Source of the DNA: Paracoccaceae bacterium
Lineage (GTDB): Bacteria; Pseudomonadota; Alphaproteobacteria; Rhodobacterales; Rhodobacteraceae
DNA length: 64,000 nucleotides
Direction: 5' to 3'
Assembly: GCA_029243395.1 (NCBI GenBank)
Contig: JAQWSE010000013.1
Span: 1 to 64,000, forward strand
Part shown: in pieces, positions 1 through 64,000 of the stretch
How positions within the stretch are numbered: position 1 is the first letter of the stretch
Layout of the letters: the number at the start of each line of letters is the position of its first letter
Notes under the pieces: generated by a model
Databases searched by the model: none
Told to the model about the DNA's origin: nothing
Seen by the model: only the letters and a program-made list of their open reading frames with translations
Translations under genes and position numbers: made by a program

Positions 1-1
1 C

Positions 2-3000
2 CTAACAGCAAAGGACGGGGGTGCCCGAACGATTAATGTAGCGAATGCTACAGGAAGTTCCAAGGCTTTTACGATTGCCGGTGGTGATGGTGCCGATATT
101 CTTACGGGTGGAGCAGGAGCTGACATTATTACAGGTGGCGCCGCAAATGATACGATTCATATTGCGGCTGCTGGTCAAGGAAACTCCGATGTTATGGATG
201 GTAATGCTGGTACCGATACTCTTCAATTGTCCTCAGGAGCGCATGTTTTTGCATCTAATGGAAATTTTGCCAATATTGAAACAGTTTTAGCGAATTCATC
301 AGGTTCTAGCGTTAATTTGAGTGCTCAGTCAGAAGGATTTACCCTCACAGGAGGTGCTGGGGTTGATACGTTGATTGGGGGCTCCGGAGTAGACATTATT
401 ACTGGTGGCGGTGGAAATGATACTCTGACAGGGGGTGCTGGAAATGATACCTTTAATGTCAATAGCGGAACAGACTCTGTTACAGATCTTGGAGGTGCAA
501 GTGGGGGAGAAAGTGATGTTTTGGTTGTAAGTGGCTCGTCCACAGCTAATGCGACCGGTATTGTGGGGTTTACTGCTACCTCAAGTACAACAAATTCAGG
601 TATTGCCAATCTAACCGCAGCTAGCGGAGGGGGCACCATTGACATGACGAATGCTGGTGGCTCGGCTATTTACACAATTACTGGCGGTGCAGCTGCGGAC
701 ACTTTAAAAGGCGATGCCGGGAATGATATTTTTGTTATAGCTGCAGCAAATGAGGGTAATTCCGATACCATTGACGGTAAAGCAGGAACAGACACATTGC
801 AGGTTTCCGCAGGAACCCATGTTTTAACAAACGACTCAAAGCTTTTGAACTTAGAAAATATTACACTGAATGCATCTGGCTCCAATATTAATCTTACTAA
901 TCAAACAGAAGCTTTCTCAATTACAGCCGGAGCTGGCACAGATACCATTACTGGGGGTGGTGGAGCTGATATAATCATCATTTCTGCTGCAGGTGAAAGT
1001 AATTCGGATACGATTGATGGTGGTGCGGGTGCTGATACGTTAAATTTATCAGCTGGCAGCCATACATTTAGCACCGATGGCAAATTAGCGAATTTGGAAA
1101 CAATCCTGGCACATTCTTCAGGCTCAACAGTAGTTCTAACCGGTCAAACGGAAGGTTTTGCTATCACAGGAGCGAATGGGGTAGATACTTTTACAGGAGG
1201 AGCAGGCGCCGATACGCTAAAGGGGAATAGTGGAAATGATGTACTCACGGGTGGTGGTGGAAATGATACGTTCAACGTTACTTCTGGAACCGATTCCATT
1301 TCAGATCTAGCCACAGGAGATATTCTAAAGGTTTCTTCTGGAGCTATAGCTAACGCTACCGGTATCACGGGTTTTAATGCAGATAGCGGGACTACAAATT
1401 CGGGCACGGCCAACCTAACTGTTGCGAGCGGCGGTGGCACAATCAATATGTCAAGTGCAGGCTCAGGTGATTACAATCTATATGTTGGAGCCGGCACTGA
1501 TTCTGTGACGGGCGGGTCAGGCGCTGATACCCTGCACATAATTTCTTCAGGTCAAGGAAATGCTGATACTTTTGTTGGCGGTGCTGGTGCAGATATTTTG
1601 CAGCTTTCTTCCGGTTCACATTCTTTTACGAATGATGGTAAAGTGGCGACCGTCGAAACTATCAAAACACATTCGGGAGGTTCAACACTTGTTTTAACAG
1701 GACAAACTGAAAATTTCACAATAACAGGTTTTAATGGAGCAGACATTATTACGGGTGGAAATGGTGTTGATACCATTAGTGCAAGTGCAGGTAACGATAG
1801 CATTACTGGAGGCGCTGGGAATGATAGCTTTACTGGTGGGTCTGGGAATGACACATTTAATATCAATAGTGGTACAGATACAGTTACCGATTTAGCTTCT
1901 GGTGACATATTTGTGGTGAGTTCTGGGGCAACCATGGATGCAACTAATATTGCTACCTTTGTTGCCACTTCGAGTAGTACGAATTCAGGTGGTACGGCGA
2001 ATCTCACAGCACGGGCCGCAGGTGGAACCATCAAAATGAATAGTGCAGGCTCAGGGAATTACAATCTGAATTCTGGAGCTGGAACGGATACTCTTTGGGG
2101 TGGTGCTGGCAATGACATTATAACGATAGCCAATGCGACCGAAGGGGATGGTGATACAATAGACGGCTATGGAGGCACTGATACCCTCCAGTTATCAACT
2201 GGGACACATACTTTCACAACCGATAACAACATGCTCAAGAATGTGGAAAACGTTAAAGTTCATAGTTCAGGATCAACTGTTAGCCTTACCAACCAAACGG
2301 AAGGATTTACTATCACAGTCGGTGCTGGCACTGATAGTGTCACTGGAAGTGATGGCGCAGACATTATTACAATTGTAAATGCTGGAGAGGGCAATGCTGA
2401 CACAATAGTAGGGGGTGCAGGGGCAGACGTACTTGCGTTATCGGCAGGATCTCATTCTTTTACTAATGACTCGAAAATTCAAACTCTCGAAACAATTACT
2501 GCCCATGCCTCAGGTTCTACACTGGTTTTGACTGGACAAACCGAAGGTTTTACTATCACTGGCGGTGCGGCCGCTGATGATTTAACAGGAGGAAACGCTG
2601 CTGACATTATTACAGGCGGTGGTGGTAATGACACATTAGTTGGTGGTTCTGGGAATGACACCTTTAATGTTAATAATGGAACCGATACTATTACGCTGTT
2701 AGGCGGTGCTAGTGGCGGGGAAAGTGATAATCTTGTAGTCAGTTCAGGTGCTATTGCCAATGCGGCTGGCATAGTTTCCTTTACCGCTACTGTAGGTTCA
2801 AGCAATGCCGGTATAGCTAATTTAACTGCAAGGTCAGCGGGTGGCACCATTGACATGACTAATTCTTCCTCTGGCGTTTATAACATTACTGGCGGTGCTG
2901 GAAATGATACGCTTACTGGCGGTGCTGGAAATGATACCTTTAATGTGGCTGCGGCAACTGAGGCTGACGGGGATACCATAAATGGTGGAGGCGGGACTGA

Positions 3001-6000
3001 TAACTTGTTGTTGTCAACCGGAACGCATACCTTAACCACAGATGGGAAAATAAGTAACTTAGAGACTATTACTGCCCATGCTTCGGGTTCAACGGTTGTA
3101 CTTACAGGTCAGGCGGAAGCGTTTACCCTAGTGGGTGGTGCTGGTACTGATAGCTTAACTGGTGGTAGTGGTGCTGACACGCTAACCGGGGGTGGCGGAA
3201 ACGATACACTTGTTGGCGGTGCTGGAAATGATACCTATAATGTGGATTCAGGTACGGACGCGGTTTCTGGTCTAGCAACAGGAGATATTTTTGTTGTTAG
3301 TAGTGGTGCTATAGCTAATGCTACAAATATAACAAGCTTTGCAGCGACATTCGCCACTCGAAATGATGGTACGGCTAATTTAACTGTTGTAGGTGGTGGC
3401 GGCGTCATAGATATGACAAATTCTGCTGCAGGTATTTATACGATAAATGTAGGTGCTGGAACAGACACTGTTACGGGAAGTAGCGGAAACGATATTTTCG
3501 TTGTTTCTACAGCCGGACAAGGAGATGCAGATACCATTAATGGAGGAGCGGGTACTGATGAATTACAATTATCAACAGGTAGCCATTCTTTTACGACTGA
3601 TAACAAATTGGTCAGCATTGAAACTCTAACACTGAATTCTTCGGGGTCTACAGTCGTTTTCACGGGCCAGACTGAGGCATTAACTCTGACTGGTGGAGCA
3701 GCTGTCGACAATATTACAGGCGGTAATGCGGCTGACATTATTACGGGCGCAGCGTCTAATGATATTCTCGTTGGTGGTGCAGGGGCAGATATAATTTCTG
3801 GTGGTACTGGTAATGATACGATTACTGGCGGGGCTGGCAATGATGCTCTTACAGGTGGTGCTGGCAATGATACTTTTAATATCGATGCGGGGACCGATAC
3901 CATTTCAGATTTGGTCACAAATGATGTGATTGTAATAACTTCCGGTGCAACGCTAAATGCAACAGGAATCACGGCCTTCGTAGCAACCGGCGGTTCTAGC
4001 AATGGTAATTCAGCTGCTACATCGGCGAATCTAACAGCGGGATCAGGTAATGTAACCATTGATATGACCAATGCGTCAGGAAAGTATAATGTGGTTGGTG
4101 GAGCTGGTGACAATACCCTTAAAGCTGGAGCTTCAGACAGTATTGTTAAAGGCCAGGCAGGTAATGATATCATTGTAGGTAATGGAGGTGCTGATCAACT
4201 TTACGGCGGTGTAGGAAATGATTCCTTAACAGGAAATGCCGGAGCCGATACTTATAATGTGGATTCTGGAACCGATACGGTAGTAGGCTTAGTTACAACT
4301 GATATTCTAAAGGTGTCTTCCGGAGCAACAGCCAATGCCGCTAATATTACTGCCTTTGTAGCAACTTCGGATACCAGAAATGATGGAATAGCCAATCTTT
4401 CTACGGATAATAGCGGCCGCACTATTGACATGACTAATTCTAATGCAGGCTTTTACACGATAACAGGAGGATCAGGGACAGATACTTTAACAGGTGGTAC
4501 TGGAAATGATATAATAAATGGTGGTGGAGCAGTTGATATAATTGTTGGCGGATCCGGTGATGACGTCTTAACCGGCGGTGCTGCGAATGATAGTTTAACT
4601 GGTGGAGTTGGGAACGATACTTTTACTGTTGATTCTGGAACTGATGCCATTGTAGATCTAGGCGGAGCTAGTGGAGGTCAGACTGATATTTTAATTGTTA
4701 GTAGCGGTGCGATAGCTAATGCTACTAATGTTAAGAGCTTCACAGCATCAAGCAGTACCCGAAACGATGGAACAGCAAATCTAACCTCTACTTCATCAGG
4801 AGCAACCACTATCAATATGAGTGCCTCCGCATCTGGCCTGTATACCCTTACCGGTGGTTCTCAAATTGACACGATAACTGGAGGGTCTGGCAACGATATT
4901 ATTCTTGGTAATGCCGGGAATGATATTATTGTGGGAGGTGCAGGGAATGATAGTATCACTGGTGGAGCAGACAACGACTCTTTTACTGGAGGCGCTGGAA
5001 ATGATACCTTTAATGTAAATAGTGGTACTGATGCAATTACAGATCTAACAACAGGTGATATTCTAATAATCACCTCCGGATGCACGGCCAATGCTACGGG
5101 AATTACAGGATTTACTGCGACGTCAGCAACTGTCAACAACTCTATCGTTGCTAAAGGTAATTTAACGGCGGCAAGTGGTGGTGTCACCATCGACCTATCC
5201 TTGGTTACAACAGGTTCCTTTACCGTTACTGGAGGATCAGGAGCCGATACGTTGAAAGGTGGAGATGGGGGAGATATTATTGCTGGTGCCGGTGATAATG
5301 ACATTATTCAAGGCGGTTCAGGAGCTGATAGCTTAACTGGCGGAGCTGGTAATGATATTATGACTGGAAACGCTGGCGCAGACACATTTAATGTAGATTC
5401 TGGCACGGACTCTATTGTTGATCTAGCAACCACCGATATTCTAAAAGTAACAAGTGGTGCTATAGCTAACGCTACTGGAATATCCGCCTTTGTCGCGACT
5501 AGCGATACCACTAATGGTGGTGCTGCCAATCTTTCAGGGGCTAACACGGGAATAACCATAGACGTGACTAATTCTGCTTCAGGGGCTTACACAATTACCG
5601 GTGGTACAGGAGCTGATACATTAAAAGGTGGTACGGGCGCCGATACCATTTCCGGTGGAATAGGAAACGATGCAATTACTGGTAATGGCGGAGCTGACAT
5701 TATTACTGGGGGGTCCGGAAGTGATACGTTAACAGGAAATGCTGGTAACGACCGATTTAATGTAGATTCAGGAACAGATACTGTAACAGACCTTGGTGGT
5801 AGTAGCGGTGGGGAGAGTGATATTCTTGTCGTTAGCTCAGGCGCGATTGCTAATGCTACAAATGTAGTGAATTTTTCTGCCACTAGTAGTACTAGAAACG
5901 ATGGAGCAGCTAATTTAACAGCTAAAAGTTCCGGCGGAACAATTGTTATGACAAATTCGGCTGCTGGGGCTTACACCATAACTGGCGGTGCGGGAACGGA

Positions 6001-9000
6001 TACCCTTACGGGTGGAACAGGTAATGACACTATTGCTATAGCTGCAGCAGGTGAGGGGAATGCTGATACCATGGATGGTGGATCAGGGACTGACACACTT
6101 CAATTGTCAGCAGGAGCTCACTCTTTAACTACCAACAATAAGGTGGTCAATATTCAGACAGTGAATGCCCATGCATCCGGCTCCAGTGTTGATCTTACCG
6201 GTCAAGCTGAGGCATTTACAATCAGCGGTGCAGCTGGAGGCGATGTTCTTAAGGGTGGAAGTGGCAATGACATTATTACGGGTTCTGGAGGAGGAGATAC
6301 TCTTACCGGTGGTGCAGGAAATGATACATTTAACGTGGATAGTGGTACAGATACGGTCGCTGATTTGGGAGGCGCTGGAGGAGGGCAAAGTGATATTCTT
6401 GTTGTTAGTTCTGGAGCTACGGCTAATGCCACAAACATAGCTAATTTTGCTGCAACTTCAGCCACAAAAAATTCTGGAGATGCGACTCTTACGGGGGCAA
6501 GCGGAGGAAGCACCATCAACATGTCTAACTCAAGCCTAGGAGGTTATACACTAACCGGAAATGCTGGGGTGGATAACCTGACAGGAAGTTCAAATAATGA
6601 CATCATTTCTGGAGCCGGTGGAAATGATATTATTGTGGGTGGCTCAGGAAGTGATGCCATTACGGGCGGTGCAGGCAATGATAGCTTAACTGGAAGTGCT
6701 GGAGCCGATACATTTAATGTGGATGCGGGCACAGATACAGTAGTCGATTTAGGAACGGGCAATGATATTTTGAAAGTCAGTTCAGGTGCTATTGCCAATG
6801 CTATAAATGTAAGCTCTTTTACAGCTTCTTCGGATACAACCAATGCAGGAGCAGCTACGCTAACTGCGGCTTCAGGTGGCAGCACCATAACTATGACACT
6901 CTCTTCCTCAGGGGGTTACACCCTAACGGGCGCTGGTGGCGTGGATAATCTTACCGGTGGGTCAGGAGTGGATACTATTACTGGTGCTGCAGGTAATGAT
7001 TTTCTCACTGGAGGTGCAGGCAATGACATTATCACTGGGGGCGCTGGAAACGATACATTCACTGGGGGTGCTGGAAACGATACATTCAAGATTGATAGTG
7101 GCACAGATGCTATTTCTGATCTTTCAGGCTCAGATGTCATCCAGGTTAGCTCGGGAGCAATATTAAATGCGACCGGTATTAATAGTTTTACTGCGACATC
7201 ATCCAGTTCTAATGCTGGAGAAGCTAATTTAACGGCCGCTAGCGGTGGTAGTACTATTGATATGACAAACTCTTCTTCTGGAGCCTATACAATTACTGGG
7301 GGATCTGGAGCTGATACGTTAACTGGGGGTAGTGGTGCTGATACTATTGTTATTGCAATCTCTGCAGAAGGAAATTCCGACACGGTAGATGGAAAAGGTG
7401 GTTCTGATATTTTACAACTTTCATCAGGGGTCCATACTTTAACAACTGACAACAAATTACAAAATGTTGAAACAGTCAAAGCACATGCAGACGGTTCAAC
7501 CGTTGATCTTACAGGACAGACTGAGGCTTTAATTATTACGGGAGGGGCTGGAACGGATAGCCTCAAAGGTGGTAACGCTGGTGATACAATTAATGTTGTG
7601 AGCGCTGGTGAAGGTAATAGTGATACTCTGGATGGTGGTGGAGGATCAGACACGATTCAACTTTCAACAGGATCTCATGCCCTAACAACTGACAATAAGT
7701 TACTTAATGTAGAAACTATTTTGGCTCATGCGTCGGGCTCTACCCTTGATCTAACTGGACAAACAGAGGCAATCACAGTCACGGGCGGTGCGGCGGCAGA
7801 TACTTTAAAAGGTGGTAGCGGAGCGGACATCATTTCTGGTGCCGGTGGAGCTGACATTATTACGGGAGGTGCCGGTAATGACAGTTTAACTGGAAATGCA
7901 GGAAATGACACATTTAATGTTAATCTTGATACGGACACTGTCACGGATCTAACAACTGGAGACATCTTGGTTGTTTCTTCAGGGGCAATTGCCAATGCCA
8001 CGAATATTTCTGGTTTTAATGCAACTTCAAGCACGACCAATTCAGGAACTGCAAACCTAACAGCAGCCAGTGGTGGTGGGACTATTGACATGTCATCAGC
8101 TGGAGGAAGTAGTTCCTATAACTTAATTGGTGGAGCCGGGGTTGATACTCTAACCGGTGATGCGGGAAATGACACATTTACGGTGGCTGCTGCAGGTGAG
8201 GCGAACTCTGATACTCTAGACGGTGGAGGCGGGACAGACACCATTCAGTTATCAACGGGGGTGCACGCTTTAACGACGAATAGTAAAGTGCAGAACATAG
8301 AAACTATTTTAGCTCATGCAAGTGGATCCAATGTAGATTTAACTAATCAGTCTGAGTCTTTTACAGTCACCGGTGGAGCTGCTGTAGACACCCTAAAAGG
8401 TGGTGGAGCGGCTGACATTATTACTGGAAACGGTGGTAATGATGTGATCACTGGAGGAGGTGGCAACGACAGTTTGACGGGTAATGCTGGAAATGACACT
8501 TTTAATGTGGACTCAGGTACTGACACAATTACAGACTTAACTACGGGTGATGATCTTGTCGTGAGCGGAAGTGCAGTAGCTACAGCCAATAATGTTTCCG
8601 CCTTTGTGGCAGATAGTGATACGACAAATGGAGGCGCGGCGACTATCAATGCAGCCAGTGGTGGCAGTACTATTACTATGACGAATTCTTCTTCAGGTGC
8701 TTACACTTTAGCCGGTGGTGCTGGTGTAGACATTATTACTGGAGGTTCAGGTGCTGACATTATTACTGGAGCAGGTGGCAATGATGTGCTCAAAGGAGGA
8801 GGTGGCAACGACAGTCTAACGGGTAATGCTGGAAATGATACGTTCAGGGTTGACTCTGGGACTGACACAATCACAGACTTAACGACTGGCGATGACCTCA
8901 TCGTGAGTGGAAGTGCAGTAGCTACAGCCAATAATGTTTCCGCCTTTGTAGCAGATAGTGATACGACAAATGGAGGTGCGGCAACAATCAATGCAGCTAG

Positions 9001-12000
9001 TGGTGGTAGTACCATTAATATGGCGAATTCAGCATCAGGTGCTTATACTTTAGCCGGTGGTGCTGGTGTGGACATTATTACCGGAGGTTCAGGTGCGGAC
9101 ATTATTACTGGATCAGGTGGTAATGACGTTATTGCGGGCGGTACCGGAAATGATAGTATTACGGGTGGGGCAGATAATGATAGCTTTACCGGTGGTGGTG
9201 GCAACGATACCTTTAATGTAGATGCGGGAAGCGATACAATCACAGACTTAACGACTGGCGATGACCTCATCGTGAGTGGAAGCGCAACAGCTACAGCCAA
9301 TAATGTTTCTGCCTTTGTTGCTGATAGTGATACGACAAATGGAGGCGCGGCAACAATAAATGCAGCCAGTGGTGGTAGTACCATAACTCTGACCAGTTCA
9401 GCATCAGGAGCCTACACGGTTGCAGGCGGTGCTGGTGTGGACATTATTACTGGAGGTTCAGGTGCGGACATTATTACTGGATCAGGTGGTAATGACGTTA
9501 TTACGGGCGGTACCGGAAATGATAGCATTACAGGTGGGGCAGATAATGATAGCTTTACTGGTGGTGGTGGCAACGACACTTTTAATGTGGATTCAGGGAC
9601 TGATGCGGTTGCGGATTTAGCTACTGGAGATATTTTAGTTGTATCTTCTGGGGCAATTGCCAATGCTACAGGGATAACAGCATTTACTGCAACTAGCGGA
9701 ACAACAAACGCTGGAACAGCTAATTTAACTGCAAAAAGTACGGGCGGTACTATTGATATGTCTTCAGCAGGAGGTAGCACTGCTTATAATCTAATTAGTG
9801 GTGCCGGTACAGACACTCTTAAAGGTGATGCTGGAGGAGATACTTTTACTATAGCTGCAAGTGGAGAAGGTAACACGGATACTTTTGATGGAAATGGGGG
9901 AACGGATACTATTCAATTATCAACAGGAACTCACATTCTTTCTACAGATAGTAAGGTTGATGAAGTAGAAGTTGTGGCGACCAACGCTAGCGGTTCAACT
10001 CTTGATCTTACGGGTCAAGCCGAAGGTTTTACCATTACTGGTGGAGCAGGGGTAGACACCATCACAGGGGCTAATGGTGCTGACATTATTACGGGTGCAG
10101 CAAGCAATGACATTATTACTGGTGGGGCGGGAGCCGATAATATTACCGGTGGTGCTGGAAATGATACCTTAACTGGCGGTGCTGGAAACGACGTGTTTAA
10201 TGTTGATTCAGGTACTGACACAATTGCAGATTTAGCCACTGGCGATGACTTGAAAGTAAGCTCTGGAGCCGAGGCAACCGCTAATAATGTGGCAAACTTT
10301 GTGGCAGATAACGATACAACCAATGCAGGTGATGCTACTTTAAATTCGGCCAGTGGCGGAAGTACAATTACTCTTACCAATGCCGCATCAGGATCCTACA
10401 CTTTGGCTGGAGGATCTGGAGTTGATAATCTAACAGGTGGAGGTGCAACGGATATCATTACTGGAGGAAACGGAGATGACGTACTAACCGGAGGTCAGGG
10501 AAATGATAACATGACCGGTGGAAATGGTGCAGATACGTTCAAGGTGGATTCAGGAACGGACACTATTACAGACCTTTCGGGCAGTGATGTTTTGCAAGTC
10601 AGTTCAGGTGCTATTGCAAATGTCACAAACGTTAGTTCGTATACTGCAGGTGGAAGTACCAGTAATTCAGGGACAGCGAACATTACCACTGCAACCGGTG
10701 GCGGTACGGTTGACATGAGTTCGGCCGCAGGCAATTACAATCTTACTGGTCAGGGGGGTGTAGATACGCTAACTGGTGGGTCAGGAGCTGACATCATTTC
10801 TGCGGGAACGGGTGCTGATGCCTTAAGCGGTGGTGCTGGAAACGATGTTATCACAGGTGGTGATGATAACGATAATATGACTGGCGGTGCTGGCAACGAT
10901 ACTTTTAAAGTCGATATTGGCAATGACACTATTACCGATTTGACTACTGGGGATATTCTCATCGTGAGTAGTGGGGCCACTGCAAACGCAACAAATATTT
11001 CTGCTTTTGTAGCAACGAGCAGTACAACTAACTCTGGCGCAGCCAATTTAACAGCTGCGACCGGTGGTGGTAGCATAGATGTAGGAAATTCTGTCACAGG
11101 GGCTTACACGCTGACTGGCCTTTCAGGCAATGATACGCTTAAAGGCAATGGAAATAATGACACCCTTAACGGAGGTAGCGGCAATGATACTATAGACGGT
11201 CGAGGTGGCAATGATCAAATTGATGGCGGCTCTGGAAATGATATAATTATTGTTTCGACAGCAGGTCAAGGAAATAGCGACACTGTTGATGGTGGTGCAG
11301 GGGCTGATACACTTCAGTTGTCAACTGGATCTCATGCTATAGCTACTGATGCTTTATTGCAGAGTGTGGAGACAATTACTCTTAATTCTTCGGGGACAAC
11401 TATTGATCTTACTGGTCAAACTGAAGGTTTTACCATTACGGGTGGAGCAGCAACTGATGTAATTACTGCTGGTTCTGGTGATGACACTATAGATGGGGCT
11501 GCTGGAGCGGACACAATCACAGGAGCGGGGGGTGCTGATACAATTTCACTTGGCAGTTCAGATTCGGCGTCAGATATTATCATCTTTAATGCTTCGTCGG
11601 GTATGGATATAATTCAGCAATTTACAGCTGGAGCCTCCAACGGGGATATTTTGAAATATATTGGTAACCTAACCGATTCAGAAAGTTCTGCGAACACTTC
11701 AACCGGATCTGATGGAAGCGATCAGTTGCTCTCAGCAGACTTTACTGCTAATGCAACCAATAGCACCTTGGATATTACACATTTGGTAGTAGGTTTTAAA
11801 ACAGCTATTACACAAAATGGACTTTCATCAGGATCAGCCATTGATTTTACGGGAGCGGGCATTTCCTCTTCAATGATATTGAGTGCGATCGAAACATCTC
11901 TGGAAAATTCAAATGCTGGATCGGGAAATGGCTTGCTATCTGGCGCTTCAGCCCAGGTTACACAAGGCGATGCTAATGAAAGTAAACTCCTATTGTTCAC

Positions 12001-12154
12001 GGATGGTGGTTCGGGTAGTGCTGAAGATGTAGCTATGGTTCTTTATAGCGAAGGAGGTGCCTCCGAGGCTGACTTTAACACGGAACTGGTATTAGCAAGT
12101 GTCCTTAAATCCGTAGATATAGATGCCTTAACCCATGACAATTTCTTTGGTTAA
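2..12154 (+). CDS. Giant RTX-type calcium-binding repeat protein, C-terminal part (5' end outside window)
   Basis: The reading frame is open from the first bases, so this is the 3' part of a longer gene; about 4050 residues are visible. The protein is almost entirely glycine- and aspartate-rich nonapeptides of the GGxGxD type (for example GGAGNDTLTGGAGNDTF), the calcium-binding beta-roll of RTX proteins. Two spacer modules alternate with the rolls. Module A, about 22 copies, has a DLxTGDILVVSSGAxANAT core followed by NLTAxSGGxTIDM. Module B, about 14 copies, has a TLQLSTGxH core followed by GSTVDLTGQTEGFTI. The last ~200 residues lose the repeat and end in an acidic, aliphatic tail (DALTHDNFFG), as expected for an uncleaved type I secretion signal. 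No enzymatic domain is visible. By family knowledge such proteins are exported by a type I ABC system and act as surface adhesins or S-layer-like proteins; the role here is inference. No secretion genes are in the window. The stop lies 17 bp before a convergent gene. Confidence 0.93.
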   Translation, partial: LTAKDGGARTINVANATGSSKAFTIAGGDGADILTGGAGADIITGGAANDTIHIAAAGQGNSDVMDGNAGTDTLQLSSGAHVFASNGNFANIETVLANSSGSSVNLSAQSEGFTLTGGAGVDTLIGGSGVDIITGGGGNDTLTGGAGNDTFNVNSGTDSVTDLGGASGGESDVLVVSGSSTANATGIVGFTATSSTTNSGIANLTAASGGGTIDMTNAGGSAIYTITGGAAADTLKGDAGNDIFVIAAANEGNSDTIDGKAGTDTLQVSAGTHVLTNDSKLLNLENITLNASGSNINLTNQTEAFSITAGAGTDTITGGGGADIIIISAAGESNSDTIDGGAGADTLNLSAGSHTFSTDGKLANLETILAHSSGSTVVLTGQTEGFAITGANGVDTFTGGAGADTLKGNSGNDVLTGGGGNDTFNVTSGTDSISDLATGDILKVSSGAIANATGITGFNADSGTTNSGTANLTVASGGGTINMSSAGSGDYNLYVGAGTDSVTGGSGADTLHIISSGQGNADTFVGGAGADILQLSSGSHSFTNDGKVATVETIKTHSGGSTLVLTGQTENFTITGFNGADIITGGNGVDTISASAGNDSITGGAGNDSFTGGSGNDTFNINSGTDTVTDLASGDIFVVSSGATMDATNIATFVATSSSTNSGGTANLTARAAGGTIKMNSAGSGNYNLNSGAGTDTLWGGAGNDIITIANATEGDGDTIDGYGGTDTLQLSTGTHTFTTDNNMLKNVENVKVHSSGSTVSLTNQTEGFTITVGAGTDSVTGSDGADIITIVNAGEGNADTIVGGAGADVLALSAGSHSFTNDSKIQTLETITAHASGSTLVLTGQTEGFTITGGAAADDLTGGNAADIITGGGGNDTLVGGSGNDTFNVNNGTDTITLLGGASGGESDNLVVSSGAIANAAGIVSFTATVGSSNAGIANLTARSAGGTIDMTNSSSGVYNITGGAGNDTLTGGAGNDTFNVAAATEADGDTINGGGGTDNLLLSTGTHTLTTDGKISNLETITAHASGSTVVLTGQAEAFTLVGGAGTDSLTGGSGADTLTGGGGNDTLVGGAGNDTYNVDSGTDAVSGLATGDIFVVSSGAIANATNITSFAATFATRNDGTANLTVVGGGGVIDMTNSAAGIYTINVGAGTDTVTGSSGNDIFVVSTAGQGDADTINGGAGTDELQLSTGSHSFTTDNKLVSIETLTLNSSGSTVVFTGQTEALTLTGGAAVDNITGGNAADIITGAASNDILVGGAGADIISGGTGNDTITGGAGNDALTGGAGNDTFNIDAGTDTISDLVTNDVIVITSGATLNATGITAFVATGGSSNGNSAATSANLTAGSGNVTIDMTNASGKYNVVGGAGDNTLKAGASDSIVKGQAGNDIIVGNGGADQLYGGVGNDSLTGNAGADTYNVDSGTDTVVGLVTTDILKVSSGATANAANITAFVATSDTRNDGIANLSTDNSGRTIDMTNSNAGFYTITGGSGTDTLTGGTGNDIINGGGAVDIIVGGSGDDVLTGGAANDSLTGGVGNDTFTVDSGTDAIVDLGGASGGQTDILIVSSGAIANATNVKSFTASSSTRNDGTANLTSTSSGATTINMSASASGLYTLTGGSQIDTITGGSGNDIILGNAGNDIIVGGAGNDSITGGADNDSFTGGAGNDTFNVNSGTDAITDLTTGDILIITSGCTANATGITGFTATSATVNNSIVAKGNLTAASGGVTIDLSLVTTGSFTVTGGSGADTLKGGDGGDIIAGAGDNDIIQGGSGADSLTGGAGNDIMTGNAGADTFNVDSGTDSIVDLATTDILKVTSGAIANATGISAFVATSDTTNGGAANLSGANTGITIDVTNSASGAYTITGGTGADTLKGGTGADTISGGIGNDAITGNGGADIITGGSGSDTLTGNAGNDRFNVDSGTDTVTDLGGSSGGESDILVVSSGAIANATNVVNFSATSSTRNDGAANLTAKSSGGTIVMTNSAAGAYTITGGAGTDTLTGGTGNDTIAIAAAGEGNADTMDGGSGTDTLQLSAGAHSLTTNNKVVNIQTVNAHASGSSVDLTGQAEAFTISGAAGGDVLKGGSGNDIITGSGGGDTLTGGAGNDTFNVDSGTDTVADLGGAGGGQSDILVVSSGATANATNIANFAATSATKNSGDATLTGASGGSTINMSNSSLGGYTLTGNAGVDNLTGSSNNDIISGAGGNDIIVGGSGSDAITGGAGNDSLTGSAGADTFNVDAGTDTVVDLGTGNDILKVSSGAIANAINVSSFTASSDTTNAGAATLTAASGGSTITMTLSSSGGYTLTGAGGVDNLTGGSGVDTITGAAGNDFLTGGAGNDIITGGAGNDTFTGGAGNDTFKIDSGTDAISDLSGSDVIQVSSGAILNATGINSFTATSSSSNAGEANLTAASGGSTIDMTNSSSGAYTITGGSGADTLTGGSGADTIVIAISAEGNSDTVDGKGGSDILQLSSGVHTLTTDNKLQNVETVKAHADGSTVDLTGQTEALIITGGAGTDSLKGGNAGDTINVVSAGEGNSDTLDGGGGSDTIQLSTGSHALTTDNKLLNVETILAHASGSTLDLTGQTEAITVTGGAAADTLKGGSGADIISGAGGADIITGGAGNDSLTGNAGNDTFNVNLDTDTVTDLTTGDILVVSSGAIANATNISGFNATSSTTNSGTANLTAASGGGTIDMSSAGGSSSYNLIGGAGVDTLTGDAGNDTFTVAAAGEANSDTLDGGGGTDTIQLSTGVHALTTNSKVQNIETILAHASGSNVDLTNQSESFTVTGGAAVDTLKGGGAADIITGNGGNDVITGGGGNDSLTGNAGNDTFNVDSGTDTITDLTTGDDLVVSGSAVATANNVSAFVADSDTTNGGAATINAASGGSTITMTNSSSGAYTLAGGAGVDIITGGSGADIITGAGGNDVLKGGGGNDSLTGNAGNDTFRVDSGTDTITDLTTGDDLIVSGSAVATANNVSAFVADSDTTNGGAATINAASGGSTINMANSASGAYTLAGGAGVDIITGGSGADIITGSGGNDVIAGGTGNDSITGGADNDSFTGGGGNDTFNVDAGSDTITDLTTGDDLIVSGSATATANNVSAFVADSDTTNGGAATINAASGGSTITLTSSASGAYTVAGGAGVDIITGGSGADIITGSGGNDVITGGTGNDSITGGADNDSFTGGGGNDTFNVDSGTDAVADLATGDILVVSSGAIANATGITAFTATSGTTNAGTANLTAKSTGGTIDMSSAGGSTAYNLISGAGTDTLKGDAGGDTFTIAASGEGNTDTFDGNGGTDTIQLSTGTHILSTDSKVDEVEVVATNASGSTLDLTGQAEGFTITGGAGVDTITGANGADIITGAASNDIITGGAGADNITGGAGNDTLTGGAGNDVFNVDSGTDTIADLATGDDLKVSSGAEATANNVANFVADNDTTNAGDATLNSASGGSTITLTNAASGSYTLAGGSGVDNLTGGGATDIITGGNGDDVLTGGQGNDNMTGGNGADTFKVDSGTDTITDLSGSDVLQVSSGAIANVTNVSSYTAGGSTSNSGTANITTATGGGTVDMSSAAGNYNLTGQGGVDTLTGGSGADIISAGTGADALSGGAGNDVITGGDDNDNMTGGAGNDTFKVDIGNDTITDLTTGDILIVSSGATANATNISAFVATSSTTNSGAANLTAATGGGSIDVGNSVTGAYTLTGLSGNDTLKGNGNNDTLNGGSGNDTIDGRGGNDQIDGGSGNDIIIVSTAGQGNSDTVDGGAGADTLQLSTGSHAIATDALLQSVETITLNSSGTTIDLTGQTEGFTITGGAATDVITAGSGDDTIDGAAGADTITGAGGADTISLGSSDSASDIIIFNASSGMDIIQQFTAGASNGDILKYIGNLTDSESSANTSTGSDGSDQLLSADFTANATNSTLDITHLVVGFKTAITQNGLSSGSAIDFTGAGISSSMILSAIETSLENSNAGSGNGLLSGASAQVTQGDANESKLLLFTDGGSGSAEDVAMVLYSEGGASEADFNTELVLASVLKSVDIDALTHDNFFG
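8522..9590 (+). repeat. Near-identical tandem modules inside the RTX gene
   Basis: Three successive A modules start near 8522, 8864 and 9233, spaced 342 and 369 bp, both multiples of three. They are nearly identical in DNA, including synonymous positions, while most other modules of the gene differ freely at third positions. The beta-roll stretch around 9060-9200 recurs with few changes at 9424-9560. This points to recent in-frame tandem duplication or gene conversion. Confidence 0.8.
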
Positions 12155-12171
12155 TGATTGTAAGGTCAGAA

Positions 12172-14268
12172 TTATAGGTTTAGGCTATCAAAGTTGTGAC
12201 CTTTTTCTACTAACTCTATAATGAGTTTGGATGGACTCCAAAATAATGGATCTTCCTTTTCAAAGGTTTTTATATCGTTGAAGATATTTTCAAGACCATA
12301 GGTATCAGCATATTTCATAGGACCACCACGATATCTTGGAAACCCATAGCCAAAGAGTTTTGTTACATCTACATCAGATGGCCTTAGGGCAATTCCTTCA
12401 CGCACAACTTCTGCAGCTTCATTAACCATAGCAGCCATGTATCTTTGGACGATTTCTTCCTGAGAAAAACTTCGCGGCTTCACACCCTTTATTTGACGTT
12501 CTTTCTCAATAATGGTTAAGACTTCTGGATCTTCATTCCCACGCCTATTCCCGGTATCATATCGATAAAAACCTCGCCCAGATTTTTGACCAAACCATCC
12601 ATTTTCACATAATTTATCGGCAATATGAACGTAACGGCTTTGTGGGTTCCTAAAGGTCTCTAGACGTTTTCTTGTTGCCCAACCAATGTCCCCACCGGCC
12701 AAATCAAACATTTGATATGGTCCCATTGGATACCCAAATTCGAAGATCGCTTTGTCAATTTCATAAGGTGTGGCGCCATCTTCCATCATAAATGCTGCAC
12801 AATCACCATAATTGTTTAAAATTCTATTTCCTATAAACCCATCGCAGACACCCGCTCTGACAGGTATTTTCCTCATTTTTTTAGCCAAAGAAAATCCTGT
12901 GGCTACGACATCATCAGAAACTCTGTTCGGAACAATAATTTCTAATAGGCGCATGATATTGGCCGGTGAGAAAAAATGTAAACCAATGACATCAGATGGT
13001 CTGGAGGTCACGGTAGCAATTTCATTAATATCAAGATAAGATGTATTGGAAGCAAGCACCCCGCCAGGTTTGATAACTTGATCCAAAATCTGAAAGACTT
13101 GCTTTTTAATAGGCATTTCCTCGAAAACGGCTTCGATGACCATATCCACCTGCGATAAGGAGTCAAAATCAGTTGAGGTACTGAATTGTGCAAGAATATC
13201 ATTAACCGCAGATTCAGATAGGCGACCTTTTTCTATATCCCTCTTGTATACTTTTTCTACGTTGTGGGTGCCCTTTTCTATGCTTTCTGTATCTCGTTCG
13301 ATCATAGTTACCGGGATTCCTGCATTGAGCGCGGCTATGGTTATCCCCGATCCCATCGTTCCACCCCCGACAACGCCTATTTTATTTAAAGGACGGGGGA
13401 TCGCTTTGGTAACTTCAGGTATTTTAGAACTTTTTCTTTCTGCAAAAAAAGCATGGATAAGGCCTTTGCTTTGATTAGTTGTAAGTAACTCTGCAAAAGT
13501 ATTTCTTTCTAGTTCTTGACCTTTTTCAAAGGGCATCTTTAAAGTAGCTTCTATACAATTAGCAATTTTTCCAGGAGCAATCTGGCCGCGATGTGACTTT
13601 GCAAAGGATGCTCTGATTTTAGACATTTCACGGTTAGTTTCAGGGGGTTCATTTAAATGTTTTGTAATGTCACAAGTTCTTAAAATTTGCTTGTTAGAAC
13701 TTAAGAGTTTATCAGCAAAGCTAATGGGATCATCATTAATATTTTCAATTAGTTCATCAATTAAGCCAATTTCCTTCGCTTTTTTCGCACTTATGGGCAT
13801 TCCACTGGTAGCAATCTTGAATGCTTCTGGCAGTCCAATGAGGCGGGGGAGGCGTTGCGTGCCCCCAGCACCTGGTAGAAGACCTAAGTGTACCTCAGGA
13901 AGACCAAGTTTTGTGTGAGGATGTGCAAGGCGATAGTGACACGATAGAGCAATTTCCAGTCCTCCTCCCAGCGGAGTTCCATGCATGGCGCTTATAACCG
14001 GTTTATTTAATTGTTCAATTTTGTCGCATACTAATGGCAAGATAGGATTCTTTGGAGGTGTTCCAAATTCAGTAATATCTGCCCCAGCGGGAAAGGTATT
14101 TCCTTCACCCATAACAATGATAGCTGAAACAGATTCATTTTTTTCTGCATCTTTTAGGGCACTCATGAGATTAAGCCGAACTGAATGACTTAGTGAATTA
14201 ACTGGTGGATTAAGTATTTTTAAAATTGCTATGTTTTGAATAATTTCAAGACTGACAGGACTTCCCAT
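12172..14268 (-). CDS. fadJ: Bifunctional enoyl-CoA hydratase / 3-hydroxyacyl-CoA dehydrogenase (FadJ/FadB alpha type)
   Basis: The 698-residue protein catalyses the two central beta-oxidation steps in the cytoplasm: hydration of trans-2-enoyl-CoA and NAD-dependent oxidation of 3-hydroxyacyl-CoA. The N-terminal crotonase domain (about 1-190) has the oxyanion-hole segment HGTPLGGGLEIALS and both catalytic glutamates (GGGLE and GLPEVHLGLLPGAGG). A Rossmann motif follows (KIGVVGGGTMGSGI, near residue 300), then the dehydrogenase histidine context (GLHFFSPANIM) and two C-terminal HADH domains. The start was set at the ATG of MGSPVSLEI; the frame extends 20 codons upstream to a GTG without support. 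It is convergent with the RTX gene and divergent from the quinone oxidoreductase. FadJ and FadB-type names cannot be separated from sequence alone. Confidence 0.93.
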   Translation of the reverse strand: MGSPVSLEIIQNIAILKILNPPVNSLSHSVRLNLMSALKDAEKNESVSAIIVMGEGNTFPAGADITEFGTPPKNPILPLVCDKIEQLNKPVISAMHGTPLGGGLEIALSCHYRLAHPHTKLGLPEVHLGLLPGAGGTQRLPRLIGLPEAFKIATSGMPISAKKAKEIGLIDELIENINDDPISFADKLLSSNKQILRTCDITKHLNEPPETNREMSKIRASFAKSHRGQIAPGKIANCIEATLKMPFEKGQELERNTFAELLTTNQSKGLIHAFFAERKSSKIPEVTKAIPRPLNKIGVVGGGTMGSGITIAALNAGIPVTMIERDTESIEKGTHNVEKVYKRDIEKGRLSESAVNDILAQFSTSTDFDSLSQVDMVIEAVFEEMPIKKQVFQILDQVIKPGGVLASNTSYLDINEIATVTSRPSDVIGLHFFSPANIMRLLEIIVPNRVSDDVVATGFSLAKKMRKIPVRAGVCDGFIGNRILNNYGDCAAFMMEDGATPYEIDKAIFEFGYPMGPYQMFDLAGGDIGWATRKRLETFRNPQSRYVHIADKLCENGWFGQKSGRGFYRYDTGNRRGNEDPEVLTIIEKERQIKGVKPRSFSQEEIVQRYMAAMVNEAAEVVREGIALRPSDVDVTKLFGYGFPRYRGGPMKYADTYGLENIFNDIKTFEKEDPLFWSPSKLIIELVEKGHNFDSLNL

Positions 14269-14379
14269 TTTTTTGACTCTATTTTCTAATTGAAGTTGAA
14301 ATATAATAATAGGATATGTTAGCACCACAATAAACGTTTTCTGTTAGTAAAAAAAGTTCAACTTGGGAAAGGATTATTA

Positions 14380-15354
14380 ATGCGCGCTGTTCTCTGTACT
14401 GAATTCGGACCACCTGAGAAGCTTACAATTAAAGACATTCTGGTTCCAAAACCTTCTAAAGGCCAAGTACGAATAAAGGTTGAGGCTTGTGGGGTTAATT
14501 TCCCAGATACCTTGATCATTGAAAACAAGTATCAGTATAAACCAGATTTACCGTTTTCTCCGGGAGGAGAAGTAGCCGGAGTAATCGATGAATTAGGTGA
14601 AGGCGTAGAAGATTTTTCGATTGGAGAAGGTGTCATGGCCATGACTTTATTCGGCGGATTTGCTGAATATATAGTCATAGATGCAAAAGCATTATTGAGA
14701 CGTCCACCAGAAATGGATGGAGTAACTGCAGCAGGATTTACAATGACTTATGGAACGTCGATGTATGCCTTAAGGCAGCGAGGGCAGGTTAAGAAAGGGG
14801 AAAAGCTACTCGTTTTAGGAGCTGGTGGTGGTGTGGGAATTACAGCAGTAGAAATTGGAAAATTAATGGGTGCTGAAGTAATAGCGGCAGCAAGTAATCA
14901 AGAAAAACTTGAAGCTGCACAAAAAGCAGGAGCAGATCATTTAATTAATTATGGAAAAAGTGACCTGAGAGATCAGATCAAGGCAATCGTTGGCAAAAAT
15001 GGTATTGACGTGCTTTATGATCCTGTTGGGGGTGATCTATTTGAGCCATGTGTGCGTTCAATGGCCTGGGGTGGTCGTGCCCTTGTGATAGGATTTGCAT
15101 CAGGTAATATTCCTAAACTAGCTACGAACTTAACTTTGCTTAAGGGATGCTCTGTTGTCGGCGTATTCTGGGGAAATTTTAGGCTCAAAGAAACGGTGGC
15201 TGATAATGAGAATTTTGAAATTCTCTTTAATTGGTATAAGGAAAAAAAAATATCACCCTTGGTTTCCCAACAGTTTTCTTTGGAAGATGCTACTGAAGCT
15301 TTAATGACTCTCGCAAATCGTAAGGCTATAGGTAAGGTGATTTTAAAACCTTAA
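14380..15354 (+). CDS. NADPH:quinone oxidoreductase family protein (zinc-independent MDR)
   Basis: The 324-residue medium-chain dehydrogenase/reductase has the GroES-like N-terminal domain (VRIKVEACGVNFPDTLI) and the nucleotide-binding motif LVLGAGGGVGITAVEIGK near residues 143-160. The zinc-binding cysteines of alcohol dehydrogenases are absent, which places it in the quinone oxidoreductase or acyl-CoA reductase branch. A good ribosome site (gggaaagg) precedes the ATG. It is divergent from fadJ across about 110 bp. Its exact substrate cannot be read from the sequence; enoyl reduction or quinone detoxification are both possible. Its place between fatty-acid genes favours an acyl-CoA-linked role (inference). 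Confidence 0.88.
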   Translation: MRAVLCTEFGPPEKLTIKDILVPKPSKGQVRIKVEACGVNFPDTLIIENKYQYKPDLPFSPGGEVAGVIDELGEGVEDFSIGEGVMAMTLFGGFAEYIVIDAKALLRRPPEMDGVTAAGFTMTYGTSMYALRQRGQVKKGEKLLVLGAGGGVGITAVEIGKLMGAEVIAAASNQEKLEAAQKAGADHLINYGKSDLRDQIKAIVGKNGIDVLYDPVGGDLFEPCVRSMAWGGRALVIGFASGNIPKLATNLTLLKGCSVVGVFWGNFRLKETVADNENFEILFNWYKEKKISPLVSQQFSLEDATEALMTLANRKAIGKVILKP

Positions 15355-15372
15355 AAAACTGAATACGCTAAA

Positions 15373-16578
15373 TTAAAGAGCTTCAAACAAGCCGGCTGCT
15401 CCCATACCTCCGCCAATACACATGGTTACAACGCAATACTTGCCTTTTCTATTTTTTGTTTCAATTAAAGCATGACCAACCATTCTAGCTCCTGACATAC
15501 CATAAGGGTGTCCAATGGCAATCGCTCCACCGTTAACATTGCATAGATCGGGATTGATCCTGAGCTTGTACCGACAATAGACAGTTTGTGCAGCAAAAGC
15601 TTCATTAAGTTCCCAGACAGAAATATCATCTATTTTCAAGTTAAATTGTTTGAGTAATTTTGGTACAGCAAATACTGGCCCGATCCCCATTTCATCTGGA
15701 TCACAGCCTGCGACGGATATTCCATGGAAAATACCCAAAGGGATAACGTCGTTTTTCTCAGCCGTTTTTGCATCCATAAGTACGGAAGCTGAAGCACCGT
15801 CAGAGAGTTGTGAAGCATTTCCAGCTGTTATAAAAGAGCCAGTTTTTATATCTTGGCCGTTCTTAAAGACTGGCTCCAGGTTTTGTAAGCTTTTAAAGTT
15901 AGTTCCATCCCTTAATCCTTCATCATATTTCAGTGTCACTTCGACATCAGAAATTTCTTTTGTCTCATTATCTGTGACTTTTTTAATGGTTGGTAATGGA
16001 GCCAATTCTTTATCAAATGCACCTTTTTTTATACCTAGTGCTGTGCGGGCGTGACTGATCACCGCAAATTCATCTTGGACTTCTCTAGAGATTCCATATC
16101 GTTCTGCGACAATTTCGGCTGTTTCTATCATTGCCATGTAGATCGAGGGGCAGTGCTTCACAAGCCATGGATCACTCGTTCTATGCTGGTTGGCATGTTC
16201 ATTTTGAACTAAGGAAATGGATTCCAGGCCACCAGCTATTGAAATATCAATTTCTTCATTTTTTATTCTTCCAGCAGCTACCATGAATGCCATTAGTCCT
16301 GAAGCGCATTGTCTATCTACTGACATTCCTGGTACTGATGTCGGCAACCCTGCCCGGATTGCGGATTGTCTTGCTATGTTTCTTCCAGAAGAGCCTTGTT
16401 GTATTGCTGCGCCAAGAATAACATCCTCTACAATCTTGGGATCAATGTTTGCTCGCTTAATAGCTTGCTTGATCACATGCCCACCTAATGTCTGTGCCTG
16501 AGTATTATTGTAGGCGCCTCTATACGCTTTTCCTATTGGAGTCCGGGCCGTTGATGCAACAAGTATTTGGCGTGCCAT
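15373..16578 (-). CDS. Acetyl-CoA C-acyltransferase (thiolase)
   Basis: The 401-residue thiolase cleaves 3-ketoacyl-CoA with CoA to acetyl-CoA (or condenses in reverse). The acyl-accepting cysteine lies in [10 protein letters not shown] near residue 90. The NEAFA segment, the histidine in [16 protein letters not shown] and the second cysteine in [13 protein letters not shown] near the C terminus are all present, so the enzyme should be active. Length and motif order match the family. The ATG is preceded by GAGGA. It is transcribed like the MaoC gene just upstream (34 bp apart), so the two likely form an operon. With fadJ nearby it completes a beta-oxidation set. Confidence 0.93.
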
Positions 16579-16612
16579 TTTATAATCCTCTTAGCTCAGA
16601 ATTTAGGGTTGT

Positions 16613-17098
16613 TTATTCACTAAACTGGGTCAGTATAAGCCATTCAGCAACTAAAGCAGGTTTTTCAGTATCCTTAATTTCAATTTTCAACTCAAAATTT
16701 TTCAATAAACTAAAAGAATCTTTTTTTTCAACACTATTTAAGGTGAATGTGCCCCTGACTAGGGAGTCCACAAAAACTGGGTGAATAAATCTAACTTTGT
16801 TAAAGCCGTAATTGATGCGGACAATTCTTGATGATGTTTTAGGTAAAACTTCAATAGCAAACTTGCTTGCTAAAGACAGGACAAGAAATCCGTGAGCTAT
16901 TGTCCTACCAAAAGGACTCAACTGTTTTGCTCTTTCTGGATCTATATGAATAAATTGAGGATCTTCTGTGATTTCTGCAAATTTATTTATTCTTTCTTGC
17001 GCAACGGTAATCCATTCTGAGGACCCTATACTTTGTCCTATTTGAGATTTTTGGAAAGTATATTCTTGTTCTACTGAATTCATTAGTTTCTTTGACAT
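16613..17098 (-). CDS. MaoC-like (NodN-type) acyl-CoA hydratase / dehydratase
   Basis: The 161-residue hot-dog-fold protein has the hydratase-2 type segment DPQFIHIDPERA followed by GRTIAHGFLVLSL, the region that carries the catalytic Asp/His pair in MaoC and (R)-specific enoyl-CoA hydratases. AAGGA lies just before the ATG. It is first in an operon with the thiolase. By family it hydrates enoyl-CoA esters; some NodN-type members have other acyl substrates. Substrate chain length is not predictable here. Confidence 0.85.
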   Translation of the reverse strand: MSKKLMNSVEQEYTFQKSQIGQSIGSSEWITVAQERINKFAEITEDPQFIHIDPERAKQLSPFGRTIAHGFLVLSLASKFAIEVLPKTSSRIVRINYGFNKVRFIHPVFVDSLVRGTFTLNSVEKKDSFSLLKNFELKIEIKDTEKPALVAEWLILTQFSE

Positions 17099-17264
17099 TT
17101 TCCTTAGTTAGTAAACATTATTATGGAACTGTAGGAGGAGTTTATCAAATTAGAAAAGAAAATGATATTGTACTATTTCATCGATTAATATTAGACAAGT
17201 ATGTTATTAAGAAAATCGGTTAATGGGGTGAATGATAACACATAGCTTCATTTATCTTGATATA

Positions 17265-17293
17265 TTGACCGTTATTTTTAATCCCTTAGTAAT
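17265..17293 (+). promoter_or_regulatory. Possible sigma-70 promoter for the acyl-CoA carboxylase operon
   Basis: The 342-bp divergent gap 17099-17440 is very A+T-rich. TTGACC at 17265 and AGTAAT at 17288 with a 17-nt spacer face the carboxylase genes. The match to consensus is moderate and other A+T-rich candidates exist in the gap. I see no clear operator or RNA element. Confidence 0.3.
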
Positions 17294-17440
17294 AAATTTT
17301 ATGTAACAAACTATTTTTATGTGAAATAGTGGCCGACAAATCTTTGTGATCTTTTTTAACTTATTGTCAAAAATAGTATATGGTCATGACTTCATTTTTG
17401 CTTAGTGAAAGTACTAAAATAAAAAACAGGGGGATACAGA

Positions 17441-19057
17441 TTGGAATCTCATAAATCTAAAGTATCTATTGGTTCAGATGATTTTTTAAAAAATAAAGAA
17501 TATCAGCTCGATTTATTGCAAAAGATGCATCAAATTGAGACAAGGGCAGTAGAGAAATCAGCACAACGAAAAGAAACATTTGAAAAAAGAAATCAACTGT
17601 CTCCCCGGGATCGTTTGGGGGCTCTTCTAGATCCAGGCATGCCTTTTTTACATATGTACAATTTGGCAGGATATCTTGTGGACGATTCCAATCCAGATAC
17701 TGCAGTTGCAGGGGCTAATGTAATAGCCGGTATTGGATATGTTTCTGGGGTGCAATGCGTTATTTATATTGATGATAGCGGAATTAATGCTGGTGCCATA
17801 ACGCTTAAATCAGTTGAAAAAGGTTTGGCCTGTATTAACATGTCAAAAAAATTCAAACTCCCACTTGTCCATCTAGTTGAAAGCGCTGGGGTAAATTTAC
17901 TTGAGTACTCTGTAGAACTTTGGACATATGCTGGTGGTCTGTTTGGCGGTTTAGCAGAATTAAGTGCTCTAGGCATTCCTGTGGTGACAGTATTACATGG
18001 ACCTTCAACGGCTGGTGGTGCTTATCAGCCAGGTTTGAGCGATTATGTCATTGGCGTAAAGAAAAATGGTATGGCAGCATTGGCAGGATCGGCTTTAGTT
18101 AAGGCAGCGACGGGAGAGATTTCGCAAGATCAAGAGCTAGGCGGAGCCGAAATGCATTCCAAAGTTACTGGACTTGTCGAATACTTAGCTGATCATGACC
18201 AGCATGCAATAAAGTTAGCACGTAAAGTGGTAAGGAATCTTGGATGGGAAAAAATCAAAAGTTATGAATTAGAATTTGGGGAACCTAGATATTCATCAGA
18301 AGAAATCCTCGGAATAGTTCCCACCAGTTTTGAAAAATCTTATGATGTTCGAGAACTAATATTGCGCATTGTCGATGACTCTGAATTCTTAGAGTTTAAG
18401 TCAGGTTATGGGGTTAGCACGGTGTGCGTACACGCAAAAGTTTTCGGGAAAGATTGTAGTATTATTGGAAATAATGGTCCAATCGATCCCAACGGAGCTA
18501 CTAAGGCCGCTCAATTTATACAGTTAAGTGATCAGGTGAAAAAACCAATTATTTTTCTTAATAATACAACTGGTTATTTAGTTGGTAAGGAATACGAACA
18601 ACAAGGCATGATTAAACACGGTTCTAAAATGATACAAGCTGTCATGAATGCAAGAGTATCAAAAATCACTTTTTATATTGGAGCAAGTTTTGGGGCTGGC
18701 AATTATGGGATGTGTGGTTATGCATTCAAACCAGATTTCTTGTTCACTTGGCCAAATGCAAAAACAGGGGTCATGGGTGGGAAGCAAGCTGCTATGACAA
18801 TGAACCAGGTTTGGACCAGAGCTTCGGAGAGAAAAGGCAAAAAGCTTGATCAAAAAAACTTGAAGACTAAGCTTCAAGAAATTGAAGAACATTTTGAAAG
18901 TCAATCGGATGCTTTTTATACTTCTGGTAGAATGATGGATCAAGGGATGATAGATCCTAGAGATACAAGAAAAGTGATTGGCTTTTGTCTTGGTGTTTGT
19001 GAAAATAGAGACAAACGCCAATTGAATCCCAACAGTTTTGGAATTGCTAGACTATAA
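17441..19057 (+). CDS. Acyl-CoA carboxylase, carboxyltransferase (beta) subunit, methylcrotonyl/geranyl-CoA type
   Basis: The 538-residue protein is a biotin-dependent carboxyltransferase with paired crotonase-like halves. It transfers carboxyl from biotin to an acyl-CoA. Acyl-CoA pocket segments (ESAGVNLLEYS, LHGPSTAGGAYQPG, QELGGAEMHSKVTG) and the second half (NNTTGYLVGKEYE, GASFGAGNYGMCGYAF, VMGGKQAAMT) resemble MccB/AtuC-type subunits more than propionyl-CoA or acetyl-CoA ones. A TTG start at 17441 is chosen because AGGGGGA lies 6 nt upstream. The biotin carboxylase subunit follows after 23 bp. Methylcrotonyl-, geranyl- or another branched enoyl-CoA is the likely substrate class (inference). 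Confidence 0.9.
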   Translation: MESHKSKVSIGSDDFLKNKEYQLDLLQKMHQIETRAVEKSAQRKETFEKRNQLSPRDRLGALLDPGMPFLHMYNLAGYLVDDSNPDTAVAGANVIAGIGYVSGVQCVIYIDDSGINAGAITLKSVEKGLACINMSKKFKLPLVHLVESAGVNLLEYSVELWTYAGGLFGGLAELSALGIPVVTVLHGPSTAGGAYQPGLSDYVIGVKKNGMAALAGSALVKAATGEISQDQELGGAEMHSKVTGLVEYLADHDQHAIKLARKVVRNLGWEKIKSYELEFGEPRYSSEEILGIVPTSFEKSYDVRELILRIVDDSEFLEFKSGYGVSTVCVHAKVFGKDCSIIGNNGPIDPNGATKAAQFIQLSDQVKKPIIFLNNTTGYLVGKEYEQQGMIKHGSKMIQAVMNARVSKITFYIGASFGAGNYGMCGYAFKPDFLFTWPNAKTGVMGGKQAAMTMNQVWTRASERKGKKLDQKNLKTKLQEIEEHFESQSDAFYTSGRMMDQGMIDPRDTRKVIGFCLGVCENRDKRQLNPNSFGIARL

Positions 19058-19080
19058 TGTTTCTTTAACCGTATTTTGAT

Positions 19081-21069
19081 ATGATAAAAGCCAAAATAGA
19101 TTCATTTAAGAAAGTTCTTATAGCAAATCGTGGTGAAATAGCCGTAAGAATCATAAAAACCCTCAATCAACTAGGGTTGCAATCAGTGGCTGTTTACACA
19201 GAAGTTGACAAGAACTCTCCGCATGTGAAACTTGCTGATGAGGCTATAAAAATTGGTGAAGATTCTTTGGTCACCAGTTATCTGTCTATTGATAGAATGA
19301 TAGAAGTAGCACACCAGACAAATTCTGAAGCTATTCATCCAGGTTATGGATTTTTGTCCGAAAACCCGGAGTTTGCCGAGCAATGTGAGAAGAAAAATTT
19401 GATATTCATAGGTCCAAAACACGATGCGATTGCGAAAATGGCTAATAAGAAAGAAGCAAAAGAAATAGCAAAACGGGCAGGGGTTCCATGTTTGCCTGGT
19501 TACAGCATAAAAAAGTCAGATCATTTAAATGAAATTATCCATGCTGCAGAACGTATTGGCTACCCAATCATGATTAAAGCTACGGCTGGAGGTGGCGGAA
19601 AAGGCATGAGGGAGATAAAAAACAGGAAATCCCTTGAAAACGATTTGAACCTAGCAAAATCAGAAAGCCTTGCTGCTTTTGGTTCTAGTGAAGTGATTTT
19701 GGAGAGAGCTATTGCTCATTCCCGGCACATTGAAGTCCAGGTCTTCGGAGATCAAAAAGGAAACTTAATTCACCTTGGAGAACGAGATTGTTCTATTCAA
19801 AGGAGAAATCAAAAAATTATTGAGGAATCGCCAGCTCCTTCAATCTCTAAGAGCTTACGAAATCAACTTTATTCAGAGGCAATAAAATTAACTAAGGCTA
19901 TTAATTATACAAATGCTGGAACAGTGGAATTTCTTGTCGATGAAAATGAGAAACCATATTTCTTGGAAATGAATACAAGGTTGCAAGTTGAGCACGCTGT
20001 CACAGAACTGGTAACAGGTTTAGATCTAGTTGAAATGCAGCTAAGGATAGCAGATGGTCAACAATTATCTATAAATCAGAAAGAGGTAAGCTTGTCAGGG
20101 CATGCTATTGAGGTTCGCTTATATGCTGAAGATCCTCGAAATGATTTTCTTCCAAGTTCTGGAATTTTAAATATGTGGAAGTTTAGTGATTCCAAGTATA
20201 TTAGAGTGGATAGCGGTGTATTAGAGGGGCAGAATATATCACCTCTTTATGATCCTATGTTGGCCAAAATAATTGCCTGCAAATCCAATAGAAAAGAAAG
20301 CATTCTTGAGTTGAAAAAATTCCTATCAGATTTTTCTGTTTCAGGGATTAAAAATAATAGAGACTTGCTGATTGATATACTAAGACAAAAAGATTTTCTA
20401 TCAGCTAAATTAAGCACCTCATTCTTAAATGAAGTTTATCCAGAGGGTATTAACTTCAAAGGAGCAAAGGCAAAAGATTTTGCCGTTGCTGCAGCACTTT
20501 TTTATGAATCAGGGTTTAATACTATTCAAGAAAAAAAACCCCTGATACCCAAGAAATTAAAAAATTGGTCCAACCTAGATTATTTGCGAAAAATAATAAA
20601 CTTGGAATTCTTAGGCAAAATTAGGCAGATATATATTTCTCCACTGGATACTAGCTACTACGAAGTCAATGTTGACAAACAGAAATTCAAGGTAGCTTTT
20701 ACGAATGAAAAAATAGTGGTTGATGGATCAAACTTTTCATTTGTCAGTTTTTCGCAAATTAGCAATCAGTTAACTTTAATAAAAAAAGATTCTTCACTGG
20801 ATTTTTCATCAGCGGAGTCCCCAGAAAATTTTATACACAAAATATCTGATGGAGTTATTCAATCACCCATTCATGGTAATATTGTTGATATTTGTTTCAA
20901 AATTGATCAAAGAGTGAAAGCTGGAGACACACTAGCAATCCTAGAAGCAATGAAAATGCAGCATGAAATTTTGGCTACAGAAAATGGTACAATAAAAATC
21001 ATCAATTGCACTATAGGTTCACAGGTTGCAGCAGGTGAAATTTTAATCAAAATCGAAACAGAAAAATGA
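19081..21069 (+). CDS. Acyl-CoA carboxylase, biotin carboxylase / biotin carrier (alpha) subunit
   Basis: The 662-residue protein carboxylates its own biotin with ATP and bicarbonate, supplying the adjacent beta subunit. The biotin-carboxylase N domain starts at KVLIANRGEIAVRI; the ATP-grasp glycine loop is MIKATAGGGGKGMRE near residue 165. Further motifs are HIEVQVFGD, EMNTRLQVEHAVTE and RLYAEDP. The C-terminal carrier domain has the biotinylation site EAMKMQHEI near residue 629. Size and layout match MccA/AtuF-type subunits. The two subunits are cotranscribed. Confidence 0.93.
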   Translation: MIKAKIDSFKKVLIANRGEIAVRIIKTLNQLGLQSVAVYTEVDKNSPHVKLADEAIKIGEDSLVTSYLSIDRMIEVAHQTNSEAIHPGYGFLSENPEFAEQCEKKNLIFIGPKHDAIAKMANKKEAKEIAKRAGVPCLPGYSIKKSDHLNEIIHAAERIGYPIMIKATAGGGGKGMREIKNRKSLENDLNLAKSESLAAFGSSEVILERAIAHSRHIEVQVFGDQKGNLIHLGERDCSIQRRNQKIIEESPAPSISKSLRNQLYSEAIKLTKAINYTNAGTVEFLVDENEKPYFLEMNTRLQVEHAVTELVTGLDLVEMQLRIADGQQLSINQKEVSLSGHAIEVRLYAEDPRNDFLPSSGILNMWKFSDSKYIRVDSGVLEGQNISPLYDPMLAKIIACKSNRKESILELKKFLSDFSVSGIKNNRDLLIDILRQKDFLSAKLSTSFLNEVYPEGINFKGAKAKDFAVAAALFYESGFNTIQEKKPLIPKKLKNWSNLDYLRKIINLEFLGKIRQIYISPLDTSYYEVNVDKQKFKVAFTNEKIVVDGSNFSFVSFSQISNQLTLIKKDSSLDFSSAESPENFIHKISDGVIQSPIHGNIVDICFKIDQRVKAGDTLAILEAMKMQHEILATENGTIKIINCTIGSQVAAGEILIKIETEK

Positions 21070-21115
21070 TCATATTAGATTAGCTTAAGGTCTTAAAGAT
21101 ATTGGAAAAAACAAT

Positions 21116-21911
21116 TTGGAACAGGTAGAAGATTTTCTTAAGGAGAGTAAAGCACTCCATGATCTTATGGTTGGCAGGAAAAAAAGTGATTTTAGGAAAA
21201 TTACACAATTCAAGGATTGGGTTATTAGTGATGTTTTTGGTCACCTATATATATTCAACCTTGCCGCTATAAAAACTTTAGATTCCTCTGTTACGTTTGA
21301 TAGATTCTTTAAACCTATTTGGCAGGGACTTGAGGCAGGTCAAAGTTTTCTAGAGGTGAATCCCTTTTTTGAAAAATTATGACGATCTTGGAGTTTTTGA
21401 AATCTGGTGGAAAAGTTGTTTGGATGTTCATAAAGCATATTCGGAAGCTGATCCTAAAAGGAGAGTGAAGTGGGCAGGGCCAGAGATGAGTGCAAGATCA
21501 TCTATTACAGCGAGGCAAATGGAAACGTGGGCTCATGGTCATGAGATTTTTGATTGTCTAGGGATTTCTAGACGAGAAGAAGATTATATTGAAAACATTG
21601 TTCATATGGGGGTATCAACTTTTGGGTGGACTTTTGTCAATCGACAATTACCCGTGCCCGGGGAAGCGCCATACGTTTCATTAATTCTCCCGTCTGGAAA
21701 GTTTGTAAGTTATAACGAAGAGAGTAATTCAAGTTTTGTGAAGGGCGACGCTGTTGATTTTTGCCAAGTGGTAACCCAAACGAGAAATATTCTAGATACC
21801 TCATTGAAGATAAAAGGAGAAGCTGCACGACAGTGGATGAATCTAGCGCAATGTTTCGCTGGAAGGCCTGAAGATCCACCAAGGAGAGGTCAGAGATACA
21901 TAAAACTTTAG
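21116..21911 (+). pseudogene. DinB-like / maleylpyruvate isomerase-like protein (TIGR03084-type), broken by a +1 frameshift
   Basis: Two overlapping frames, 21116-21382 and 21369-21911, together encode one ~265-residue protein of the mycothiol-type DinB/maleylpyruvate-isomerase-like family I recall as TIGR03084. The first part is the N-terminal helical half (LxDLMVGRKKSDFRK, then WVISDVFGHLYIF). The second carries the family segment MSARSSITARQMETWAHG and ends in VVTQTRN and AQCFAGRPEDPP. The break is at T6, 21365-21370: removing one T gives NPFLKNYDDLGVFEIWW, which joins the halves smoothly. It is therefore a one-base homopolymer insertion, a sequencing error, or less likely programmed slippage. 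It follows the carboxylase operon closely. The function of the family is unclear. Confidence 0.75.
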
Positions 21912-21924
21912 TGATGCTTCACAA

Positions 21925-21953
21925 GAAAAAAGGCCCACTTAAAAAGTGAGCCT
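21925..21953 (-). terminator. Rho-independent terminator of the FadL-type gene
   Basis: On the minus strand AGGCTCACTT and AAGTGGGCCT pair (one G-U) around a short loop and are followed by six T. It lies between two convergent genes and probably serves the outer-membrane protein gene. Confidence 0.8.
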
Positions 21954-21975
21954 CTTCATTAGAGTATAAAAAATA

Positions 21976-23118
21976 TTAGAAACTAATTTTTGTTCCTATT
22001 GAAATTCTGCTTCCTTTATTATTGGTGAAAGCTGCCAAACCACCTGCACCAGTTGACAGTGGAACACCAGCATTATCATCACCGAATGAAATCAAAGCGT
22101 AAGAAGCATTGATCTCTACATTATCAGTGATTTTCAGGGATGCCCCTACAAAATTATTAGATGATCCTTTGAATGGAGCTAAAGCACTTGCAGCTGCACC
22201 TGTGTCAGTTGATGCACCTTTTGATGTGCCAACTATGGCTGTGAGTTTATCATTCACAACAAATGCAGCACCAATTGTATAATCTGTGCCTGACTCTGGG
22301 TTATAAATGTTTCCTTGACCCGCTGCTGTATGAACTGGTCCAGAAATAACAAACTTTTTATATTGTGATGATCTCCAATTTGCAAAGGCTATTATTTTTG
22401 GTGTAATTGCCGAACGTAATTTGATAATCATAGAACTAGGTGCAATTACGTCGTCAGGTGCACCTGCAGTTGTAGCGCCTCCAAATATCTCAGTCGTCTT
22501 GGCTGATTTGTGGGCAATTTCAGAGTTATACTGAATTGATGCTCTCAAGTAAATTTCAGGGATTTCGTAAGCTGCACCTATAGCAAAACCAGTGCTAGTT
22601 CCTGTATCTAGTTTATATTGATAGCCTCCAGCAACAGTCATGGTTGGGTTTCCAGCTCCTCCTAAGAAAGGTTTATTGAGCGTGGCTTTGTATTGATTAA
22701 GTCTAAAGCCACCAAAAACTTTTACGTTACTAGAGAGCGCGCGAGAAGCGATAATAGCTGTTTCACTGCTTGTTACTTTAGCTCCAGTATTTGTCAATAT
22801 GCCATTAGTGTAGTTAAGATCAACTAAATAAGGGCTACTAGTACTAATACCAACGGAGGTTCCGCTGTAATCCCACTTAGCTGACATAGACATTCCGGAA
22901 GCTGTTGCGTAAGGGTTGTCTAAAACATAGCCTTCTGGGTGTGTACCGCTTACCTTTGGTGTCACTGAGGATCTTGTGATAGCTATGGATCTACCACTAT
23001 CTAATATATATGAGTAATCTTGCGTTCCAGCTCCGTTACTGTCAGGTCCTACCCCAAATACAGAACCGGCCGAGAATGATGCGACAGAAATTATCGCTGC
23101 AAATATGTTTTTGTTCAT
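21976..23118 (-). CDS. FadL/OmpP1-like outer-membrane transport protein
   Basis: The 380-residue protein has a signal peptide (MNKNIFAAIISVASFSAGSV) and a body rich in alternating polar and hydrophobic beta strands. It ends in phenylalanine (GTKISF), the usual signature of an outer-membrane beta-barrel. The start was set at the ATG of MNKNIF with GAGG upstream; the frame extends 53 codons further with no signal-like sequence. FadL-type channels let long-chain fatty acids or other hydrophobic compounds cross the outer membrane, which fits the acyl-CoA genes on both sides. Assignment to FadL rather than another barrel family rests on overall character and context. Confidence 0.72.
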   Translation of the reverse strand: MNKNIFAAIISVASFSAGSVFGVGPDSNGAGTQDYSYILDSGRSIAITRSSVTPKVSGTHPEGYVLDNPYATASGMSMSAKWDYSGTSVGISTSSPYLVDLNYTNGILTNTGAKVTSSETAIIASRALSSNVKVFGGFRLNQYKATLNKPFLGGAGNPTMTVAGGYQYKLDTGTSTGFAIGAAYEIPEIYLRASIQYNSEIAHKSAKTTEIFGGATTAGAPDDVIAPSSMIIKLRSAITPKIIAFANWRSSQYKKFVISGPVHTAAGQGNIYNPESGTDYTIGAAFVVNDKLTAIVGTSKGASTDTGAAASALAPFKGSSNNFVGASLKITDNVEINASYALISFGDDNAGVPLSTGAGGLAAFTNNKGSRISIGTKISF

Positions 23119-23307
23119 CGTTATGGCCTCTAATTTATTGTACAATTGCCAGATACATATCAGACAACAGGGGTATTTCCAATAAAAAATGCAATTTGGG
23201 TTGATTTTGAAGTGCAAGGTACCCAAAAGTGTCAGAAATGTAACACGCTTGAAAAAATGTAGTTCTAGTCCCCTCAAAAGTTAAACTATGTTTTTACCAA
23301 TTTTGTT

Positions 23308-24417
23308 TCAATCTCCATTGATTTGCCATTCCCTGAGAATATCTCCCAAAGATTTTTGGATATTATCTGTGTCGGGAAGATAATTAGCGGAAGTTCTTGA
23401 AAACTTAGGAGCAGTATTGGCTTGCAAAACGCCATTCTTTTTAAAAAAGGTATTCCTATCTTTGTTTTGTGGATGGTTTTCGACTTCTTCCCAATTTAAA
23501 ACTGGTTCAACGCACGCATCCGTTCCTTCAAAGATTTTACCCCATTCTTTTCTTGTTCTTGTTAGAAAAATATTTTTTAGTTCCTCACTCAGTTCGGGCC
23601 ATTTTTTTTCGTTTGTTTGTTCTGTTACCCAGTCTAATTTCAGACCTAATTTTTCTACCAGGATTGCAAAAAACTTGTTTTCTAAAGCCCCTACCGAAAC
23701 ATAGTTGCCATCTTTGGTTTCGTAGCATCTGTAATAAGGACACCCTCCGTCCAATAAATTTTCTTCTCGTTCATTTTTCCATTTATTTTCAGCAATATAT
23801 GAATGAATTAAACCCATTAAAGCAGGAACACCTTCAACCATCGCGGCATCTACAACTTGCCCTTTCTTTGAGTGGGTTTTTTCCCACAAGGCACTAAGTA
23901 TCCCTAGAATTAAAAACATTGTACCACCCGCATAGTCTGCAAGCAGATTTAAAGGTGGGATCGGAGGTTGACTTTTCAATCCTATGGCATTGAGAGCGCC
24001 GGTTATGGATAGGTAATTAATATCATGTCCTGCTTTTTGACTGTAAGGGCCATCTTGTCCCCATCCGGTTATTCTCCCATAGACTAACCCTGAGTTAATT
24101 TTTTCACAGTCTTTTGGTCCCAAGCCAAGCCTTTCCATTACGCCTGGTCTAAATCCTTCTATTAGGACATCTGCTTTACTGATTAGTTTTTTAGCAATTT
24201 TATTTCCACCGGGACTCTTCAGATCTAAGGCGATCGTGCTTTTACTCCTATCTAGTATATTCGTTGATGATTTTTCCCGATGCTCTCGTTCAATTTTAAC
24301 CACTTGAGCCCCAAGGTCTGACAATAACTGGCCTGCAAGTGGAGCTGGCCCTATTCCTTCAAATTCTACTATTCTTAAACCAAAAAGGGGTCCCTTATTT
24401 AATGTTTCTATATTCAA
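23308..24417 (-). CDS. CaiB/BaiF family protein, alpha-methylacyl-CoA racemase-like
   Basis: The 369-residue class III CoA-transferase fold protein opens with GLRIVEFEGIGPAPLAGQLLSDLGAQVVKIE. It carries GHDINYLSITGAL and NLLADYAGG, the regions that supply the catalytic His and Asp in alpha-methylacyl-CoA racemase. Length matches racemases (~360). The enzyme would epimerise the 2-methyl centre of branched acyl-CoA esters so that dehydrogenases can act. The start is TTG at 24417, overlapping the upstream stop (TTGA), with GGAGGAAT upstream; this suggests translational coupling to the SDR gene. A true CoA-transferase role cannot be excluded. Confidence 0.87.
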   Translation of the reverse strand: MNIETLNKGPLFGLRIVEFEGIGPAPLAGQLLSDLGAQVVKIEREHREKSSTNILDRSKSTIALDLKSPGGNKIAKKLISKADVLIEGFRPGVMERLGLGPKDCEKINSGLVYGRITGWGQDGPYSQKAGHDINYLSITGALNAIGLKSQPPIPPLNLLADYAGGTMFLILGILSALWEKTHSKKGQVVDAAMVEGVPALMGLIHSYIAENKWKNEREENLLDGGCPYYRCYETKDGNYVSVGALENKFFAILVEKLGLKLDWVTEQTNEKKWPELSEELKNIFLTRTRKEWGKIFEGTDACVEPVLNWEEVENHPQNKDRNTFFKKNGVLQANTAPKFSRTSANYLPDTDNIQKSLGDILREWQINGD

Positions 24418-25175
24418 GCTAATCTTATTCCTCCGTCCAATCTCATAACAGTTCCATTTATGTAGTTGTTTTCCACAATCTGGCTTGCAAATAGGGCGAA
24501 TTCTTCGGGTATCCCTAATCGCTTTGGAAAAACGACGTTCTTCGATAATTCTTCACAAACTTCAGGTCCAAGACCTTCAAACATTGGAGTTAAAAATAAT
24601 CCTGGAGCTATGCAGCAACAACGTATTGCATCTCTTGCCAAATCTCTCGCTATTGGTAGGGTCATAGATGCAACCCCGCCCTTAGAAGCTGCATAGGCCA
24701 CTTGTCCCTTTTGGCCTTCTATGCCAGCTACAGAGGCGGTATTAATAATGACTCCCTTTTCTGAATTCACTTCTAAGGAATTATGAACCATCTGCTTTGC
24801 ACACAAACAAACCACGTTAAATGTACCTATAAGGTTTACTTCGACAACTTTTTTAAAATTATCAAGACTATGAATGCCTTCTTTTCCTAATGTTTTTTCT
24901 GCTATTGCTATACCAGCACAATTGACATTAATGGTTATTTTTTTAAACCTTCTTACTACTTCTGTAATAGCTTCTTTAACATTGCTGGGATCTCGCACAT
25001 CAACAGGAAAAAAAACAGCATTTTTTCCTAATTCATCTGCAAGTAGAGAGCCTTTATTAGAATCGCTATCAAAAATACATACTTGACAGCCTTTTAGGTG
25101 AAATCTTCTGACTGTAGCTTCTCCTAAACCAGAGGCCCCACCCGTAATTATAGCAACGCTGTTTTCAAAATTCAT
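24414..25175 (-). CDS. SDR, 3-hydroxyacyl-CoA dehydrogenase type II (HSD10-like)
   Basis: The 253-residue short-chain dehydrogenase has the cofactor motif TGGASGLGEA, DVRD, the NVNCAGIA segment, catalytic Ser in NTASVAG and YAASKGG (Tyr-x-x-x-Lys). The pattern GGASGLGEATVRR with the later IAPGLFLTPM is typical of the HSD10 / 3-hydroxy-2-methylbutyryl-CoA dehydrogenase group. It would oxidise 3-hydroxy groups of (branched) acyl-CoA. It forms an overlapping pair with the racemase-like gene. GGAAG precedes the ATG. Confidence 0.88.
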   Translation of the reverse strand: MNFENSVAIITGGASGLGEATVRRFHLKGCQVCIFDSDSNKGSLLADELGKNAVFFPVDVRDPSNVKEAITEVVRRFKKITINVNCAGIAIAEKTLGKEGIHSLDNFKKVVEVNLIGTFNVVCLCAKQMVHNSLEVNSEKGVIINTASVAGIEGQKGQVAYAASKGGVASMTLPIARDLARDAIRCCCIAPGLFLTPMFEGLGPEVCEELSKNVVFPKRLGIPEEFALFASQIVENNYINGTVMRLDGGIRLA

Positions 25176-25214
25176 TCTATCTTCCCAGAAAATCTATTCT
25201 CTTTTTCGTTCATA

Positions 25215-25961
25215 TTAACCTCTTCCTATATAGGGCATTTTAGTTGCCATTATTGTCATAAATTGAACATTTGTATCGAGTGGTAAGTTAGCAATATTGA
25301 GAACACTTGCTGCCACATGTTTCGGATCCATCGTGGCCTCCGGTTTTATTGATCCATCTGCCTGTGCGACCCCCGTAGACATTTTCTTCACCATTTCAGT
25401 GCGGGCATTGCCAATATCTATCTGACTGCAGGTTATATTAAAAGGCCTCCCATCTAGAGAGAGTGATCGTGTTAATCCTGTGATTGCATGCTTACTAGCA
25501 GTGTAGGGAGCGGAGCCAGGGCGAGGAACATGGGCAGAAACGGATCCATTATTAATAATACGACCGCCTTGGGGATTTTGCTTCCTCATCAGCCTAAAAG
25601 CAGCCTGTGCACAGAGAAAAGACCCGTTGAGATTAATATCAATAACTTCTTTCCACTCCTCATATGTCATCTCATCAGGCATTTTTGAGGGATTTCCAAT
25701 TCCAGCATTATTAAATAAAACATCTAGCCGTCCCCAAGTCCCCGCTAGTCTTTGGAAACTAGCATTAACGTCATTTGGGTTTGACACATCACAAGGTAGC
25801 ACAAGGGACTGCGGATGTTCATTAGCTGTCTCTCTAAGGGTGAGCTCATTTCTTCCAATGAGAGCAACTTTAAAACCTTCTTCCAAAAATGTTTGTACAC
25901 AGGTCTTCCCAATGCCTTTGCTGGCTCCGGTAATCAAGATGATTTTCTGTTTATTATTCAA
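25215..25961 (-). CDS. SDR oxidoreductase in the sugar-acid operon
   Basis: The 248-residue classical SDR shows TGASKGIG, NNAGIG, NNGSVSAHVPRP with the catalytic Ser, and YTASKHA. The C terminus departs from the usual VDGG ending (it ends MATKMPYIGRG), seen in SDRs without the standard C-terminal loop. The TTG start at 25961 has AAAAGGA 8-9 nt upstream. It lies 14 bp after the IlvD/Edd gene, so they are cotranscribed. Substrate is unknown; sugar or sugar-acid oxidation is inferred from context. Confidence 0.87.
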   Translation of the reverse strand: MNNKQKIILITGASKGIGKTCVQTFLEEGFKVALIGRNELTLRETANEHPQSLVLPCDVSNPNDVNASFQRLAGTWGRLDVLFNNAGIGNPSKMPDEMTYEEWKEVIDINLNGSFLCAQAAFRLMRKQNPQGGRIINNGSVSAHVPRPGSAPYTASKHAITGLTRSLSLDGRPFNITCSQIDIGNARTEMVKKMSTGVAQADGSIKPEATMDPKHVAASVLNIANLPLDTNVQFMTIMATKMPYIGRG

Positions 25962-25975
25962 ATACTTATCCTTTT

Positions 25976-27757
25976 TTAATGATTGTCTCTGGGGATAATT
26001 TTAGCAATCTTTTTATATGCTGTGGCTAATTCTAAGCAGCCACCATCAGCAAGCTGTCCAACATTTTTCCTGTATATTTCTTGCCAGGGTGTATGATTCT
26101 TGATTTCAGGGGGGGTCCAAGCCTGCTTTCTCGCTTCCCATTCTGCAACCGGAATTTCTGCATTTAAGGTGCAATTGTTTAGATCAAGTGTCACTGGATC
26201 ACCAGTCTCCAAGAAAGCCAACCCACCTCCTACAACAGACTCTGGCGATGCATTTAAAATAGAGGGACTTTCAGAAGTCCCTGATTGTCTTCCATCTCCT
26301 ACAGTCGGCAGGTGACTGATACCTTCTTTTAATAGTTTATCGGGGGGTTGCATGTTAACAACTTCGGCTGAACCAGGGTAGCCAATGCATCCAACTCCCC
26401 TAATAAAAAGTATCGTTTTTTCATCAATTTGTAATTCTGGATCATTCAGTCTGTCGTGATAATCTTCTGGTCCCTCAAAGACTACGGCCTTTGCCTTTAA
26501 AACATTTTTTTCTCCAGATTTCGAAAGAAACCGAGTTTTGAAATCTTTTGAAATCACAGAAGTTTTCATTAGAGCACTATCGAATAGATTCCCTGATAAT
26601 ACTAAAAAACCTGAGTTTTCTCTAAGAGGTTTTGTGACTGGGGTAATAACATCTTGATCTTTACTTTTTTCCTTTTGAACTCTTTCCTGGACTGTTTTAC
26701 CTGAAACGGTCATTTGATCGCCATGCAATAGTTGGGCGATCAAAAGCTCGCCCATTACCGCTGGAACCCCTCCACTTCTAAAAAATGCTTCACCAAGATA
26801 TTTTCCTGCAGGTTGCATATTGACTAAAAGTGGGATGTGAAAGCCTATTTTCTGCCAGTCTTTAACTGCAAGTGAAACCCCAGCATGTCTTGCTACCGCT
26901 TGCAGGTGTGGAGGAGCGTTGGTTGAACCTCCAATTGCTGAGTTAACGACTATAGCGTTTTCAAACGCTTTTCTTGTGAGAATGTCAGAAGGTTTAAGGT
27001 CTTCATAAACCATTTCCACAATTCTTTTACCAGTTAAGTATGCCATTGACATTCGTTCTCTGAAGGGAGCTGGAATAGCTGAGCATCCTGGTAGACTCAT
27101 TCCCAAAGCTTCGGCCATGGCATTCATTGTGGAGGCGGTTCCCATCGTATTACAATGACCTAAACTGGGTGCAGAAGCGCAGACCCTAGACATAAATTCT
27201 TCGTAATCGATTTTACCCTCAGCTAATAGACGCCTTCCTTCCCATACAATCATGCCAGACCCTGCCAATTCGCCTTTCCACCAGCCATCTAACATCGGCC
27301 CTCCTGATAAAATGATAGCAGGAAGATCTACGGTCGCTGCTCCCATAAGCATGGCAGGGGTGGTCTTGTCACATCCGGTTGTTAGCACCACGCCATCAAT
27401 AGGATAGCCATGTAAAACCTCAACAAGGCTCAGATAAGCCAAATTCCTATCCAATGCGGCAGTTGGTCTTTTACCTGTTTCCTGTATTGGATGGACTGGG
27501 AATTCCATAGGAATGCCACCAGCATCTCGTATGCCTGCCTTAATTCTATCCATTAGAAAGACATGTATTTTGTTACAGGGAGCTAAGTCAGAACCAGTCT
27601 GAGCTATACCTATAATTGGTCGGTCCGCTTGAAGTTCCTCTCTTGTGAACTCTTGGTTTTGGTAGCGCTCCAGATAGATGGCCGTCATGCCTGGGTTATT
27701 GGGATTATCGAACCATTCTTGTGATCGGAATTTTTTGTTGGCTTTAGTAGATTTCAT
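25976..27757 (-). CDS. IlvD/Edd family sugar-acid dehydratase (gluconate, arabonate or xylonate type)
   Basis: The 593-residue protein is an iron-sulphur dehydratase of the IlvD/Edd superfamily. Cluster-ligand contexts are visible as LAPCNKIH, TTGCDKTTPA and GHCNTMGTA. Length near 590 and the early DRPIIGIAQTGSDLAPCN segment match the sugar-acid branch (arabonate, xylonate and D-gluconate dehydratases) rather than branched-chain amino-acid IlvD. It removes water from an aldonate to give a 2-keto-3-deoxy acid. The ATG at 27757 has AGGAGA upstream. With IdnD, gluconate 5-dehydrogenase and KdgK nearby, D-gluconate is the substrate I favour; pentonates remain possible. Confidence 0.88.
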   Translation of the reverse strand: MKSTKANKKFRSQEWFDNPNNPGMTAIYLERYQNQEFTREELQADRPIIGIAQTGSDLAPCNKIHVFLMDRIKAGIRDAGGIPMEFPVHPIQETGKRPTAALDRNLAYLSLVEVLHGYPIDGVVLTTGCDKTTPAMLMGAATVDLPAIILSGGPMLDGWWKGELAGSGMIVWEGRRLLAEGKIDYEEFMSRVCASAPSLGHCNTMGTASTMNAMAEALGMSLPGCSAIPAPFRERMSMAYLTGKRIVEMVYEDLKPSDILTRKAFENAIVVNSAIGGSTNAPPHLQAVARHAGVSLAVKDWQKIGFHIPLLVNMQPAGKYLGEAFFRSGGVPAVMGELLIAQLLHGDQMTVSGKTVQERVQKEKSKDQDVITPVTKPLRENSGFLVLSGNLFDSALMKTSVISKDFKTRFLSKSGEKNVLKAKAVVFEGPEDYHDRLNDPELQIDEKTILFIRGVGCIGYPGSAEVVNMQPPDKLLKEGISHLPTVGDGRQSGTSESPSILNASPESVVGGGLAFLETGDPVTLDLNNCTLNAEIPVAEWEARKQAWTPPEIKNHTPWQEIYRKNVGQLADGGCLELATAYKKIAKIIPRDNH

Positions 27758-27836
27758 GCTGACTCTCCTCACACGGTTTGAAGTAATGGCTCAATGTAAT
27801 TGTTCTATAGATTGACTATAACTTCAATACCTTACA

Positions 27837-27864
27837 CCTCGTATCGAGGCGATTGAGATAATCG
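27837..27864. promoter_or_regulatory. Two adjacent inverted repeats upstream of the dehydratase operon
   Basis: In the 146-bp gap between the gluconate 5-dehydrogenase stop and the dehydratase start lie CCTCGTATCGAGG (27837-27849, arms of 5) and CGATT-5 nt-AATCG (27850-27864). Such short palindromes in a promoter-sized gap could be operators for a sugar-responsive regulator. No regulator gene is adjacent. Confidence 0.3.
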
Positions 27865-27903
27865 AAATATTTAATTAAAAAAAAACTAAAAATGCTATGT
27901 AAT

Positions 27904-28665
27904 CTATATAGTCGCTGTTATCCCTCCATCTACATATATAGTTTGTCCATTAACAAAGCTTGATGCTTTTGAAGATAAGAATACACAAACCCCAACCAGT
28001 TCTTCCACTTTTCCCCAGCGACCAGCAGGCGTTCGGTGAATTAACCATTTTGAAAAATCATTATCTTTGACTAAGGCTTCATTAAGAGGGGTATCAAAAT
28101 ATCCGGGAGCTATCGCATTGCACTGAATCCCAAATTTGGCCCAATCTGCGGCCATCCCTTTGGTCAAATTAACAACTGCTCCTTTGGTCGCGGTATAAGG
28201 TGCTATTCCTGGTCTTGCTAATGCTGCTTGCACCGAAGCTATGTTAATTATTTTGCCTGTTTTACGTGCGATCATTCCGTCAACGATTGCCTTACTTACA
28301 TAAAACATCGATTGCACATTTGTTTTCATGAGGGACTCGAATTTTTCTGATGGGTATTCTTCCAAAGGTTTTCTATATTGTATACCTGCATTATTTACTA
28401 AGATGTCAATTTTTCCGGATTCAGTGTAGTGTGATATAGCAGTATTGATATCTTGTTCATCAGTCACATCAAAAGGTAGTAAATCAATTTTTGCCGTATA
28501 TTTGCTTAATTCTTTGGCAGCTAGTTTTAATTTTTTACTATCTCTTCCATTTAGAACTATCCTTGCTCCAAATTGAGCTAGGCCCTTAGCAAGGCCGAGA
28601 CCTATACCCTGGGAGGATCCCGTTATAAGGGCTACTTGTGATTCAAGATTAAATAAATTGGACAC
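27904..28665 (-). CDS. idnO: Gluconate 5-dehydrogenase-like SDR
   Basis: The 253-residue SDR begins FNLESQVALITGSSQGIGLGLAKGLAQFGA. It contains LVNNAGIQYRKPLEEYP, the catalytic IASVQAALARP and YTATKGAVVNLTKGMA, and ends with the VDGG motif. These segments are characteristic of gluconate 5-dehydrogenase (IdnO/GnO), which interconverts 5-keto-D-gluconate and D-gluconate. The GTG start at 28665 leads into MSNLFNLE. It is divergent from idnD, and the two enzymes catalyse successive steps of L-idonate catabolism. Confidence 0.85.
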   Translation of the reverse strand: MSNLFNLESQVALITGSSQGIGLGLAKGLAQFGARIVLNGRDSKKLKLAAKELSKYTAKIDLLPFDVTDEQDINTAISHYTESGKIDILVNNAGIQYRKPLEEYPSEKFESLMKTNVQSMFYVSKAIVDGMIARKTGKIINIASVQAALARPGIAPYTATKGAVVNLTKGMAADWAKFGIQCNAIAPGYFDTPLNEALVKDNDFSKWLIHRTPAGRWGKVEELVGVCVFLSSKASSFVNGQTIYVDGGITATI

Positions 28666-28790
28666 TTACTAATATCTCTCAAATGGTTATTATGATTAAT
28701 CAGGTGATCTTGACTAAAAAACTTAGAATCATATCAACATTGTTGACTAGCATAAGATCAGGAAAAAATTTATGCCATGAAAGTTATGAA

Positions 28791-29819
28791 ATGAGAGCAA
28801 TTTTTATAAACGCAGCGAAAGATCTTCGTGTTTCGGATTGCGAAGAAGAAAGAATGATGCCGTCTCAAGTTCGAGTCAAAATTAGCCACGGCGGTATATG
28901 TGGTTCAGATCTGCATTATTTTAATCATGGCAAAGTAGGCTTTTCTAAGCTCAGAGAGCCTATGATACTAGGACATGAAGTATCTGGGTTTGTGTCTGAT
29001 GTTGGAGAAGATGTAGGAGGTTTAGCAATAGGTGACTTAGTTGCTATTAATCCTGCCAAAACTTGTGGTCAGTGCCACTTTTGTAAGGAAAATAGAAGTA
29101 ATCAATGTTCTTCCATGCAGTTTTTTGGTTCTGCTCTACTATTTCCTCATATTCAAGGAGCGTTCAGAGAGGAGGTAGTGGTTGACGCGAATCAGTGTTT
29201 TAAGTTCCGTGCTTCCAATCCGGGGGTTGCTGCGTTGGTGGAACCATTATCGGTTGTTCTGCATGCGATAAGAAAATCAGGCAATGTAAATGGGAGAAGA
29301 GTTTTGATATCTGGGGCTGGTCCAATTGGTCTGATTACAGCTGCTTTGTGTATTTTTTACGGCGCTGAGTCAGTGAGCATAATGGATATTGAAACATACC
29401 CCCTATCTCTTGCCCAAAAACTTGGGGTTCAGAATACCTTTGATATGAGAAATAATTCTTCGGAGTTGGAAAATTATGCAGCTGGCGAAGGAAACTTTGA
29501 TCTTTTTTTTGAGTGTTCCGGCGCCGAACAGGCATTGATTTCAGGAATGAATGTTTTAAATCCAGGCTCTAAAATAATTCAACTTGGGATTGCAGCTGAG
29601 TTTTGTTTACCTGTTATACAATTAACAGCGAAGGAATATGAGCTTATTGGTTCTTGGAGATTCTCTGGGGAGTTTTCACAGGCTGTTAATTTGCTTGAGG
29701 CCGGAGAGATCGATTTAACCCCTTTAATATCCCATGAAATACCTTTTTGGGATGCTGAAAAGGCATTCTTGACTGCTTCAAATCGTAAAGAGGCTATGAA
29801 GGTTCAGTTATGTTTTTAG
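28791..29819 (+). CDS. idnD: L-idonate 5-dehydrogenase
   Basis: The 342-residue zinc-dependent MDR oxidises L-idonate at C5 to 5-ketogluconate. Catalytic zinc ligands are visible in HGGICGSDLHYF and GHEVSG. The structural zinc loop is CGQCHFCKENRSNQC, and the NAD-binding motif is ISGAGPIGLITA. The start at MRAIFINAAKDLRV fits the usual N terminus of IdnD (343 residues in E. coli); the 36 codons upstream look non-coding. It heads an operon with a KDG kinase 16 bp downstream. Related sorbitol/xylitol dehydrogenases are the main alternative. Confidence 0.88.
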   Translation: MRAIFINAAKDLRVSDCEEERMMPSQVRVKISHGGICGSDLHYFNHGKVGFSKLREPMILGHEVSGFVSDVGEDVGGLAIGDLVAINPAKTCGQCHFCKENRSNQCSSMQFFGSALLFPHIQGAFREEVVVDANQCFKFRASNPGVAALVEPLSVVLHAIRKSGNVNGRRVLISGAGPIGLITAALCIFYGAESVSIMDIETYPLSLAQKLGVQNTFDMRNNSSELENYAAGEGNFDLFFECSGAEQALISGMNVLNPGSKIIQLGIAAEFCLPVIQLTAKEYELIGSWRFSGEFSQAVNLLEAGEIDLTPLISHEIPFWDAEKAFLTASNRKEAMKVQLCF

Positions 29820-29835
29820 ATTACTAGTCAGTACA

Positions 29836-30801
29836 ATGGAAAAGCCAAAAAGAAACTTTGATTCTTCTCTATTCAAAATATGCTGTGTAGGAGAGCCCAT
29901 GATCGAGTTATCTGATTTAAGCGGAGAGGTAGGGGTGCCTTTTTTTAATGCGGCTGGAGATACTTTAAATACAGCAGTTTATCTGAAGCGAATTTTAGGC
30001 AAGTATGCTGACATTTTTTATTTGACGGTGCTAGGGAAAGATCCTCTTTCCGTTAGGATTCAGGATTTTATCGTCTCGGAAGACATAAATACTGACTTCA
30101 TCAGACATCACCCGGACAAAAATTGTGGTATTTACATGATTGAAAATGACAGTGACGGAGAAAGAACTTTTCATTATTGGAGAGAAAATTCGGCTGCACG
30201 AACTCTTTTTGAGTCAGACAATGACTTTAAGTGTTTAGGAGAAGCTGATATCATTTACTTGTCAGGAATAACCATTGCGATTTTGGGGAAACGGCAACGA
30301 GACAGGCTAATGAAATGGTTGGGGACAGAAGGGCAAAAGAAGACTATCTTATTTGACATCAATTTTCGCAAGAATTTGTGGTCAAATTTGGATGAAGCTC
30401 GACACACTCTTAAGGCAGCAATGAAAGAGGCCACATTATGCTTTCCTTCGAAGGAAGACCTTAACGCTATTTTTGGTTCAATGGAAAACATAGAATTTCT
30501 CCAGGAATATTGTAAAACACCAAACGAATTTTTTGTTGTTAAAAAAGGAGGAAATCAGTCTCCACAAATAATATCAGGTAAGGAGAATTCTCTAAGGCTT
30601 AAGGGATTCAAAAAAATAGATAAAGTCTCTGATTCAACTGGAGCAGGGGATAGTTTTAATGCAGGTTTCATTGGAGCTTATTTAATGGGGAAAAAATTAT
30701 CAAAGTCACTACAGTATGGTCATAAATTAGCTTCAAAGATTTTGAAGCACAAGGGGGCTATTTGCTCAGCTGAAGAAATTGTCGAATTTAATTTTGAATA
30801 A
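29836..30801 (+). CDS. kdgK: 2-keto-3-deoxygluconate kinase (PfkB family)
   Basis: The 321-residue ribokinase-fold enzyme has the N-terminal sugar-binding segment GEPMIELSD, then FFNAAGDTLNTAVYLKRI. The PfkB signature STGAGDSFNAGFIGAYL contains the catalytic Asp. These segments match KdgK, which phosphorylates 2-keto-3-deoxygluconate to KDPG. The operon position after idnD and facing the dehydratase operon supports this. A KDPG aldolase is not in the window. Confidence 0.88.
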   Translation: MEKPKRNFDSSLFKICCVGEPMIELSDLSGEVGVPFFNAAGDTLNTAVYLKRILGKYADIFYLTVLGKDPLSVRIQDFIVSEDINTDFIRHHPDKNCGIYMIENDSDGERTFHYWRENSAARTLFESDNDFKCLGEADIIYLSGITIAILGKRQRDRLMKWLGTEGQKKTILFDINFRKNLWSNLDEARHTLKAAMKEATLCFPSKEDLNAIFGSMENIEFLQEYCKTPNEFFVVKKGGNQSPQIISGKENSLRLKGFKKIDKVSDSTGAGDSFNAGFIGAYLMGKKLSKSLQYGHKLASKILKHKGAICSAEEIVEFNFE

Positions 30802-30813
30802 TTTACTGACAGA

Positions 30814-31797
30814 ATGAGTGGAATTGAGGGTTGGATGGAAAAGACTTCAGTATTGATCATTGGAAAATATGCAGAGATAGAATGTAATATCCAAAGATAT
30901 GAATCTCATTTTGTTGTCACACAAGTAAATAACTTGGAAGAGATTGGGCAGATTAGAAAAGCTGAACGAGTTAAGATTAAAGCTATTGCTTTTAAAGGGC
31001 ACTCTCGCTTTGATTTAAGAATAATTAAGCAGTTTCCGTCCTTAGTGATAATTGCCAATTTTGGGGTGGGGTATGACACTATAAGTGTCTTAGATGCCAA
31101 GAAGTTAGGAGTTGTAGTAACATATACACCGGATGTTTTAAGTGACGACGTAGCTGACTTAGCCTTGGCTTTATTGTTTGGTGTTTCTAGGCAGCTTTCC
31201 CTGGGTCTGGATTGGATTAAATCTGGATTATGGCCTATCAGGGGTGAGATGCCGTTGAACAAAAGAGTTTCTGGTTCCACATGTGGTATTGTCGGTTTAG
31301 GTAGAATAGGTTTTGAGATAGCCAAGCGGTTAGAGAGTTTTAAGGTAAAAATTCATTATTTTTCAAGAAAGAAAAAAAATGTATCCAAAGACTGGACATA
31401 CTATGATAATCCGGTCGATTTGGCCAAAAGCGTTGAGACCCTTTTTGTATCAATAATAGGTGGTCCTGTTACCCATGGATTTATTTCAACTGAAGTTTTA
31501 AAAGCATTAGGCCCTAAAGGTATTTTAGTAAATATTTCTAGGGGTTCAACAATTGATGAAAAAGCACTATTAAATGCTCTGGAGAAAAAAAGAATATTTG
31601 GTGCGGGCCTTGATGTATTTGAGAATGAGCCAAACATAAATCCTAGATTTTTACAATTAGGAAATGTTTTTATGCAACCTCATCAGGGTTCTAGTACACG
31701 CGAGACTAGGCAAGCCATGGGAGACTTACAGTTTAACAATATATTGCATTATCTAGGCAGTGGAAAGGCATTGACCTTAGTCCCTGAAATGCAATAA
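30814..31797 (+). CDS. D-isomer-specific 2-hydroxyacid dehydrogenase (glyoxylate/hydroxypyruvate reductase-like)
   Basis: The 327-residue protein has the NAD-binding motif GIVGLGRIG and the three catalytic residues of the family: Arg in NISRGSTIDE, Glu in FENEP and His in MQPHQGS. The segment NFGVGYDTI is typical of the glyoxylate/hydroxypyruvate/2-ketogluconate reductase group. It follows kdgK after 12 bp. An internal ATG seven codons later is an alternative start. It may reduce glyoxylate or hydroxypyruvate released by sugar-acid cleavage, or a 2-keto sugar acid (inference). Confidence 0.88.
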   Translation: MSGIEGWMEKTSVLIIGKYAEIECNIQRYESHFVVTQVNNLEEIGQIRKAERVKIKAIAFKGHSRFDLRIIKQFPSLVIIANFGVGYDTISVLDAKKLGVVVTYTPDVLSDDVADLALALLFGVSRQLSLGLDWIKSGLWPIRGEMPLNKRVSGSTCGIVGLGRIGFEIAKRLESFKVKIHYFSRKKKNVSKDWTYYDNPVDLAKSVETLFVSIIGGPVTHGFISTEVLKALGPKGILVNISRGSTIDEKALLNALEKKRIFGAGLDVFENEPNINPRFLQLGNVFMQPHQGSSTRETRQAMGDLQFNNILHYLGSGKALTLVPEMQ

Positions 31798-31803
31798 CAA
31801 AAA

Positions 31804-32649
31804 CTAGGTAAATGCTGCGACCTCTTGTTTTTGCTTTCCAAGCTGTTCTATCTCTACTTCCATAATATCGCCGACCTTTAGAAAAACCGGAGGTTTCATA
31901 CCAATGCCGACTCCTTCAGGGGTGCCTGTGGCAATAATATCGCCTACTCTTAGTTCCAGAAAGCGGGTCAAGTGAGCAATTATTTGGCGAACAGTAAATA
32001 TCATATCTGAGGTATTAGAGCTCTGTACAGTGCTTCCATTTAATTTCAGGCTTAAATTCAAGTTTTGTGGATCGGGGATGTCATGTTTAGTCACTAGGAA
32101 GGGCCCTATTGGGCCAAAAGTTGGTGCTGATTTTCCTTTTATCCATTGACCACCATGATCAAATTGAAATGATCGTTCAGAAACATCATTGATAACACAA
32201 TACCCTGATACTACCTCTAACGCTTCTTCTTCAGTTATGTGTACACAGTTTTCTCCAATTACCACACCTAACTCTACTTCCCAGTCGGTTTTTTCCGATC
32301 CCTTTGGAATGATGACTTTGTCATAAGGGCCTGAAATGGATGAGGTAGCCTTTGAGAATATTATGGGTTCAGTCGGTGCATCAGCACCAGTTTCTCGAGC
32401 GTGTTTTGCATAGTTTAGGCCAATACAATAAAAATTTGGTGCATCGGCTAAGCAACTCCCCAATCGAATAGATCTGGGAACATGCGGAAGTTTCATATAG
32501 TCTATGTTGATAATTTTTTCTAATGAGTTTAAAGAAACGCCATGGTGATAAAAATCAGCACAATAATTTGACAAATCCCTAATGCTTCCTTCAGGATCTA
32601 TTAAACCAGGTTTTTCATTATTTTTCTCTCCAAAACGCACCAACTTCAT
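31804..32649 (-). CDS. Fumarylacetoacetate hydrolase family protein (2,4-diketo-3-deoxy acid hydrolase-like)
   Basis: The 281-residue enzyme has the FAH fold: NFYCIGLNYAKHARETG, the metal-binding DWEVELGVVIG, the NDVSERSFQ segment and the GDIIATGTPEGVG loop. These features fit the subgroup of ureidoglycolate lyase-like and 2,4-diketo-3-deoxy-L-fuconate hydrolases, which split a 2,4-diketo acid to pyruvate and a hydroxy acid. It is convergent with the 2-hydroxyacid dehydrogenase (6 bp) and divergent from uxaA. Exact substrate uncertain. Confidence 0.85.
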   Translation of the reverse strand: MKLVRFGEKNNEKPGLIDPEGSIRDLSNYCADFYHHGVSLNSLEKIINIDYMKLPHVPRSIRLGSCLADAPNFYCIGLNYAKHARETGADAPTEPIIFSKATSSISGPYDKVIIPKGSEKTDWEVELGVVIGENCVHITEEEALEVVSGYCVINDVSERSFQFDHGGQWIKGKSAPTFGPIGPFLVTKHDIPDPQNLNLSLKLNGSTVQSSNTSDMIFTVRQIIAHLTRFLELRVGDIIATGTPEGVGIGMKPPVFLKVGDIMEVEIEQLGKQKQEVAAFT

Positions 32650-33146
32650 TATTAAAACGACTACCTTTTAAAAATTTTACAATTTGTAGTTGGACAGAAA
32701 AAATTTGGTTTAAATACTAGACCAAATGCACCCTACTTTCGCATACCGAGCCATTACTTGCAATGGGAAAAGAAAATTCTGATCAATGCTGGTTAACCCA
32801 TGATGGTTCAATAGACTATTTTAATTACCATTTTTGATTTTACATCTTGCTTAGGATTGGCTATTCAAGAGCAGGATAGGAATTAAACGATATTATAGTT
32901 TTATAATCTTAGAGGATTAAAATAAAACTTGGACAACTCTCAACATAACTATAAAGAAATACTCCACCCTAGTTTTATCATTAGTTCATTCGCCCATGTT
33001 ATATTGTGCTTCCCAAACTTAATGAATCGTTTTGGCGCGAACGAGGGTTTATTAGTATCTACAAATTTTAGTTCGTGCTGTTTTGTTAAGTTGTCCTGGA
33101 ATAATTACTATCTTATTGCTTTTTTGATTCTTGGTTCTTGGGTCTA
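32650..33146. other. Intergenic region between divergent FAH-family and uxaA genes
   Basis: This is about 500 bp of A+T-rich sequence. It contains the inverted repeat listed at 32703-32727 and a 72-codon TTG-started frame (32929-33147) whose stop overlaps the uxaA ATG; that frame is discussed under findings and is not called as a gene. No RNA gene or terminator was recognised. Confidence 0.6.
32703..32727. promoter_or_regulatory. Inverted repeat ATTTGGT-11 nt-ACCAAAT, possible operator
   Basis: The 7-bp arms are perfect and separated by 11 nt. The repeat lies about 55 bp upstream of the FAH-family start inside a divergent promoter gap. TTGGT/ACCAA half-sites are reminiscent of GntR-type operators, though the spacing is wider than usual. 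No regulator is adjacent. Confidence 0.3.
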
Positions 33147-34643
33147 ATGGATGATTTTATTTTCAAATTAGACGATGGTGATAATGTTGCTTTGGCTAGA
33201 CGAGCCTTGCAAATTGGTGAAGCCAGTGCATTGTCTTGCATACCTTCAGGACATAAAATGGCCGCTAAGGAGATTGCTGAAGGGGAAGTTATCATTAAAT
33301 ACGGTCAACCTATAGGTTATGCGAAGACTTTAATAAATGCAGGAGATCACTTGCATACGCACAATATAGCGTACCGTGATGTAGAAAGAATTTACAATTT
33401 TTCAACTAGAATCAAAAGTCCTTCAGTTCCAAGCATCAAATCTGATTTCTATGGCTATAAAAGATGTAATGGGAGTGTTGGAACAAGAAATACTATAGCC
33501 ATTTTGACTTCAGTAAATTGTTCAGCAACTGCAGCTAGAATGATCGCTGACCATTTTAACGAAGCCAAAATGAGTAATTTCTCTAACGTTGATGGAGTTA
33601 ATGCTTTTGTCCATGGGACAGGCTGTGGCATGGCTGACTCCGGAGATGGGTTTGAAGCTTTGCAAAGAGTAATGTGGGGTTATGCAAAAAATCCAAATGT
33701 GGCTGGAGTTCTAATGGTTGGTTTGGGTTGTGAGATGAACCAAATCGATTGGCTTTTAGATGCTTATCAGATTGATAAAGGCCCTTTATTTCAAGTTTTA
33801 AATATTCAAGATGTATGTGGCTTGAAGAAGACCATAAATAAAGGAATTGAGAAAATTAACGAAATGCTACCCGTGGTTGACAGTAATGTTAGAACTTTAT
33901 GCCCAGCCTCTTCATTGGTACTTGGGCTGCAGTGTGGAGGTTCGGATGCTTGGTCTGGTATAACAGCTAATCCAGCTTTAGGTTATGCTTGCGATTTACT
34001 AGTGGCTCAGGGAGGCACGGGAGTTCTGGCTGAAACCCCCGAAATCTATGGAGCAGAGCATTTATTGACGGAGCGTGCCATCACTTCCAGTGTTGGCAGA
34101 AAACTTTTGGAACGGATAAAATGGTGGGAAGATTATACTAGTCGAAATTTTGGATCAATGGATAATAATCCTTCACCGGGAAACAAAGCTGGTGGTTTAA
34201 CTACTATTTTGGAGAAATCTCTGGGTGCGGTTTCAAAGGCAGGAACTTCAAATTTGAATGATGTTTACAAATATGGGGAGTTAATTACCAGTAAAGGTTT
34301 TGTGTTTATGGATAGTCCTGGTTATGATCCTGCTTCAGTTACAGGCCAGATTGCTAGTGGTTGTAATGTCATAGCTTTCACTACCGGCCGGGGATCAGCA
34401 TTTGGATCTAAACCTTCACCTTGCATAAAAATTGCCTCCAATTCAGACCTGTTTCAGAAAATGCCAGAAGATATGGATATAGATGCTGGGAAGATACTTT
34501 CTGAGAATTCTTCAATTGAAGAGATGGGCAAACTAATTTTTGATCATGTGCTAGCAGTAGCATCCGGAGATAAATCTAAATCAGAAGCTCAAGGTTTAGG
34601 GGATTTTGAATTTGTGCCCTGGCAAATAGGTGCTGTAATGTAA
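33147..34643 (+). CDS. uxaA: Altronate dehydratase-like sugar-acid dehydratase (UxaA/GarD family, fused SAF and C-terminal domains)
   Basis: The 498-residue protein has an N-terminal SAF-type domain (DNVALARRALQIGEA to DHLHTHNIAYRD). It is followed by the large catalytic region with GYKRCNGSVGTRNTI, HGTGCGMADSGDG, GLGCEMNQIDW, LGLQCGGSDAWSGITANPA and TTGRGSAFG. These are the cysteine- and glycine-rich segments of altronate and galactarate dehydratases. The enzyme dehydrates a sugar acid to a 2-keto-3-deoxy acid. The chosen ATG has no ribosome site and overlaps the stop of a small upstream frame. An SDR gene follows. D-altronate is the textbook substrate, but the SDR and FAH neighbours suggest another acid such as a fuconate (inference). 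Confidence 0.87.
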   Translation: MDDFIFKLDDGDNVALARRALQIGEASALSCIPSGHKMAAKEIAEGEVIIKYGQPIGYAKTLINAGDHLHTHNIAYRDVERIYNFSTRIKSPSVPSIKSDFYGYKRCNGSVGTRNTIAILTSVNCSATAARMIADHFNEAKMSNFSNVDGVNAFVHGTGCGMADSGDGFEALQRVMWGYAKNPNVAGVLMVGLGCEMNQIDWLLDAYQIDKGPLFQVLNIQDVCGLKKTINKGIEKINEMLPVVDSNVRTLCPASSLVLGLQCGGSDAWSGITANPALGYACDLLVAQGGTGVLAETPEIYGAEHLLTERAITSSVGRKLLERIKWWEDYTSRNFGSMDNNPSPGNKAGGLTTILEKSLGAVSKAGTSNLNDVYKYGELITSKGFVFMDSPGYDPASVTGQIASGCNVIAFTTGRGSAFGSKPSPCIKIASNSDLFQKMPEDMDIDAGKILSENSSIEEMGKLIFDHVLAVASGDKSKSEAQGLGDFEFVPWQIGAVM

Positions 34644-34719
34644 TAAATATGGGATTGAGATCAAACCTTTGATGACTTAGCATTATAGGGCGTTGATAAT
34701 TCCCTAATAGGAGACTGTT

Positions 34720-35445
34720 ATGAGACTTAATGGAAAAAAAGCATTTATTACTGCTGCTGGCCAAGGGATTGGTAGGGCAATTTGTGAAAAGTTTGTTTCT
34801 GAAAACTCGGAGGTTTATGCTACGGACCTCAACGAAGAATTACTTAAGAACTTGCCTGCTGACAAAGTTAGTGTTTTAGATGTCACTCATAAAGAACTGC
34901 TGCAGGAAGAGATTGTAAAGTTCAATCCGGATATCCTAGTTAATTGTGCTGGTTTTGTCCATGCAGGAAGTATTTTGAATGCTTCTGACGAGCAATTTGA
35001 TTTTGCAATTTCATTAAATGTCAAATCAATGTTTCATGCTATCCAAGCAGTAACTCCCTTGATGCTTGAAAAGAAAACTGGCTCAATTATAAATATTGCG
35101 TCTGTTGTGTCTTCTATTATTGGGGCCCCGAATAGATTTATTTATGGCCTTTCTAAGGCAGCAATAATAGGTTTGACAAAATCTGTCGCCCTAGAATTTG
35201 TCGGTCAAGGAATTAGGTGCAATTGTATCTGTCCAGGAACAGTTGACACCCCATCACTGCATCAACGTTTGAAAGATACTGGTGATTATGAAAAGGCAAT
35301 GACAGATTTTGTGGCGAGACAACCCATGGGCAGGATTGGAGAACCCGGAGAAATCGCTAGTTTGGCAGTTTACCTTGCGTCTGATGAGAGTAATTTTACT
35401 ACTGGGCAAACCCATATCATTGATGGTGGTTGGTCTGTTGGTTAG
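34720..35445 (+). CDS. SDR, 2-keto-3-deoxy-L-fuconate dehydrogenase-like
   Basis: The 241-residue SDR shows TAAGQGIGRA, NCAGFVHAGSIL, the catalytic IASVVSSIIG and YGLSKAAIIGLTKS, then CNCICPGTVDTPSL and IDGG. The CICPGTVDTPSL pattern is common to the BDH2 / 2-keto-3-deoxy-L-fuconate dehydrogenase group. AGGAGA lies well placed before the ATG. It lies 76 bp after the UxaA-type gene in the same direction and near an FAH-family hydrolase. It would oxidise the 4-hydroxyl of a 2-keto-3-deoxy acid (inference). Confidence 0.85.
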   Translation: MRLNGKKAFITAAGQGIGRAICEKFVSENSEVYATDLNEELLKNLPADKVSVLDVTHKELLQEEIVKFNPDILVNCAGFVHAGSILNASDEQFDFAISLNVKSMFHAIQAVTPLMLEKKTGSIINIASVVSSIIGAPNRFIYGLSKAAIIGLTKSVALEFVGQGIRCNCICPGTVDTPSLHQRLKDTGDYEKAMTDFVARQPMGRIGEPGEIASLAVYLASDESNFTTGQTHIIDGGWSVG

Positions 35446-35573
35446 GACCTTAAGCTATAAAGATTGTTTCAATCTCATTAGCAAAATAAGTTCGTGCTAT
35501 TTAGTATGTGCTTAGGCATCATTTAAATCTAAATAAAAAGGGATAGTATAGTTGTTTATAGAATTTTGGTTAG

Positions 35574-36731
35574 CTACTGATCCAACGAGCGAGCTATAAG
35601 TTCTTTCATTATCTCGTTTGAACCACCGTAAATTTTTTGTACTCTTGCATCTGCATACATCCTGGCTATTGGGTAATCTAAGATATATCCGTAGCCACCA
35701 TGTAATTGAAGGCATTCATCCATGACTTCATTTTGAACTTGTGATCCCCAATATTTGGCCATTGAGGCTGTTGCGGCATCAAGCTTGCCATCGATTAATC
35801 TGGCAACACAATCGTTCACAAATGATCGAAGAACTTCTGCTTTTGTCTTAGCTTCAGCGAGTTTGAATCTGGTGTTTTGCAGATCCATGATACGTTTCCC
35901 AAATGCCTTTCTTTCTTGCACATATCTCACTGTTTCCTCAAAAGCAAAGTCTATAGCACCTAATGCTGTAATTCCTATCAGCAACCTTTCCCAAGGCAAT
36001 TGCTTCATCATCTGGTAAAAACCTTGCCCTTCCTCGGGGCCGATCAGGTTTGTCAGGGGAATTTTAATATCTTCGAAAAATAATTCTGCCGTATCATTTC
36101 CTTTTAGACCTAGCTTTTTAAGTGGCTGCCCCCGGCTGAATCCATCTGCTTCTTTAGTATTCAATAACACTAGTGAGATACCTTTGGCTCCTGCGGACAT
36201 ATCAGTTCTTGCCGCTACGACTATGAGATCAGCAGAACCTCCATTAGTTATGAAAATCTTGGAACCATTGAGTCTGTATTGATTACCATCTCGCTTGGCA
36301 GAGGTTTTTATGGCTTGCAAATCTGAGCCAGCTCCCGGTTCAGTCATTGCAAGAGCGGCGATAGAGGTTCCTGCTATTAGTCTCGGCAGCCATTTGCTTT
36401 TCTGTTCATCAGTACCGTAAGAATTAAGATAATGAATGACAATAGATTGGATTCCATAACCCCACCCTGAATCACCTTTTCTTGCCTGCTCATATACTGT
36501 TATAGAATCAAAGCCTATGTCACCTCCAAAGCCTCCCACAGATTCAGGAACGGCTCCTCCCATAATTCCCGAGTCTCCCGCCTTTTCCCAAAAAGAGTTA
36601 GGTACTTTTCCTTGGTCTACCCATTCTTCTATATTGGGGCTCATTTCTTCGTCATAAAATTTTTGAACGCTATCACTAAAAAGCTTATGTTCCTCGGTGG
36701 CCCATTTATCAAAAGGTGAATATAGAGTCAT
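35574..36731 (-). CDS. Acyl-CoA dehydrogenase, isovaleryl/long-chain/citronellyl type
   Basis: The 385-residue flavoprotein introduces the alpha-beta double bond in acyl-CoA. It has ALAMTEPGAGSDLQAIKT and FITNGGSADLIVVAA (flavin and substrate contacts) and the C-terminal LHGGYGYILDYPIARMYADARV. At the usual medium-chain catalytic position the sequence reads KIYGGSNEI, with Gly instead of Glu. A Glu is present in PWERLLIG, the alternative position used by isovaleryl-CoA, long-chain and AtuD-type dehydrogenases. So it probably acts on branched or long chains. AGGAATA precedes the ATG. Confidence 0.92.
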   Translation of the reverse strand: MTLYSPFDKWATEEHKLFSDSVQKFYDEEMSPNIEEWVDQGKVPNSFWEKAGDSGIMGGAVPESVGGFGGDIGFDSITVYEQARKGDSGWGYGIQSIVIHYLNSYGTDEQKSKWLPRLIAGTSIAALAMTEPGAGSDLQAIKTSAKRDGNQYRLNGSKIFITNGGSADLIVVAARTDMSAGAKGISLVLLNTKEADGFSRGQPLKKLGLKGNDTAELFFEDIKIPLTNLIGPEEGQGFYQMMKQLPWERLLIGITALGAIDFAFEETVRYVQERKAFGKRIMDLQNTRFKLAEAKTKAEVLRSFVNDCVARLIDGKLDAATASMAKYWGSQVQNEVMDECLQLHGGYGYILDYPIARMYADARVQKIYGGSNEIMKELIARSLDQ

Positions 36732-36750
36732 ATTATTCCTATTATTCTAA

Positions 36751-37917
36751 TTAATTTCCTTGCATTCTGGTTTCTGCCAGTTCAGCCCAAAATGAAGCTC
36801 CTAGGGGCAGCGCCTCATCGTTAAAAACATAGGTTGGGTTATGAACGCCAGCAGAATTACCATTGCCAATAAGGATATAGGCTCCTTTTCTAGAATTCAA
36901 CATAAATGAAAAATCTTCTGCACCCATTATCTTGTGAGCATCTACTACAGTTCGGCCACTCACTGCTTCTGCTACTTTTGCCGCTAAATTAGTTTCCTCA
37001 GCTGAATTTTTCATAACAGGGTAACCTTCTGTATATTTCACTTCTACTGAGCCACCGTAGCTTTCGGCTATTAATTTTGATAGACGAATTAGATTATTTT
37101 TTGTCGTTTTTTGAACTCCTTTTTCAAAAGTTCTCACTGTTCCTTTGAGAGTTATGGTTTCGGGTATCACATTAAATGAATCAGTATCAGATTTGAAAGT
37201 ACATACTGAAACAACAACATTCTTTATTGGATCAATATTTCTAGATGAAATACTTTGAAGAGCCATCACTACATTGCTCCCAACCAACACAGGGTCAATT
37301 GTTTCCTGAGGTTTTGCAGCGTGGCCACCTTTGCCTTTAACCTTTATACAAAATGTATCTGCGGCTGCGAAAAAATCTCCTTCCTTGATGGCAAAACTAC
37401 CCAATTCCAAGCCGGGCATATTATGCATCCCATAGACTTCCTGGATTTCAAACTGATCCATTAATCCATCATCAATCATTTCTTTGGCGCCGCCCCCACC
37501 TTCTTCTGCAGGCTGAAAGATTACTGCTACCTTACCATTAAAATTTCTTGTTTCTGCCAAATAATTGGCCGCTCCAAGTAGCATGGCGGTATGTCCATCG
37601 TGTCCGCAAGCATGCATTACACCAGGGACCTTGGATGCATAATCCAAATTTGTTTTTTCTTGCAATGGGAGGGCGTCCATGTCGGCCCTTAACCCTATGA
37701 CTTTTCCAGAAGAAATTTTCTTACCGTGGATGATACCTACTACACCCGTTCTCCCCAAACCTGTTATGACTTTATCGCATCCAAATTCTTTTAATTTTTT
37801 TTCCACAAACGCTGATGTTTTAATTGTGTCATATAAAAGTTCAGGTGTTTCGTGGAGATGATGTCGCCATCCTTTGATACTTTCAAAGAGTTCTCCAAAC
37901 TTATTTTTGATACGCAC
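36751..37917 (-). CDS. M20 family amidohydrolase (hippurate hydrolase / IAA-amino-acid hydrolase type)
   Basis: The 388-residue metallopeptidase has HACGHDGHTAMLLG, PAEEGGGGAKEMIDDG and YGMHNMPGLELG, the metal-binding sites of HipO-type amidohydrolases, with a lid/dimerisation domain in between (GKGGHAAKPQETIDPV). It hydrolyses N-acyl amino acids. A GTG start at 37917 is chosen because AGGAG lies 8 nt upstream. It follows the ArgE-like gene after 15 bp in one operon. A peptide-type transporter is divergent, which suggests uptake and cleavage of acylated amino acids or small peptides. Confidence 0.9.
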   Translation of the reverse strand: MRIKNKFGELFESIKGWRHHLHETPELLYDTIKTSAFVEKKLKEFGCDKVITGLGRTGVVGIIHGKKISSGKVIGLRADMDALPLQEKTNLDYASKVPGVMHACGHDGHTAMLLGAANYLAETRNFNGKVAVIFQPAEEGGGGAKEMIDDGLMDQFEIQEVYGMHNMPGLELGSFAIKEGDFFAAADTFCIKVKGKGGHAAKPQETIDPVLVGSNVVMALQSISSRNIDPIKNVVVSVCTFKSDTDSFNVIPETITLKGTVRTFEKGVQKTTKNNLIRLSKLIAESYGGSVEVKYTEGYPVMKNSAEETNLAAKVAEAVSGRTVVDAHKIMGAEDFSFMLNSRKGAYILIGNGNSAGVHNPTYVFNDEALPLGASFWAELAETRMQGN

Positions 37918-37932
37918 TAAAATACTCCTGAT

Positions 37933-39096
37933 CTAATTAGAGAGTTCAGTTATTAGAGATTTAATAAATTTAGTACCAAGTTCTAATTGTGCTTTATCCA
38001 AGTATTCATTAGCCTGATGGGCTTGCTCAATTGATCCTGGACCACATATTATACAGCTATAACCTTCCTCTTGAAATTGTCCAGCCTCTGTCCCGTAAGA
38101 AACCTTGCCAGTTGAGTTGTTCCCCGTGAGTCTACGTACTAGGTTCTCTGCATCCCCGTTTTTCTCTGGTTTTAAGCCTGGAACCCAATGGTGCCGCGAA
38201 ATGGCTATTCCTGCTTCAGGTCTTATTTTCTTAATTCTAGCTTGAATCGATTGTGCGAAATCTTCGTATTTTTTTACTAAGGCCTCGCCATCATCTGAAG
38301 GTAGACATCTTATATCCATAGTGAAAGTACATTTTTTTGAGGTTATATTAGCGGCAGTGCCACCATTTATTTTACCAACATGTAGTGTAGTGAATGGAGG
38401 TGTAAACATTTTGTCTTCAAGATGAGGTTCTTTCTTTTGGTTTTCCTCAGTCTTTTGAGTAATCCAATTGATTAGTTCTGCGGCTGTCATGATTGCAGAA
38501 ACACCCGTAGGCAGCAAACTTGAATGAACTTCAAAACCAGTAACTTCTGTATCAAGACCTATAGAGGCTTTGTGTCCATCAACTGACTTCATCATGGTAG
38601 GCTCGCCCACAATTACAGATGTTGCTGTGGGTAAGCTTTGCCGCATTTTACGGATCATTGAAGGAGCTCCAACACAACCTACTTCTTCATCATAACTGAA
38701 GGCAAGTTGTATTGGCTTTTTTAATCCAGCTCGCAACATGTTTGGGACTAAAGAAAGACATATGGCGTTAAATCCCTTCATATCACAGGTGCCTCTACCA
38801 TAAATTTTAGAATCTTTTTCTATAATTTTAAAAGGATCGGTGTCCCAATTTTGACCATCAATCGGAACCACGTCGGTATGCCCTGAAAGGATCGTTCCAC
38901 CTGGTTCGTTTGGGCCTACATTAGCGAATAAGTTAGCTTTGGTTTTATCGCTATTATAGACAAGATTACTTTTGATGTTATAACTTGAGAGATATTCCTG
39001 AATGAAGTGAATGATTGGTAGGTTACTATTTCTAGAGACTGAGTCGAAAGCAACTAACTTCTCCAGCATCTCTAGGGAATTATATTCTGTAGGCAT
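37933..39096 (-). CDS. argE: Acetylornithine deacetylase-like M20 peptidase
   Basis: The 387-residue protein shows SGHTDVVPIDG, GRGTCDMKGF and SYDEEVGCVGA plus VGEPT, the di-metal centre of ArgE/DapE-type deacylases. Length matches acetylornithine deacetylase. The start at MPTEYNSLEML is preferred, with TGAGGATT just upstream; the frame extends 11 codons further. It is first in an operon with the HipO-type gene. Arginine synthesis and general N-acyl amino acid hydrolysis are both possible, and the context favours the latter. Confidence 0.86.
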   Translation of the reverse strand: MPTEYNSLEMLEKLVAFDSVSRNSNLPIIHFIQEYLSSYNIKSNLVYNSDKTKANLFANVGPNEPGGTILSGHTDVVPIDGQNWDTDPFKIIEKDSKIYGRGTCDMKGFNAICLSLVPNMLRAGLKKPIQLAFSYDEEVGCVGAPSMIRKMRQSLPTATSVIVGEPTMMKSVDGHKASIGLDTEVTGFEVHSSLLPTGVSAIMTAAELINWITQKTEENQKKEPHLEDKMFTPPFTTLHVGKINGGTAANITSKKCTFTMDIRCLPSDDGEALVKKYEDFAQSIQARIKKIRPEAGIAISRHHWVPGLKPEKNGDAENLVRRLTGNNSTGKVSYGTEAGQFQEEGYSCIICGPGSIEQAHQANEYLDKAQLELGTKFIKSLITELSN

Positions 39097-39268
39097 GGTA
39101 ATCCTCAAATATGAAATGTAACAACTCAATTTTAATTGAGATAATATTTTAATACAAGATAGCAGATAGCAATTATATTTGATTCATCGTATTGCTTTTA
39201 TTGATTAAACTAAATTTTCATGCAAACTTACAGAATCTGACAACATTTTTTCATTACAGGAGTAGAGT

Positions 39269-41098
39269 TTGGGATCAGAAAGAAAACCCATTGTCAAAAT
39301 GGACGGGCTTAAGGTGGTTTTTCAAACTAAACTGGGTTCGGTGACTGGTGTTGAGGATCTCTCATTCTCAATATTCCCAGGTGAAACTGTTTGCTTAGTG
39401 GGAGAATCAGGTTCAGGCAAGTCAGTTTCTTCTTTAGCCCTTATGAGATTGATAGAATATGATGGAGGAAATATAGAATCTGGTAAAGTTTTATTTTCGT
39501 CTGAATCGATGTCAGACAAGGATTTGATTAAAGAAAACCAGAATGACATGCGCAATATTAGAGGCAATGAAATTGGAATGATTTTTCAAGAGCCAATGAC
39601 GGCTCTAAACCCAGTCTTCACAATCTCTCGGCAACTTACAGAAGGGTTAAGAGTTCATAAAGGATTAAGCAAAGATGCAGCGCAAAAAGAGGCCTTAGAG
39701 CTGTTGAAAAAAGTTCGAATCCCTGAACCAGAGCGCCGTTTGAACCAATTCCCCCATCAATTGTCTGGGGGTATGAGACAACGTATTGTTATTGCAATGG
39801 CACTGGCATGTGAGCCAAAACTTTTGATAGCAGATGAACCAACTACTGCTCTGGACGTTACTATTCAAGCTGAAATTCTCTCCCTATTAAATAGGCTAAA
39901 GAAGGAAACTGGAGCAGCTGTCTTGTTTATTACTCACGATATGTCCGTTGTTGCTCAAATAGCTGATAGGGTTGTGGTAATGTATCATGGTAAAAAGGTT
40001 GAGGAGGGAGATGTTTATAAGATTTTTAATAATCCTGAACAGGATTATACAAAGAAATTACTTTCTTCAGTTCCAAAATTAGGCGCTATGGTAGGCAAGA
40101 AATTCCCAGAGGCAATGAAACTTGATATCTCTCAAGATGCAGACCCAATACCAATCAAAGGAACAAATGAACCTTTACTGGAGGTTAGAAATTTAACTAC
40201 TCGGTTCCCCGTGACAGGCGGTATTTTAAGGAAAAAAGTGGCAAATTTACATGCTGTAGAGGATGTATCATTCACGCTTAATAAGGGACAAACCTTTTCG
40301 TTAGTTGGAGAATCTGGTTGTGGTAAGACGACAGTTGCACGATCCATTCTTAGGCTTGAAGAGGCGATGTCAGGTCAAGTTTTGATGAATGGAGTAGATG
40401 TTTTGAAGCAGAGCAATGCTGAAATGTTGAAACAAAGGTTAAATATGCAAATGGTTTTTCAAGATCCATATGGGTCATTAAATCCTGTCATGCAATTGTT
40501 TGATCAGGTGGCAGAACCCTTACTCAATTTTAAAATGGCAAAAGGTGAAGATCTCAACAAAAGGGTTGCTAACTTATTTGACAGGGTTAGACTCCCACAG
40601 TCTTTTCTTACTCGCTATCCCCATGAACTTTCTGGAGGACAGAGGCAGCGAGTCGCTATTGCTCGGGCCATCGCTCTAAATCCTAAACTAGTTATTTTAG
40701 ATGAAGCAGTGTCGGCGCTTGATGTATCTGTACAGGCGAGTGTTCTCAACTTGCTTTTGGAACTTCAGGTTGAACTTGGGTTGTCATATTTATTTGTCAG
40801 TCATGATATGGCTGTGGTGGAAAGAGTGAGCCACTTTATTGGAGTGATGTATCTCGGGCGAATGGTGGAAATCGGTGATCGAAAAGCGATATTTGAGAAT
40901 CCTAGCCATCCCTATACTAAGGCTTTAATGAAAGCGGTGCCAGTTGCAGATCCCAAGAAACGTAATAAAATTGATGATCTAAAATTTAAACCAATTTCTT
41001 CACCAATTCATCCACTCGAACATATTCCCGATCCGTCGGCTTATTCTGAGATAAAGAGAGGACATTTTGTGTTAAAAAATGAGTTGGGATATAGTTAA
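39269..41098 (+). CDS. Peptide-type ABC transporter, fused double ATPase (DppD-DppF fusion)
   Basis: The 609-residue cytoplasmic protein holds two complete ATP-binding domains. The first (about 8-265) has Walker A GESGSGKS, signature LSGGMRQRI and LIADEPTTALD. The second (about 303-565) has GESGCGKTT, LSGGQRQRV and VILDEAVSALD. Each is followed by an oligopeptide-binding C-terminal extension. It energises import through the two permeases encoded downstream. TTG at 39269 has AGGAG 6 nt upstream; an ATG at 39299 is the alternative. It is first of a four-gene transporter operon and divergent from the M20 genes. Confidence 0.93.
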   Translation: MGSERKPIVKMDGLKVVFQTKLGSVTGVEDLSFSIFPGETVCLVGESGSGKSVSSLALMRLIEYDGGNIESGKVLFSSESMSDKDLIKENQNDMRNIRGNEIGMIFQEPMTALNPVFTISRQLTEGLRVHKGLSKDAAQKEALELLKKVRIPEPERRLNQFPHQLSGGMRQRIVIAMALACEPKLLIADEPTTALDVTIQAEILSLLNRLKKETGAAVLFITHDMSVVAQIADRVVVMYHGKKVEEGDVYKIFNNPEQDYTKKLLSSVPKLGAMVGKKFPEAMKLDISQDADPIPIKGTNEPLLEVRNLTTRFPVTGGILRKKVANLHAVEDVSFTLNKGQTFSLVGESGCGKTTVARSILRLEEAMSGQVLMNGVDVLKQSNAEMLKQRLNMQMVFQDPYGSLNPVMQLFDQVAEPLLNFKMAKGEDLNKRVANLFDRVRLPQSFLTRYPHELSGGQRQRVAIARAIALNPKLVILDEAVSALDVSVQASVLNLLLELQVELGLSYLFVSHDMAVVERVSHFIGVMYLGRMVEIGDRKAIFENPSHPYTKALMKAVPVADPKKRNKIDDLKFKPISSPIHPLEHIPDPSAYSEIKRGHFVLKNELGYS

Positions 41099-41332
41099 TT
41101 GTTCAAAATTTCTCGATATTTATTTGTAGATTTAACAATGGCCATGAAATCTCAAGGTCTGCTTTTATAACAAAGTCAGCTAAACCAATTGAACTTGACA
41201 TGCCGTAACGAAAGTTAATAAGCATTTTAATAATAAATATTAATGATTTCTTGGGTTGCCACCAGAATAGAAATAATATTAAGGTTTTGGTTGGGGAAAT
41301 TGAGCATAAGAAAAATTTTAGGGAGAAAAGAG

Positions 41333-43030
41333 ATGAAACTAAAAATAACAATGATTGCTACAGCATTGATTATGGCGATCACAAATGCGGTTTATGCCGC
41401 AAGAGGAACTGATGGGAATGTGAGTATTATTTACTGGCAGGCCCCTTCAATATTGAATCCATATTTATCTAGCGGTACCAAGGATATTGAGTCGGCTTCT
41501 TTAGTCATTGAGCCATTAGGTAGATATACAGAGACAGGTGCTCTTGTACCATTTTTGGCAGAAGAAATTCCAACAGTTGCCAATGGGGGTGTATCAGCTG
41601 ATCTCACAACTATTACATGGAAGCTACAAAAAGGACTTCTTTGGTCTGATGGAACACCTGTGACTTCAGCTGACGTCAAGTTTTCAGCAGACTATTGTAT
41701 GGATCCTGACGGAGGCTGTTCTCAATTGGCAAAGTTTGATGGTGTAAAATCTATTTCTACACCTGATGAATTGACAGTTGTTGTGACCTTCAAAGGGCCT
41801 ATGCCAAATCCATATGGACCATTCATGGGAGGTCAAACACCAATCATCCAGAAGGCTCAGTTTGAAAACTGTATGGGTTCTAAGGCTCAACAATGCACAG
41901 AGCAAAACTTTAATCCAATAGGGACGGGACCATTTGTGGTCACTGAATTCAGACCTAATGATGTTATACAGTACAAAGCCAATGAAAATTACCGAGATTC
42001 AAGTAAACCAGCTTTTGCAACCCTGACTTTTAAGGGTGGTGGAGATGCAACAGCAGCTGGCAGATCCGTGTTAGAAACTGGTGAATTTGATTATGCTTGG
42101 AATTTGCAGCTTGCACCTGAGGTTATTGCTAATATGGAGAAAGCCGGTAAAGGTGTAGCAATTGCAGGATTTGGTCCTTTAGTTGAGAGATTAGAAATGA
42201 ATATGACCGATCCCTCACCTTCTTTAGACGCTGATACAAGATCTACTTTAAAAGCCCCTCACCCATTCTTAACTGATATTAATGTCAGGAAGGCCCTCTC
42301 TATGGCTATAGATAGGCCACTTCTAGTTGAAATTGGATATGGAAAAGCAGGGGATGTCACCTGTGATTTAGTGCCAGCTCCAGACAATTATGCTGCTAAG
42401 AATGATTATTGTGTAAAGCAAGATATTGCTGGTGCAAATGCGCTACTTGAATCTGCTGGGTGGAAGAAAGGAGCTGATGGTATTCGTGCAAAAGATGGTG
42501 TAAGAATTTCAATTTTATACCAAACATCGACTAATGCTGTGCGCCAAGATTTCCAAGCCCTCATAAAGGAATGGTGGGCACAAATAGGTGTTGAAACTGA
42601 ACTCAGGAATTTGAATGCATCAGTATTCTTTGGTGGAGATCCTAATTCACCTGATACATTCCAAAAGTTCTATGCAGATGTCGAGATGTATGCAAATACT
42701 TTTGATGGAACTGATCCACAGAGCTATCTCAGTATGTATCGTTGCGGGAATGAGCCTAACCCAGAAAAGGGATGGCAAGGTGAAAATATCAATCGATATT
42801 GTGACCCAAAGTACGATGCTCTTTTAGATGAGTTAGCTCGCACAGGTGATTTGGATAAGCGTGGAGAAATTGCTATTACTTTGAATAATATGTTAACTAA
42901 GGATAGCTACACGATTGTACCATTAGTTCACCGTGGAAGAGTTTCTGCACATGCCAATTCTCTTGGAGGAGTTGTTTTGAATACTTGGGATTCAGAACTC
43001 TGGAATGTAGCTGATTGGTATCGAAAATAA
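41333..43030 (+). CDS. Peptide-type ABC transporter, periplasmic substrate-binding protein (SBP_bac_5)
   Basis: The 565-residue protein has a signal peptide ending near NAVYA and family-5 segments: LNPYLSSG, WKLQKGLLWSDGTPVTSADVKFS, GTGPFVVTEF and VRKALSMAIDRPLLVE. It captures the substrate in the periplasm. The start at MKLKITMIA is supported by GGGAGAAAAG; the frame extends 30 codons upstream without signal character. A strong hairpin follows the gene, before the permease. Confidence 0.93.
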   Translation: MKLKITMIATALIMAITNAVYAARGTDGNVSIIYWQAPSILNPYLSSGTKDIESASLVIEPLGRYTETGALVPFLAEEIPTVANGGVSADLTTITWKLQKGLLWSDGTPVTSADVKFSADYCMDPDGGCSQLAKFDGVKSISTPDELTVVVTFKGPMPNPYGPFMGGQTPIIQKAQFENCMGSKAQQCTEQNFNPIGTGPFVVTEFRPNDVIQYKANENYRDSSKPAFATLTFKGGGDATAAGRSVLETGEFDYAWNLQLAPEVIANMEKAGKGVAIAGFGPLVERLEMNMTDPSPSLDADTRSTLKAPHPFLTDINVRKALSMAIDRPLLVEIGYGKAGDVTCDLVPAPDNYAAKNDYCVKQDIAGANALLESAGWKKGADGIRAKDGVRISILYQTSTNAVRQDFQALIKEWWAQIGVETELRNLNASVFFGGDPNSPDTFQKFYADVEMYANTFDGTDPQSYLSMYRCGNEPNPEKGWQGENINRYCDPKYDALLDELARTGDLDKRGEIAITLNNMLTKDSYTIVPLVHRGRVSAHANSLGGVVLNTWDSELWNVADWYRK

Positions 43031-43040
43031 TAACAAGAAA

Positions 43041-43075
43041 AGTGATTGCCCTAACGATTAAAAGGGGCAATCACT
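43041..43075 (+). promoter_or_regulatory. Intercistronic hairpin between binding-protein and permease genes
   Basis: AGTGATTGCCC (43041-43051) pairs perfectly with GGGCAATCACT (43065-43075) around a 13-nt loop. No T-tract follows, so it is not a typical terminator. Such stem-loops downstream of binding-protein genes often stabilise the upstream mRNA or reduce read-through so that the binding protein exceeds the permeases; that role is inference here. Confidence 0.6.
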
Positions 43076-43118
43076 GCTCAACCCTATAAACAGATTAATA
43101 AGTATAGATGGGCATTAG

Positions 43119-44126
43119 ATGTTTGATTATACTGTCAGGCGTTTACTAATTGCAGTACCAACGCTTGTCATCATAAGTTTAGTTATTTTTCTTGTGCTAA
43201 GTTTGGCTCCTAACGACCCGATGGCTCAAGTGCCAATGACTGTACCTCCCGAAGTAAAAGAAAAAATGCGTGAGGCTCTGGGTTTAGGACAACCATTGTA
43301 CGTTCAGTTTTGGAAGTGGCTGGTTCAATTTTTCTGGATTGAACCTCAGGTTTTTATAGATCATTATTTTGGCACCCAGTTTGCTGAAGGAAAGCTTAGA
43401 GTAATAAGTTGGCAGACACGTGCTCCAGTGATGGATACTGTAGTAGAAAGACTTCCCCAAACCCTTTGGGTGGTTGGCATGTCTTATGTTGTAGCAATTG
43501 CAATCTCTATCCCTATCGGAATTTATTCTGCTTACAAGCAATACTCGGTATTTGATCAGGCGGGTACGTTTATCACAATGGTTGGCTATTCCATTCCACC
43601 ATTCTTTACGGGACCTTTAGTGATAGTAATATTTGCAGTGAATCTAGAGTGGTTTCCTTCAACCTATGATACACTTCATAAAGTGGTTGACTGGGATAGT
43701 TTTGTAATTCAGATGAGGCAGATGGTTTTACCTGTTATGGTCCTTGCCATTCAGGGAACAGCACAGATCAGTAGATATATGCGGTCCGCTATTCTAGATA
43801 ACTTAAATCAAGATTACGTCAGAACGGCAAGGGCTAAAGGATTAAGTGAATCGATAGTCATACTTGTGCATGTACTTAGGAATTCTATGATTCCGGTTGT
43901 TACCGTGATTGCTTTGAATTTACCTCTAATTTTTGGAGGGGCAATTATAACTGAGCAAGTATTCAAGGTAAATGGCATTGGGCAGCAATTGATTTTGGCA
44001 ATTTATGCTAATGATTTACCAACAATTCAAACTCTGACTTTTATTTTTGCATTCTTAATTGTTGGCATGAACCTAATTGCCGATGTCTTATATGCTATTT
44101 TAGATCCAAGGATAAGGTATGAATAA
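43119..44126 (+). CDS. Peptide-type ABC transporter permease (DppB-like)
   Basis: The 335-residue inner-membrane protein has the DppB N terminus (MFDYTVRRLLIAVPTLVIISLVIF) and about six membrane segments. The EAA loop region is YVRTARAKGLSESIVILVHVLRNSMIPVV. The ATG overlaps nothing upstream; its end overlaps the next gene by 8 bp. It pairs with the following permease to form the channel. Confidence 0.92.
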   Translation: MFDYTVRRLLIAVPTLVIISLVIFLVLSLAPNDPMAQVPMTVPPEVKEKMREALGLGQPLYVQFWKWLVQFFWIEPQVFIDHYFGTQFAEGKLRVISWQTRAPVMDTVVERLPQTLWVVGMSYVVAIAISIPIGIYSAYKQYSVFDQAGTFITMVGYSIPPFFTGPLVIVIFAVNLEWFPSTYDTLHKVVDWDSFVIQMRQMVLPVMVLAIQGTAQISRYMRSAILDNLNQDYVRTARAKGLSESIVILVHVLRNSMIPVVTVIALNLPLIFGGAIITEQVFKVNGIGQQLILAIYANDLPTIQTLTFIFAFLIVGMNLIADVLYAILDPRIRYE

Positions 44127-45036
44127 GATTAAAGGCAATGAAGAGGTATTGTTGCACCCTGGCTCTAGTTATTGGGGTGATGTGTGGTTGCAATTTAAAA
44201 AACATAAGGGTGCTTTGATCGGCGCAATTTTATTTTTTTCAATTGTGATTGCTGTAATGATAGGTCCTTTTCTTTGGCCATTTGAAGCAAATGGAATAGA
44301 TATAAGATCAAGAAATCAAGGCCCGAGTTTTCTTCATCCCTTTGGAACTGATCAGTTAGGTCGGGATACCTTTGCAAGAATGATTGCAGGCGGCCGAACA
44401 TCAATCACTGTAGGGTTGGCAGCCATGTTTTTAGCTATATTTTTAGGCACCCTAGTAGGAATAGTTGCAGGCTATTTTAAGAAATTAGATGGCTTGTTAA
44501 TGCGCTTTACAGATCTCTTCTTATCTTTACCACTGCTTCCTTTACTACTTCTAATGATGTTTCTTTTTCGAGAGCCTCTAAGTGTAGCTTATGGGCCTGA
44601 AAAGGGCATGTTTATACTTATTGTCGTTTCTATAGGGATAACCAGCTGGATGCCTACGGCTAGAATTGTTAGGGGGGATGTTTTAGCTCTAAAACAAAGA
44701 GAATTTGTGATAGCTGCAAGATCAATAGGTACCTCTGACCAAAGGATTATTGTTAGACATATTCTACCTAATATATTGTCTCCAATTTTAGTTTCTGCAA
44801 CTCTAGGAATAGCTAACGCTATTATAACAGAGAGTGCCTTATCTTTCTTAGGCCTTGGATTCCCTCCTGATTTTCCAACCTGGGGACGTTTGCTAAATGA
44901 TGCTGTAGATTATTTACAGTTGTATCCAGAGAGGGTCATGTGGCCTGGTTTGGCTATTTCTCTGACAGTACTCAGCATTAATTTTCTAGGAGATGGATTA
45001 AGAGATGCATTGGATCCGAGGATTCGAGGGAGATAA
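44119..45036 (+). CDS. Peptide-type ABC transporter permease (DppC-like)
   Basis: The 305-residue inner-membrane protein has the DppC-type N-terminal cytoplasmic segment and the HPFGTDQLGRDTFARMIAGGRTSI motif. The EAA loop is EFVIAARSIGTSDQRIIVRHILPN and the end is LRDALDPR. It overlaps the preceding permease gene by 8 bp, indicating coupling. It is last in the transporter operon. Confidence 0.92.
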   Translation: MNKIKGNEEVLLHPGSSYWGDVWLQFKKHKGALIGAILFFSIVIAVMIGPFLWPFEANGIDIRSRNQGPSFLHPFGTDQLGRDTFARMIAGGRTSITVGLAAMFLAIFLGTLVGIVAGYFKKLDGLLMRFTDLFLSLPLLPLLLLMMFLFREPLSVAYGPEKGMFILIVVSIGITSWMPTARIVRGDVLALKQREFVIAARSIGTSDQRIIVRHILPNILSPILVSATLGIANAIITESALSFLGLGFPPDFPTWGRLLNDAVDYLQLYPERVMWPGLAISLTVLSINFLGDGLRDALDPRIRGR

Positions 45037-45050
45037 TATTTCTATTTATC

Positions 45051-45473
45051 CTAAGACTTAATTCTTTTGATTGAGCCCTCATATATTGCACCATCTTCAA
45101 TAGCAATTACTTCGTGAAAAGTATCACCTTCAATTCTACTTGATGATGCTAATCTGACTTTCTTTCCCTTTAATGATCCCTTAATTTTACCCAATATAAC
45201 TGCTTCATCTGCGATGGCCTTACCATCTATGAAACCTTCTTCCCCCACATAAAGAGATTTTGCCTCTAATGTTCCTTTTATTATTCCATTAAATTGGATC
45301 TTGCCCTTTGATAAAATACTACCTGTAACCTTTAAACCTTGGCTAATCGTAGACACTTGAGGAATGGCACCGTCACCTTTGGCGGCACTTGGAACCTCAG
45401 GTATGTGGGATGCAGGTTTATTTGGTAAACCATTAGTTGAGACTTTATTGGATTTAGATTTTCTAAAGAACAT
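45051..45473 (-). CDS. Bactofilin family protein
   Basis: The 140-residue protein has a polar ~40-residue N-terminal tail followed by a bactofilin (DUF583) beta-helix: ISQGLKVTGSILSKGKIQFNGIIKG, then repeated short strands with regular glycine spacing (EGFIDGKAIADEAVILGKIKG). Bactofilins self-assemble into cytoskeletal filaments without nucleotides and help place cell-wall or polar structures. It is convergent with the transporter operon, 14 bp away. Confidence 0.88.
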   Translation of the reverse strand: MFFRKSKSNKVSTNGLPNKPASHIPEVPSAAKGDGAIPQVSTISQGLKVTGSILSKGKIQFNGIIKGTLEAKSLYVGEEGFIDGKAIADEAVILGKIKGSLKGKKVRLASSSRIEGDTFHEVIAIEDGAIYEGSIKRIKS

Positions 45474-45754
45474 TCTTTGGACAATACAAAAATTAGATAT
45501 ATGAAAGCATTATCGTAAATCATACTAACCTATCAAGCTTTTTATTTAACTTGAGTTACAAAAAGCTTATAGTGAGGGTGCATTTAAAAGAATTAGCTAT
45601 TACTAACTTTAGATTTAGGTGTCATATGATGCTTAATTGCGTCACTATTTTAGTATTTTTCAAAATTTTGGCTTATAATCATGAGAGCAGAATTGACTAA
45701 TAATTATTCTTGAGTAAATTAATTACACACTCTATATTTTTGGTGAGGAAAATT

Positions 45755-45877
45755 ATGAAAAAGTTTTTTATTCTAGCAATGTTTGCAACCTTTGGTATTT
45801 TAGGGGGTTGTGCTGAAACTGCTGTAACTGTTCCAGCTGATGCTATCGTATGCTCTAAAGCATCAGGTTGTTCATAA
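45755..45877 (+). CDS. Small lipoprotein of unknown function, 40 residues
   Basis: A short frame starts MKKFFILAMFATFGILGGC. It has a positively charged start, a hydrophobic core and a lipobox (LGGC), so it should be processed by signal peptidase II to a mature peptide of about 22 residues. The mature part has two further cysteines (VCSKASGCS). GAGGAAAA lies 3-4 nt before the ATG and a terminator follows 31 bp after the stop, which supports a real monocistronic gene. I recognise no family; it differs from entericidins in its mature part. Confidence 0.7.
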   Translation: MKKFFILAMFATFGILGGCAETAVTVPADAIVCSKASGCS

Positions 45878-45908
45878 GCGGATAGACAGCAAGATCTATT
45901 TAAAATTT

Positions 45909-45942
45909 AGGGGCTATCCATGTAAAGTGGGGGCCCCTTTTT
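45909..45942 (+). terminator. Rho-independent terminator of the small lipoprotein gene
   Basis: AGGGGC and GCCCCT pair around a 17-nt loop and are followed by a T-rich run. It ends at the 3' edge of the convergent acyltransferase gene. Confidence 0.65.
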
Positions 45943-46798
45943 ATTTCCATCTATTATGAACCCAGTACCATTGAGTGGGATTCTCTCTTATTCTTCTCGT
46001 TAAACTCTGATTCAGCTTTTTCGTCATTGCCTCAGGAGTGGAAAAAGGTACTGGTGATTCTAGTACAACTCGAACCAGATCTGTAGTTTCGTCGCGTATT
46101 GAGTAAGCTGGAATCAATAGTGCGTTGTATCTGATGGCTAAATCAGCAACTGCAAAAGTCGTTTTGGCAGGTTTACCCAAAAAATTTATATACTGGCCAT
46201 TACTAATGGCTTGATCAATCATTATGCATACAATTCCACCTGCTTTTAGATATCGAATCATTGCTACTGTACCTTTGCGGTCAGCTTGAAATATTGGTTG
46301 GCCTCCTGCACTAATTACCTTGTGGTGATATGGCTGATAAAAATTATTTTTGCTCTTTTGGTATACTGCAGCTGTTTCTAATCCGTGTCTTTTAAATATG
46401 GCTCTAACAGCTTCCCAAGGGCCAAAATGTCCGGACACAATTATTATGGGACGGTTTTCTCTTTTTGCAGAATAGATTTCTTCAAGTTGTTTAGAATTCG
46501 TAAGTTTGATTGGTTGTTTGGCATGAAATTCGTCATTAAATAAGAACTCTATGAAAGTCCGGCCAAGATTTCTTGAAAAATTGATCAAGAATTCATTTTT
46601 TTCACTTTTTGTTATCTTTGGATAAATGAGGTCTAAATTATTTAAAACTCTGTTGCGATATTTAGGGATAGACCGTATGGCAAAACTGACAATAGATCCA
46701 CCAAATTTGATTCTTTTTTCATATTTAATTAAGCGAGCTGTTTGGATAAATATCCAGAGTGGAGCATATTCCAAAAGTCTTACAAATACTTTCCACAC
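45941..46798 (-). CDS. Lysophospholipid acyltransferase family protein, LpxL/HtrB type (lipid A acyltransferase)
   Basis: The 285-residue inner-membrane-associated acyltransferase has the catalytic HX4E motif in SGHFGPWEA. It also carries the family segments FLGKPAKTTFAVADLA and RIRENPTQWYWVHNRWK at the C terminus. By family it adds a secondary acyl chain to the lipid A precursor. The GTG start at 46798 has AGGATT upstream. It follows infC in the same direction (40 bp), so it may share the thrS-infC transcript. Confidence 0.88.
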   Translation of the reverse strand: MWKVFVRLLEYAPLWIFIQTARLIKYEKRIKFGGSIVSFAIRSIPKYRNRVLNNLDLIYPKITKSEKNEFLINFSRNLGRTFIEFLFNDEFHAKQPIKLTNSKQLEEIYSAKRENRPIIIVSGHFGPWEAVRAIFKRHGLETAAVYQKSKNNFYQPYHHKVISAGGQPIFQADRKGTVAMIRYLKAGGIVCIMIDQAISNGQYINFLGKPAKTTFAVADLAIRYNALLIPAYSIRDETTDLVRVVLESPVPFSTPEAMTKKLNQSLTRRIRENPTQWYWVHNRWK

Positions 46799-46838
46799 CA
46801 GCTAATCCTTTTAGAAATACATATAATCCTAACGAGAT

Positions 46839-47384
46839 TTACTTCAAAGGACTAATGATCATAGTCATTTGGCGACCTTCAATTTTTGGGATCGAGTCTA
46901 TTTTGCCAATTTCAGAGGTATCTTCTGCGACCCTTTCCAACAAATCTTTACCTAATTCTTGGTGAGCCATTTCTCTTCCTCTGAACCGCATGGTTATTTT
47001 AACTTTATCACCATGGTCCAAGAATTTAGTTACAGACCTCATTTTCACTTCGTAATCATGGATATCCGTATTAGGTCTAAACTTAATTTCTTTTACATCT
47101 ATAGTCTTCTGCTTCTTCTTGGCTTCTGCTTCTTTTTTCTGCTGCTCATATTTGTATTTGCCATAATCCATTATTTTACATACTGGCGGAGTGGCATTTG
47201 GAGAAATCTCAACCAAATCGAGAGATTCTTCTTCAGCTAATTCAATTCCTTGTCCTGGACTTACTAAGCCGATATTTTCCCCTTTTGAACCTATTAAACG
47301 AATTTCATTACAGTCGATATACTGATTTATCCGTGCACCCTGGTCCCTAGAAACCTGAGGGCTTGCTTGCGGTCTTCTTACGAT
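46839..47384 (-). CDS. infC: Translation initiation factor IF-3, probably started at ATC
   Basis: The protein has both IF-3 domains: N domain [29 protein letters not shown], linker [16 protein letters not shown] and C domain [18 protein letters not shown] with [18 protein letters not shown]-3 keeps the ribosomal subunits apart and checks the start codon. There is no ATG near the expected start. The best ribosome site (AAAAGGAG) lies 7 nt upstream of ATC at 47384. That start gives 181 residues, as in E. coli (180), where infC begins with ATT for autoregulation. A GTG 14 codons upstream (47426) lacks a ribosome site. It is downstream of thrS, the classical order. Confidence 0.93.
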
Positions 47385-47520
47385 GGTTAATTCTCCTTTT
47401 TTTATTAATTTCTTTTTTTGGTCCACACTAAGATCTGATGTGATTATAGCTTATACTAATTAATTAGTCAAAATATAGACTACTTTAAATTGGTCAGGAA
47501 ATAGATCATTTCTCACTTGG

Positions 47521-49482
47521 CTATTTAGGGATTTGGCTTGATTCTATCAAATTCTTCAAGGCTTGTGGAAATGATTGTGTCTCTGTCGCATTATTACCCA
47601 ATTTCCTTATGGTGACAGTTTGATTTTCAACCTCTCGTAGCCCCACTGCATAGATAACTGGTATCTTTTTTAATGAATGCTCTCTAATCTTATAATTTAT
47701 TTTTTCATTTCTTATGTCTAACTTTACCCTTAAATTATTTTCAGAAAGTTTCTTGTACAAGTCCTTAGCGTAATCATTTGCTCCCGAAACAATTGAGGCG
47801 ATGACTACTTGTACTGGAGCTAACCAAAGCGGTAAATTTCCTGAATTCTCTTCTATTAAAATTCCAATGAAGCGTTCAAAGGACCCCAGGATTGCCCGAT
47901 GAAGCATGACAGGTCTTTTTTTGTTTCCATCTTGCCCCACATAGGTGGCATCGAGACGCTCTGGCAAGACAAAGTCTACCTGTAATGTACCGCATTGCCA
48001 ATCTCTGCCAATAGCATCGGTCAAAACAAATTCTAGTTTTGGGCCATAAAATGCACCTTCCCCAGGATTTAATTCAAATGTTGATCCAGCTGCATTAGTT
48101 GCATTCATCAAGGCGTTTTCAGCTTTCTCCCAAATTTCATCTGAACCAGATCTTTTTGTTGGGCGGTCTGAAAATTTAATTTTGAATTCCTTGAATCCTA
48201 AATCTGAATAAATTTTCGACAGAAGATCAATAAATATCTTAGTCTCATCTTCAATTTGCTCTTCCGTACAGAATATATGAGCATCGTCTTGAACAAAACC
48301 TCTTACGCGCATGATTCCATGCATTGATCCAGATGGTTCATAGCGATGGCATGAGCCAAATTCTGCCATTCGGAGGGGTAAATCGCGATAAGATTTGACA
48401 CCTTGATTATATATTTGCACATGGCAAGGACAATTCATAGGCTTAAGGGCATTCACCCTTTTTTCTTTGGCTCCTTCTTCGTCGACTTCAACCAAGAACA
48501 TATGTTCTTGGTATTTATCCCAATGGCCGGATTGCTCCCAGAGCTTTCTATCAACAACTTGGGGAGTCTTAACTTCTAAATAATCACCTTTTTCTAGCTC
48601 TCTTTGCATATAATTTTGTAGAACTTGATAAATCCGCCACCCTTTTGGGTGCCAGAAAACCATTCCAGGAGCCTCTTCTTGCATATGAAAAAGCTCCATG
48701 TCTTTTCCAAGCTTCCTGTGATCTCTCTTTTTTGCTTCTTCCAAGACATGCAGATATTGCTTTAATTCATCTTTGTTTCTAAACGCAACGCCATAAATTC
48801 TTTGTAGCATCTTATTGGTGCTATCACCCTTCCAGTAGGCTCCTGCTATGCTCATCAACTTAAAACAGTCACTAGGTACTTGGCCTGTATGCAGCAGGTG
48901 AGGCCCTCTGCACAAGTCTTGCCAGTGCCCATGCCAATACATTCGGATATCTTGATCTTTAGGGATGTCTTCGATTAATTGAACTTTATAGTGTTCTTTC
49001 TTTCCTTTATAGAAATCAAGTGCATCTTTTCTTGTCCAGACTTCTGTTTTAACCGAGTCATGCAGATTAATGATGTCTTTCATTTTTTTTTCGATTACAA
49101 GCAAATCTTCGGGAGTAAAAGGTTCTTCTCTGTCAAAATCATAATACCAGCCATTTTCAATTACGGGGCCTATAGTGACTCTGGTTTCGGGCCATATCTC
49201 CTGTACTGCTCTGGCCATGATATGGGCACAATCATGCCTAATAAGCTCTAGTGCAATAGATTCATTTTTATTGGTATGAATTTCAAGTTTTGAATTATCT
49301 TCTATGTGTAATGTTAAATCACTTAAAACTCCGTTGACGGAACACGCTATTGCTGCCTTCTTTAGTGACGAAGAAATATTTTGAGCAATCTGTAAACCAG
49401 ACACTCCTTTTTCAAACTCGCGCTTGGATCCATCCGGAAATGTTATTGAAATCATTTCCATGTTTGCGGGTGAATTTCCCAT
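47521..49482 (-). CDS. thrS: Threonyl-tRNA synthetase
   Basis: The 653-residue enzyme charges tRNA-Thr. The TGS domain comes first ([19 protein letters not shown]). The editing domain follows with the HxxxH pair ([11 protein letters not shown]) and DLCRGPH. The class II catalytic core has the zinc cysteine in [10 protein letters not shown], motif 2 [10 protein letters not shown] and motif 3 [13 protein letters not shown], then the anticodon-binding domain. The ATG of [10 protein letters not shown] is chosen because GGAAGG lies just upstream; the frame extends 16 codons further to a TTG. It is followed by infC. Confidence 0.97.
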
Positions 49483-49658
49483 GAACACCTTCCTATGTGA
49501 TCCTTTTAGTTTGCGTGTTTCTTTTGTCAAAGATTATTTTCCTATTAAAACTATATTGTTAACTTCAATTCTTGTGCGGAGAGATTAATTCATTTAATAA
49601 AAACCAAATTTGAATCATTAATTAAGTAGGTAAAGAAGTAACTGAAGAGGAGATTATT

Positions 49659-50423
49659 TTGTTAGAACCAAGCTGGCATCATCCCGACTCTTTCCGATCT
49701 ATAGCTTATAATAAGGTGGAAGGCACACCCGAAAACTCTAATTCTCCTGGGGTAATTTTTCTAGGTGGTTTAGCGTCCGATATGGAAGGGACAAAGGCAA
49801 AATATTTGGAAGAGTGGGCAAAGAATTCTGGAAAATCTTTCATTAGGTTTGATTATACAGGTCATGGGAGCTCTAGCGGAGAATTTTTAGATGGTTCGAT
49901 ACAGTCATGGTTTGGAGATGCTCTTTCGGTTTTGGATGAATTAACGTGTGGCAAGCAAATCTTAGTTGGTTCTTCTATGGGAGGATGGATTGCTTTTCTA
50001 TTGGCAAAACATAAACCGCTTAGAATTCACTCTATTATTGGTATAGCGGCTGCTCCTGATTTTACCGAAGATAGTATGTGGGAACAATTTGACAAAAAAC
50101 AGAGGTCACAGATCATGGAGAATGGCTTTATTTATCAAGAATCTGAATACTCTGAAGATCCATATAAAATTTCTAAAAACCTCATAATTAATTCTCGAAA
50201 ATGTCTGATCTTGAGGGAAAAGTTAGAATTGCCTTTTCCAGTAAGACTTTTGCAAGGCACAGACGATTGTGATGTCCCCGTTGATCTTGCGATAAAGCTA
50301 TTAAAGCACCTAGGTTCCCCAGATGCTAAACTTGAAATTGTTAAAGGTGCAAATCATAGTTTTTCTAGTGAGAGTTGTTTACGTCTTATTTCGCAGAAAA
50401 TTGACAATTTAATGAAAAAATAA
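49659..50423 (+). CDS. Alpha/beta hydrolase (ABHD10-like thioesterase/esterase)
   Basis: The 254-residue hydrolase has nucleophile elbow VGSSMGGWI, acid residue region QGTDDCDVP and catalytic His in GANHSF. The opening SPGVIFLGGLASDMEGTKA with FDYTGHGSSSGEF resembles the ABHD10 group of small esterases and thioesterases. TTG at 49659 is preceded by GAGGAG. It is divergent from thrS and followed after 19 bp by a second hydrolase. Substrate unknown. Confidence 0.87.
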   Translation: MLEPSWHHPDSFRSIAYNKVEGTPENSNSPGVIFLGGLASDMEGTKAKYLEEWAKNSGKSFIRFDYTGHGSSSGEFLDGSIQSWFGDALSVLDELTCGKQILVGSSMGGWIAFLLAKHKPLRIHSIIGIAAAPDFTEDSMWEQFDKKQRSQIMENGFIYQESEYSEDPYKISKNLIINSRKCLILREKLELPFPVRLLQGTDDCDVPVDLAIKLLKHLGSPDAKLEIVKGANHSFSSESCLRLISQKIDNLMKK

Positions 50424-50442
50424 AGAACTAATTTTTAATTCC

Positions 50443-51471
50443 ATGCTTTTAAGTAGTTTGATATTAATAGGTATTTTTGTAATTTTAGTAGTATTCCCCC
50501 GAAAAAGAATGGCTTTTGATAAAGCATTTAACATTAACGACATAGGGGATGATGTAGAAAAATATCTAAGATTGACTGAAGATAACGATAAATATTTGCA
50601 TTCTTGGGCAAAGAAAAAAATAATTTGGTATAAGAATAAGAAATTTAAAAAGACTCCAATTTCTATCGTCTATGTTCACGGGTTTTCTGCCAGTTTGGGA
50701 GAAATTAGACCGGTCCCAGATTTGTTGGCAAATAATTTGGGCGCTAACCTTTATTTTACTAGGCTGGCAGGTCATGGTAGTCGAGATCCACTTGCGCTAG
50801 GAAGATGTAGTGGGAGAGATTGGTATCGCGATGTAGAAGAATCTCTGGAAATAGGATTTCGTCTTGGTGACCAGGTATTAGTAATAGCTACATCCTTTGG
50901 TGCAGCACTTGTGTCTGAATATTTGTCAAAAAATTTTTTGGGGAACAAAATCTTAGGAACAGTATTCATTTCCCCATGCTTTGGAATATCTAATTGGAGA
51001 GTTAATCTATTTCAGTACGCTTTTTGGTCAAAGGTTTTGTTTCCAATGATTTTTGGTAAATTAAGAGTGACGAGATCCCGAACTGGAGAAGAATCCAAAT
51101 GGTGGAGCCAAGTTTATCCTGTAATAGCGATTGAAAATTTGGTTTTATGTGTGGAAAAAATATGGAGATCAAATTTTAGGAGTATTAAATCACCTAATTT
51201 GATCATTTTCTGTAATAAAGATCGATTGGTGAGCATACCCAGAATAAAAGAAATACCAAAAAGATGGGGTGGTGGAGCATCTTTGAAACCCCTTGATGTA
51301 CCTGCCCATACTGATCATGACAATTATCATGTAATTATGGGCGACGTAAAATCACCAACCCAAACGAAAAAGGGAGTTCAGATAATTTTGGATTGGTTAG
51401 ATTTAAATTTTAAATTACCCAAGTATTCTAGCAATAAAAAGAATAATAATTCCAAAAATAGAAAGAAATAA
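50443..51471 (+). CDS. Membrane-anchored alpha/beta hydrolase
   Basis: The 342-residue protein has an N-terminal membrane segment (MLLSSLILIGIFVILVVF) and a hydrolase fold facing either side of the membrane. It shows VYVHGFSASLGEIRPVPD, nucleophile region IATSFGAAL, CNKDRLVSIP and a C-terminal histidine (HTDHDNYHV). It lies 19 bp after another hydrolase, probably in one operon. Its 3' end overlaps the convergent small membrane protein gene. Substrate unknown. Confidence 0.82.
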   Translation: MLLSSLILIGIFVILVVFPRKRMAFDKAFNINDIGDDVEKYLRLTEDNDKYLHSWAKKKIIWYKNKKFKKTPISIVYVHGFSASLGEIRPVPDLLANNLGANLYFTRLAGHGSRDPLALGRCSGRDWYRDVEESLEIGFRLGDQVLVIATSFGAALVSEYLSKNFLGNKILGTVFISPCFGISNWRVNLFQYAFWSKVLFPMIFGKLRVTRSRTGEESKWWSQVYPVIAIENLVLCVEKIWRSNFRSIKSPNLIIFCNKDRLVSIPRIKEIPKRWGGGASLKPLDVPAHTDHDNYHVIMGDVKSPTQTKKGVQIILDWLDLNFKLPKYSSNKKNNNSKNRKK

Positions 51472-51642
51472 TCCTGCTAAATTTACTGGAACCAACTTGC
51501 CTACTTTTTCTCTTAGATCTGCATCGGTAATTATTTTCTTTTTGTAGGAAGATTTCAGCTTTATTGCAATGAAAACAACGTACATAATTAGACTTATCCC
51601 TAGAATAAGAAGAATTGCGGCCAGTAGAATTACAAATTTCAT
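51415..51642 (-). CDS. Small two-helix membrane protein, unknown
   Basis: The 75-residue protein has two hydrophobic helices: one near the N terminus (FVILLAAILLILGISLIMYVVF) split by a charged loop (KSSYKKKIITDADLREK), and one near the C terminus (LAGLFLSIFGIIILFIARIL). It is ATG-started but without a clear ribosome site, and its 3' end overlaps the convergent hydrolase gene by 57 bp. The amphipathic layout makes it likely genuine; no family recognised. Confidence 0.6.
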   Translation of the reverse strand: MKFVILLAAILLILGISLIMYVVFIAIKLKSSYKKKIITDADLREKVGKLVPVNLAGLFLSIFGIIILFIARILG

Positions 51643-51797
51643 TTGAACAATTGATTTATGAGTGAGTCGAAGATTAGATTACTTATAAATTTAGAGATAG
51701 GAGATATTGTTCAAAAAGTATAATCAAAAAGGAAATGAATTTTAATTATAAATTAGGGCTTGCATTCTGAAAGGGTAAAATTTATTTGAAGAGTATC

Positions 51798-51873
51798 GCC
51801 TCTATAGCTCAGCTGGTAGAGCAACTGATTTGTAATCAGTGGGTCGGGAGTTCGAGTCTCTCTGGAGGCACCA
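51798..51873 (+). tRNA. tRNA-Thr (anticodon UGU)
   Basis: The gene folds into a full cloverleaf. The acceptor stem is GCCTCTA/TGGAGGC and the D-arm is AGCTCAGCTGGTAGAGC. The anticodon stem ACTGA/TCAGT has loop TTTGTAA (anticodon TGT). The T-loop is TTCGAGT, and the gene ends with an encoded CCA at 51871-51873. Confidence 0.97.
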
Positions 51874-52303
51874 ATAAAATCAATAACTTAGAAGATGTAC
51901 TGATACTATCGTGATCGCTTTGGGTTACAAATGGGTTGCAAAACATCACTGTTTAACGCTTAATACCCCTATTTCGTGCTCATATAAGCCTTGGAACTCA
52001 CATTTCATTTCAATTTGAAGTCGTGTTTAATTCTATACTAAAAGAGTAGCACTTTTGTGGAGATCTGTAGTTGTCCAAGAGCAGGGGTCACTGAGCCAAA
52101 TTGAAATTGATGATAGGTTCGACGGGAAAGGGGTACACCCTTATTCTGGAGGGGTGGGTCTTGAACCTCGGACCTTTAGAGTTAGTTCGGTAGATTCATT
52201 TCAGGGGGTTTTTGATTGATGGTTGGTTCTTCTGGTATTATCTAGTAAAATGGTGGAGCCAAGGGTAGTATTACCTAAAACATAACTCCCTGAAATCATA
52301 TAA
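51874..52303. other. Gene-poor stretch downstream of tRNA-Thr
   Basis: About 430 bp with no credible gene. It holds a tandem 11-mer (TGGGTTACAAA then TGGGTTGCAAA, 51921-51942), which resembles recombinase arm-type repeats near tRNA integration sites. It also holds degenerate repeat R1 at 52087-52210. No intact integrase is present. Confidence 0.5.
52087..52210 (+). repeat. Degenerate direct repeat R1 (partner at 53226-53319)
   Basis: R1 shares GTCACTGAG, AAGGGG, GGAGGG-TGGGTCTTG, GACCTTTAG-GTT, TTCGGTA and a G-run with R2 in the same order and strand, with a small insertion in R1. The pair brackets the two unknown genes 52304-53037. Confidence 0.65.
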
Positions 52304-52765
52304 TTATCGCATTCTTAATTCTTTAAGTACTCGATAGAATTGGCGATGTTTTACCATATTTCCATCAATAAAATCCTTTGGAAGGTCAACATTTTTTCTT
52401 CTTCTAAACAAAAGTTTAAACATACTGTATGCTGACAATCGAATATCTTTATATCCTGGTGATATTCTGATTACTTCGCCATATTGTATGATCCCTGTTT
52501 TTCTTAAATCTTTAATTAGAGTTTGAGAACAATCTAATTTTTTTGGTAATCCTAATGCAGATACGACCATTAATCGACAAAAAGCATCACGCCCTACTGG
52601 TTGGTTATGGAAATAAAGAGCTTCCTCTATAAGGTCTAAACCAACGTCTACAGTGTAAGCACAGACGAATGTACAGTTCATTGGTAAGGGTAACATGTGG
52701 CCAGGATATGGGTTGGTAAATGGTTTTACAGGCCAAGGGGTAATATGAATAATGTCCAGTGACAT
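52304..52765 (-). CDS. Unknown 153-residue protein, second gene of a leader-sharing pair
   Basis: The protein MSLDIIHITPWPVKPF... is not recognised. It is mostly helical in appearance with a basic C-terminal third (RRRKNVDLPKDF, KHRQFYRVLKELRMR). A central stretch (LIKDLRKTGIIQYGEVIRI) has a faint winged-helix look. The start at 52765 is chosen because GCGGAG lies 7 nt upstream, in a leader nearly identical to that of the neighbouring gene; the frame runs 15 codons further through that leader. The context is a likely decayed mobile element. Confidence 0.6.
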   Translation of the reverse strand: MSLDIIHITPWPVKPFTNPYPGHMLPLPMNCTFVCAYTVDVGLDLIEEALYFHNQPVGRDAFCRLMVVSALGLPKKLDCSQTLIKDLRKTGIIQYGEVIRISPGYKDIRLSAYSMFKLLFRRRKNVDLPKDFIDGNMVKHRQFYRVLKELRMR

Positions 52766-52768
52766 GAT

Positions 52769-52816
52769 TTTTCTCCGCTTTAGTGCTTTAGGCAGGATGC
52801 CAAGGTGCACAAGTTG
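52769..52816 (-). repeat. Shared leader, copy LA (partner LB at 53043-53090)
   Basis: LA and LB match at 43 of 48 positions, with 24 consecutive identical bases next to the genes. On the minus strand each ends CACTAAAGCGGAGAAAA followed by 3-5 nt and the ATG, so the copied unit contains the ribosome site. It also contains a doubled CTAAAGC. Confidence 0.85.
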
Positions 52817-52836
52817 AAATTAAGGGGACCTGTTTT

Positions 52837-53037
52837 CTACATAGCTAGATCTAAGTAATCCTGAGGAGAAAGATAGATACCTTGGCTCTCCAAACTTTTA
52901 ATAGTTTCTATTTCTAAACTTGAAAGTTGGAACACAGCTTTTTGTTTATACTTTCTATAAAGCTCTATTTTTACTTTATCTATAATAGCATCTTGCTCAG
53001 CAAGAAATGCTTCGTCGTTAAAGTCTATTTTAGCCAT
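52837..53037 (-). CDS. Unknown 66-residue protein, first gene of a leader-sharing pair
   Basis: The small acidic-to-basic helical protein MAKIDFNDEAFLAEQDAIIDK... is not recognised. It has heptad-like leucine and isoleucine spacing (FQLSSLEIETIKSLESQGI). The ATG is preceded by GCGGAG within leader LB. It lies 71 bp upstream of the 153-residue gene on the same strand. A small helical partner upstream of a larger basic protein would fit a toxin-antitoxin or phage accessory pair, but no motif proves this. Confidence 0.55.
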   Translation of the reverse strand: MAKIDFNDEAFLAEQDAIIDKVKIELYRKYKQKAVFQLSSLEIETIKSLESQGIYLSPQDYLDLAM

Positions 53038-53042
53038 GAGAG

Positions 53043-53090
53043 TTTTCTCCGCTTTAGTGCTTTAGGAACCATTCCAAGGCGCACAAGTTG
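53043..53090 (-). repeat. Shared leader, copy LB
   Basis: This is the partner of LA at 52769-52816; it includes the ribosome site of the 66-residue gene. The differences from LA are confined to the half distal to the gene. Confidence 0.85.
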
Positions 53091-53225
53091 GTGATTAAAT
53101 GCCTAACTACAATATACTAACTTATCCAATTAGTTTCAACCATGAATCCCTACACACACCCCATTTCCTTCCAGAATCCCATACCATTCAGAACACCCAA
53201 TACGACTCTCCTGAGGCTTCCTAGA

Positions 53226-53319
53226 GTCACTGAGGGTAGGGCAAGGGGCACCCCCTGACTACGGAGGGTGGGTCTTGGACCTTTAGGGTTGATTCGGTAA
53301 ATTTATTTGGGGGGGGGTT
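53226..53319 (+). repeat. Degenerate direct repeat R2 (partner of R1)
   Basis: Same order of conserved blocks as R1, ending in a long G-run. The rest of 53091-53409 shows no gene. Confidence 0.65.
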
Positions 53320-53409
53320 GATTAGAGTCTTCCCAAGACTGCAAATCTGCATAAACTGTTGCGATAAAAAAGATTCTTATACTGATGTGGAGTTTAATGG
53401 TATTTGTGC

Positions 53410-53463
53410 TTTTGGGTACCGTAGGTCGTAGGTTCGAATCCTATCGCCCCGACCACTTTTCAC
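53410..53463 (+). repeat. tRNA-Pro(UGG) 3'-half fragment, left copy (attachment-site-like)
   Basis: The first part reads as the anticodon loop (TTTGGGT), the 3' strand of the anticodon stem (ACCGT) and variable loop AGGTC. Then come T-arm GTAGG-TTCGAAT-CCTAT, acceptor strand CGCCCCG, A and CCA. The 5' half of the tRNA is missing; upstream bases do not pair with ACCGT. All 54 bp are identical to the copy at 62369-62422, and the match continues for seven more bases after one mismatch. Confidence 0.9.
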
Positions 53464-53470
53464 CCAACTA

Positions 53471-53668
53471 TGCTTAGAAAACGTTAAATTCGATTATGAT
53501 ACGTTTGTAACAAATGGCTGAAAAAGTGACACATTTCAGGATTTGAGTGTTATAAGGAACTTCGGTCAGGAGGATGAACTAGCAAAATAACCCTAATAAT
53601 CGAAGGCACGACAGCCCTACGCTTGGTTCCGAGCTCTTTCCTGATGACTTAATTACTACTCAACAAAA
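53471..53668. other. Non-coding left end of the island
   Basis: About 200 bp between the left tRNA fragment and the IclR gene contain no credible gene. TTTGTAACAAATGGC (53503-53517) and GTGACACATTTCAGG nearby resemble the TGTAACACATT motif just inside the right end (62315-62328). Confidence 0.4.
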
Positions 53669-54451
53669 CTAGTATGTTATTTTCGCACCTGCAGCTCGAG
53701 AGATAGTCGCAACGCACTCCTGCAAGGGCTTAGTATAAAAATTGTGATCAGTCTTTACTCTATACAAAGGCACTGAAATACTTACTGCTGCGATAGGATT
53801 AAGTTTTTCATTTAGTATAGCTGCACCAAAGCATGAGATACCTGTTTCATTCTCCTGATCATCATTTACATATCCCAAACGACGATACTTTTCGACCTGC
53901 TCTTCGAGCGCTTGAAAGGTTATTGTTGTTCGGTTGGTGATCTTCTCTAATTTTAGACTATTTATCAGTGCTTTAAAGTCTGCGGTTGGAAGAGCTGATA
54001 GAAACGATTTACCCACACTTGTAGAATGCAACGCGACTCTGGCCCCTATGCTAGAGGCCATGCGAACAACCTTAAGACTTTCTATTTTATCAATATAAAC
54101 CATTTCATTGCCACTCCGTATGGCTAGATGTACAGTTTCTCCTGTGCGGTCTCGCAAGCTTTCAAGCTCTAGTCTTGCAAGGCTGCGAATATCTATATCT
54201 TCGAGGGCGCGACGCGCCAACCCAACAAGTCGTATACCTAGTTTGTAACGTCCTTCGTTAGTTTTTGCGACTAATTCTTCAGCCTCTAGACTTGCCAAAA
54301 TACGGTAAAGTGTAGGTCGAGACAGGTCGCAGCTAGATTGAAGATCGGTAGTGGTCGGTGGCGATCCATAATTTGAAATTACCTGTAGAACAGCAATACT
54401 CCGGGAGAAGCTTTGCGTGCCGGGGACAACTTTAGTCAAAGTAAACTCCAT
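53669..54451 (-). CDS. IclR family transcriptional regulator
   Basis: The 260-residue protein has the N-terminal winged helix-turn-helix (SRSIAVLQVISNYGSPPTTTDLQ, SRPTLYRILASLE; residues ~16-60). The IclR effector domain follows (LGIRLVGLARRAL, VGKSFLSALPT, GYVNDDQENETGISCFGA, AAVSISVP). IclR proteins sense small carbon compounds and repress or activate adjacent catabolic operons. It is divergent from the SDR-cupin genes, with a promoter and palindrome between them, so it probably controls them. Its G+C content looks higher than the window average. Confidence 0.92.
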   Translation of the reverse strand: MEFTLTKVVPGTQSFSRSIAVLQVISNYGSPPTTTDLQSSCDLSRPTLYRILASLEAEELVAKTNEGRYKLGIRLVGLARRALEDIDIRSLARLELESLRDRTGETVHLAIRSGNEMVYIDKIESLKVVRMASSIGARVALHSTSVGKSFLSALPTADFKALINSLKLEKITNRTTITFQALEEQVEKYRRLGYVNDDQENETGISCFGAAILNEKLNPIAAVSISVPLYRVKTDHNFYTKPLQECVATISRAAGAKITY

Positions 54452-54482
54452 TGTTTAATTAGAACAATCGTGAGTATTGTGG

Positions 54483-54512
54483 TTGACAAAATCGATATCA
54501 AATTCATAATAT
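54483..54512 (+). promoter_or_regulatory. Sigma-70-type promoter of the SDR-cupin operon
   Basis: TTGACA (54483-54488) and TAATAT (54507-54512) with an 18-nt spacer give a strong predicted promoter reading away from the IclR gene. Transcription should start near 54519, just before the palindrome at 54531. Confidence 0.7.
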
Positions 54513-54530
54513 TACAATATGGTGTAAAAA

Positions 54531-54547
54531 TGTCCATATTATGGACA
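54531..54547. promoter_or_regulatory. 17-bp perfect palindrome, probable IclR-family operator
   Basis: TGTCCATATTATGGACA has perfect 8-bp arms around one central base. It lies about 12 bp downstream of the predicted transcription start and between the divergent IclR and SDR genes. Binding here would block transcription, so IclR-mediated repression relieved by a substrate is the simplest reading (inference). Its position also argues that translation starts at 54569, not at the ATG at 54530. Confidence 0.7.
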
Positions 54548-54568
54548 AATTTGAAAGAAGTGCAAGGA

Positions 54569-55279
54569 ATGATTGACTTTTCACCTGACGCTCCAAGAGC
54601 CCTTATTAGTGGAGGTACCAGCGGTATTGGTTTGGAGCTGGCACGTGGGTTTGCGGCTGCAGGTTATAATGTCGATGCTGTCGGTCTTGGCGCGCTACCT
54701 CAGAGTACGCCTAAAATTAGCTATGCTTCATTAGATATTGCGGATGGCCTAGCGGTTTCTATTTTCGTATCTAATATAGGTGAGCTAGATGTTGTGGTGA
54801 ATGCTGCAGGCATTATTCGCCGTGAGGATGAATTTGACCCAGATGTTTTTGCCAAGGTTATTGATATCAACCTTAACGGTGCAATGCGTGTTTGTACGGC
54901 CTCAAGGACAGCTCTTGCCAAGCGTAGTGGTAGCATTATAAATATTGCGTCAATGCTGACTTATTTTGGAGGAGGCAATGTTCCGGCTTACTCATCATCC
55001 AAAGGTGGGATTGCACAATTAACCAAATCTTTAGCGATTGCTTACGCCCCAGAGGCGATTCGAGTGAACGCTCTGGCTCCAGGTTGGATTGCAACACCGC
55101 TTACCGAGGGTTTACGAAATGATCCGGTAAGGAATAACGGCATCCTCGCACGCACACCCTTAAAGCGCTGGGGAGAACCAGAAGACCTAGTTGCCCCAGC
55201 GTTATTTTTAGCAGGTGCTGGAGCAGGCTTTATTACCGGCACAATTTTGAATGTAGATGGCGGCTATGCCATAGTTTAA
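54569..55279 (+). CDS. SDR oxidoreductase (gluconate/sugar dehydrogenase type)
   Basis: The 236-residue SDR has SGGTSGIGLELARGFA, a shortened middle with VVNAAGIIRREDEF, catalytic IASMLTYFGGG and YSSSKGGIAQLTKSLA, then NALAPGWIATPLTEGL and VDGG. The start at ATG 54569 has GAAAGAAG upstream and lies beyond the operator. It is the first gene of the IclR-controlled unit, with the cupin gene 23 bp downstream. It probably oxidises a sugar or sugar-derived alcohol; substrate unknown. Confidence 0.88.
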   Translation: MIDFSPDAPRALISGGTSGIGLELARGFAAAGYNVDAVGLGALPQSTPKISYASLDIADGLAVSIFVSNIGELDVVVNAAGIIRREDEFDPDVFAKVIDINLNGAMRVCTASRTALAKRSGSIINIASMLTYFGGGNVPAYSSSKGGIAQLTKSLAIAYAPEAIRVNALAPGWIATPLTEGLRNDPVRNNGILARTPLKRWGEPEDLVAPALFLAGAGAGFITGTILNVDGGYAIV

Positions 55280-55302
55280 TATTTATCAGAAGGACGATAC
55301 CA

Positions 55303-55833
55303 ATGCCACTTATAACCGAAGATATAAATGCAAAAATGCCCTATCAGCACTCTATGCCTGCGGATGCTTTGCCTGAAATTGTTGTTTCAGATGCATTATC
55401 AGAGGGGGATCAGCGTATGTGGGTACAGCAGACGGAGCATGTCTTTTTCCGGCCGCTCTGCCTAAATGCCAGTCAAGGATATTGGATGAACTTGCTTAAG
55501 GTTACAAAATCAGGTGTATTATCGCGGCACCGCCACCCAAATGCTGTACACGGTTTTGTACTAAAAGGCCGTTGGCATTACTTAGAACATGATTGGGAGG
55601 CGCGCGAAGGATCATATGTTTTTGAGCCACCAGGTGAAACCCATACCCTTGTCGTGCCGGATGATGTAGATGAAATGATCACTTATTTTCAGGTGAATGG
55701 CACCATGAATTATGTTGATCCACACGGCAAACACTTAGGATATGAAGATGTCTTTACTAAAATTGATATGTGCCGCGCCCATTTTGAGAAGGTTGGTCTT
55801 GGTGCTGATTACGTTAAGACATTTATTCGATAG
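55303..55833 (+). CDS. Cupin-domain protein, 2,4'-dihydroxyacetophenone dioxygenase-like
   Basis: The 176-residue single-cupin protein has metal-binding motif 1 in SGVLSRHRHPNAVHGFVLKGRW (HxH) and motif 2 in EPPGETHTLVVPD (His). The N-terminal region before the cupin and the length fit the 2,4'-dihydroxyacetophenone dioxygenase / ChrR-like cupin group. It could be a dioxygenase or a metal-dependent isomerase; sugar-linked cupins are common in such clusters. GAAGGA precedes the ATG. It follows the SDR gene and precedes the transporter genes. Confidence 0.82.
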   Translation: MPLITEDINAKMPYQHSMPADALPEIVVSDALSEGDQRMWVQQTEHVFFRPLCLNASQGYWMNLLKVTKSGVLSRHRHPNAVHGFVLKGRWHYLEHDWEAREGSYVFEPPGETHTLVVPDDVDEMITYFQVNGTMNYVDPHGKHLGYEDVFTKIDMCRAHFEKVGLGADYVKTFIR

Positions 55834-55907
55834 TCATATGAATAGTTACATGAGTCTTTATATTATCAAAATTGTGTTCATTAAAAAAATTGAGAAAGGT
55901 GAAAAGA

Positions 55908-56714
55908 TTGTCGTATAACTCAAAAGAGTTAGATAACAAGGTTGCAGTTGTAACTGGTGGTGCAACGGGTATCGGTTTAGCCTCAGCGCGGCTATTAATC
56001 GAGCGTGGAGCAAAAGTTGCTATTTTAGGAAATGATCAAGATGCCTTAGATGTAGCTTTGAGTGAGCTAAAGCTTCTTTCTGAATCGACTATAGCTATTT
56101 TATGTGATGTAAGTAGTGAGGATTCAGTTGAGAATGCTTTTAGCATTTTTGATCGATCCTTTGATAGGTTATCGATCTTAGTTTCTAATGCAGCCATTCA
56201 ACCTTTTGGTACAGTAGAAGATACCCCGAATGCTCTTTGGAATGAAATTCAAGGAGTGAATTTAACGGGATCTTACCTAACTGCAAGAGCATCCATTAAA
56301 CGAATGAAAAAATCGGGAAGCGGTTCAATAATTAATGTTACTTCAGTACAGGGCTCTGCAACTCAAAAACGAGTAGCTGCCTACTCTACATCAAAAGGTG
56401 GTCTATTAGCACTGACCAGAGCAACTGCGGTAGATCATGCTGAAGATAACATTAGGTGTAATTCTGTAAGTCCTGGATGTATTGATGCGCCAATGACTAG
56501 GTTTTCTGCGAGTAAGAACACAACCCCTGAAAATGAACGCAATTTAATGGAGCAATGGGGACGGATGCAACCTCTTGGACGGATGGGAACAGCACCGGAA
56601 GTCGCTGAGGTTATCGTATTTCTTGCCAGTGATAGAGCTAGCTTTTGTACTGGAGCAGATTTTAAAGTGGATGGTGGCCTGATGGCTTCGTTGGGAGTGA
56701 AATTGCCTGATTAA
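55908..56714 (+). CDS. SDR oxidoreductase of the sugar transporter operon
   Basis: The 268-residue SDR shows VTGGATGIGLASARLL, LVSNAAIQPFGTVED, catalytic NVTSVQGSATQKRV and YSTSKGGLLALTRA, then CNSVSPGCIDAPMT and VDGG. A TTG start at 55908 is chosen (AAAGG about 8 nt upstream); a TTG 12 codons earlier is the alternative. It precedes the permease gene by 21 bp, so it is probably cotranscribed with the transporter and oxidises its substrate. Confidence 0.86.
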   Translation: MSYNSKELDNKVAVVTGGATGIGLASARLLIERGAKVAILGNDQDALDVALSELKLLSESTIAILCDVSSEDSVENAFSIFDRSFDRLSILVSNAAIQPFGTVEDTPNALWNEIQGVNLTGSYLTARASIKRMKKSGSGSIINVTSVQGSATQKRVAAYSTSKGGLLALTRATAVDHAEDNIRCNSVSPGCIDAPMTRFSASKNTTPENERNLMEQWGRMQPLGRMGTAPEVAEVIVFLASDRASFCTGADFKVDGGLMASLGVKLPD

Positions 56715-56735
56715 TTAATAATTTGTGGATAATAA

Positions 56736-57713
56736 ATGGTTAACATGATTACGAGAATTTTAAATTTTGGAAGAATTAAAACAAAATTAAATCCGCTATT
56801 TTTGACAACGGGCCTGATGTTCTTAGCAGCATTAATATTTTTATTTCTGAACAGTCCCGAATTTTTCTGGCTTAATAATATAGTAAATATATTCAATCAA
56901 TGCGCTGTGTTGGCAATTTTATCATTGGGAATGAGCATTGTAATGATTGGAGGGGGGATCGACTTGTCTTTACCTGCAAACATGGCCCTCTCTGCGATTT
57001 TTGGTAGTACTATCATGATTTTGACTGGAAGTGTTCCATTGGGCTGTTTAATAATGCTTATCTCAGGAGTAGCGATTGGCTCTCTAAATGGTTTCGCAAT
57101 TGCACGATTAAGGATGATACCTTTTGTTGTAACTCTTGCAACAATGACAATCTGTGGAGGGATATCAGTATGGGTAACGAATTCTGTAAGTATATTTAAT
57201 CAGCCTGAGAAATTTTTTGATATATTTTTAGCGCGAGTTTTAGGTCTGCCACTTTCAATTTATATTCTCATTATTTGTCTGATAATGACGCAAATTGCTA
57301 TGTCATTCACTCGCTTTGGTTGGATGGTTTATGCGGTAGGGACGAGCCCATCAGTTTGTAAAGTTTCCCGAATCCCAGTGAAGCAGGTACTTTTTTCTAC
57401 CTATGTCTTAGCAGGGTTTTTGGCTGGAGTATCGGCAATTGTTGTCACTGCACGTTTAGGCTCTGCTTCGGCAAATATTGGAAATGATAGCGTAATTTTA
57501 GATATAGTAACAGCATGTGTTATTGGCGGCGTAAGTATTTATGGTGGAAAAGGTCGACCAGTTGGTGCTTGTTTAGGTGCAGTATTAGTAGTAATCCTAG
57601 GTAACATATTGAATTTATTAGAAATTTCATTTTTTATAGGTTTAATGCTAAAGGGCTTTCTTATTATATTCTTCGTCAGTTTAGATGGGCTATTGGTAAA
57701 ACAAAATGAATAA
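56736..57713 (+). CDS. Ribose/rhamnose-type sugar ABC transporter permease (RbsC family)
   Basis: The 325-residue inner-membrane protein has about nine or ten hydrophobic segments. RbsC-family marks are GMSIVMIGGGIDLSLPANMALS, LNGFAIARLRMIPFVVTLATM and CVIGGVSIYGGKGRPVGACLGA. It overlaps the ATPase gene by 8 bp. It pairs with the second permease (59205-60158) in a likely heterodimeric channel. Confidence 0.92.
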   Translation: MVNMITRILNFGRIKTKLNPLFLTTGLMFLAALIFLFLNSPEFFWLNNIVNIFNQCAVLAILSLGMSIVMIGGGIDLSLPANMALSAIFGSTIMILTGSVPLGCLIMLISGVAIGSLNGFAIARLRMIPFVVTLATMTICGGISVWVTNSVSIFNQPEKFFDIFLARVLGLPLSIYILIICLIMTQIAMSFTRFGWMVYAVGTSPSVCKVSRIPVKQVLFSTYVLAGFLAGVSAIVVTARLGSASANIGNDSVILDIVTACVIGGVSIYGGKGRPVGACLGAVLVVILGNILNLLEISFFIGLMLKGFLIIFFVSLDGLLVKQNE

Positions 57714-59208
57714 AAATATTCTCCAAATGCAAAATATTAAAAAGACCTATGGGCCAATCACGGCTTTGTCGAATGCAAGTATTTTGTTGAAGGAGGGAAG
57801 TGTAGTCGCCCTGGTTGGTGCCAATGGCGCTGGAAAGTCAACATTAATGAATATTTTAGGGGGCATTACTGCACAAGATGACGGTGAACTACTTGTAAAC
57901 GATAAAAAAGTCAATTTTAATTCGCCGGTAGATGCTGCTCGTTATGGGATACAATTCGTACATCAAGAGTTAAGTATTTTTAAGACTATGACAGTTGCTG
58001 AAAATATTTTTATAAATCAATTCCCTGCACAGTTTGGAATAATTTCTAAGCAGGTGATTGAGTCTACTACAAAACAATTATTGGCCGAGCTCGGATCTAA
58101 TCTTAATCCGCATCATTATGTGGAAAGCTTATCAACTGGTGATTGTCAAATGGTTGTAATTGCTCGAGCAATGCTTGGGAATCCAAAAATTCTTATTTTA
58201 GATGAACCGACTTCATCACTTTCGAAATATGAAAAAGAAAAATTGAATCTGGTGATTGGCCGTTTAAAAGAAGCCGGTGTCGCTATCATATATATAACTC
58301 ATTTCATAAGTGAAATATTTGAAGTTTGTGACTCCGTTACGGTAATGCGAAATGGAGTAACTATTTCGTCACAAGCCATTCATGAAACTGATAATTCCAA
58401 AATCATAGAGTTAATGTTGGGCGATGTTGCGAGCATTGAGAAGAAAAGAAAAAAAGAAAGAAGTGAAAACATTTTTTTAAAAGTTGATAAATTGCAGAAT
58501 GAGAATAAAGTTAAAGAGGCAAGTTTTGAATTAAATAAAGGTGAAATTCTTGGAATATGGGGATTACTTGGTTCTGGTCGAACAGAATTAGTAAGGTCAA
58601 TAATAGGGTTAGATGGTGAACCAAAGGGTACTATACTTATAAGCAGGCATGGTAAACTTACTCCAGTCTCAACTGAATACTTGTCTGGAATTACTGCCTA
58701 CGTATCTGAAGATAGGCGAGGTGAAGGAGTCTTATTGCCGATGTCAGTGCTTAAAAATACCGCACTGCCGAACCTTAAGAAGGTTTCTGGTAACTTAGGC
58801 ATGATAATGCTTAATAAGGCTCGAAACTTAGCAACAAGGGTAATCAATAGCCTATCAATTAAAGTTTCAAACTTTGATCAAACAGTAGGTACATTGAGTG
58901 GTGGAAACCAGCAAAAGATTGTTTTTGGAAAATGGCTTGAGACAGAGCCTGATCTTTTAATTTTAGATGAGCCTACGAGAGGTTTGGACATATCAGCTAA
59001 GGGTGAAATTCTAAAGATTGCAACCGACCTTGCTAATAATGGTGTATCCATTCTATTTATTTCTTCTGAACTAGAAGAATTGATGAAAATAAGTGATAGA
59101 TATTTAATTATCTCTGAGAGATACGTTGTGGCGGAATTACCCGGAGATAGTACCCAAGACACTCTTATATCAGCTCTTTCAAAAAATGTTCAGGGGAGTG
59201 CGGCATGA
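57706..59208 (+). CDS. Sugar ABC transporter, double ATPase (RbsA family)
   Basis: The 500-residue cytoplasmic protein has two ATP-binding domains. The first has Walker A GANGAGKSTLMN and LILDEPTSSLS. The second has the degenerate P-loop GLLGSGRTELVRS, VSEDRRGEG, signature LSGGNQQKIV and LILDEPTRGLD, as typical for RbsA/MglA/XylG. In the first domain the signature reads LSTGDCQMV rather than the usual LSxGxxQ form. It overlaps both permease genes (8 bp and 4 bp). Confidence 0.94.
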   Translation: MNKNILQMQNIKKTYGPITALSNASILLKEGSVVALVGANGAGKSTLMNILGGITAQDDGELLVNDKKVNFNSPVDAARYGIQFVHQELSIFKTMTVAENIFINQFPAQFGIISKQVIESTTKQLLAELGSNLNPHHYVESLSTGDCQMVVIARAMLGNPKILILDEPTSSLSKYEKEKLNLVIGRLKEAGVAIIYITHFISEIFEVCDSVTVMRNGVTISSQAIHETDNSKIIELMLGDVASIEKKRKKERSENIFLKVDKLQNENKVKEASFELNKGEILGIWGLLGSGRTELVRSIIGLDGEPKGTILISRHGKLTPVSTEYLSGITAYVSEDRRGEGVLLPMSVLKNTALPNLKKVSGNLGMIMLNKARNLATRVINSLSIKVSNFDQTVGTLSGGNQQKIVFGKWLETEPDLLILDEPTRGLDISAKGEILKIATDLANNGVSILFISSELEELMKISDRYLIISERYVVAELPGDSTQDTLISALSKNVQGSAA

Positions 59209-60158
59209 ATTTAGATTTTACGCGAAACAGGGCTCTGGATTTTGCGTTTCCAATATTTTTAGTGCTTGTCTCGCTTGGGTTTGCTCTTGTTAAGCCCAGT
59301 TTTTTGGGGTTGGAAAATATATTTGGTATGCTCCATGCCATGGCACCGATCGCTATTATATCAACTGGTATGGCGTTGATCGTTATCATGGGTAAGCTTG
59401 ATATTTCTTTAGGTTCTATTGCGTTGGTTTCTATGGGGGTTTCCGCTACACTACTTCAGTCTGGATATGGTTTTATTAGCTCAACTGTGATTGCTCTACT
59501 CGTTGGTGCCATTCTTGGTGCGGTGAACGGATTTATAATATGCATATTAAAAGTTAATCCTTTGATAGCGACGCTGGGCACAATGCTTGCATTTCGTGGT
59601 CTTGGTAATCAAATTACCGATGCTCATGTAGTTGTGCTTCCTGATGGCTTTAGGGCATTAGGTAACTTTTCCCTTGGTATAATTTATTTTGATACAGTTA
59701 TTTGCTTAGTATTACTTATATCAGTTCATGTGCTTCACCGACGCACAAAATTTGGAAAAGTTGTAACAGCGATTGGAAATGACGAAACTACTGCTGAACG
59801 TGTTGGTTTACCCGTAACCCGAACTATTTTTTTCAGTTTTGTGATTGCGGGAATGTTAGCGTCAATCGGCGGTTTTTTTGCGTCTGCTCAGGTTGGAGCT
59901 GTAACATCATTTCTTGGTAAGGGCTTGGAGTTTACGGCTGTAGCGGTGGTTGTAGTCGGAGGAATAAGTCTCTTTGGAGGCAGGGGATCAATTTTATGGG
60001 GAGTAATTTTAGGAAGTTTAACATTTGAAGTAATAAGGAGTGGCCTCAACTATCTTGGAGCTAATCCTTATTTCTACCAGTTGATTGGCGGTATTGTTAT
60101 TTTTATTGCAATGTATGCTGCCGTTATCAAGATGGGGTACTCAGCCAATGATAGCTAG
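59205..60158 (+). CDS. Sugar ABC transporter permease, second RbsC-family subunit
   Basis: The 317-residue membrane protein has RbsC-family marks: GMALIVIMGKLDISLGSIALVS, VNGFIICILKVNPLIATLGTMLAFRG, GNDETTAERVGLPV and AVVVVGGISLFGGRGSILWGV. The ATG overlaps the ATPase stop by 4 bp. The binding-protein gene follows after 62 bp. Confidence 0.92.
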   Translation: MNLDFTRNRALDFAFPIFLVLVSLGFALVKPSFLGLENIFGMLHAMAPIAIISTGMALIVIMGKLDISLGSIALVSMGVSATLLQSGYGFISSTVIALLVGAILGAVNGFIICILKVNPLIATLGTMLAFRGLGNQITDAHVVVLPDGFRALGNFSLGIIYFDTVICLVLLISVHVLHRRTKFGKVVTAIGNDETTAERVGLPVTRTIFFSFVIAGMLASIGGFFASAQVGAVTSFLGKGLEFTAVAVVVVGGISLFGGRGSILWGVILGSLTFEVIRSGLNYLGANPYFYQLIGGIVIFIAMYAAVIKMGYSANDS

Positions 60159-60220
60159 GTATTCCGAATTTTATAGTCGAGAGACTAATTTTAATTATTG
60201 AAAGAAATGGGAGAAAAATT

Positions 60221-61204
60221 ATGAAACGATTTAGTATATTATCAGTAATTATTTGTCTTGTAGTACCAGTTCAGGTTCTTGCGTCTGATCTTACAATTGG
60301 ATTTTCTTGGAATTCAGTTACGCAGCCTCTAGAAAGGGCGTGGGAAGATTATATGAGATCCGAAGCAGAGGTTCAAGGTAAGGCTGCTGGGGTCAATATT
60401 AAGTGGGTTTTCAATGTGGCTGACGGTGACCCTAGTCGGCAGGCAAATAATATTGAAGATTTAATAACGCAAGGAGTGGATATTGTGTCAGCTCGGGCTG
60501 AGGATGCTGGGGCAATAAACGCGTCAATAAGAGCTGCAAAGTCAGCTAATATTCCCTTTATTACTTTTGATAGGAAGAGTGGTAGTGTGGCTCCAACAGC
60601 GCATGTGGGTGGTGATAGTTATGATCAGGCACTAACAACTGGAAGAGCTTTTGCAGATTTGCTGGGATCTAAAGGCGTAACTGGTAAGTGTATTGAGCTT
60701 CAAGGTGCTCTAACTGATATCAACGCAGTACAACGGACTAAAGGTTGGGCTAAAGTTGTAGCTGAGCGATCTGAAGTCTCCACTATTACTCAAGTTCCAA
60801 CTGAGTGGAATCCAGAGTTGTTTAGATCTGGTTTGGCCAATGCTCTGAGAGCAAATCCTGATGCCAATTGTGCTTTTATTGCAAGTGATTTTGCCATTAC
60901 GGCAGTCCAAGCTGCTCTTGAAGAGGCTGATAAGTGGTACCCAAGCGGGCATCCTAAACATTTTTGGTTAGCCACTCAAGATGTCTTGCCTGGTGCTGTA
61001 CCGTTAATGGAAGCAAAATACATTGATGTATCAACAAGTTATGATGCATTTGCCCATAGCCAGGAGATGGTGCGCGTAGCTATTGCGATCCATAAAGGTG
61101 AGGATCCTGGTTGTAGTGCTGATGGTTGCCTAGCTAAGGGACGAGTAGTTACACCCGCTAATATAGGTACAATTGAAAACTTATGGTCAAAAACCTATAA
61201 ATAA
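60221..61204 (+). CDS. Sugar ABC transporter periplasmic binding protein (periplasmic-binding family 4)
   Basis: The 327-residue protein has a signal peptide (MKRFSILSVIICLVVPVQVLA) and the ribose-binding-like fold: IGFSWNSVTQPLERAWEDYM, then QANNIEDLITQGVDIVSARAEDAGAIN, then FITFDRKS and CAFIASDFAITAVQAALEEA. A cysteine pair near the C terminus (DPGCSADGCLAKG) may form a disulphide. GGGAGAAAA lies before the ATG. It delivers a monosaccharide or derivative to the adjacent permeases. Confidence 0.93.
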   Translation: MKRFSILSVIICLVVPVQVLASDLTIGFSWNSVTQPLERAWEDYMRSEAEVQGKAAGVNIKWVFNVADGDPSRQANNIEDLITQGVDIVSARAEDAGAINASIRAAKSANIPFITFDRKSGSVAPTAHVGGDSYDQALTTGRAFADLLGSKGVTGKCIELQGALTDINAVQRTKGWAKVVAERSEVSTITQVPTEWNPELFRSGLANALRANPDANCAFIASDFAITAVQAALEEADKWYPSGHPKHFWLATQDVLPGAVPLMEAKYIDVSTSYDAFAHSQEMVRVAIAIHKGEDPGCSADGCLAKGRVVTPANIGTIENLWSKTYK

Positions 61205-61260
61205 TTAGGATTGGCTCCGGGTAGCTCTGGGGCCAATTAAATTCTTTTGATGAGGTCTTA

Positions 61261-62136
61261 ATGTTAAAAAAACTGACGAATTTAACGTGTACTCTCGGAG
61301 AAGGCCCAGTCTGGGACTATCAGAAAAATAAACTCTGGTGGGTTGATATTAAACAAAAAAAAATTTTATCTCTTTCAGATGCAAATGAGGTAGAGGTCAT
61401 CAATTGTCCTGGTCAAGTTGGTTGTCTGGGACTTTTGGATGAAAACCATCTCATAGTTGCTGAAGAAACCGGAATTTATACGGTGAACCTTCAAACACAT
61501 AATTTTAATAGATTAGGAGAGATTTCTCCAGAACAAGGTACCGTTCGATATAATGATGGAAAAATTGGACCCGATGGAAGGTTTTGGTTTGGAAGTTTGG
61601 ATGACTCAACATTTCCAGATACTGGGTGCCTATATTCAATCGATGTGGACGGCAAAGTAAAAAAACATTTGGAAAAGATTCGATGCTCAAATGGCATTGG
61701 TTGGACAGATGATGGTAATAGAATGTTTTTTACCGATAGTAAGCAAAGGATGATTTGGTCTTTTGATTTTAACAAAACTGATGGAAACATTTCAAATAAG
61801 GCTTTGTTTGTAGAGATTAGTGGAGATCAAGTTCCTGACGGACTGGCGGTTGATCTCGAGGGTAATGTTTGGTCGGCTATGTGGGACGGCTGGTGTATCG
61901 TAAAGTTTAACCCCAATGGTAGAGAACTTGAAAGGGTCAGTGTTCCTGTTCCTAGACCGACCAGTTGTGCATTCGGAGGAAGGGATATGAAAACTTTGTT
62001 TATCACTTCTGCGCGTATGGACCTTAATCAACAAATTTTAGCAGACGCTCCAGATTCTGGAGAACTTTTTTCAATAAAGGTCGATATTCCAGGAGTGCCG
62101 GTGGGAAGCTTTAAACATTTACCAAGGGCAGATTAG
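61261..62136 (+). CDS. SMP-30/gluconolactonase family protein
   Basis: The 291-residue six-bladed beta-propeller lactonase has CTLGEGPVWDYQKNKLWWVD, which carries the metal-binding Glu, then VRYNDGKIGPDGRFWFG, IRCSNGIGWTDDGNRMFFTDS and VPDGLAVDLEGNVWSAMWDG (Asn and Asp ligands). It hydrolyses sugar lactones made by sugar dehydrogenases. With the SDRs and transporter upstream this suggests the order sugar uptake, oxidation to lactone, opening to aldonate. GATGAGGT precedes the ATG. It is the last gene of the island. Confidence 0.93.
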   Translation: MLKKLTNLTCTLGEGPVWDYQKNKLWWVDIKQKKILSLSDANEVEVINCPGQVGCLGLLDENHLIVAEETGIYTVNLQTHNFNRLGEISPEQGTVRYNDGKIGPDGRFWFGSLDDSTFPDTGCLYSIDVDGKVKKHLEKIRCSNGIGWTDDGNRMFFTDSKQRMIWSFDFNKTDGNISNKALFVEISGDQVPDGLAVDLEGNVWSAMWDGWCIVKFNPNGRELERVSVPVPRPTSCAFGGRDMKTLFITSARMDLNQQILADAPDSGELFSIKVDIPGVPVGSFKHLPRAD

Positions 62137-62494
62137 ACTAGCTTAGCGATTGATACGCTACAGCAATAGTGTCTGGAGAAAAGTCGTTTTTATTTAATGG
62201 ATATGATTTTCTGGTAGCTTATGCAAACACCTCATTGAAGATTTAGAAGATCACTTTGAAAAGTCGAAGAAAGTAAAACGGTATAACGCTTTAGAGGTAA
62301 CTCGATGTAGCACCGATGTAACACATTGTCCTGTCACTGAGAGTGAAGCATATTACAGATTAGAACGGTTTTGGGTACCGTAGGTCGTAGGTTCGAATCC
62401 TATCGCCCCGACCACTTTTCACTCAACTAAGTAACCCAACCCTCGCTTTAACAACAAAAAAACGATATAATAAAACCCTATATAAGGGGTAATT
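62137..62494. other. Right end of the island and flank
   Basis: About 360 bp without a confident gene. It contains the motif GATGTAACACATTG (62315-62328), an open frame 62207-62383 that runs into the tRNA fragment, and the right tRNA-Pro copy. After the fragment there is A+T-rich sequence leading to a small gene. Confidence 0.5.
62369..62422 (+). repeat. tRNA-Pro(UGG) 3'-half fragment, right copy
   Basis: Identical over 54 bp to 53410-53463. Here the five bases ACGGT at 62365-62369 pair with ACCGT, so the whole anticodon stem-loop is restored, but the D-arm and acceptor 5' strand are absent. The tRNA is therefore not functional. Confidence 0.9.
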
Positions 62495-62680
62495 ATGAAG
62501 TTTACTAAAAACAATATGGTTGGGTTTGCAACTAGGTTTGGGGACCAATGGGGAGGTGTGCGCTGTGGTGCTAAGACCAGATCAGGTTCTGCGTGCCAAC
62601 GTCCAGCATACCAGGTCAATGGAAAGTGCCATTTGCATGGTGGGGCGAGTACTGGACCACGGACCGAGGCTGGCCTTTAA
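62495..62680 (+). CDS. Small phage-type HGG(x)STGP motif protein
   Basis: The 61-residue protein has the pattern RCGAKTRSGSACQRPAY, then GKCHLHGGASTGPRTEAGL: two Cys-containing turns followed by HGGxSTGP. Small proteins with this pattern are frequent in prophages and integrated elements; the Cys/His spacing suggests zinc binding. A ribosome-site-like AAGGGG lies a few bases before the ATG. It sits directly outside the right tRNA-Pro fragment and supports an integration hotspot. Function unknown. Confidence 0.65.
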   Translation: MKFTKNNMVGFATRFGDQWGGVRCGAKTRSGSACQRPAYQVNGKCHLHGGASTGPRTEAGL

Positions 62681-62816
62681 AATGGGTGGGTGGATGGATA
62701 GGTTAAACAATTTGGTTGCTTAACTTAATATGCTAGAACAGGTAATGATCTACTATTGTTTTCTTTGACTACTGAAAGATATATTTTGAGAAATTTTACA
62801 AATTGAGGACGCCGCA

Positions 62817-63557
62817 ATGATTTACTTGCACAAGTTATTACCGTTACTAGTCAGTCCTTTAGCAATAATATTATATTTTCTTCTTATATCATTTTTTACT
62901 AAATCACGTTGGCCTAGTATATGTGCAATTATCTCAGTAATTATTTTTAGCAATCCAATTGTTGCACAATTCGGGAAAACATATTTGGAGAAAGATTACC
63001 CTGTAATCGAGTTGAAAAATATTCCCAAGGTCGACAGTATAGTGGTCCTTAGTGGCATGATAAGGAATATAGAAAAAACGAATGGGGAAATCGATTACGA
63101 GTTTAGCGAAGCAGTGGATAGATTTGAGGCAGGCATTTCTCTCATGGAACTTGGTAAATCAACTTCTATTATTTTTACGCGAGGGTGGTTGGCTTGGTCC
63201 GTTGGTATGCCTGAAGGTGAATATTTAAGATCTTTAGCTGTGGCTAGGGGGATTAATACTAATAATATTAGTTTAACCCCAGAAGTTAAAAACACTGATG
63301 AAGAAGCTGAGGCAATTTTCAGATTGCTTGGAAGTAATAACACTATTGCTCTGGTAACTTCGGCTTTTCATATGCCACGGGCAATTAAGGTTTTTGAACA
63401 AAGGAATTTCAATATTGTGCCTATAGCAGTTGATCGAAGGGCAGGGGTGAGCAAACTAACTTTTCTTGATTTTTTACCCAGCGGGAATGCAATCGCAGAA
63501 AATTCTCTTTTTTTCCGGGAAATAATTGGTAGGGTATATTACGCTCTAATCTATTGA
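62817..63557 (+). CDS. DUF218 (ElyC/SanA/YdcF) family envelope protein
   Basis: The 246-residue protein has two N-terminal membrane segments (LLPLLVSPLAIILYFLLISFF and ICAIISVIIFSNPIV). The DUF218 domain follows: VDSIVVLSGM, IFTRGWLAWS, LTPEVKNTDEEA and ALVTSAFHMPRA. ElyC-like proteins affect envelope integrity and lipid-carrier or peptidoglycan metabolism. GAGGAC lies upstream of the ATG. It marks the return to core chromosome after the island. Confidence 0.87.
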   Translation: MIYLHKLLPLLVSPLAIILYFLLISFFTKSRWPSICAIISVIIFSNPIVAQFGKTYLEKDYPVIELKNIPKVDSIVVLSGMIRNIEKTNGEIDYEFSEAVDRFEAGISLMELGKSTSIIFTRGWLAWSVGMPEGEYLRSLAVARGINTNNISLTPEVKNTDEEAEAIFRLLGSNNTIALVTSAFHMPRAIKVFEQRNFNIVPIAVDRRAGVSKLTFLDFLPSGNAIAENSLFFREIIGRVYYALIY

Positions 63558-63679
63558 AGAATTCTTAAACAGAACAGGTTATACCCAAATCTAAATTCTC
63601 TTTATTAGATGCTAATGCTGATTTTATTATTTACAGAAGCTGATTTCAAAAAGAACCCAGAACTACAAGTGTTTTTGCT

Positions 63680-64000
63680 CTACTTTTTAGAGCTATTTAG
63701 TAGTGCTTCTGCTTCTATTTCAACGCGATAATCTCCGATTAATTTTTTAACAACGATCAGAGTATTGACCGGCTTTATTGCTTCAAAAACACGACCATGT
63801 GCCCGTGACACAGTGTGGACATCGTCTTCGCTGACAATATAAATACGGGTGCGAACGATATCCTCAGCTGAACCTCCAAGTGCGGAAAGTGCCTCAAGGA
63901 TTTTGTCCAAGATAAATGTGGTTTGAGCTCCAGCGTCGTCCTTTGCTACGATTTTGCTTAATCCGGCAGTTGCCGTCGTTCCTGACACAAATATCTGGTT
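63680..64000 (-). CDS. RidA/YjgF family protein, C-terminal part (5' end outside window)
   Basis: The frame stays open to the window edge; the last bases encode NQIFVSGTTATAG, so the N-terminal ~20 residues lie outside. Family segments are VSGTTATAG, TFILDKILEALSALGGSAEDIVRTRIYI, AHGRVFEAIKPVNTLI and VEIEAEA; the usual RidA arginine appears as RTRIYI. RidA proteins hydrolyse reactive enamine/imine intermediates; many relatives act in catabolic pathways. Confidence 0.88.
   Translation of the reverse strand, partial: NQIFVSGTTATAGLSKIVAKDDAGAQTTFILDKILEALSALGGSAEDIVRTRIYIVSEDDVHTVSRAHGRVFEAIKPVNTLIVVKKLIGDYRVEIEAEALLNSSKK

Follow-up and report, generated by a model that had tools for sequence, protein, structure and literature searches.

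Cis-mobilizable elements (CIMEs) and accretion are defined in PMC5704250, where, as its definitions have it, a CIME keeps attL and attR, misses the genes for integration and transfer, and stands in tandem with other elements at the end of a target gene. Tandem islands which are delimited by repeats of the 3′ end of an RNA gene, carry metabolic cargo and in 15 cases have no integration module are described at ssrA of Dehalococcoides in the relevant part of PMC3146451, and the sections of PMC10872708 on tRNA-associated islands treat both tycheposons and additive flexible genomic islands, e.g. those with 20-nt tRNA-Lys repeats in Ca. Methylopumilus.

The sugar-use unit at 53410–62422 of our window (the whole stretch of 64,000 nucleotides of contig JAQWSE010000013.1 of Paracoccaceae bacterium, a marine alphaproteobacterium, that was analysed) is a variant of this known kind of mobile island. 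Like a CIME as so defined, it retains, as sequence, a candidate attL and attR that share one core, holds no integration or transfer genes (Pfam, NCBIfam, PHROGs and tblastn), and stands in a tandem array at the end of a target gene, where accretion and mobilisation would be possible; it differs in that its site lies apart from its tRNA gene, and no parent ICE or IME was found for it. With the Dehalococcoides islands it shares tandem units between RNA-gene 3′-end repeats, metabolic cargo and the missing integration module, but in that part of PMC3146451 the array begins at an intact ssrA, with a serine recombinase as the known integrase, while the sugar unit has neither an intact parental tRNA in the assembly nor a known integrase. 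Its variable gene content marked by recurring tRNA 3′-end repeats recalls the additive flexible genomic islands as PMC10872708 presents them there, although here the repeat is 54 nt long, is displaced from the tRNA gene and has a flank common to two genera. Tycheposons, as outlined in the same sections, likewise combine tRNA-associated metabolic cargo with a small-genome plankter; in contrast, the sugar unit contains no tyrosine recombinase and is bordered by no complete tRNA, only by halves, the intact tRNA-Thr lying 1.5 kb off and being of another type. Neither the integrase of integrase-bearing genomic islands, ICEs and IMEs (with relaxase or transfer genes for the latter two) nor the phage-type integration, replication and packaging-interference genes of phage satellites (PICI, PICMI) were found in it. 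New are the halves, which are unlike the host tRNA-Pro, the flank occurring in two genera, the arm-like 9-mers and the setting in a tRNA-Thr hotspot.

Two tRNA-Pro 3′ halves and the source of their sequence

As the initial annotation had pointed out, two identical 54-nt copies lie at 53410–53463 and 62369–62422, and neither is a complete tRNA: ARAGORN calls none at 53410 or 62369, the single tRNA that it finds within the window being tRNA-Thr(UGU) (Table 1). In the repeat family to which they belong (D16; 53410–53470 vs. 62369–62429, 98% over 61 nt, spacing 8959), the sole mismatch is the 55th base, so that the identical stretch is exactly 54 bases. Bases 1–46 correspond to tRNA-Pro(UGG) from the anticodon loop to CCA and the last 8 lie outside the tRNA; leftward, identity with intact tRNA-Pro extends for 4 nt more in copy 2 only (62365–62368, ACGG). 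Both halves match intact tRNA-Pro genes of other genera at 46/46 positions, which together with the 98% identity over 61 nt rules out a chance repeat. Since the GC content of the unit (0.401) is near that of its flanks (0.374 and 0.389), base composition would give no sign of it.

Table 1. Features of the hotspot and the sugar-use unit (positions in the window)
Feature	Position	Strand	Basis
Intact tRNA-Thr(UGU), left anchor of hotspot	51798..51873	+	ARAGORN; flank comparison
Paired 10-mers, period 11 (TGGGTTACAA/TGGGTTGCAA), candidate integrase arm sites of tRNA-Thr element	51921..51941	+	9/10
Mosaic of short repeats also present in relatives' loci	51874..53409	.	Repeat comparison
tRNA-Pro half copy 1, candidate attL	53410..53463	+	tRNA part 53410-53455
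Type A flank, candidate P′ arm	53456..53548	+	9-mer sites 53507-53515, 53526-53534
IclR-family regulator	53669..54451	-	PF01614 8e-45
SDR	54569..55279	+	Best NCBIfam models KduD, gluconate 5-dehydrogenase, below their cut-offs; Pfam
ChrR-type cupin	55303..55833	+	PF12973 1.5e-19
Second SDR	55899..56714	+	Pfam, NCBIfam
Sugar ABC permease	56736..57713	+	Pfam, NCBIfam
Sugar ABC ATPase	57706..59208	+	Best models AraG, RbsA, below cut-offs; Pfam, NCBIfam
Sugar ABC permease (second)	59205..60158	+	Pfam, NCBIfam
Periplasmic sugar-binding protein	60221..61204	+	PF13407 1.5e-39
SMP-30/gluconolactonase	61261..62136	+	PF08450 3e-83
Candidate P arm, GTAGCACCG and GTAACACAT, period 11	62307..62326	+	62318 second-best in window, relatives-only 9-mer model
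tRNA-Pro half copy 2, candidate attR	62365..62422	+	tRNA identity 62365-62414
Short HGGxSTG ORF, 61 aa, in type B flank	62495..62677	+	NF041373 2e-17
DUF218 gene, first right-flank gene in common with G004	62817..63557	+	Flank comparison

The host genome (2,486,996 bases in 13 contigs, 97.94% complete) was searched for the intact tRNA-Pro(UGG) and for further copies of the repeat, as had been proposed. An intact gene was indeed found, at C2:149731, but it is not the parental one: its 3′ half is clearly different, at many positions, and was missed by the 3-mismatch search, so that the host gene was rejected as the source of the halves and the parental tRNA is absent from this assembly (33 tRNAs found, 30 of them typed by ARAGORN). 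Further copies were not found, the 32-nt tail (≤3 mismatches) occurring in the genome only within the 53410 and 62369 copies. That the insertion site lies apart from any tRNA-Pro gene, and that the tRNA-Pro(UGG) of the host does not match, could not be seen by the initial annotation.

For Paracoccus phage vB_PyeM_Pyei1 (MK291445), a 52-nt attachment site is annotated that the tRNA-Pro half span covers and that lies over the same span of tRNA-Pro(TGG) with 93.5% identity over 46 nt; the phage, however, has an integrase adjoining its site, whereas the sugar unit has neither an integrase nor a structural gene. No integrase was found beside intact tRNA-Pro genes of the halves' allele (tblastn with 14 integrases at 30 loci including our own, up to ~1.5 kb on either side). 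In the virus collection, the pattern of the half plus CTTTT and the arm pattern, searched as exact matches only, gave 0 stretches, the binding protein of the cargo yielded 1 candidate relative but 0 loci, and no plasmid matched 53410–53560.

Cargo and integrase searches

The nine ORFs between the halves are sugar-use genes by Pfam and NCBIfam, in agreement with the purely metabolic cargo described at the outset; across these collections and PHROGs they fall into metabolic, unknown or general regulator families only, and the earlier statement that no recombinase is recognisable holds for all nine. With NCBIfam the cupin and the lactonase had no match, and the SDRs and the ATPase were judged on their best 25 families. 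The cargo would presumably benefit its host through sugar uptake and oxidation. Matches to the binding protein (E ≤ 1e-20) occur in 4 of 394 family genomes, our own included, with 30–37% identity in the 3 others (up to 5 candidates per genome scored, among the matches listed), and at class level our own genome alone matched at E ≤ 1e-30, giving no cargo donor among 385 genomes (again up to 5 candidates each, among the matches listed). In the 11 other genomes of the genus, of which 10 are 60–83% complete and one 89%, the cargo gave matches of up to 62 bases only (up to 25 first-look candidates scored in each); a relative with all these genes in place and no repeats, which had been named as evidence against an island, was not found among them.

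By tblastn, neither 14 integrases (E ≤ 1e-4) nor 15 (E ≤ 1e-3) gave a match in the window, and at E ≤ 5 the best match within 51871–62820, with an E value of 0.20, was noise. The genome as a whole holds 5 PF00589 matches, three of them by other tRNAs (an Asn half, Thr-CGU and Leu, the Leu one below the cut-off) and the remaining two presumably Xer-like.

The tRNA-Thr hotspot, its flanks and arm-like sites

The unit sits in a tRNA-Thr hotspot, which the initial annotation had no means of seeing. Upstream of tRNA-Thr(UGU), five gene families in the same order are common to all six genomes, and downstream the gene content is different in each of the six, with no common gene order. The mosaic between this tRNA gene and copy 1, which holds one 168-aa ORF on the minus strand without a Pfam match, probably represents remnants of earlier elements. 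For the paired 10-mers beside the tRNA-Thr gene, null scores reach 9 or more in 81 of 3000, and 9/10 is attained as well by several tRNAs that have no known island (e.g. Phe, Ala, Met, Ser); in this period-11/12 pair test our own Pro-half copies fail, with 7/10 each, where much of the null lies. At the right end, copy 2 joins the sugar unit to the type B flank, which in G001, too, adjoins a decayed Pro half, and the DUF218 gene farther on is one that we take to be YdcF-like.

Of the 11 other genus genomes, 5 have the type A flank behind Pro halves, always before a PALP-family (cysK-like) gene, a constancy that could also mark an old fixed neighbour. On one contig of another genus (G307), the full type A flank stands between one Pro half and ABC importer genes, and a partial one between a degenerate Pro tail and a gene for an alpha/beta hydrolase. 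No integrase adjoining this flank was found in the five same-genus genomes or in the other genus. A 9-mer model built from the relatives' flanks alone, after the 9-mer had been spotted by eye, ranks 53526, 62318 and 53507 as the top three positions of the window on both strands, the third (11.23) being barely ahead of the fourth (11.08, position 1902), and all three lie just inside the tRNA halves. Across 775,154 positions in other DNA of the genus, the score of 62318 is reached 2 times. These arm-like sites may bind an integrase; weighing against a site-specific insertion are the distance of 19 nt between the two P′ arm sites and the absence of the 9-mer pair from the first Pro tail of G307.

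Insertion, mobility and alternative explanations

That the unit is one member of a tandem island array, as was proposed at the outset, is well supported by tandem tRNA halves in relatives, where the units so delimited in some cases contain an integrase and in others do not (G011:C10 and G011:C19; without one in G307:C85), and by the junction of the sugar unit, at copy 2, with the type B flank. Of 15 units bounded by tRNA ends on the stretches examined, 12 lacked any integrase match, 2 had one and 1 had a remnant, a tally that gives no rate because the stretches were chosen for halves and some halves are degenerate. Two halves in G006, first labelled Pro by best match, have an ending which we take to fit initiator tRNA-Met and were therefore not counted as Pro. 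No true empty site was found among the 12 genus genomes; G001:C6, with its decayed Pro half and type B flank, was considered, but its left flank is unrelated and the site is therefore not a clean one.

On balance, and with some reserve, we favour the explanation that 53410–62422 is a site-specifically integrated, integrase-less, CIME-like cargo unit for which an integrase acting in trans or acquired via accretion is probable. The unit would have been inserted by site-specific recombination at a tRNA-Pro 3′-half attachment site already separated from any tRNA-Pro gene, within the hotspot downstream of tRNA-Thr(UGU); copy 1 with its downstream flank would form one recombinant end (attL, P′ arm), and the P arm with copy 2 the other (attR). 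The unit is CIME-like because both the attachment and the arm-like sites are kept and there is no integrase, and it would move only with an integrase provided in trans, by a phage or island that shares its site specificity, or, following accretion with such an element, in cis. Mobilisation in trans, the mechanism first suggested, is plausible in that one flank accompanies different cargoes with no integrase beside it, but no integrase recognising the tRNA-Pro-half site was found among those examined. We infer that an integrase could be supplied by either route and that the unit may be mobile at present.

It is possible, although we consider it unlikely, that an integrase-bearing island entered, lost its integrase by deletion and left its cargo fixed under selection as an immobile relic, with no mobilisation in trans. 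Integrase remnants by relatives' islands (a G009 tRNA-Gln island with stops, and short tblastn pieces on G009 and G008 stretches), the short HGG ORF at the right edge (61 aa vs. 113 aa in G011) and the absence from our P′ arm of a 12-nt stretch that G307 has are consistent with such decay, yet both halves are identical to each other and to intact tRNAs while the Pro halves of same-genus relatives carry changes, and independent decay does not most simply predict that a single flank should accompany several cargoes, with no integrase seen, in two genera. We regard as improbable an entry of the sugar genes by homologous or illegitimate recombination between two pre-existing halves, i.e. a cassette exchange without integrase: the genus stretches examined contain many halves, which give short homology, and the region is a mosaic, but the matching arm-like 9-mers at both ends would be left unexplained, and 54–61 nt is short for efficient homologous exchange. 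A joining of unrelated contigs at the repeat, conceivable for a genome in 13 contigs judged from the assembly alone, is very improbable given a contig of 322,894 bases, flanks that both match other genus genomes, the shortness of the repeat and similar structures in other assemblies.

The site-specifically integrated, CIME-like unit would also fit a broader picture, which we offer as a tentative and rather doubtful one, in which integrase-less cargo cassettes move between genera of small-genome marine bacteria via orphan tRNA-Pro halves in other tRNA hotspots, a single trans integrase of a phage or island reading them all; like integron cassettes, they would depend on an integrase encoded elsewhere. 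If true, small-genome ocean bacteria would gain substrate-use operons without an integrase of their own, the cost of mobility being borne by another element, and used-up tRNA fragments lying apart from the tRNA gene would go on serving as docking sites. The prediction is a phage or island integrase that recognises a 46–50 nt core and GTRACACAT-type arm sites.

Behind Pro halves, the cargo so far observed consists of genes for the import and oxidation of sugar, for a PALP enzyme, for an alpha/beta hydrolase and for an ABC importer.

Repeat pair and cargo

The unit at 53410–62422, bounded by two 3′ halves of tRNA-Pro(UGG), is real and well delimited. As the initial annotation had it, copy 1 and copy 2 (candidate attL and attR) are identical over 54 nt on the same strand, and the match extends to 61 nt if one mismatch is allowed. 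Bases 1–46 of the repeat correspond to tRNA-Pro(UGG) from the anticodon loop to the CCA, and ARAGORN calls no tRNA at either copy, in keeping with the earlier view that neither is complete. The nine genes between the copies were typed with Pfam as encoding, in order, an IclR regulator, an SDR, a cupin, a second SDR, a permease, an ATPase, a permease, a binding protein and an SMP-30 lactonase, which bears out the description of the cargo as metabolic; likewise, no recombinase was found among them by Pfam, PHROGs or integrase tblastn. Among the NCBIfam matches listed, all for these genes were below cut-off: KduD/gluconate dehydrogenase models fitted the first SDR best, the transporter resembles the ribose/arabinose class, and cupin and lactonase gave no match. 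We infer that the cargo specifies an uptake and oxidation pathway for a sugar or sugar acid.

Features of the window (positions on the 64,000-nt stretch)
Feature	Position	Remark
RTX/hemolysin-type repeat region	1–11500	begins near the contig's first bases; 27-nt periodic units; one repeat family has 97 copies
9-mer, rank 4	1902	score nearly equals the third
tRNA-Thr(UGU)	51798–51873	sole tRNA of the window (ARAGORN)
Direct-repeat pair	52124–52208/53239–53315	74%; like stretches in relatives' loci
Direct-repeat pair	52766–52816/53040–53090	88%; like stretches in relatives' loci
Copy 1	53410–53463	
9-mer, rank 3	53507	GTAACAAAT
9-mer, rank 1	53526	GTGACACAT
Limit of type A conservation	about 53534–53548	
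9-mer, rank 2	62318	GTAACACAT
ACGG	62365–62368	four extra tRNA bases (5′ side of anticodon stem), copy 2 only
Copy 2	62369–62422	
First gene of right flank shared with G004	62817–63557	87% identity

Origin of the halves

In the source assembly (13 contigs, 97.94% complete), the intact tRNA-Pro(UGG) that the initial annotation proposed to look for lies at C2:149731, but its sequence differs from that of the halves; no further repeat copies appeared, the repeat tail occurring only at these two places with up to three mismatches. The 46-nt tRNA part, again allowing three mismatches, was present in 43 of 394 genomes of the family, probably Rhodobacteraceae, the source genome included. Intact tRNA-Pro(UGG) stood at 28 of the 30 loci fetched, 18 of them identical to the 46-mer, and the two exceptions are the source locus (L118) and that of G307 (L132), a genome of another genus. 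Three Psychrobacter contigs were additional matches of a scan that also gave four same-genus genomes. In Paracoccus phage vB_PyeM_Pyei1, the annotated attachment site, 52 nt long, falls in tRNA-Pro(TGG) and adjoins an integrase; query bases 1–46 match it at 93.5%, and copy 2 matches from the site's second base. The repeat thus has the same extent as a phage-type tRNA-Pro attachment core. Part of the half is also matched by six other phage records, in two of which the match falls in an annotated tRNA-Pro gene.

In the simplest account, a tyrosine-type integrase would have integrated the unit at an orphan Pro half with both att ends kept, and the unit's integrase would be encoded elsewhere, acting in trans, or have been lost. 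In structural features the unit matches the definition of a cis-mobilizable element (attL/attR kept, integration and transfer genes missing) in PMC5704250, and it parallels the 15 Dehalococcoides ssrA islands lacking an integration module in PMC3146451. It does not fit the tycheposon features described in PMC10872708. The literature searched, including portions of PMC5217437 and PMC12416821, gave no account of such units in this group.

Flanks shared with other cargoes

The flank following copy 1 (type A) also lies behind Pro halves in G009, G002, G008, G011 and G010, the same-genus flanks being 80–86% identical over 125–140 nt, half included; the next gene belongs to the same family in all five genomes (PALP by Pfam, 5/5). 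A gapped pattern of tRNA-Pro tail and arm site was found in two of the 394 family genomes, the source and G307. The 7512-base contig of G307 carries a Pro half with a full type A flank (79% over 149 nt vs. copy 1) and, 1.42 kb ahead of it, a degenerate Pro tail. The flank of this tail is partial, consisting of 48 nt at 94% and a duplicated piece of 94 nt at 87%, and lacks the 9-mer pair. Between the tail and the half lies a single alpha/beta hydrolase ORF, and the second half is followed by genes for an ABC ATPase and for a solute-binding protein (all by Pfam), the latter two polyamine-type in our reading. The contig has no tRNA, and none of 15 integrases matched it by tblastn. Across the PALP genomes, G307 and the source, a whole or partial type A flank thus precedes four cargoes; since it is common to different cargoes, the sequence comparison favours trans supply or accretion for this candidate mobile unit. 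Because its site is displaced and its flank is shared between genera, the unit is of greater interest than a lone relic would be.

A GTRACACAT-type motif, a candidate integrase arm-type site, was spotted by eye before a weight matrix was built from nine 9-mers of five genomes, taken from relatives' type A flanks only. On both strands of the window, the three top-scoring 9-mers comprise two just inside copy 1 and one just inside copy 2. The score of the latter was reached by 2 matches in 775,154 positions of other DNA of the genus, the matrix flanks included. The window has two exact GTRACACAT matches, one per unit end. A general paired 10-mer test (period 11–12) did not single out the two copies (7/10 each).

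The flank after copy 2 (type B) contains a short HGGxSTG ORF; this flank also lies next to a decayed Pro half on G001:C6, and G011 has it in its tRNA-Thr hotspot without a half. An ORF grouped with the HGGxSTG ORF sits in the integrase-bearing unit of G011:C10. From these occurrences, copy 2 looks like a junction of the sugar unit with the end of an older element. To the left of copy 1 lies a 1.5-kb mosaic whose repeats are seen in relatives' loci.

The tRNA-Thr hotspot and other tRNA-delimited units

Upstream of tRNA-Thr(UGU), five gene families keep their order in the source genome, G011, G001, G005, G002 and G010; downstream, over 2.2 to 32 kb per genome, a single family (one single-linkage group) is shared, by G011 and G010. 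The source and G011 are 85% identical over 66 nt after tRNA-Thr. A paired repeat (9 or 10 of 10) follows tRNA-Thr in 6/6 hotspot genomes, the best one of G011 at a different offset; at least 9 was reached in 81 of 3000 random stretches, and 9/10 also at several tRNAs without a known island.

The fetched stretches contain halves of tRNA-Thr, Gln, Asn, Ser and Pro. Thr halves in G011:C10 bound adjacent units of 2.5 kb without and 10.2 kb with an integrase, and in G004:C31 (L068:8956–14719) an intact tRNA-Pro of the ACGG type has a Pro half 5.7 kb downstream; a 1671-aa ORF with RTX repeats lies in the interval, which gave no integrase match. By our own tally of these stretches, 12 of 15 tRNA-end-delimited units had no integrase match. 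This figure is not a rate: the presence of halves decided which stretches were taken, the terminal match of two units is just 20 bases long, and for G307 the search was by tblastn alone.

Elsewhere in the source genome (G000:C1:229825–241199, L199), an intact tRNA-Asn and an Asn half lie 10.1 kb apart with no integrase match between them and an integrase directly after the half. A 1.9-kb tRNA-Gln island (L070:8949–10958, G009:C1) holds an integrase remnant with stop codons. The half at L069:9950–9999 (G001:C4), 0.3 kb after tRNA-Thr, is Pro-like on the left and tRNA-Asn on the right, and may have arisen by recombination between two attachment sites. By eye, a dispersed motif of about GGGTACCCCAAAAACCATAGCC precedes several Thr halves (loci L062, L063, L066, L188 and L194) and, inverted, precedes Pro halves.
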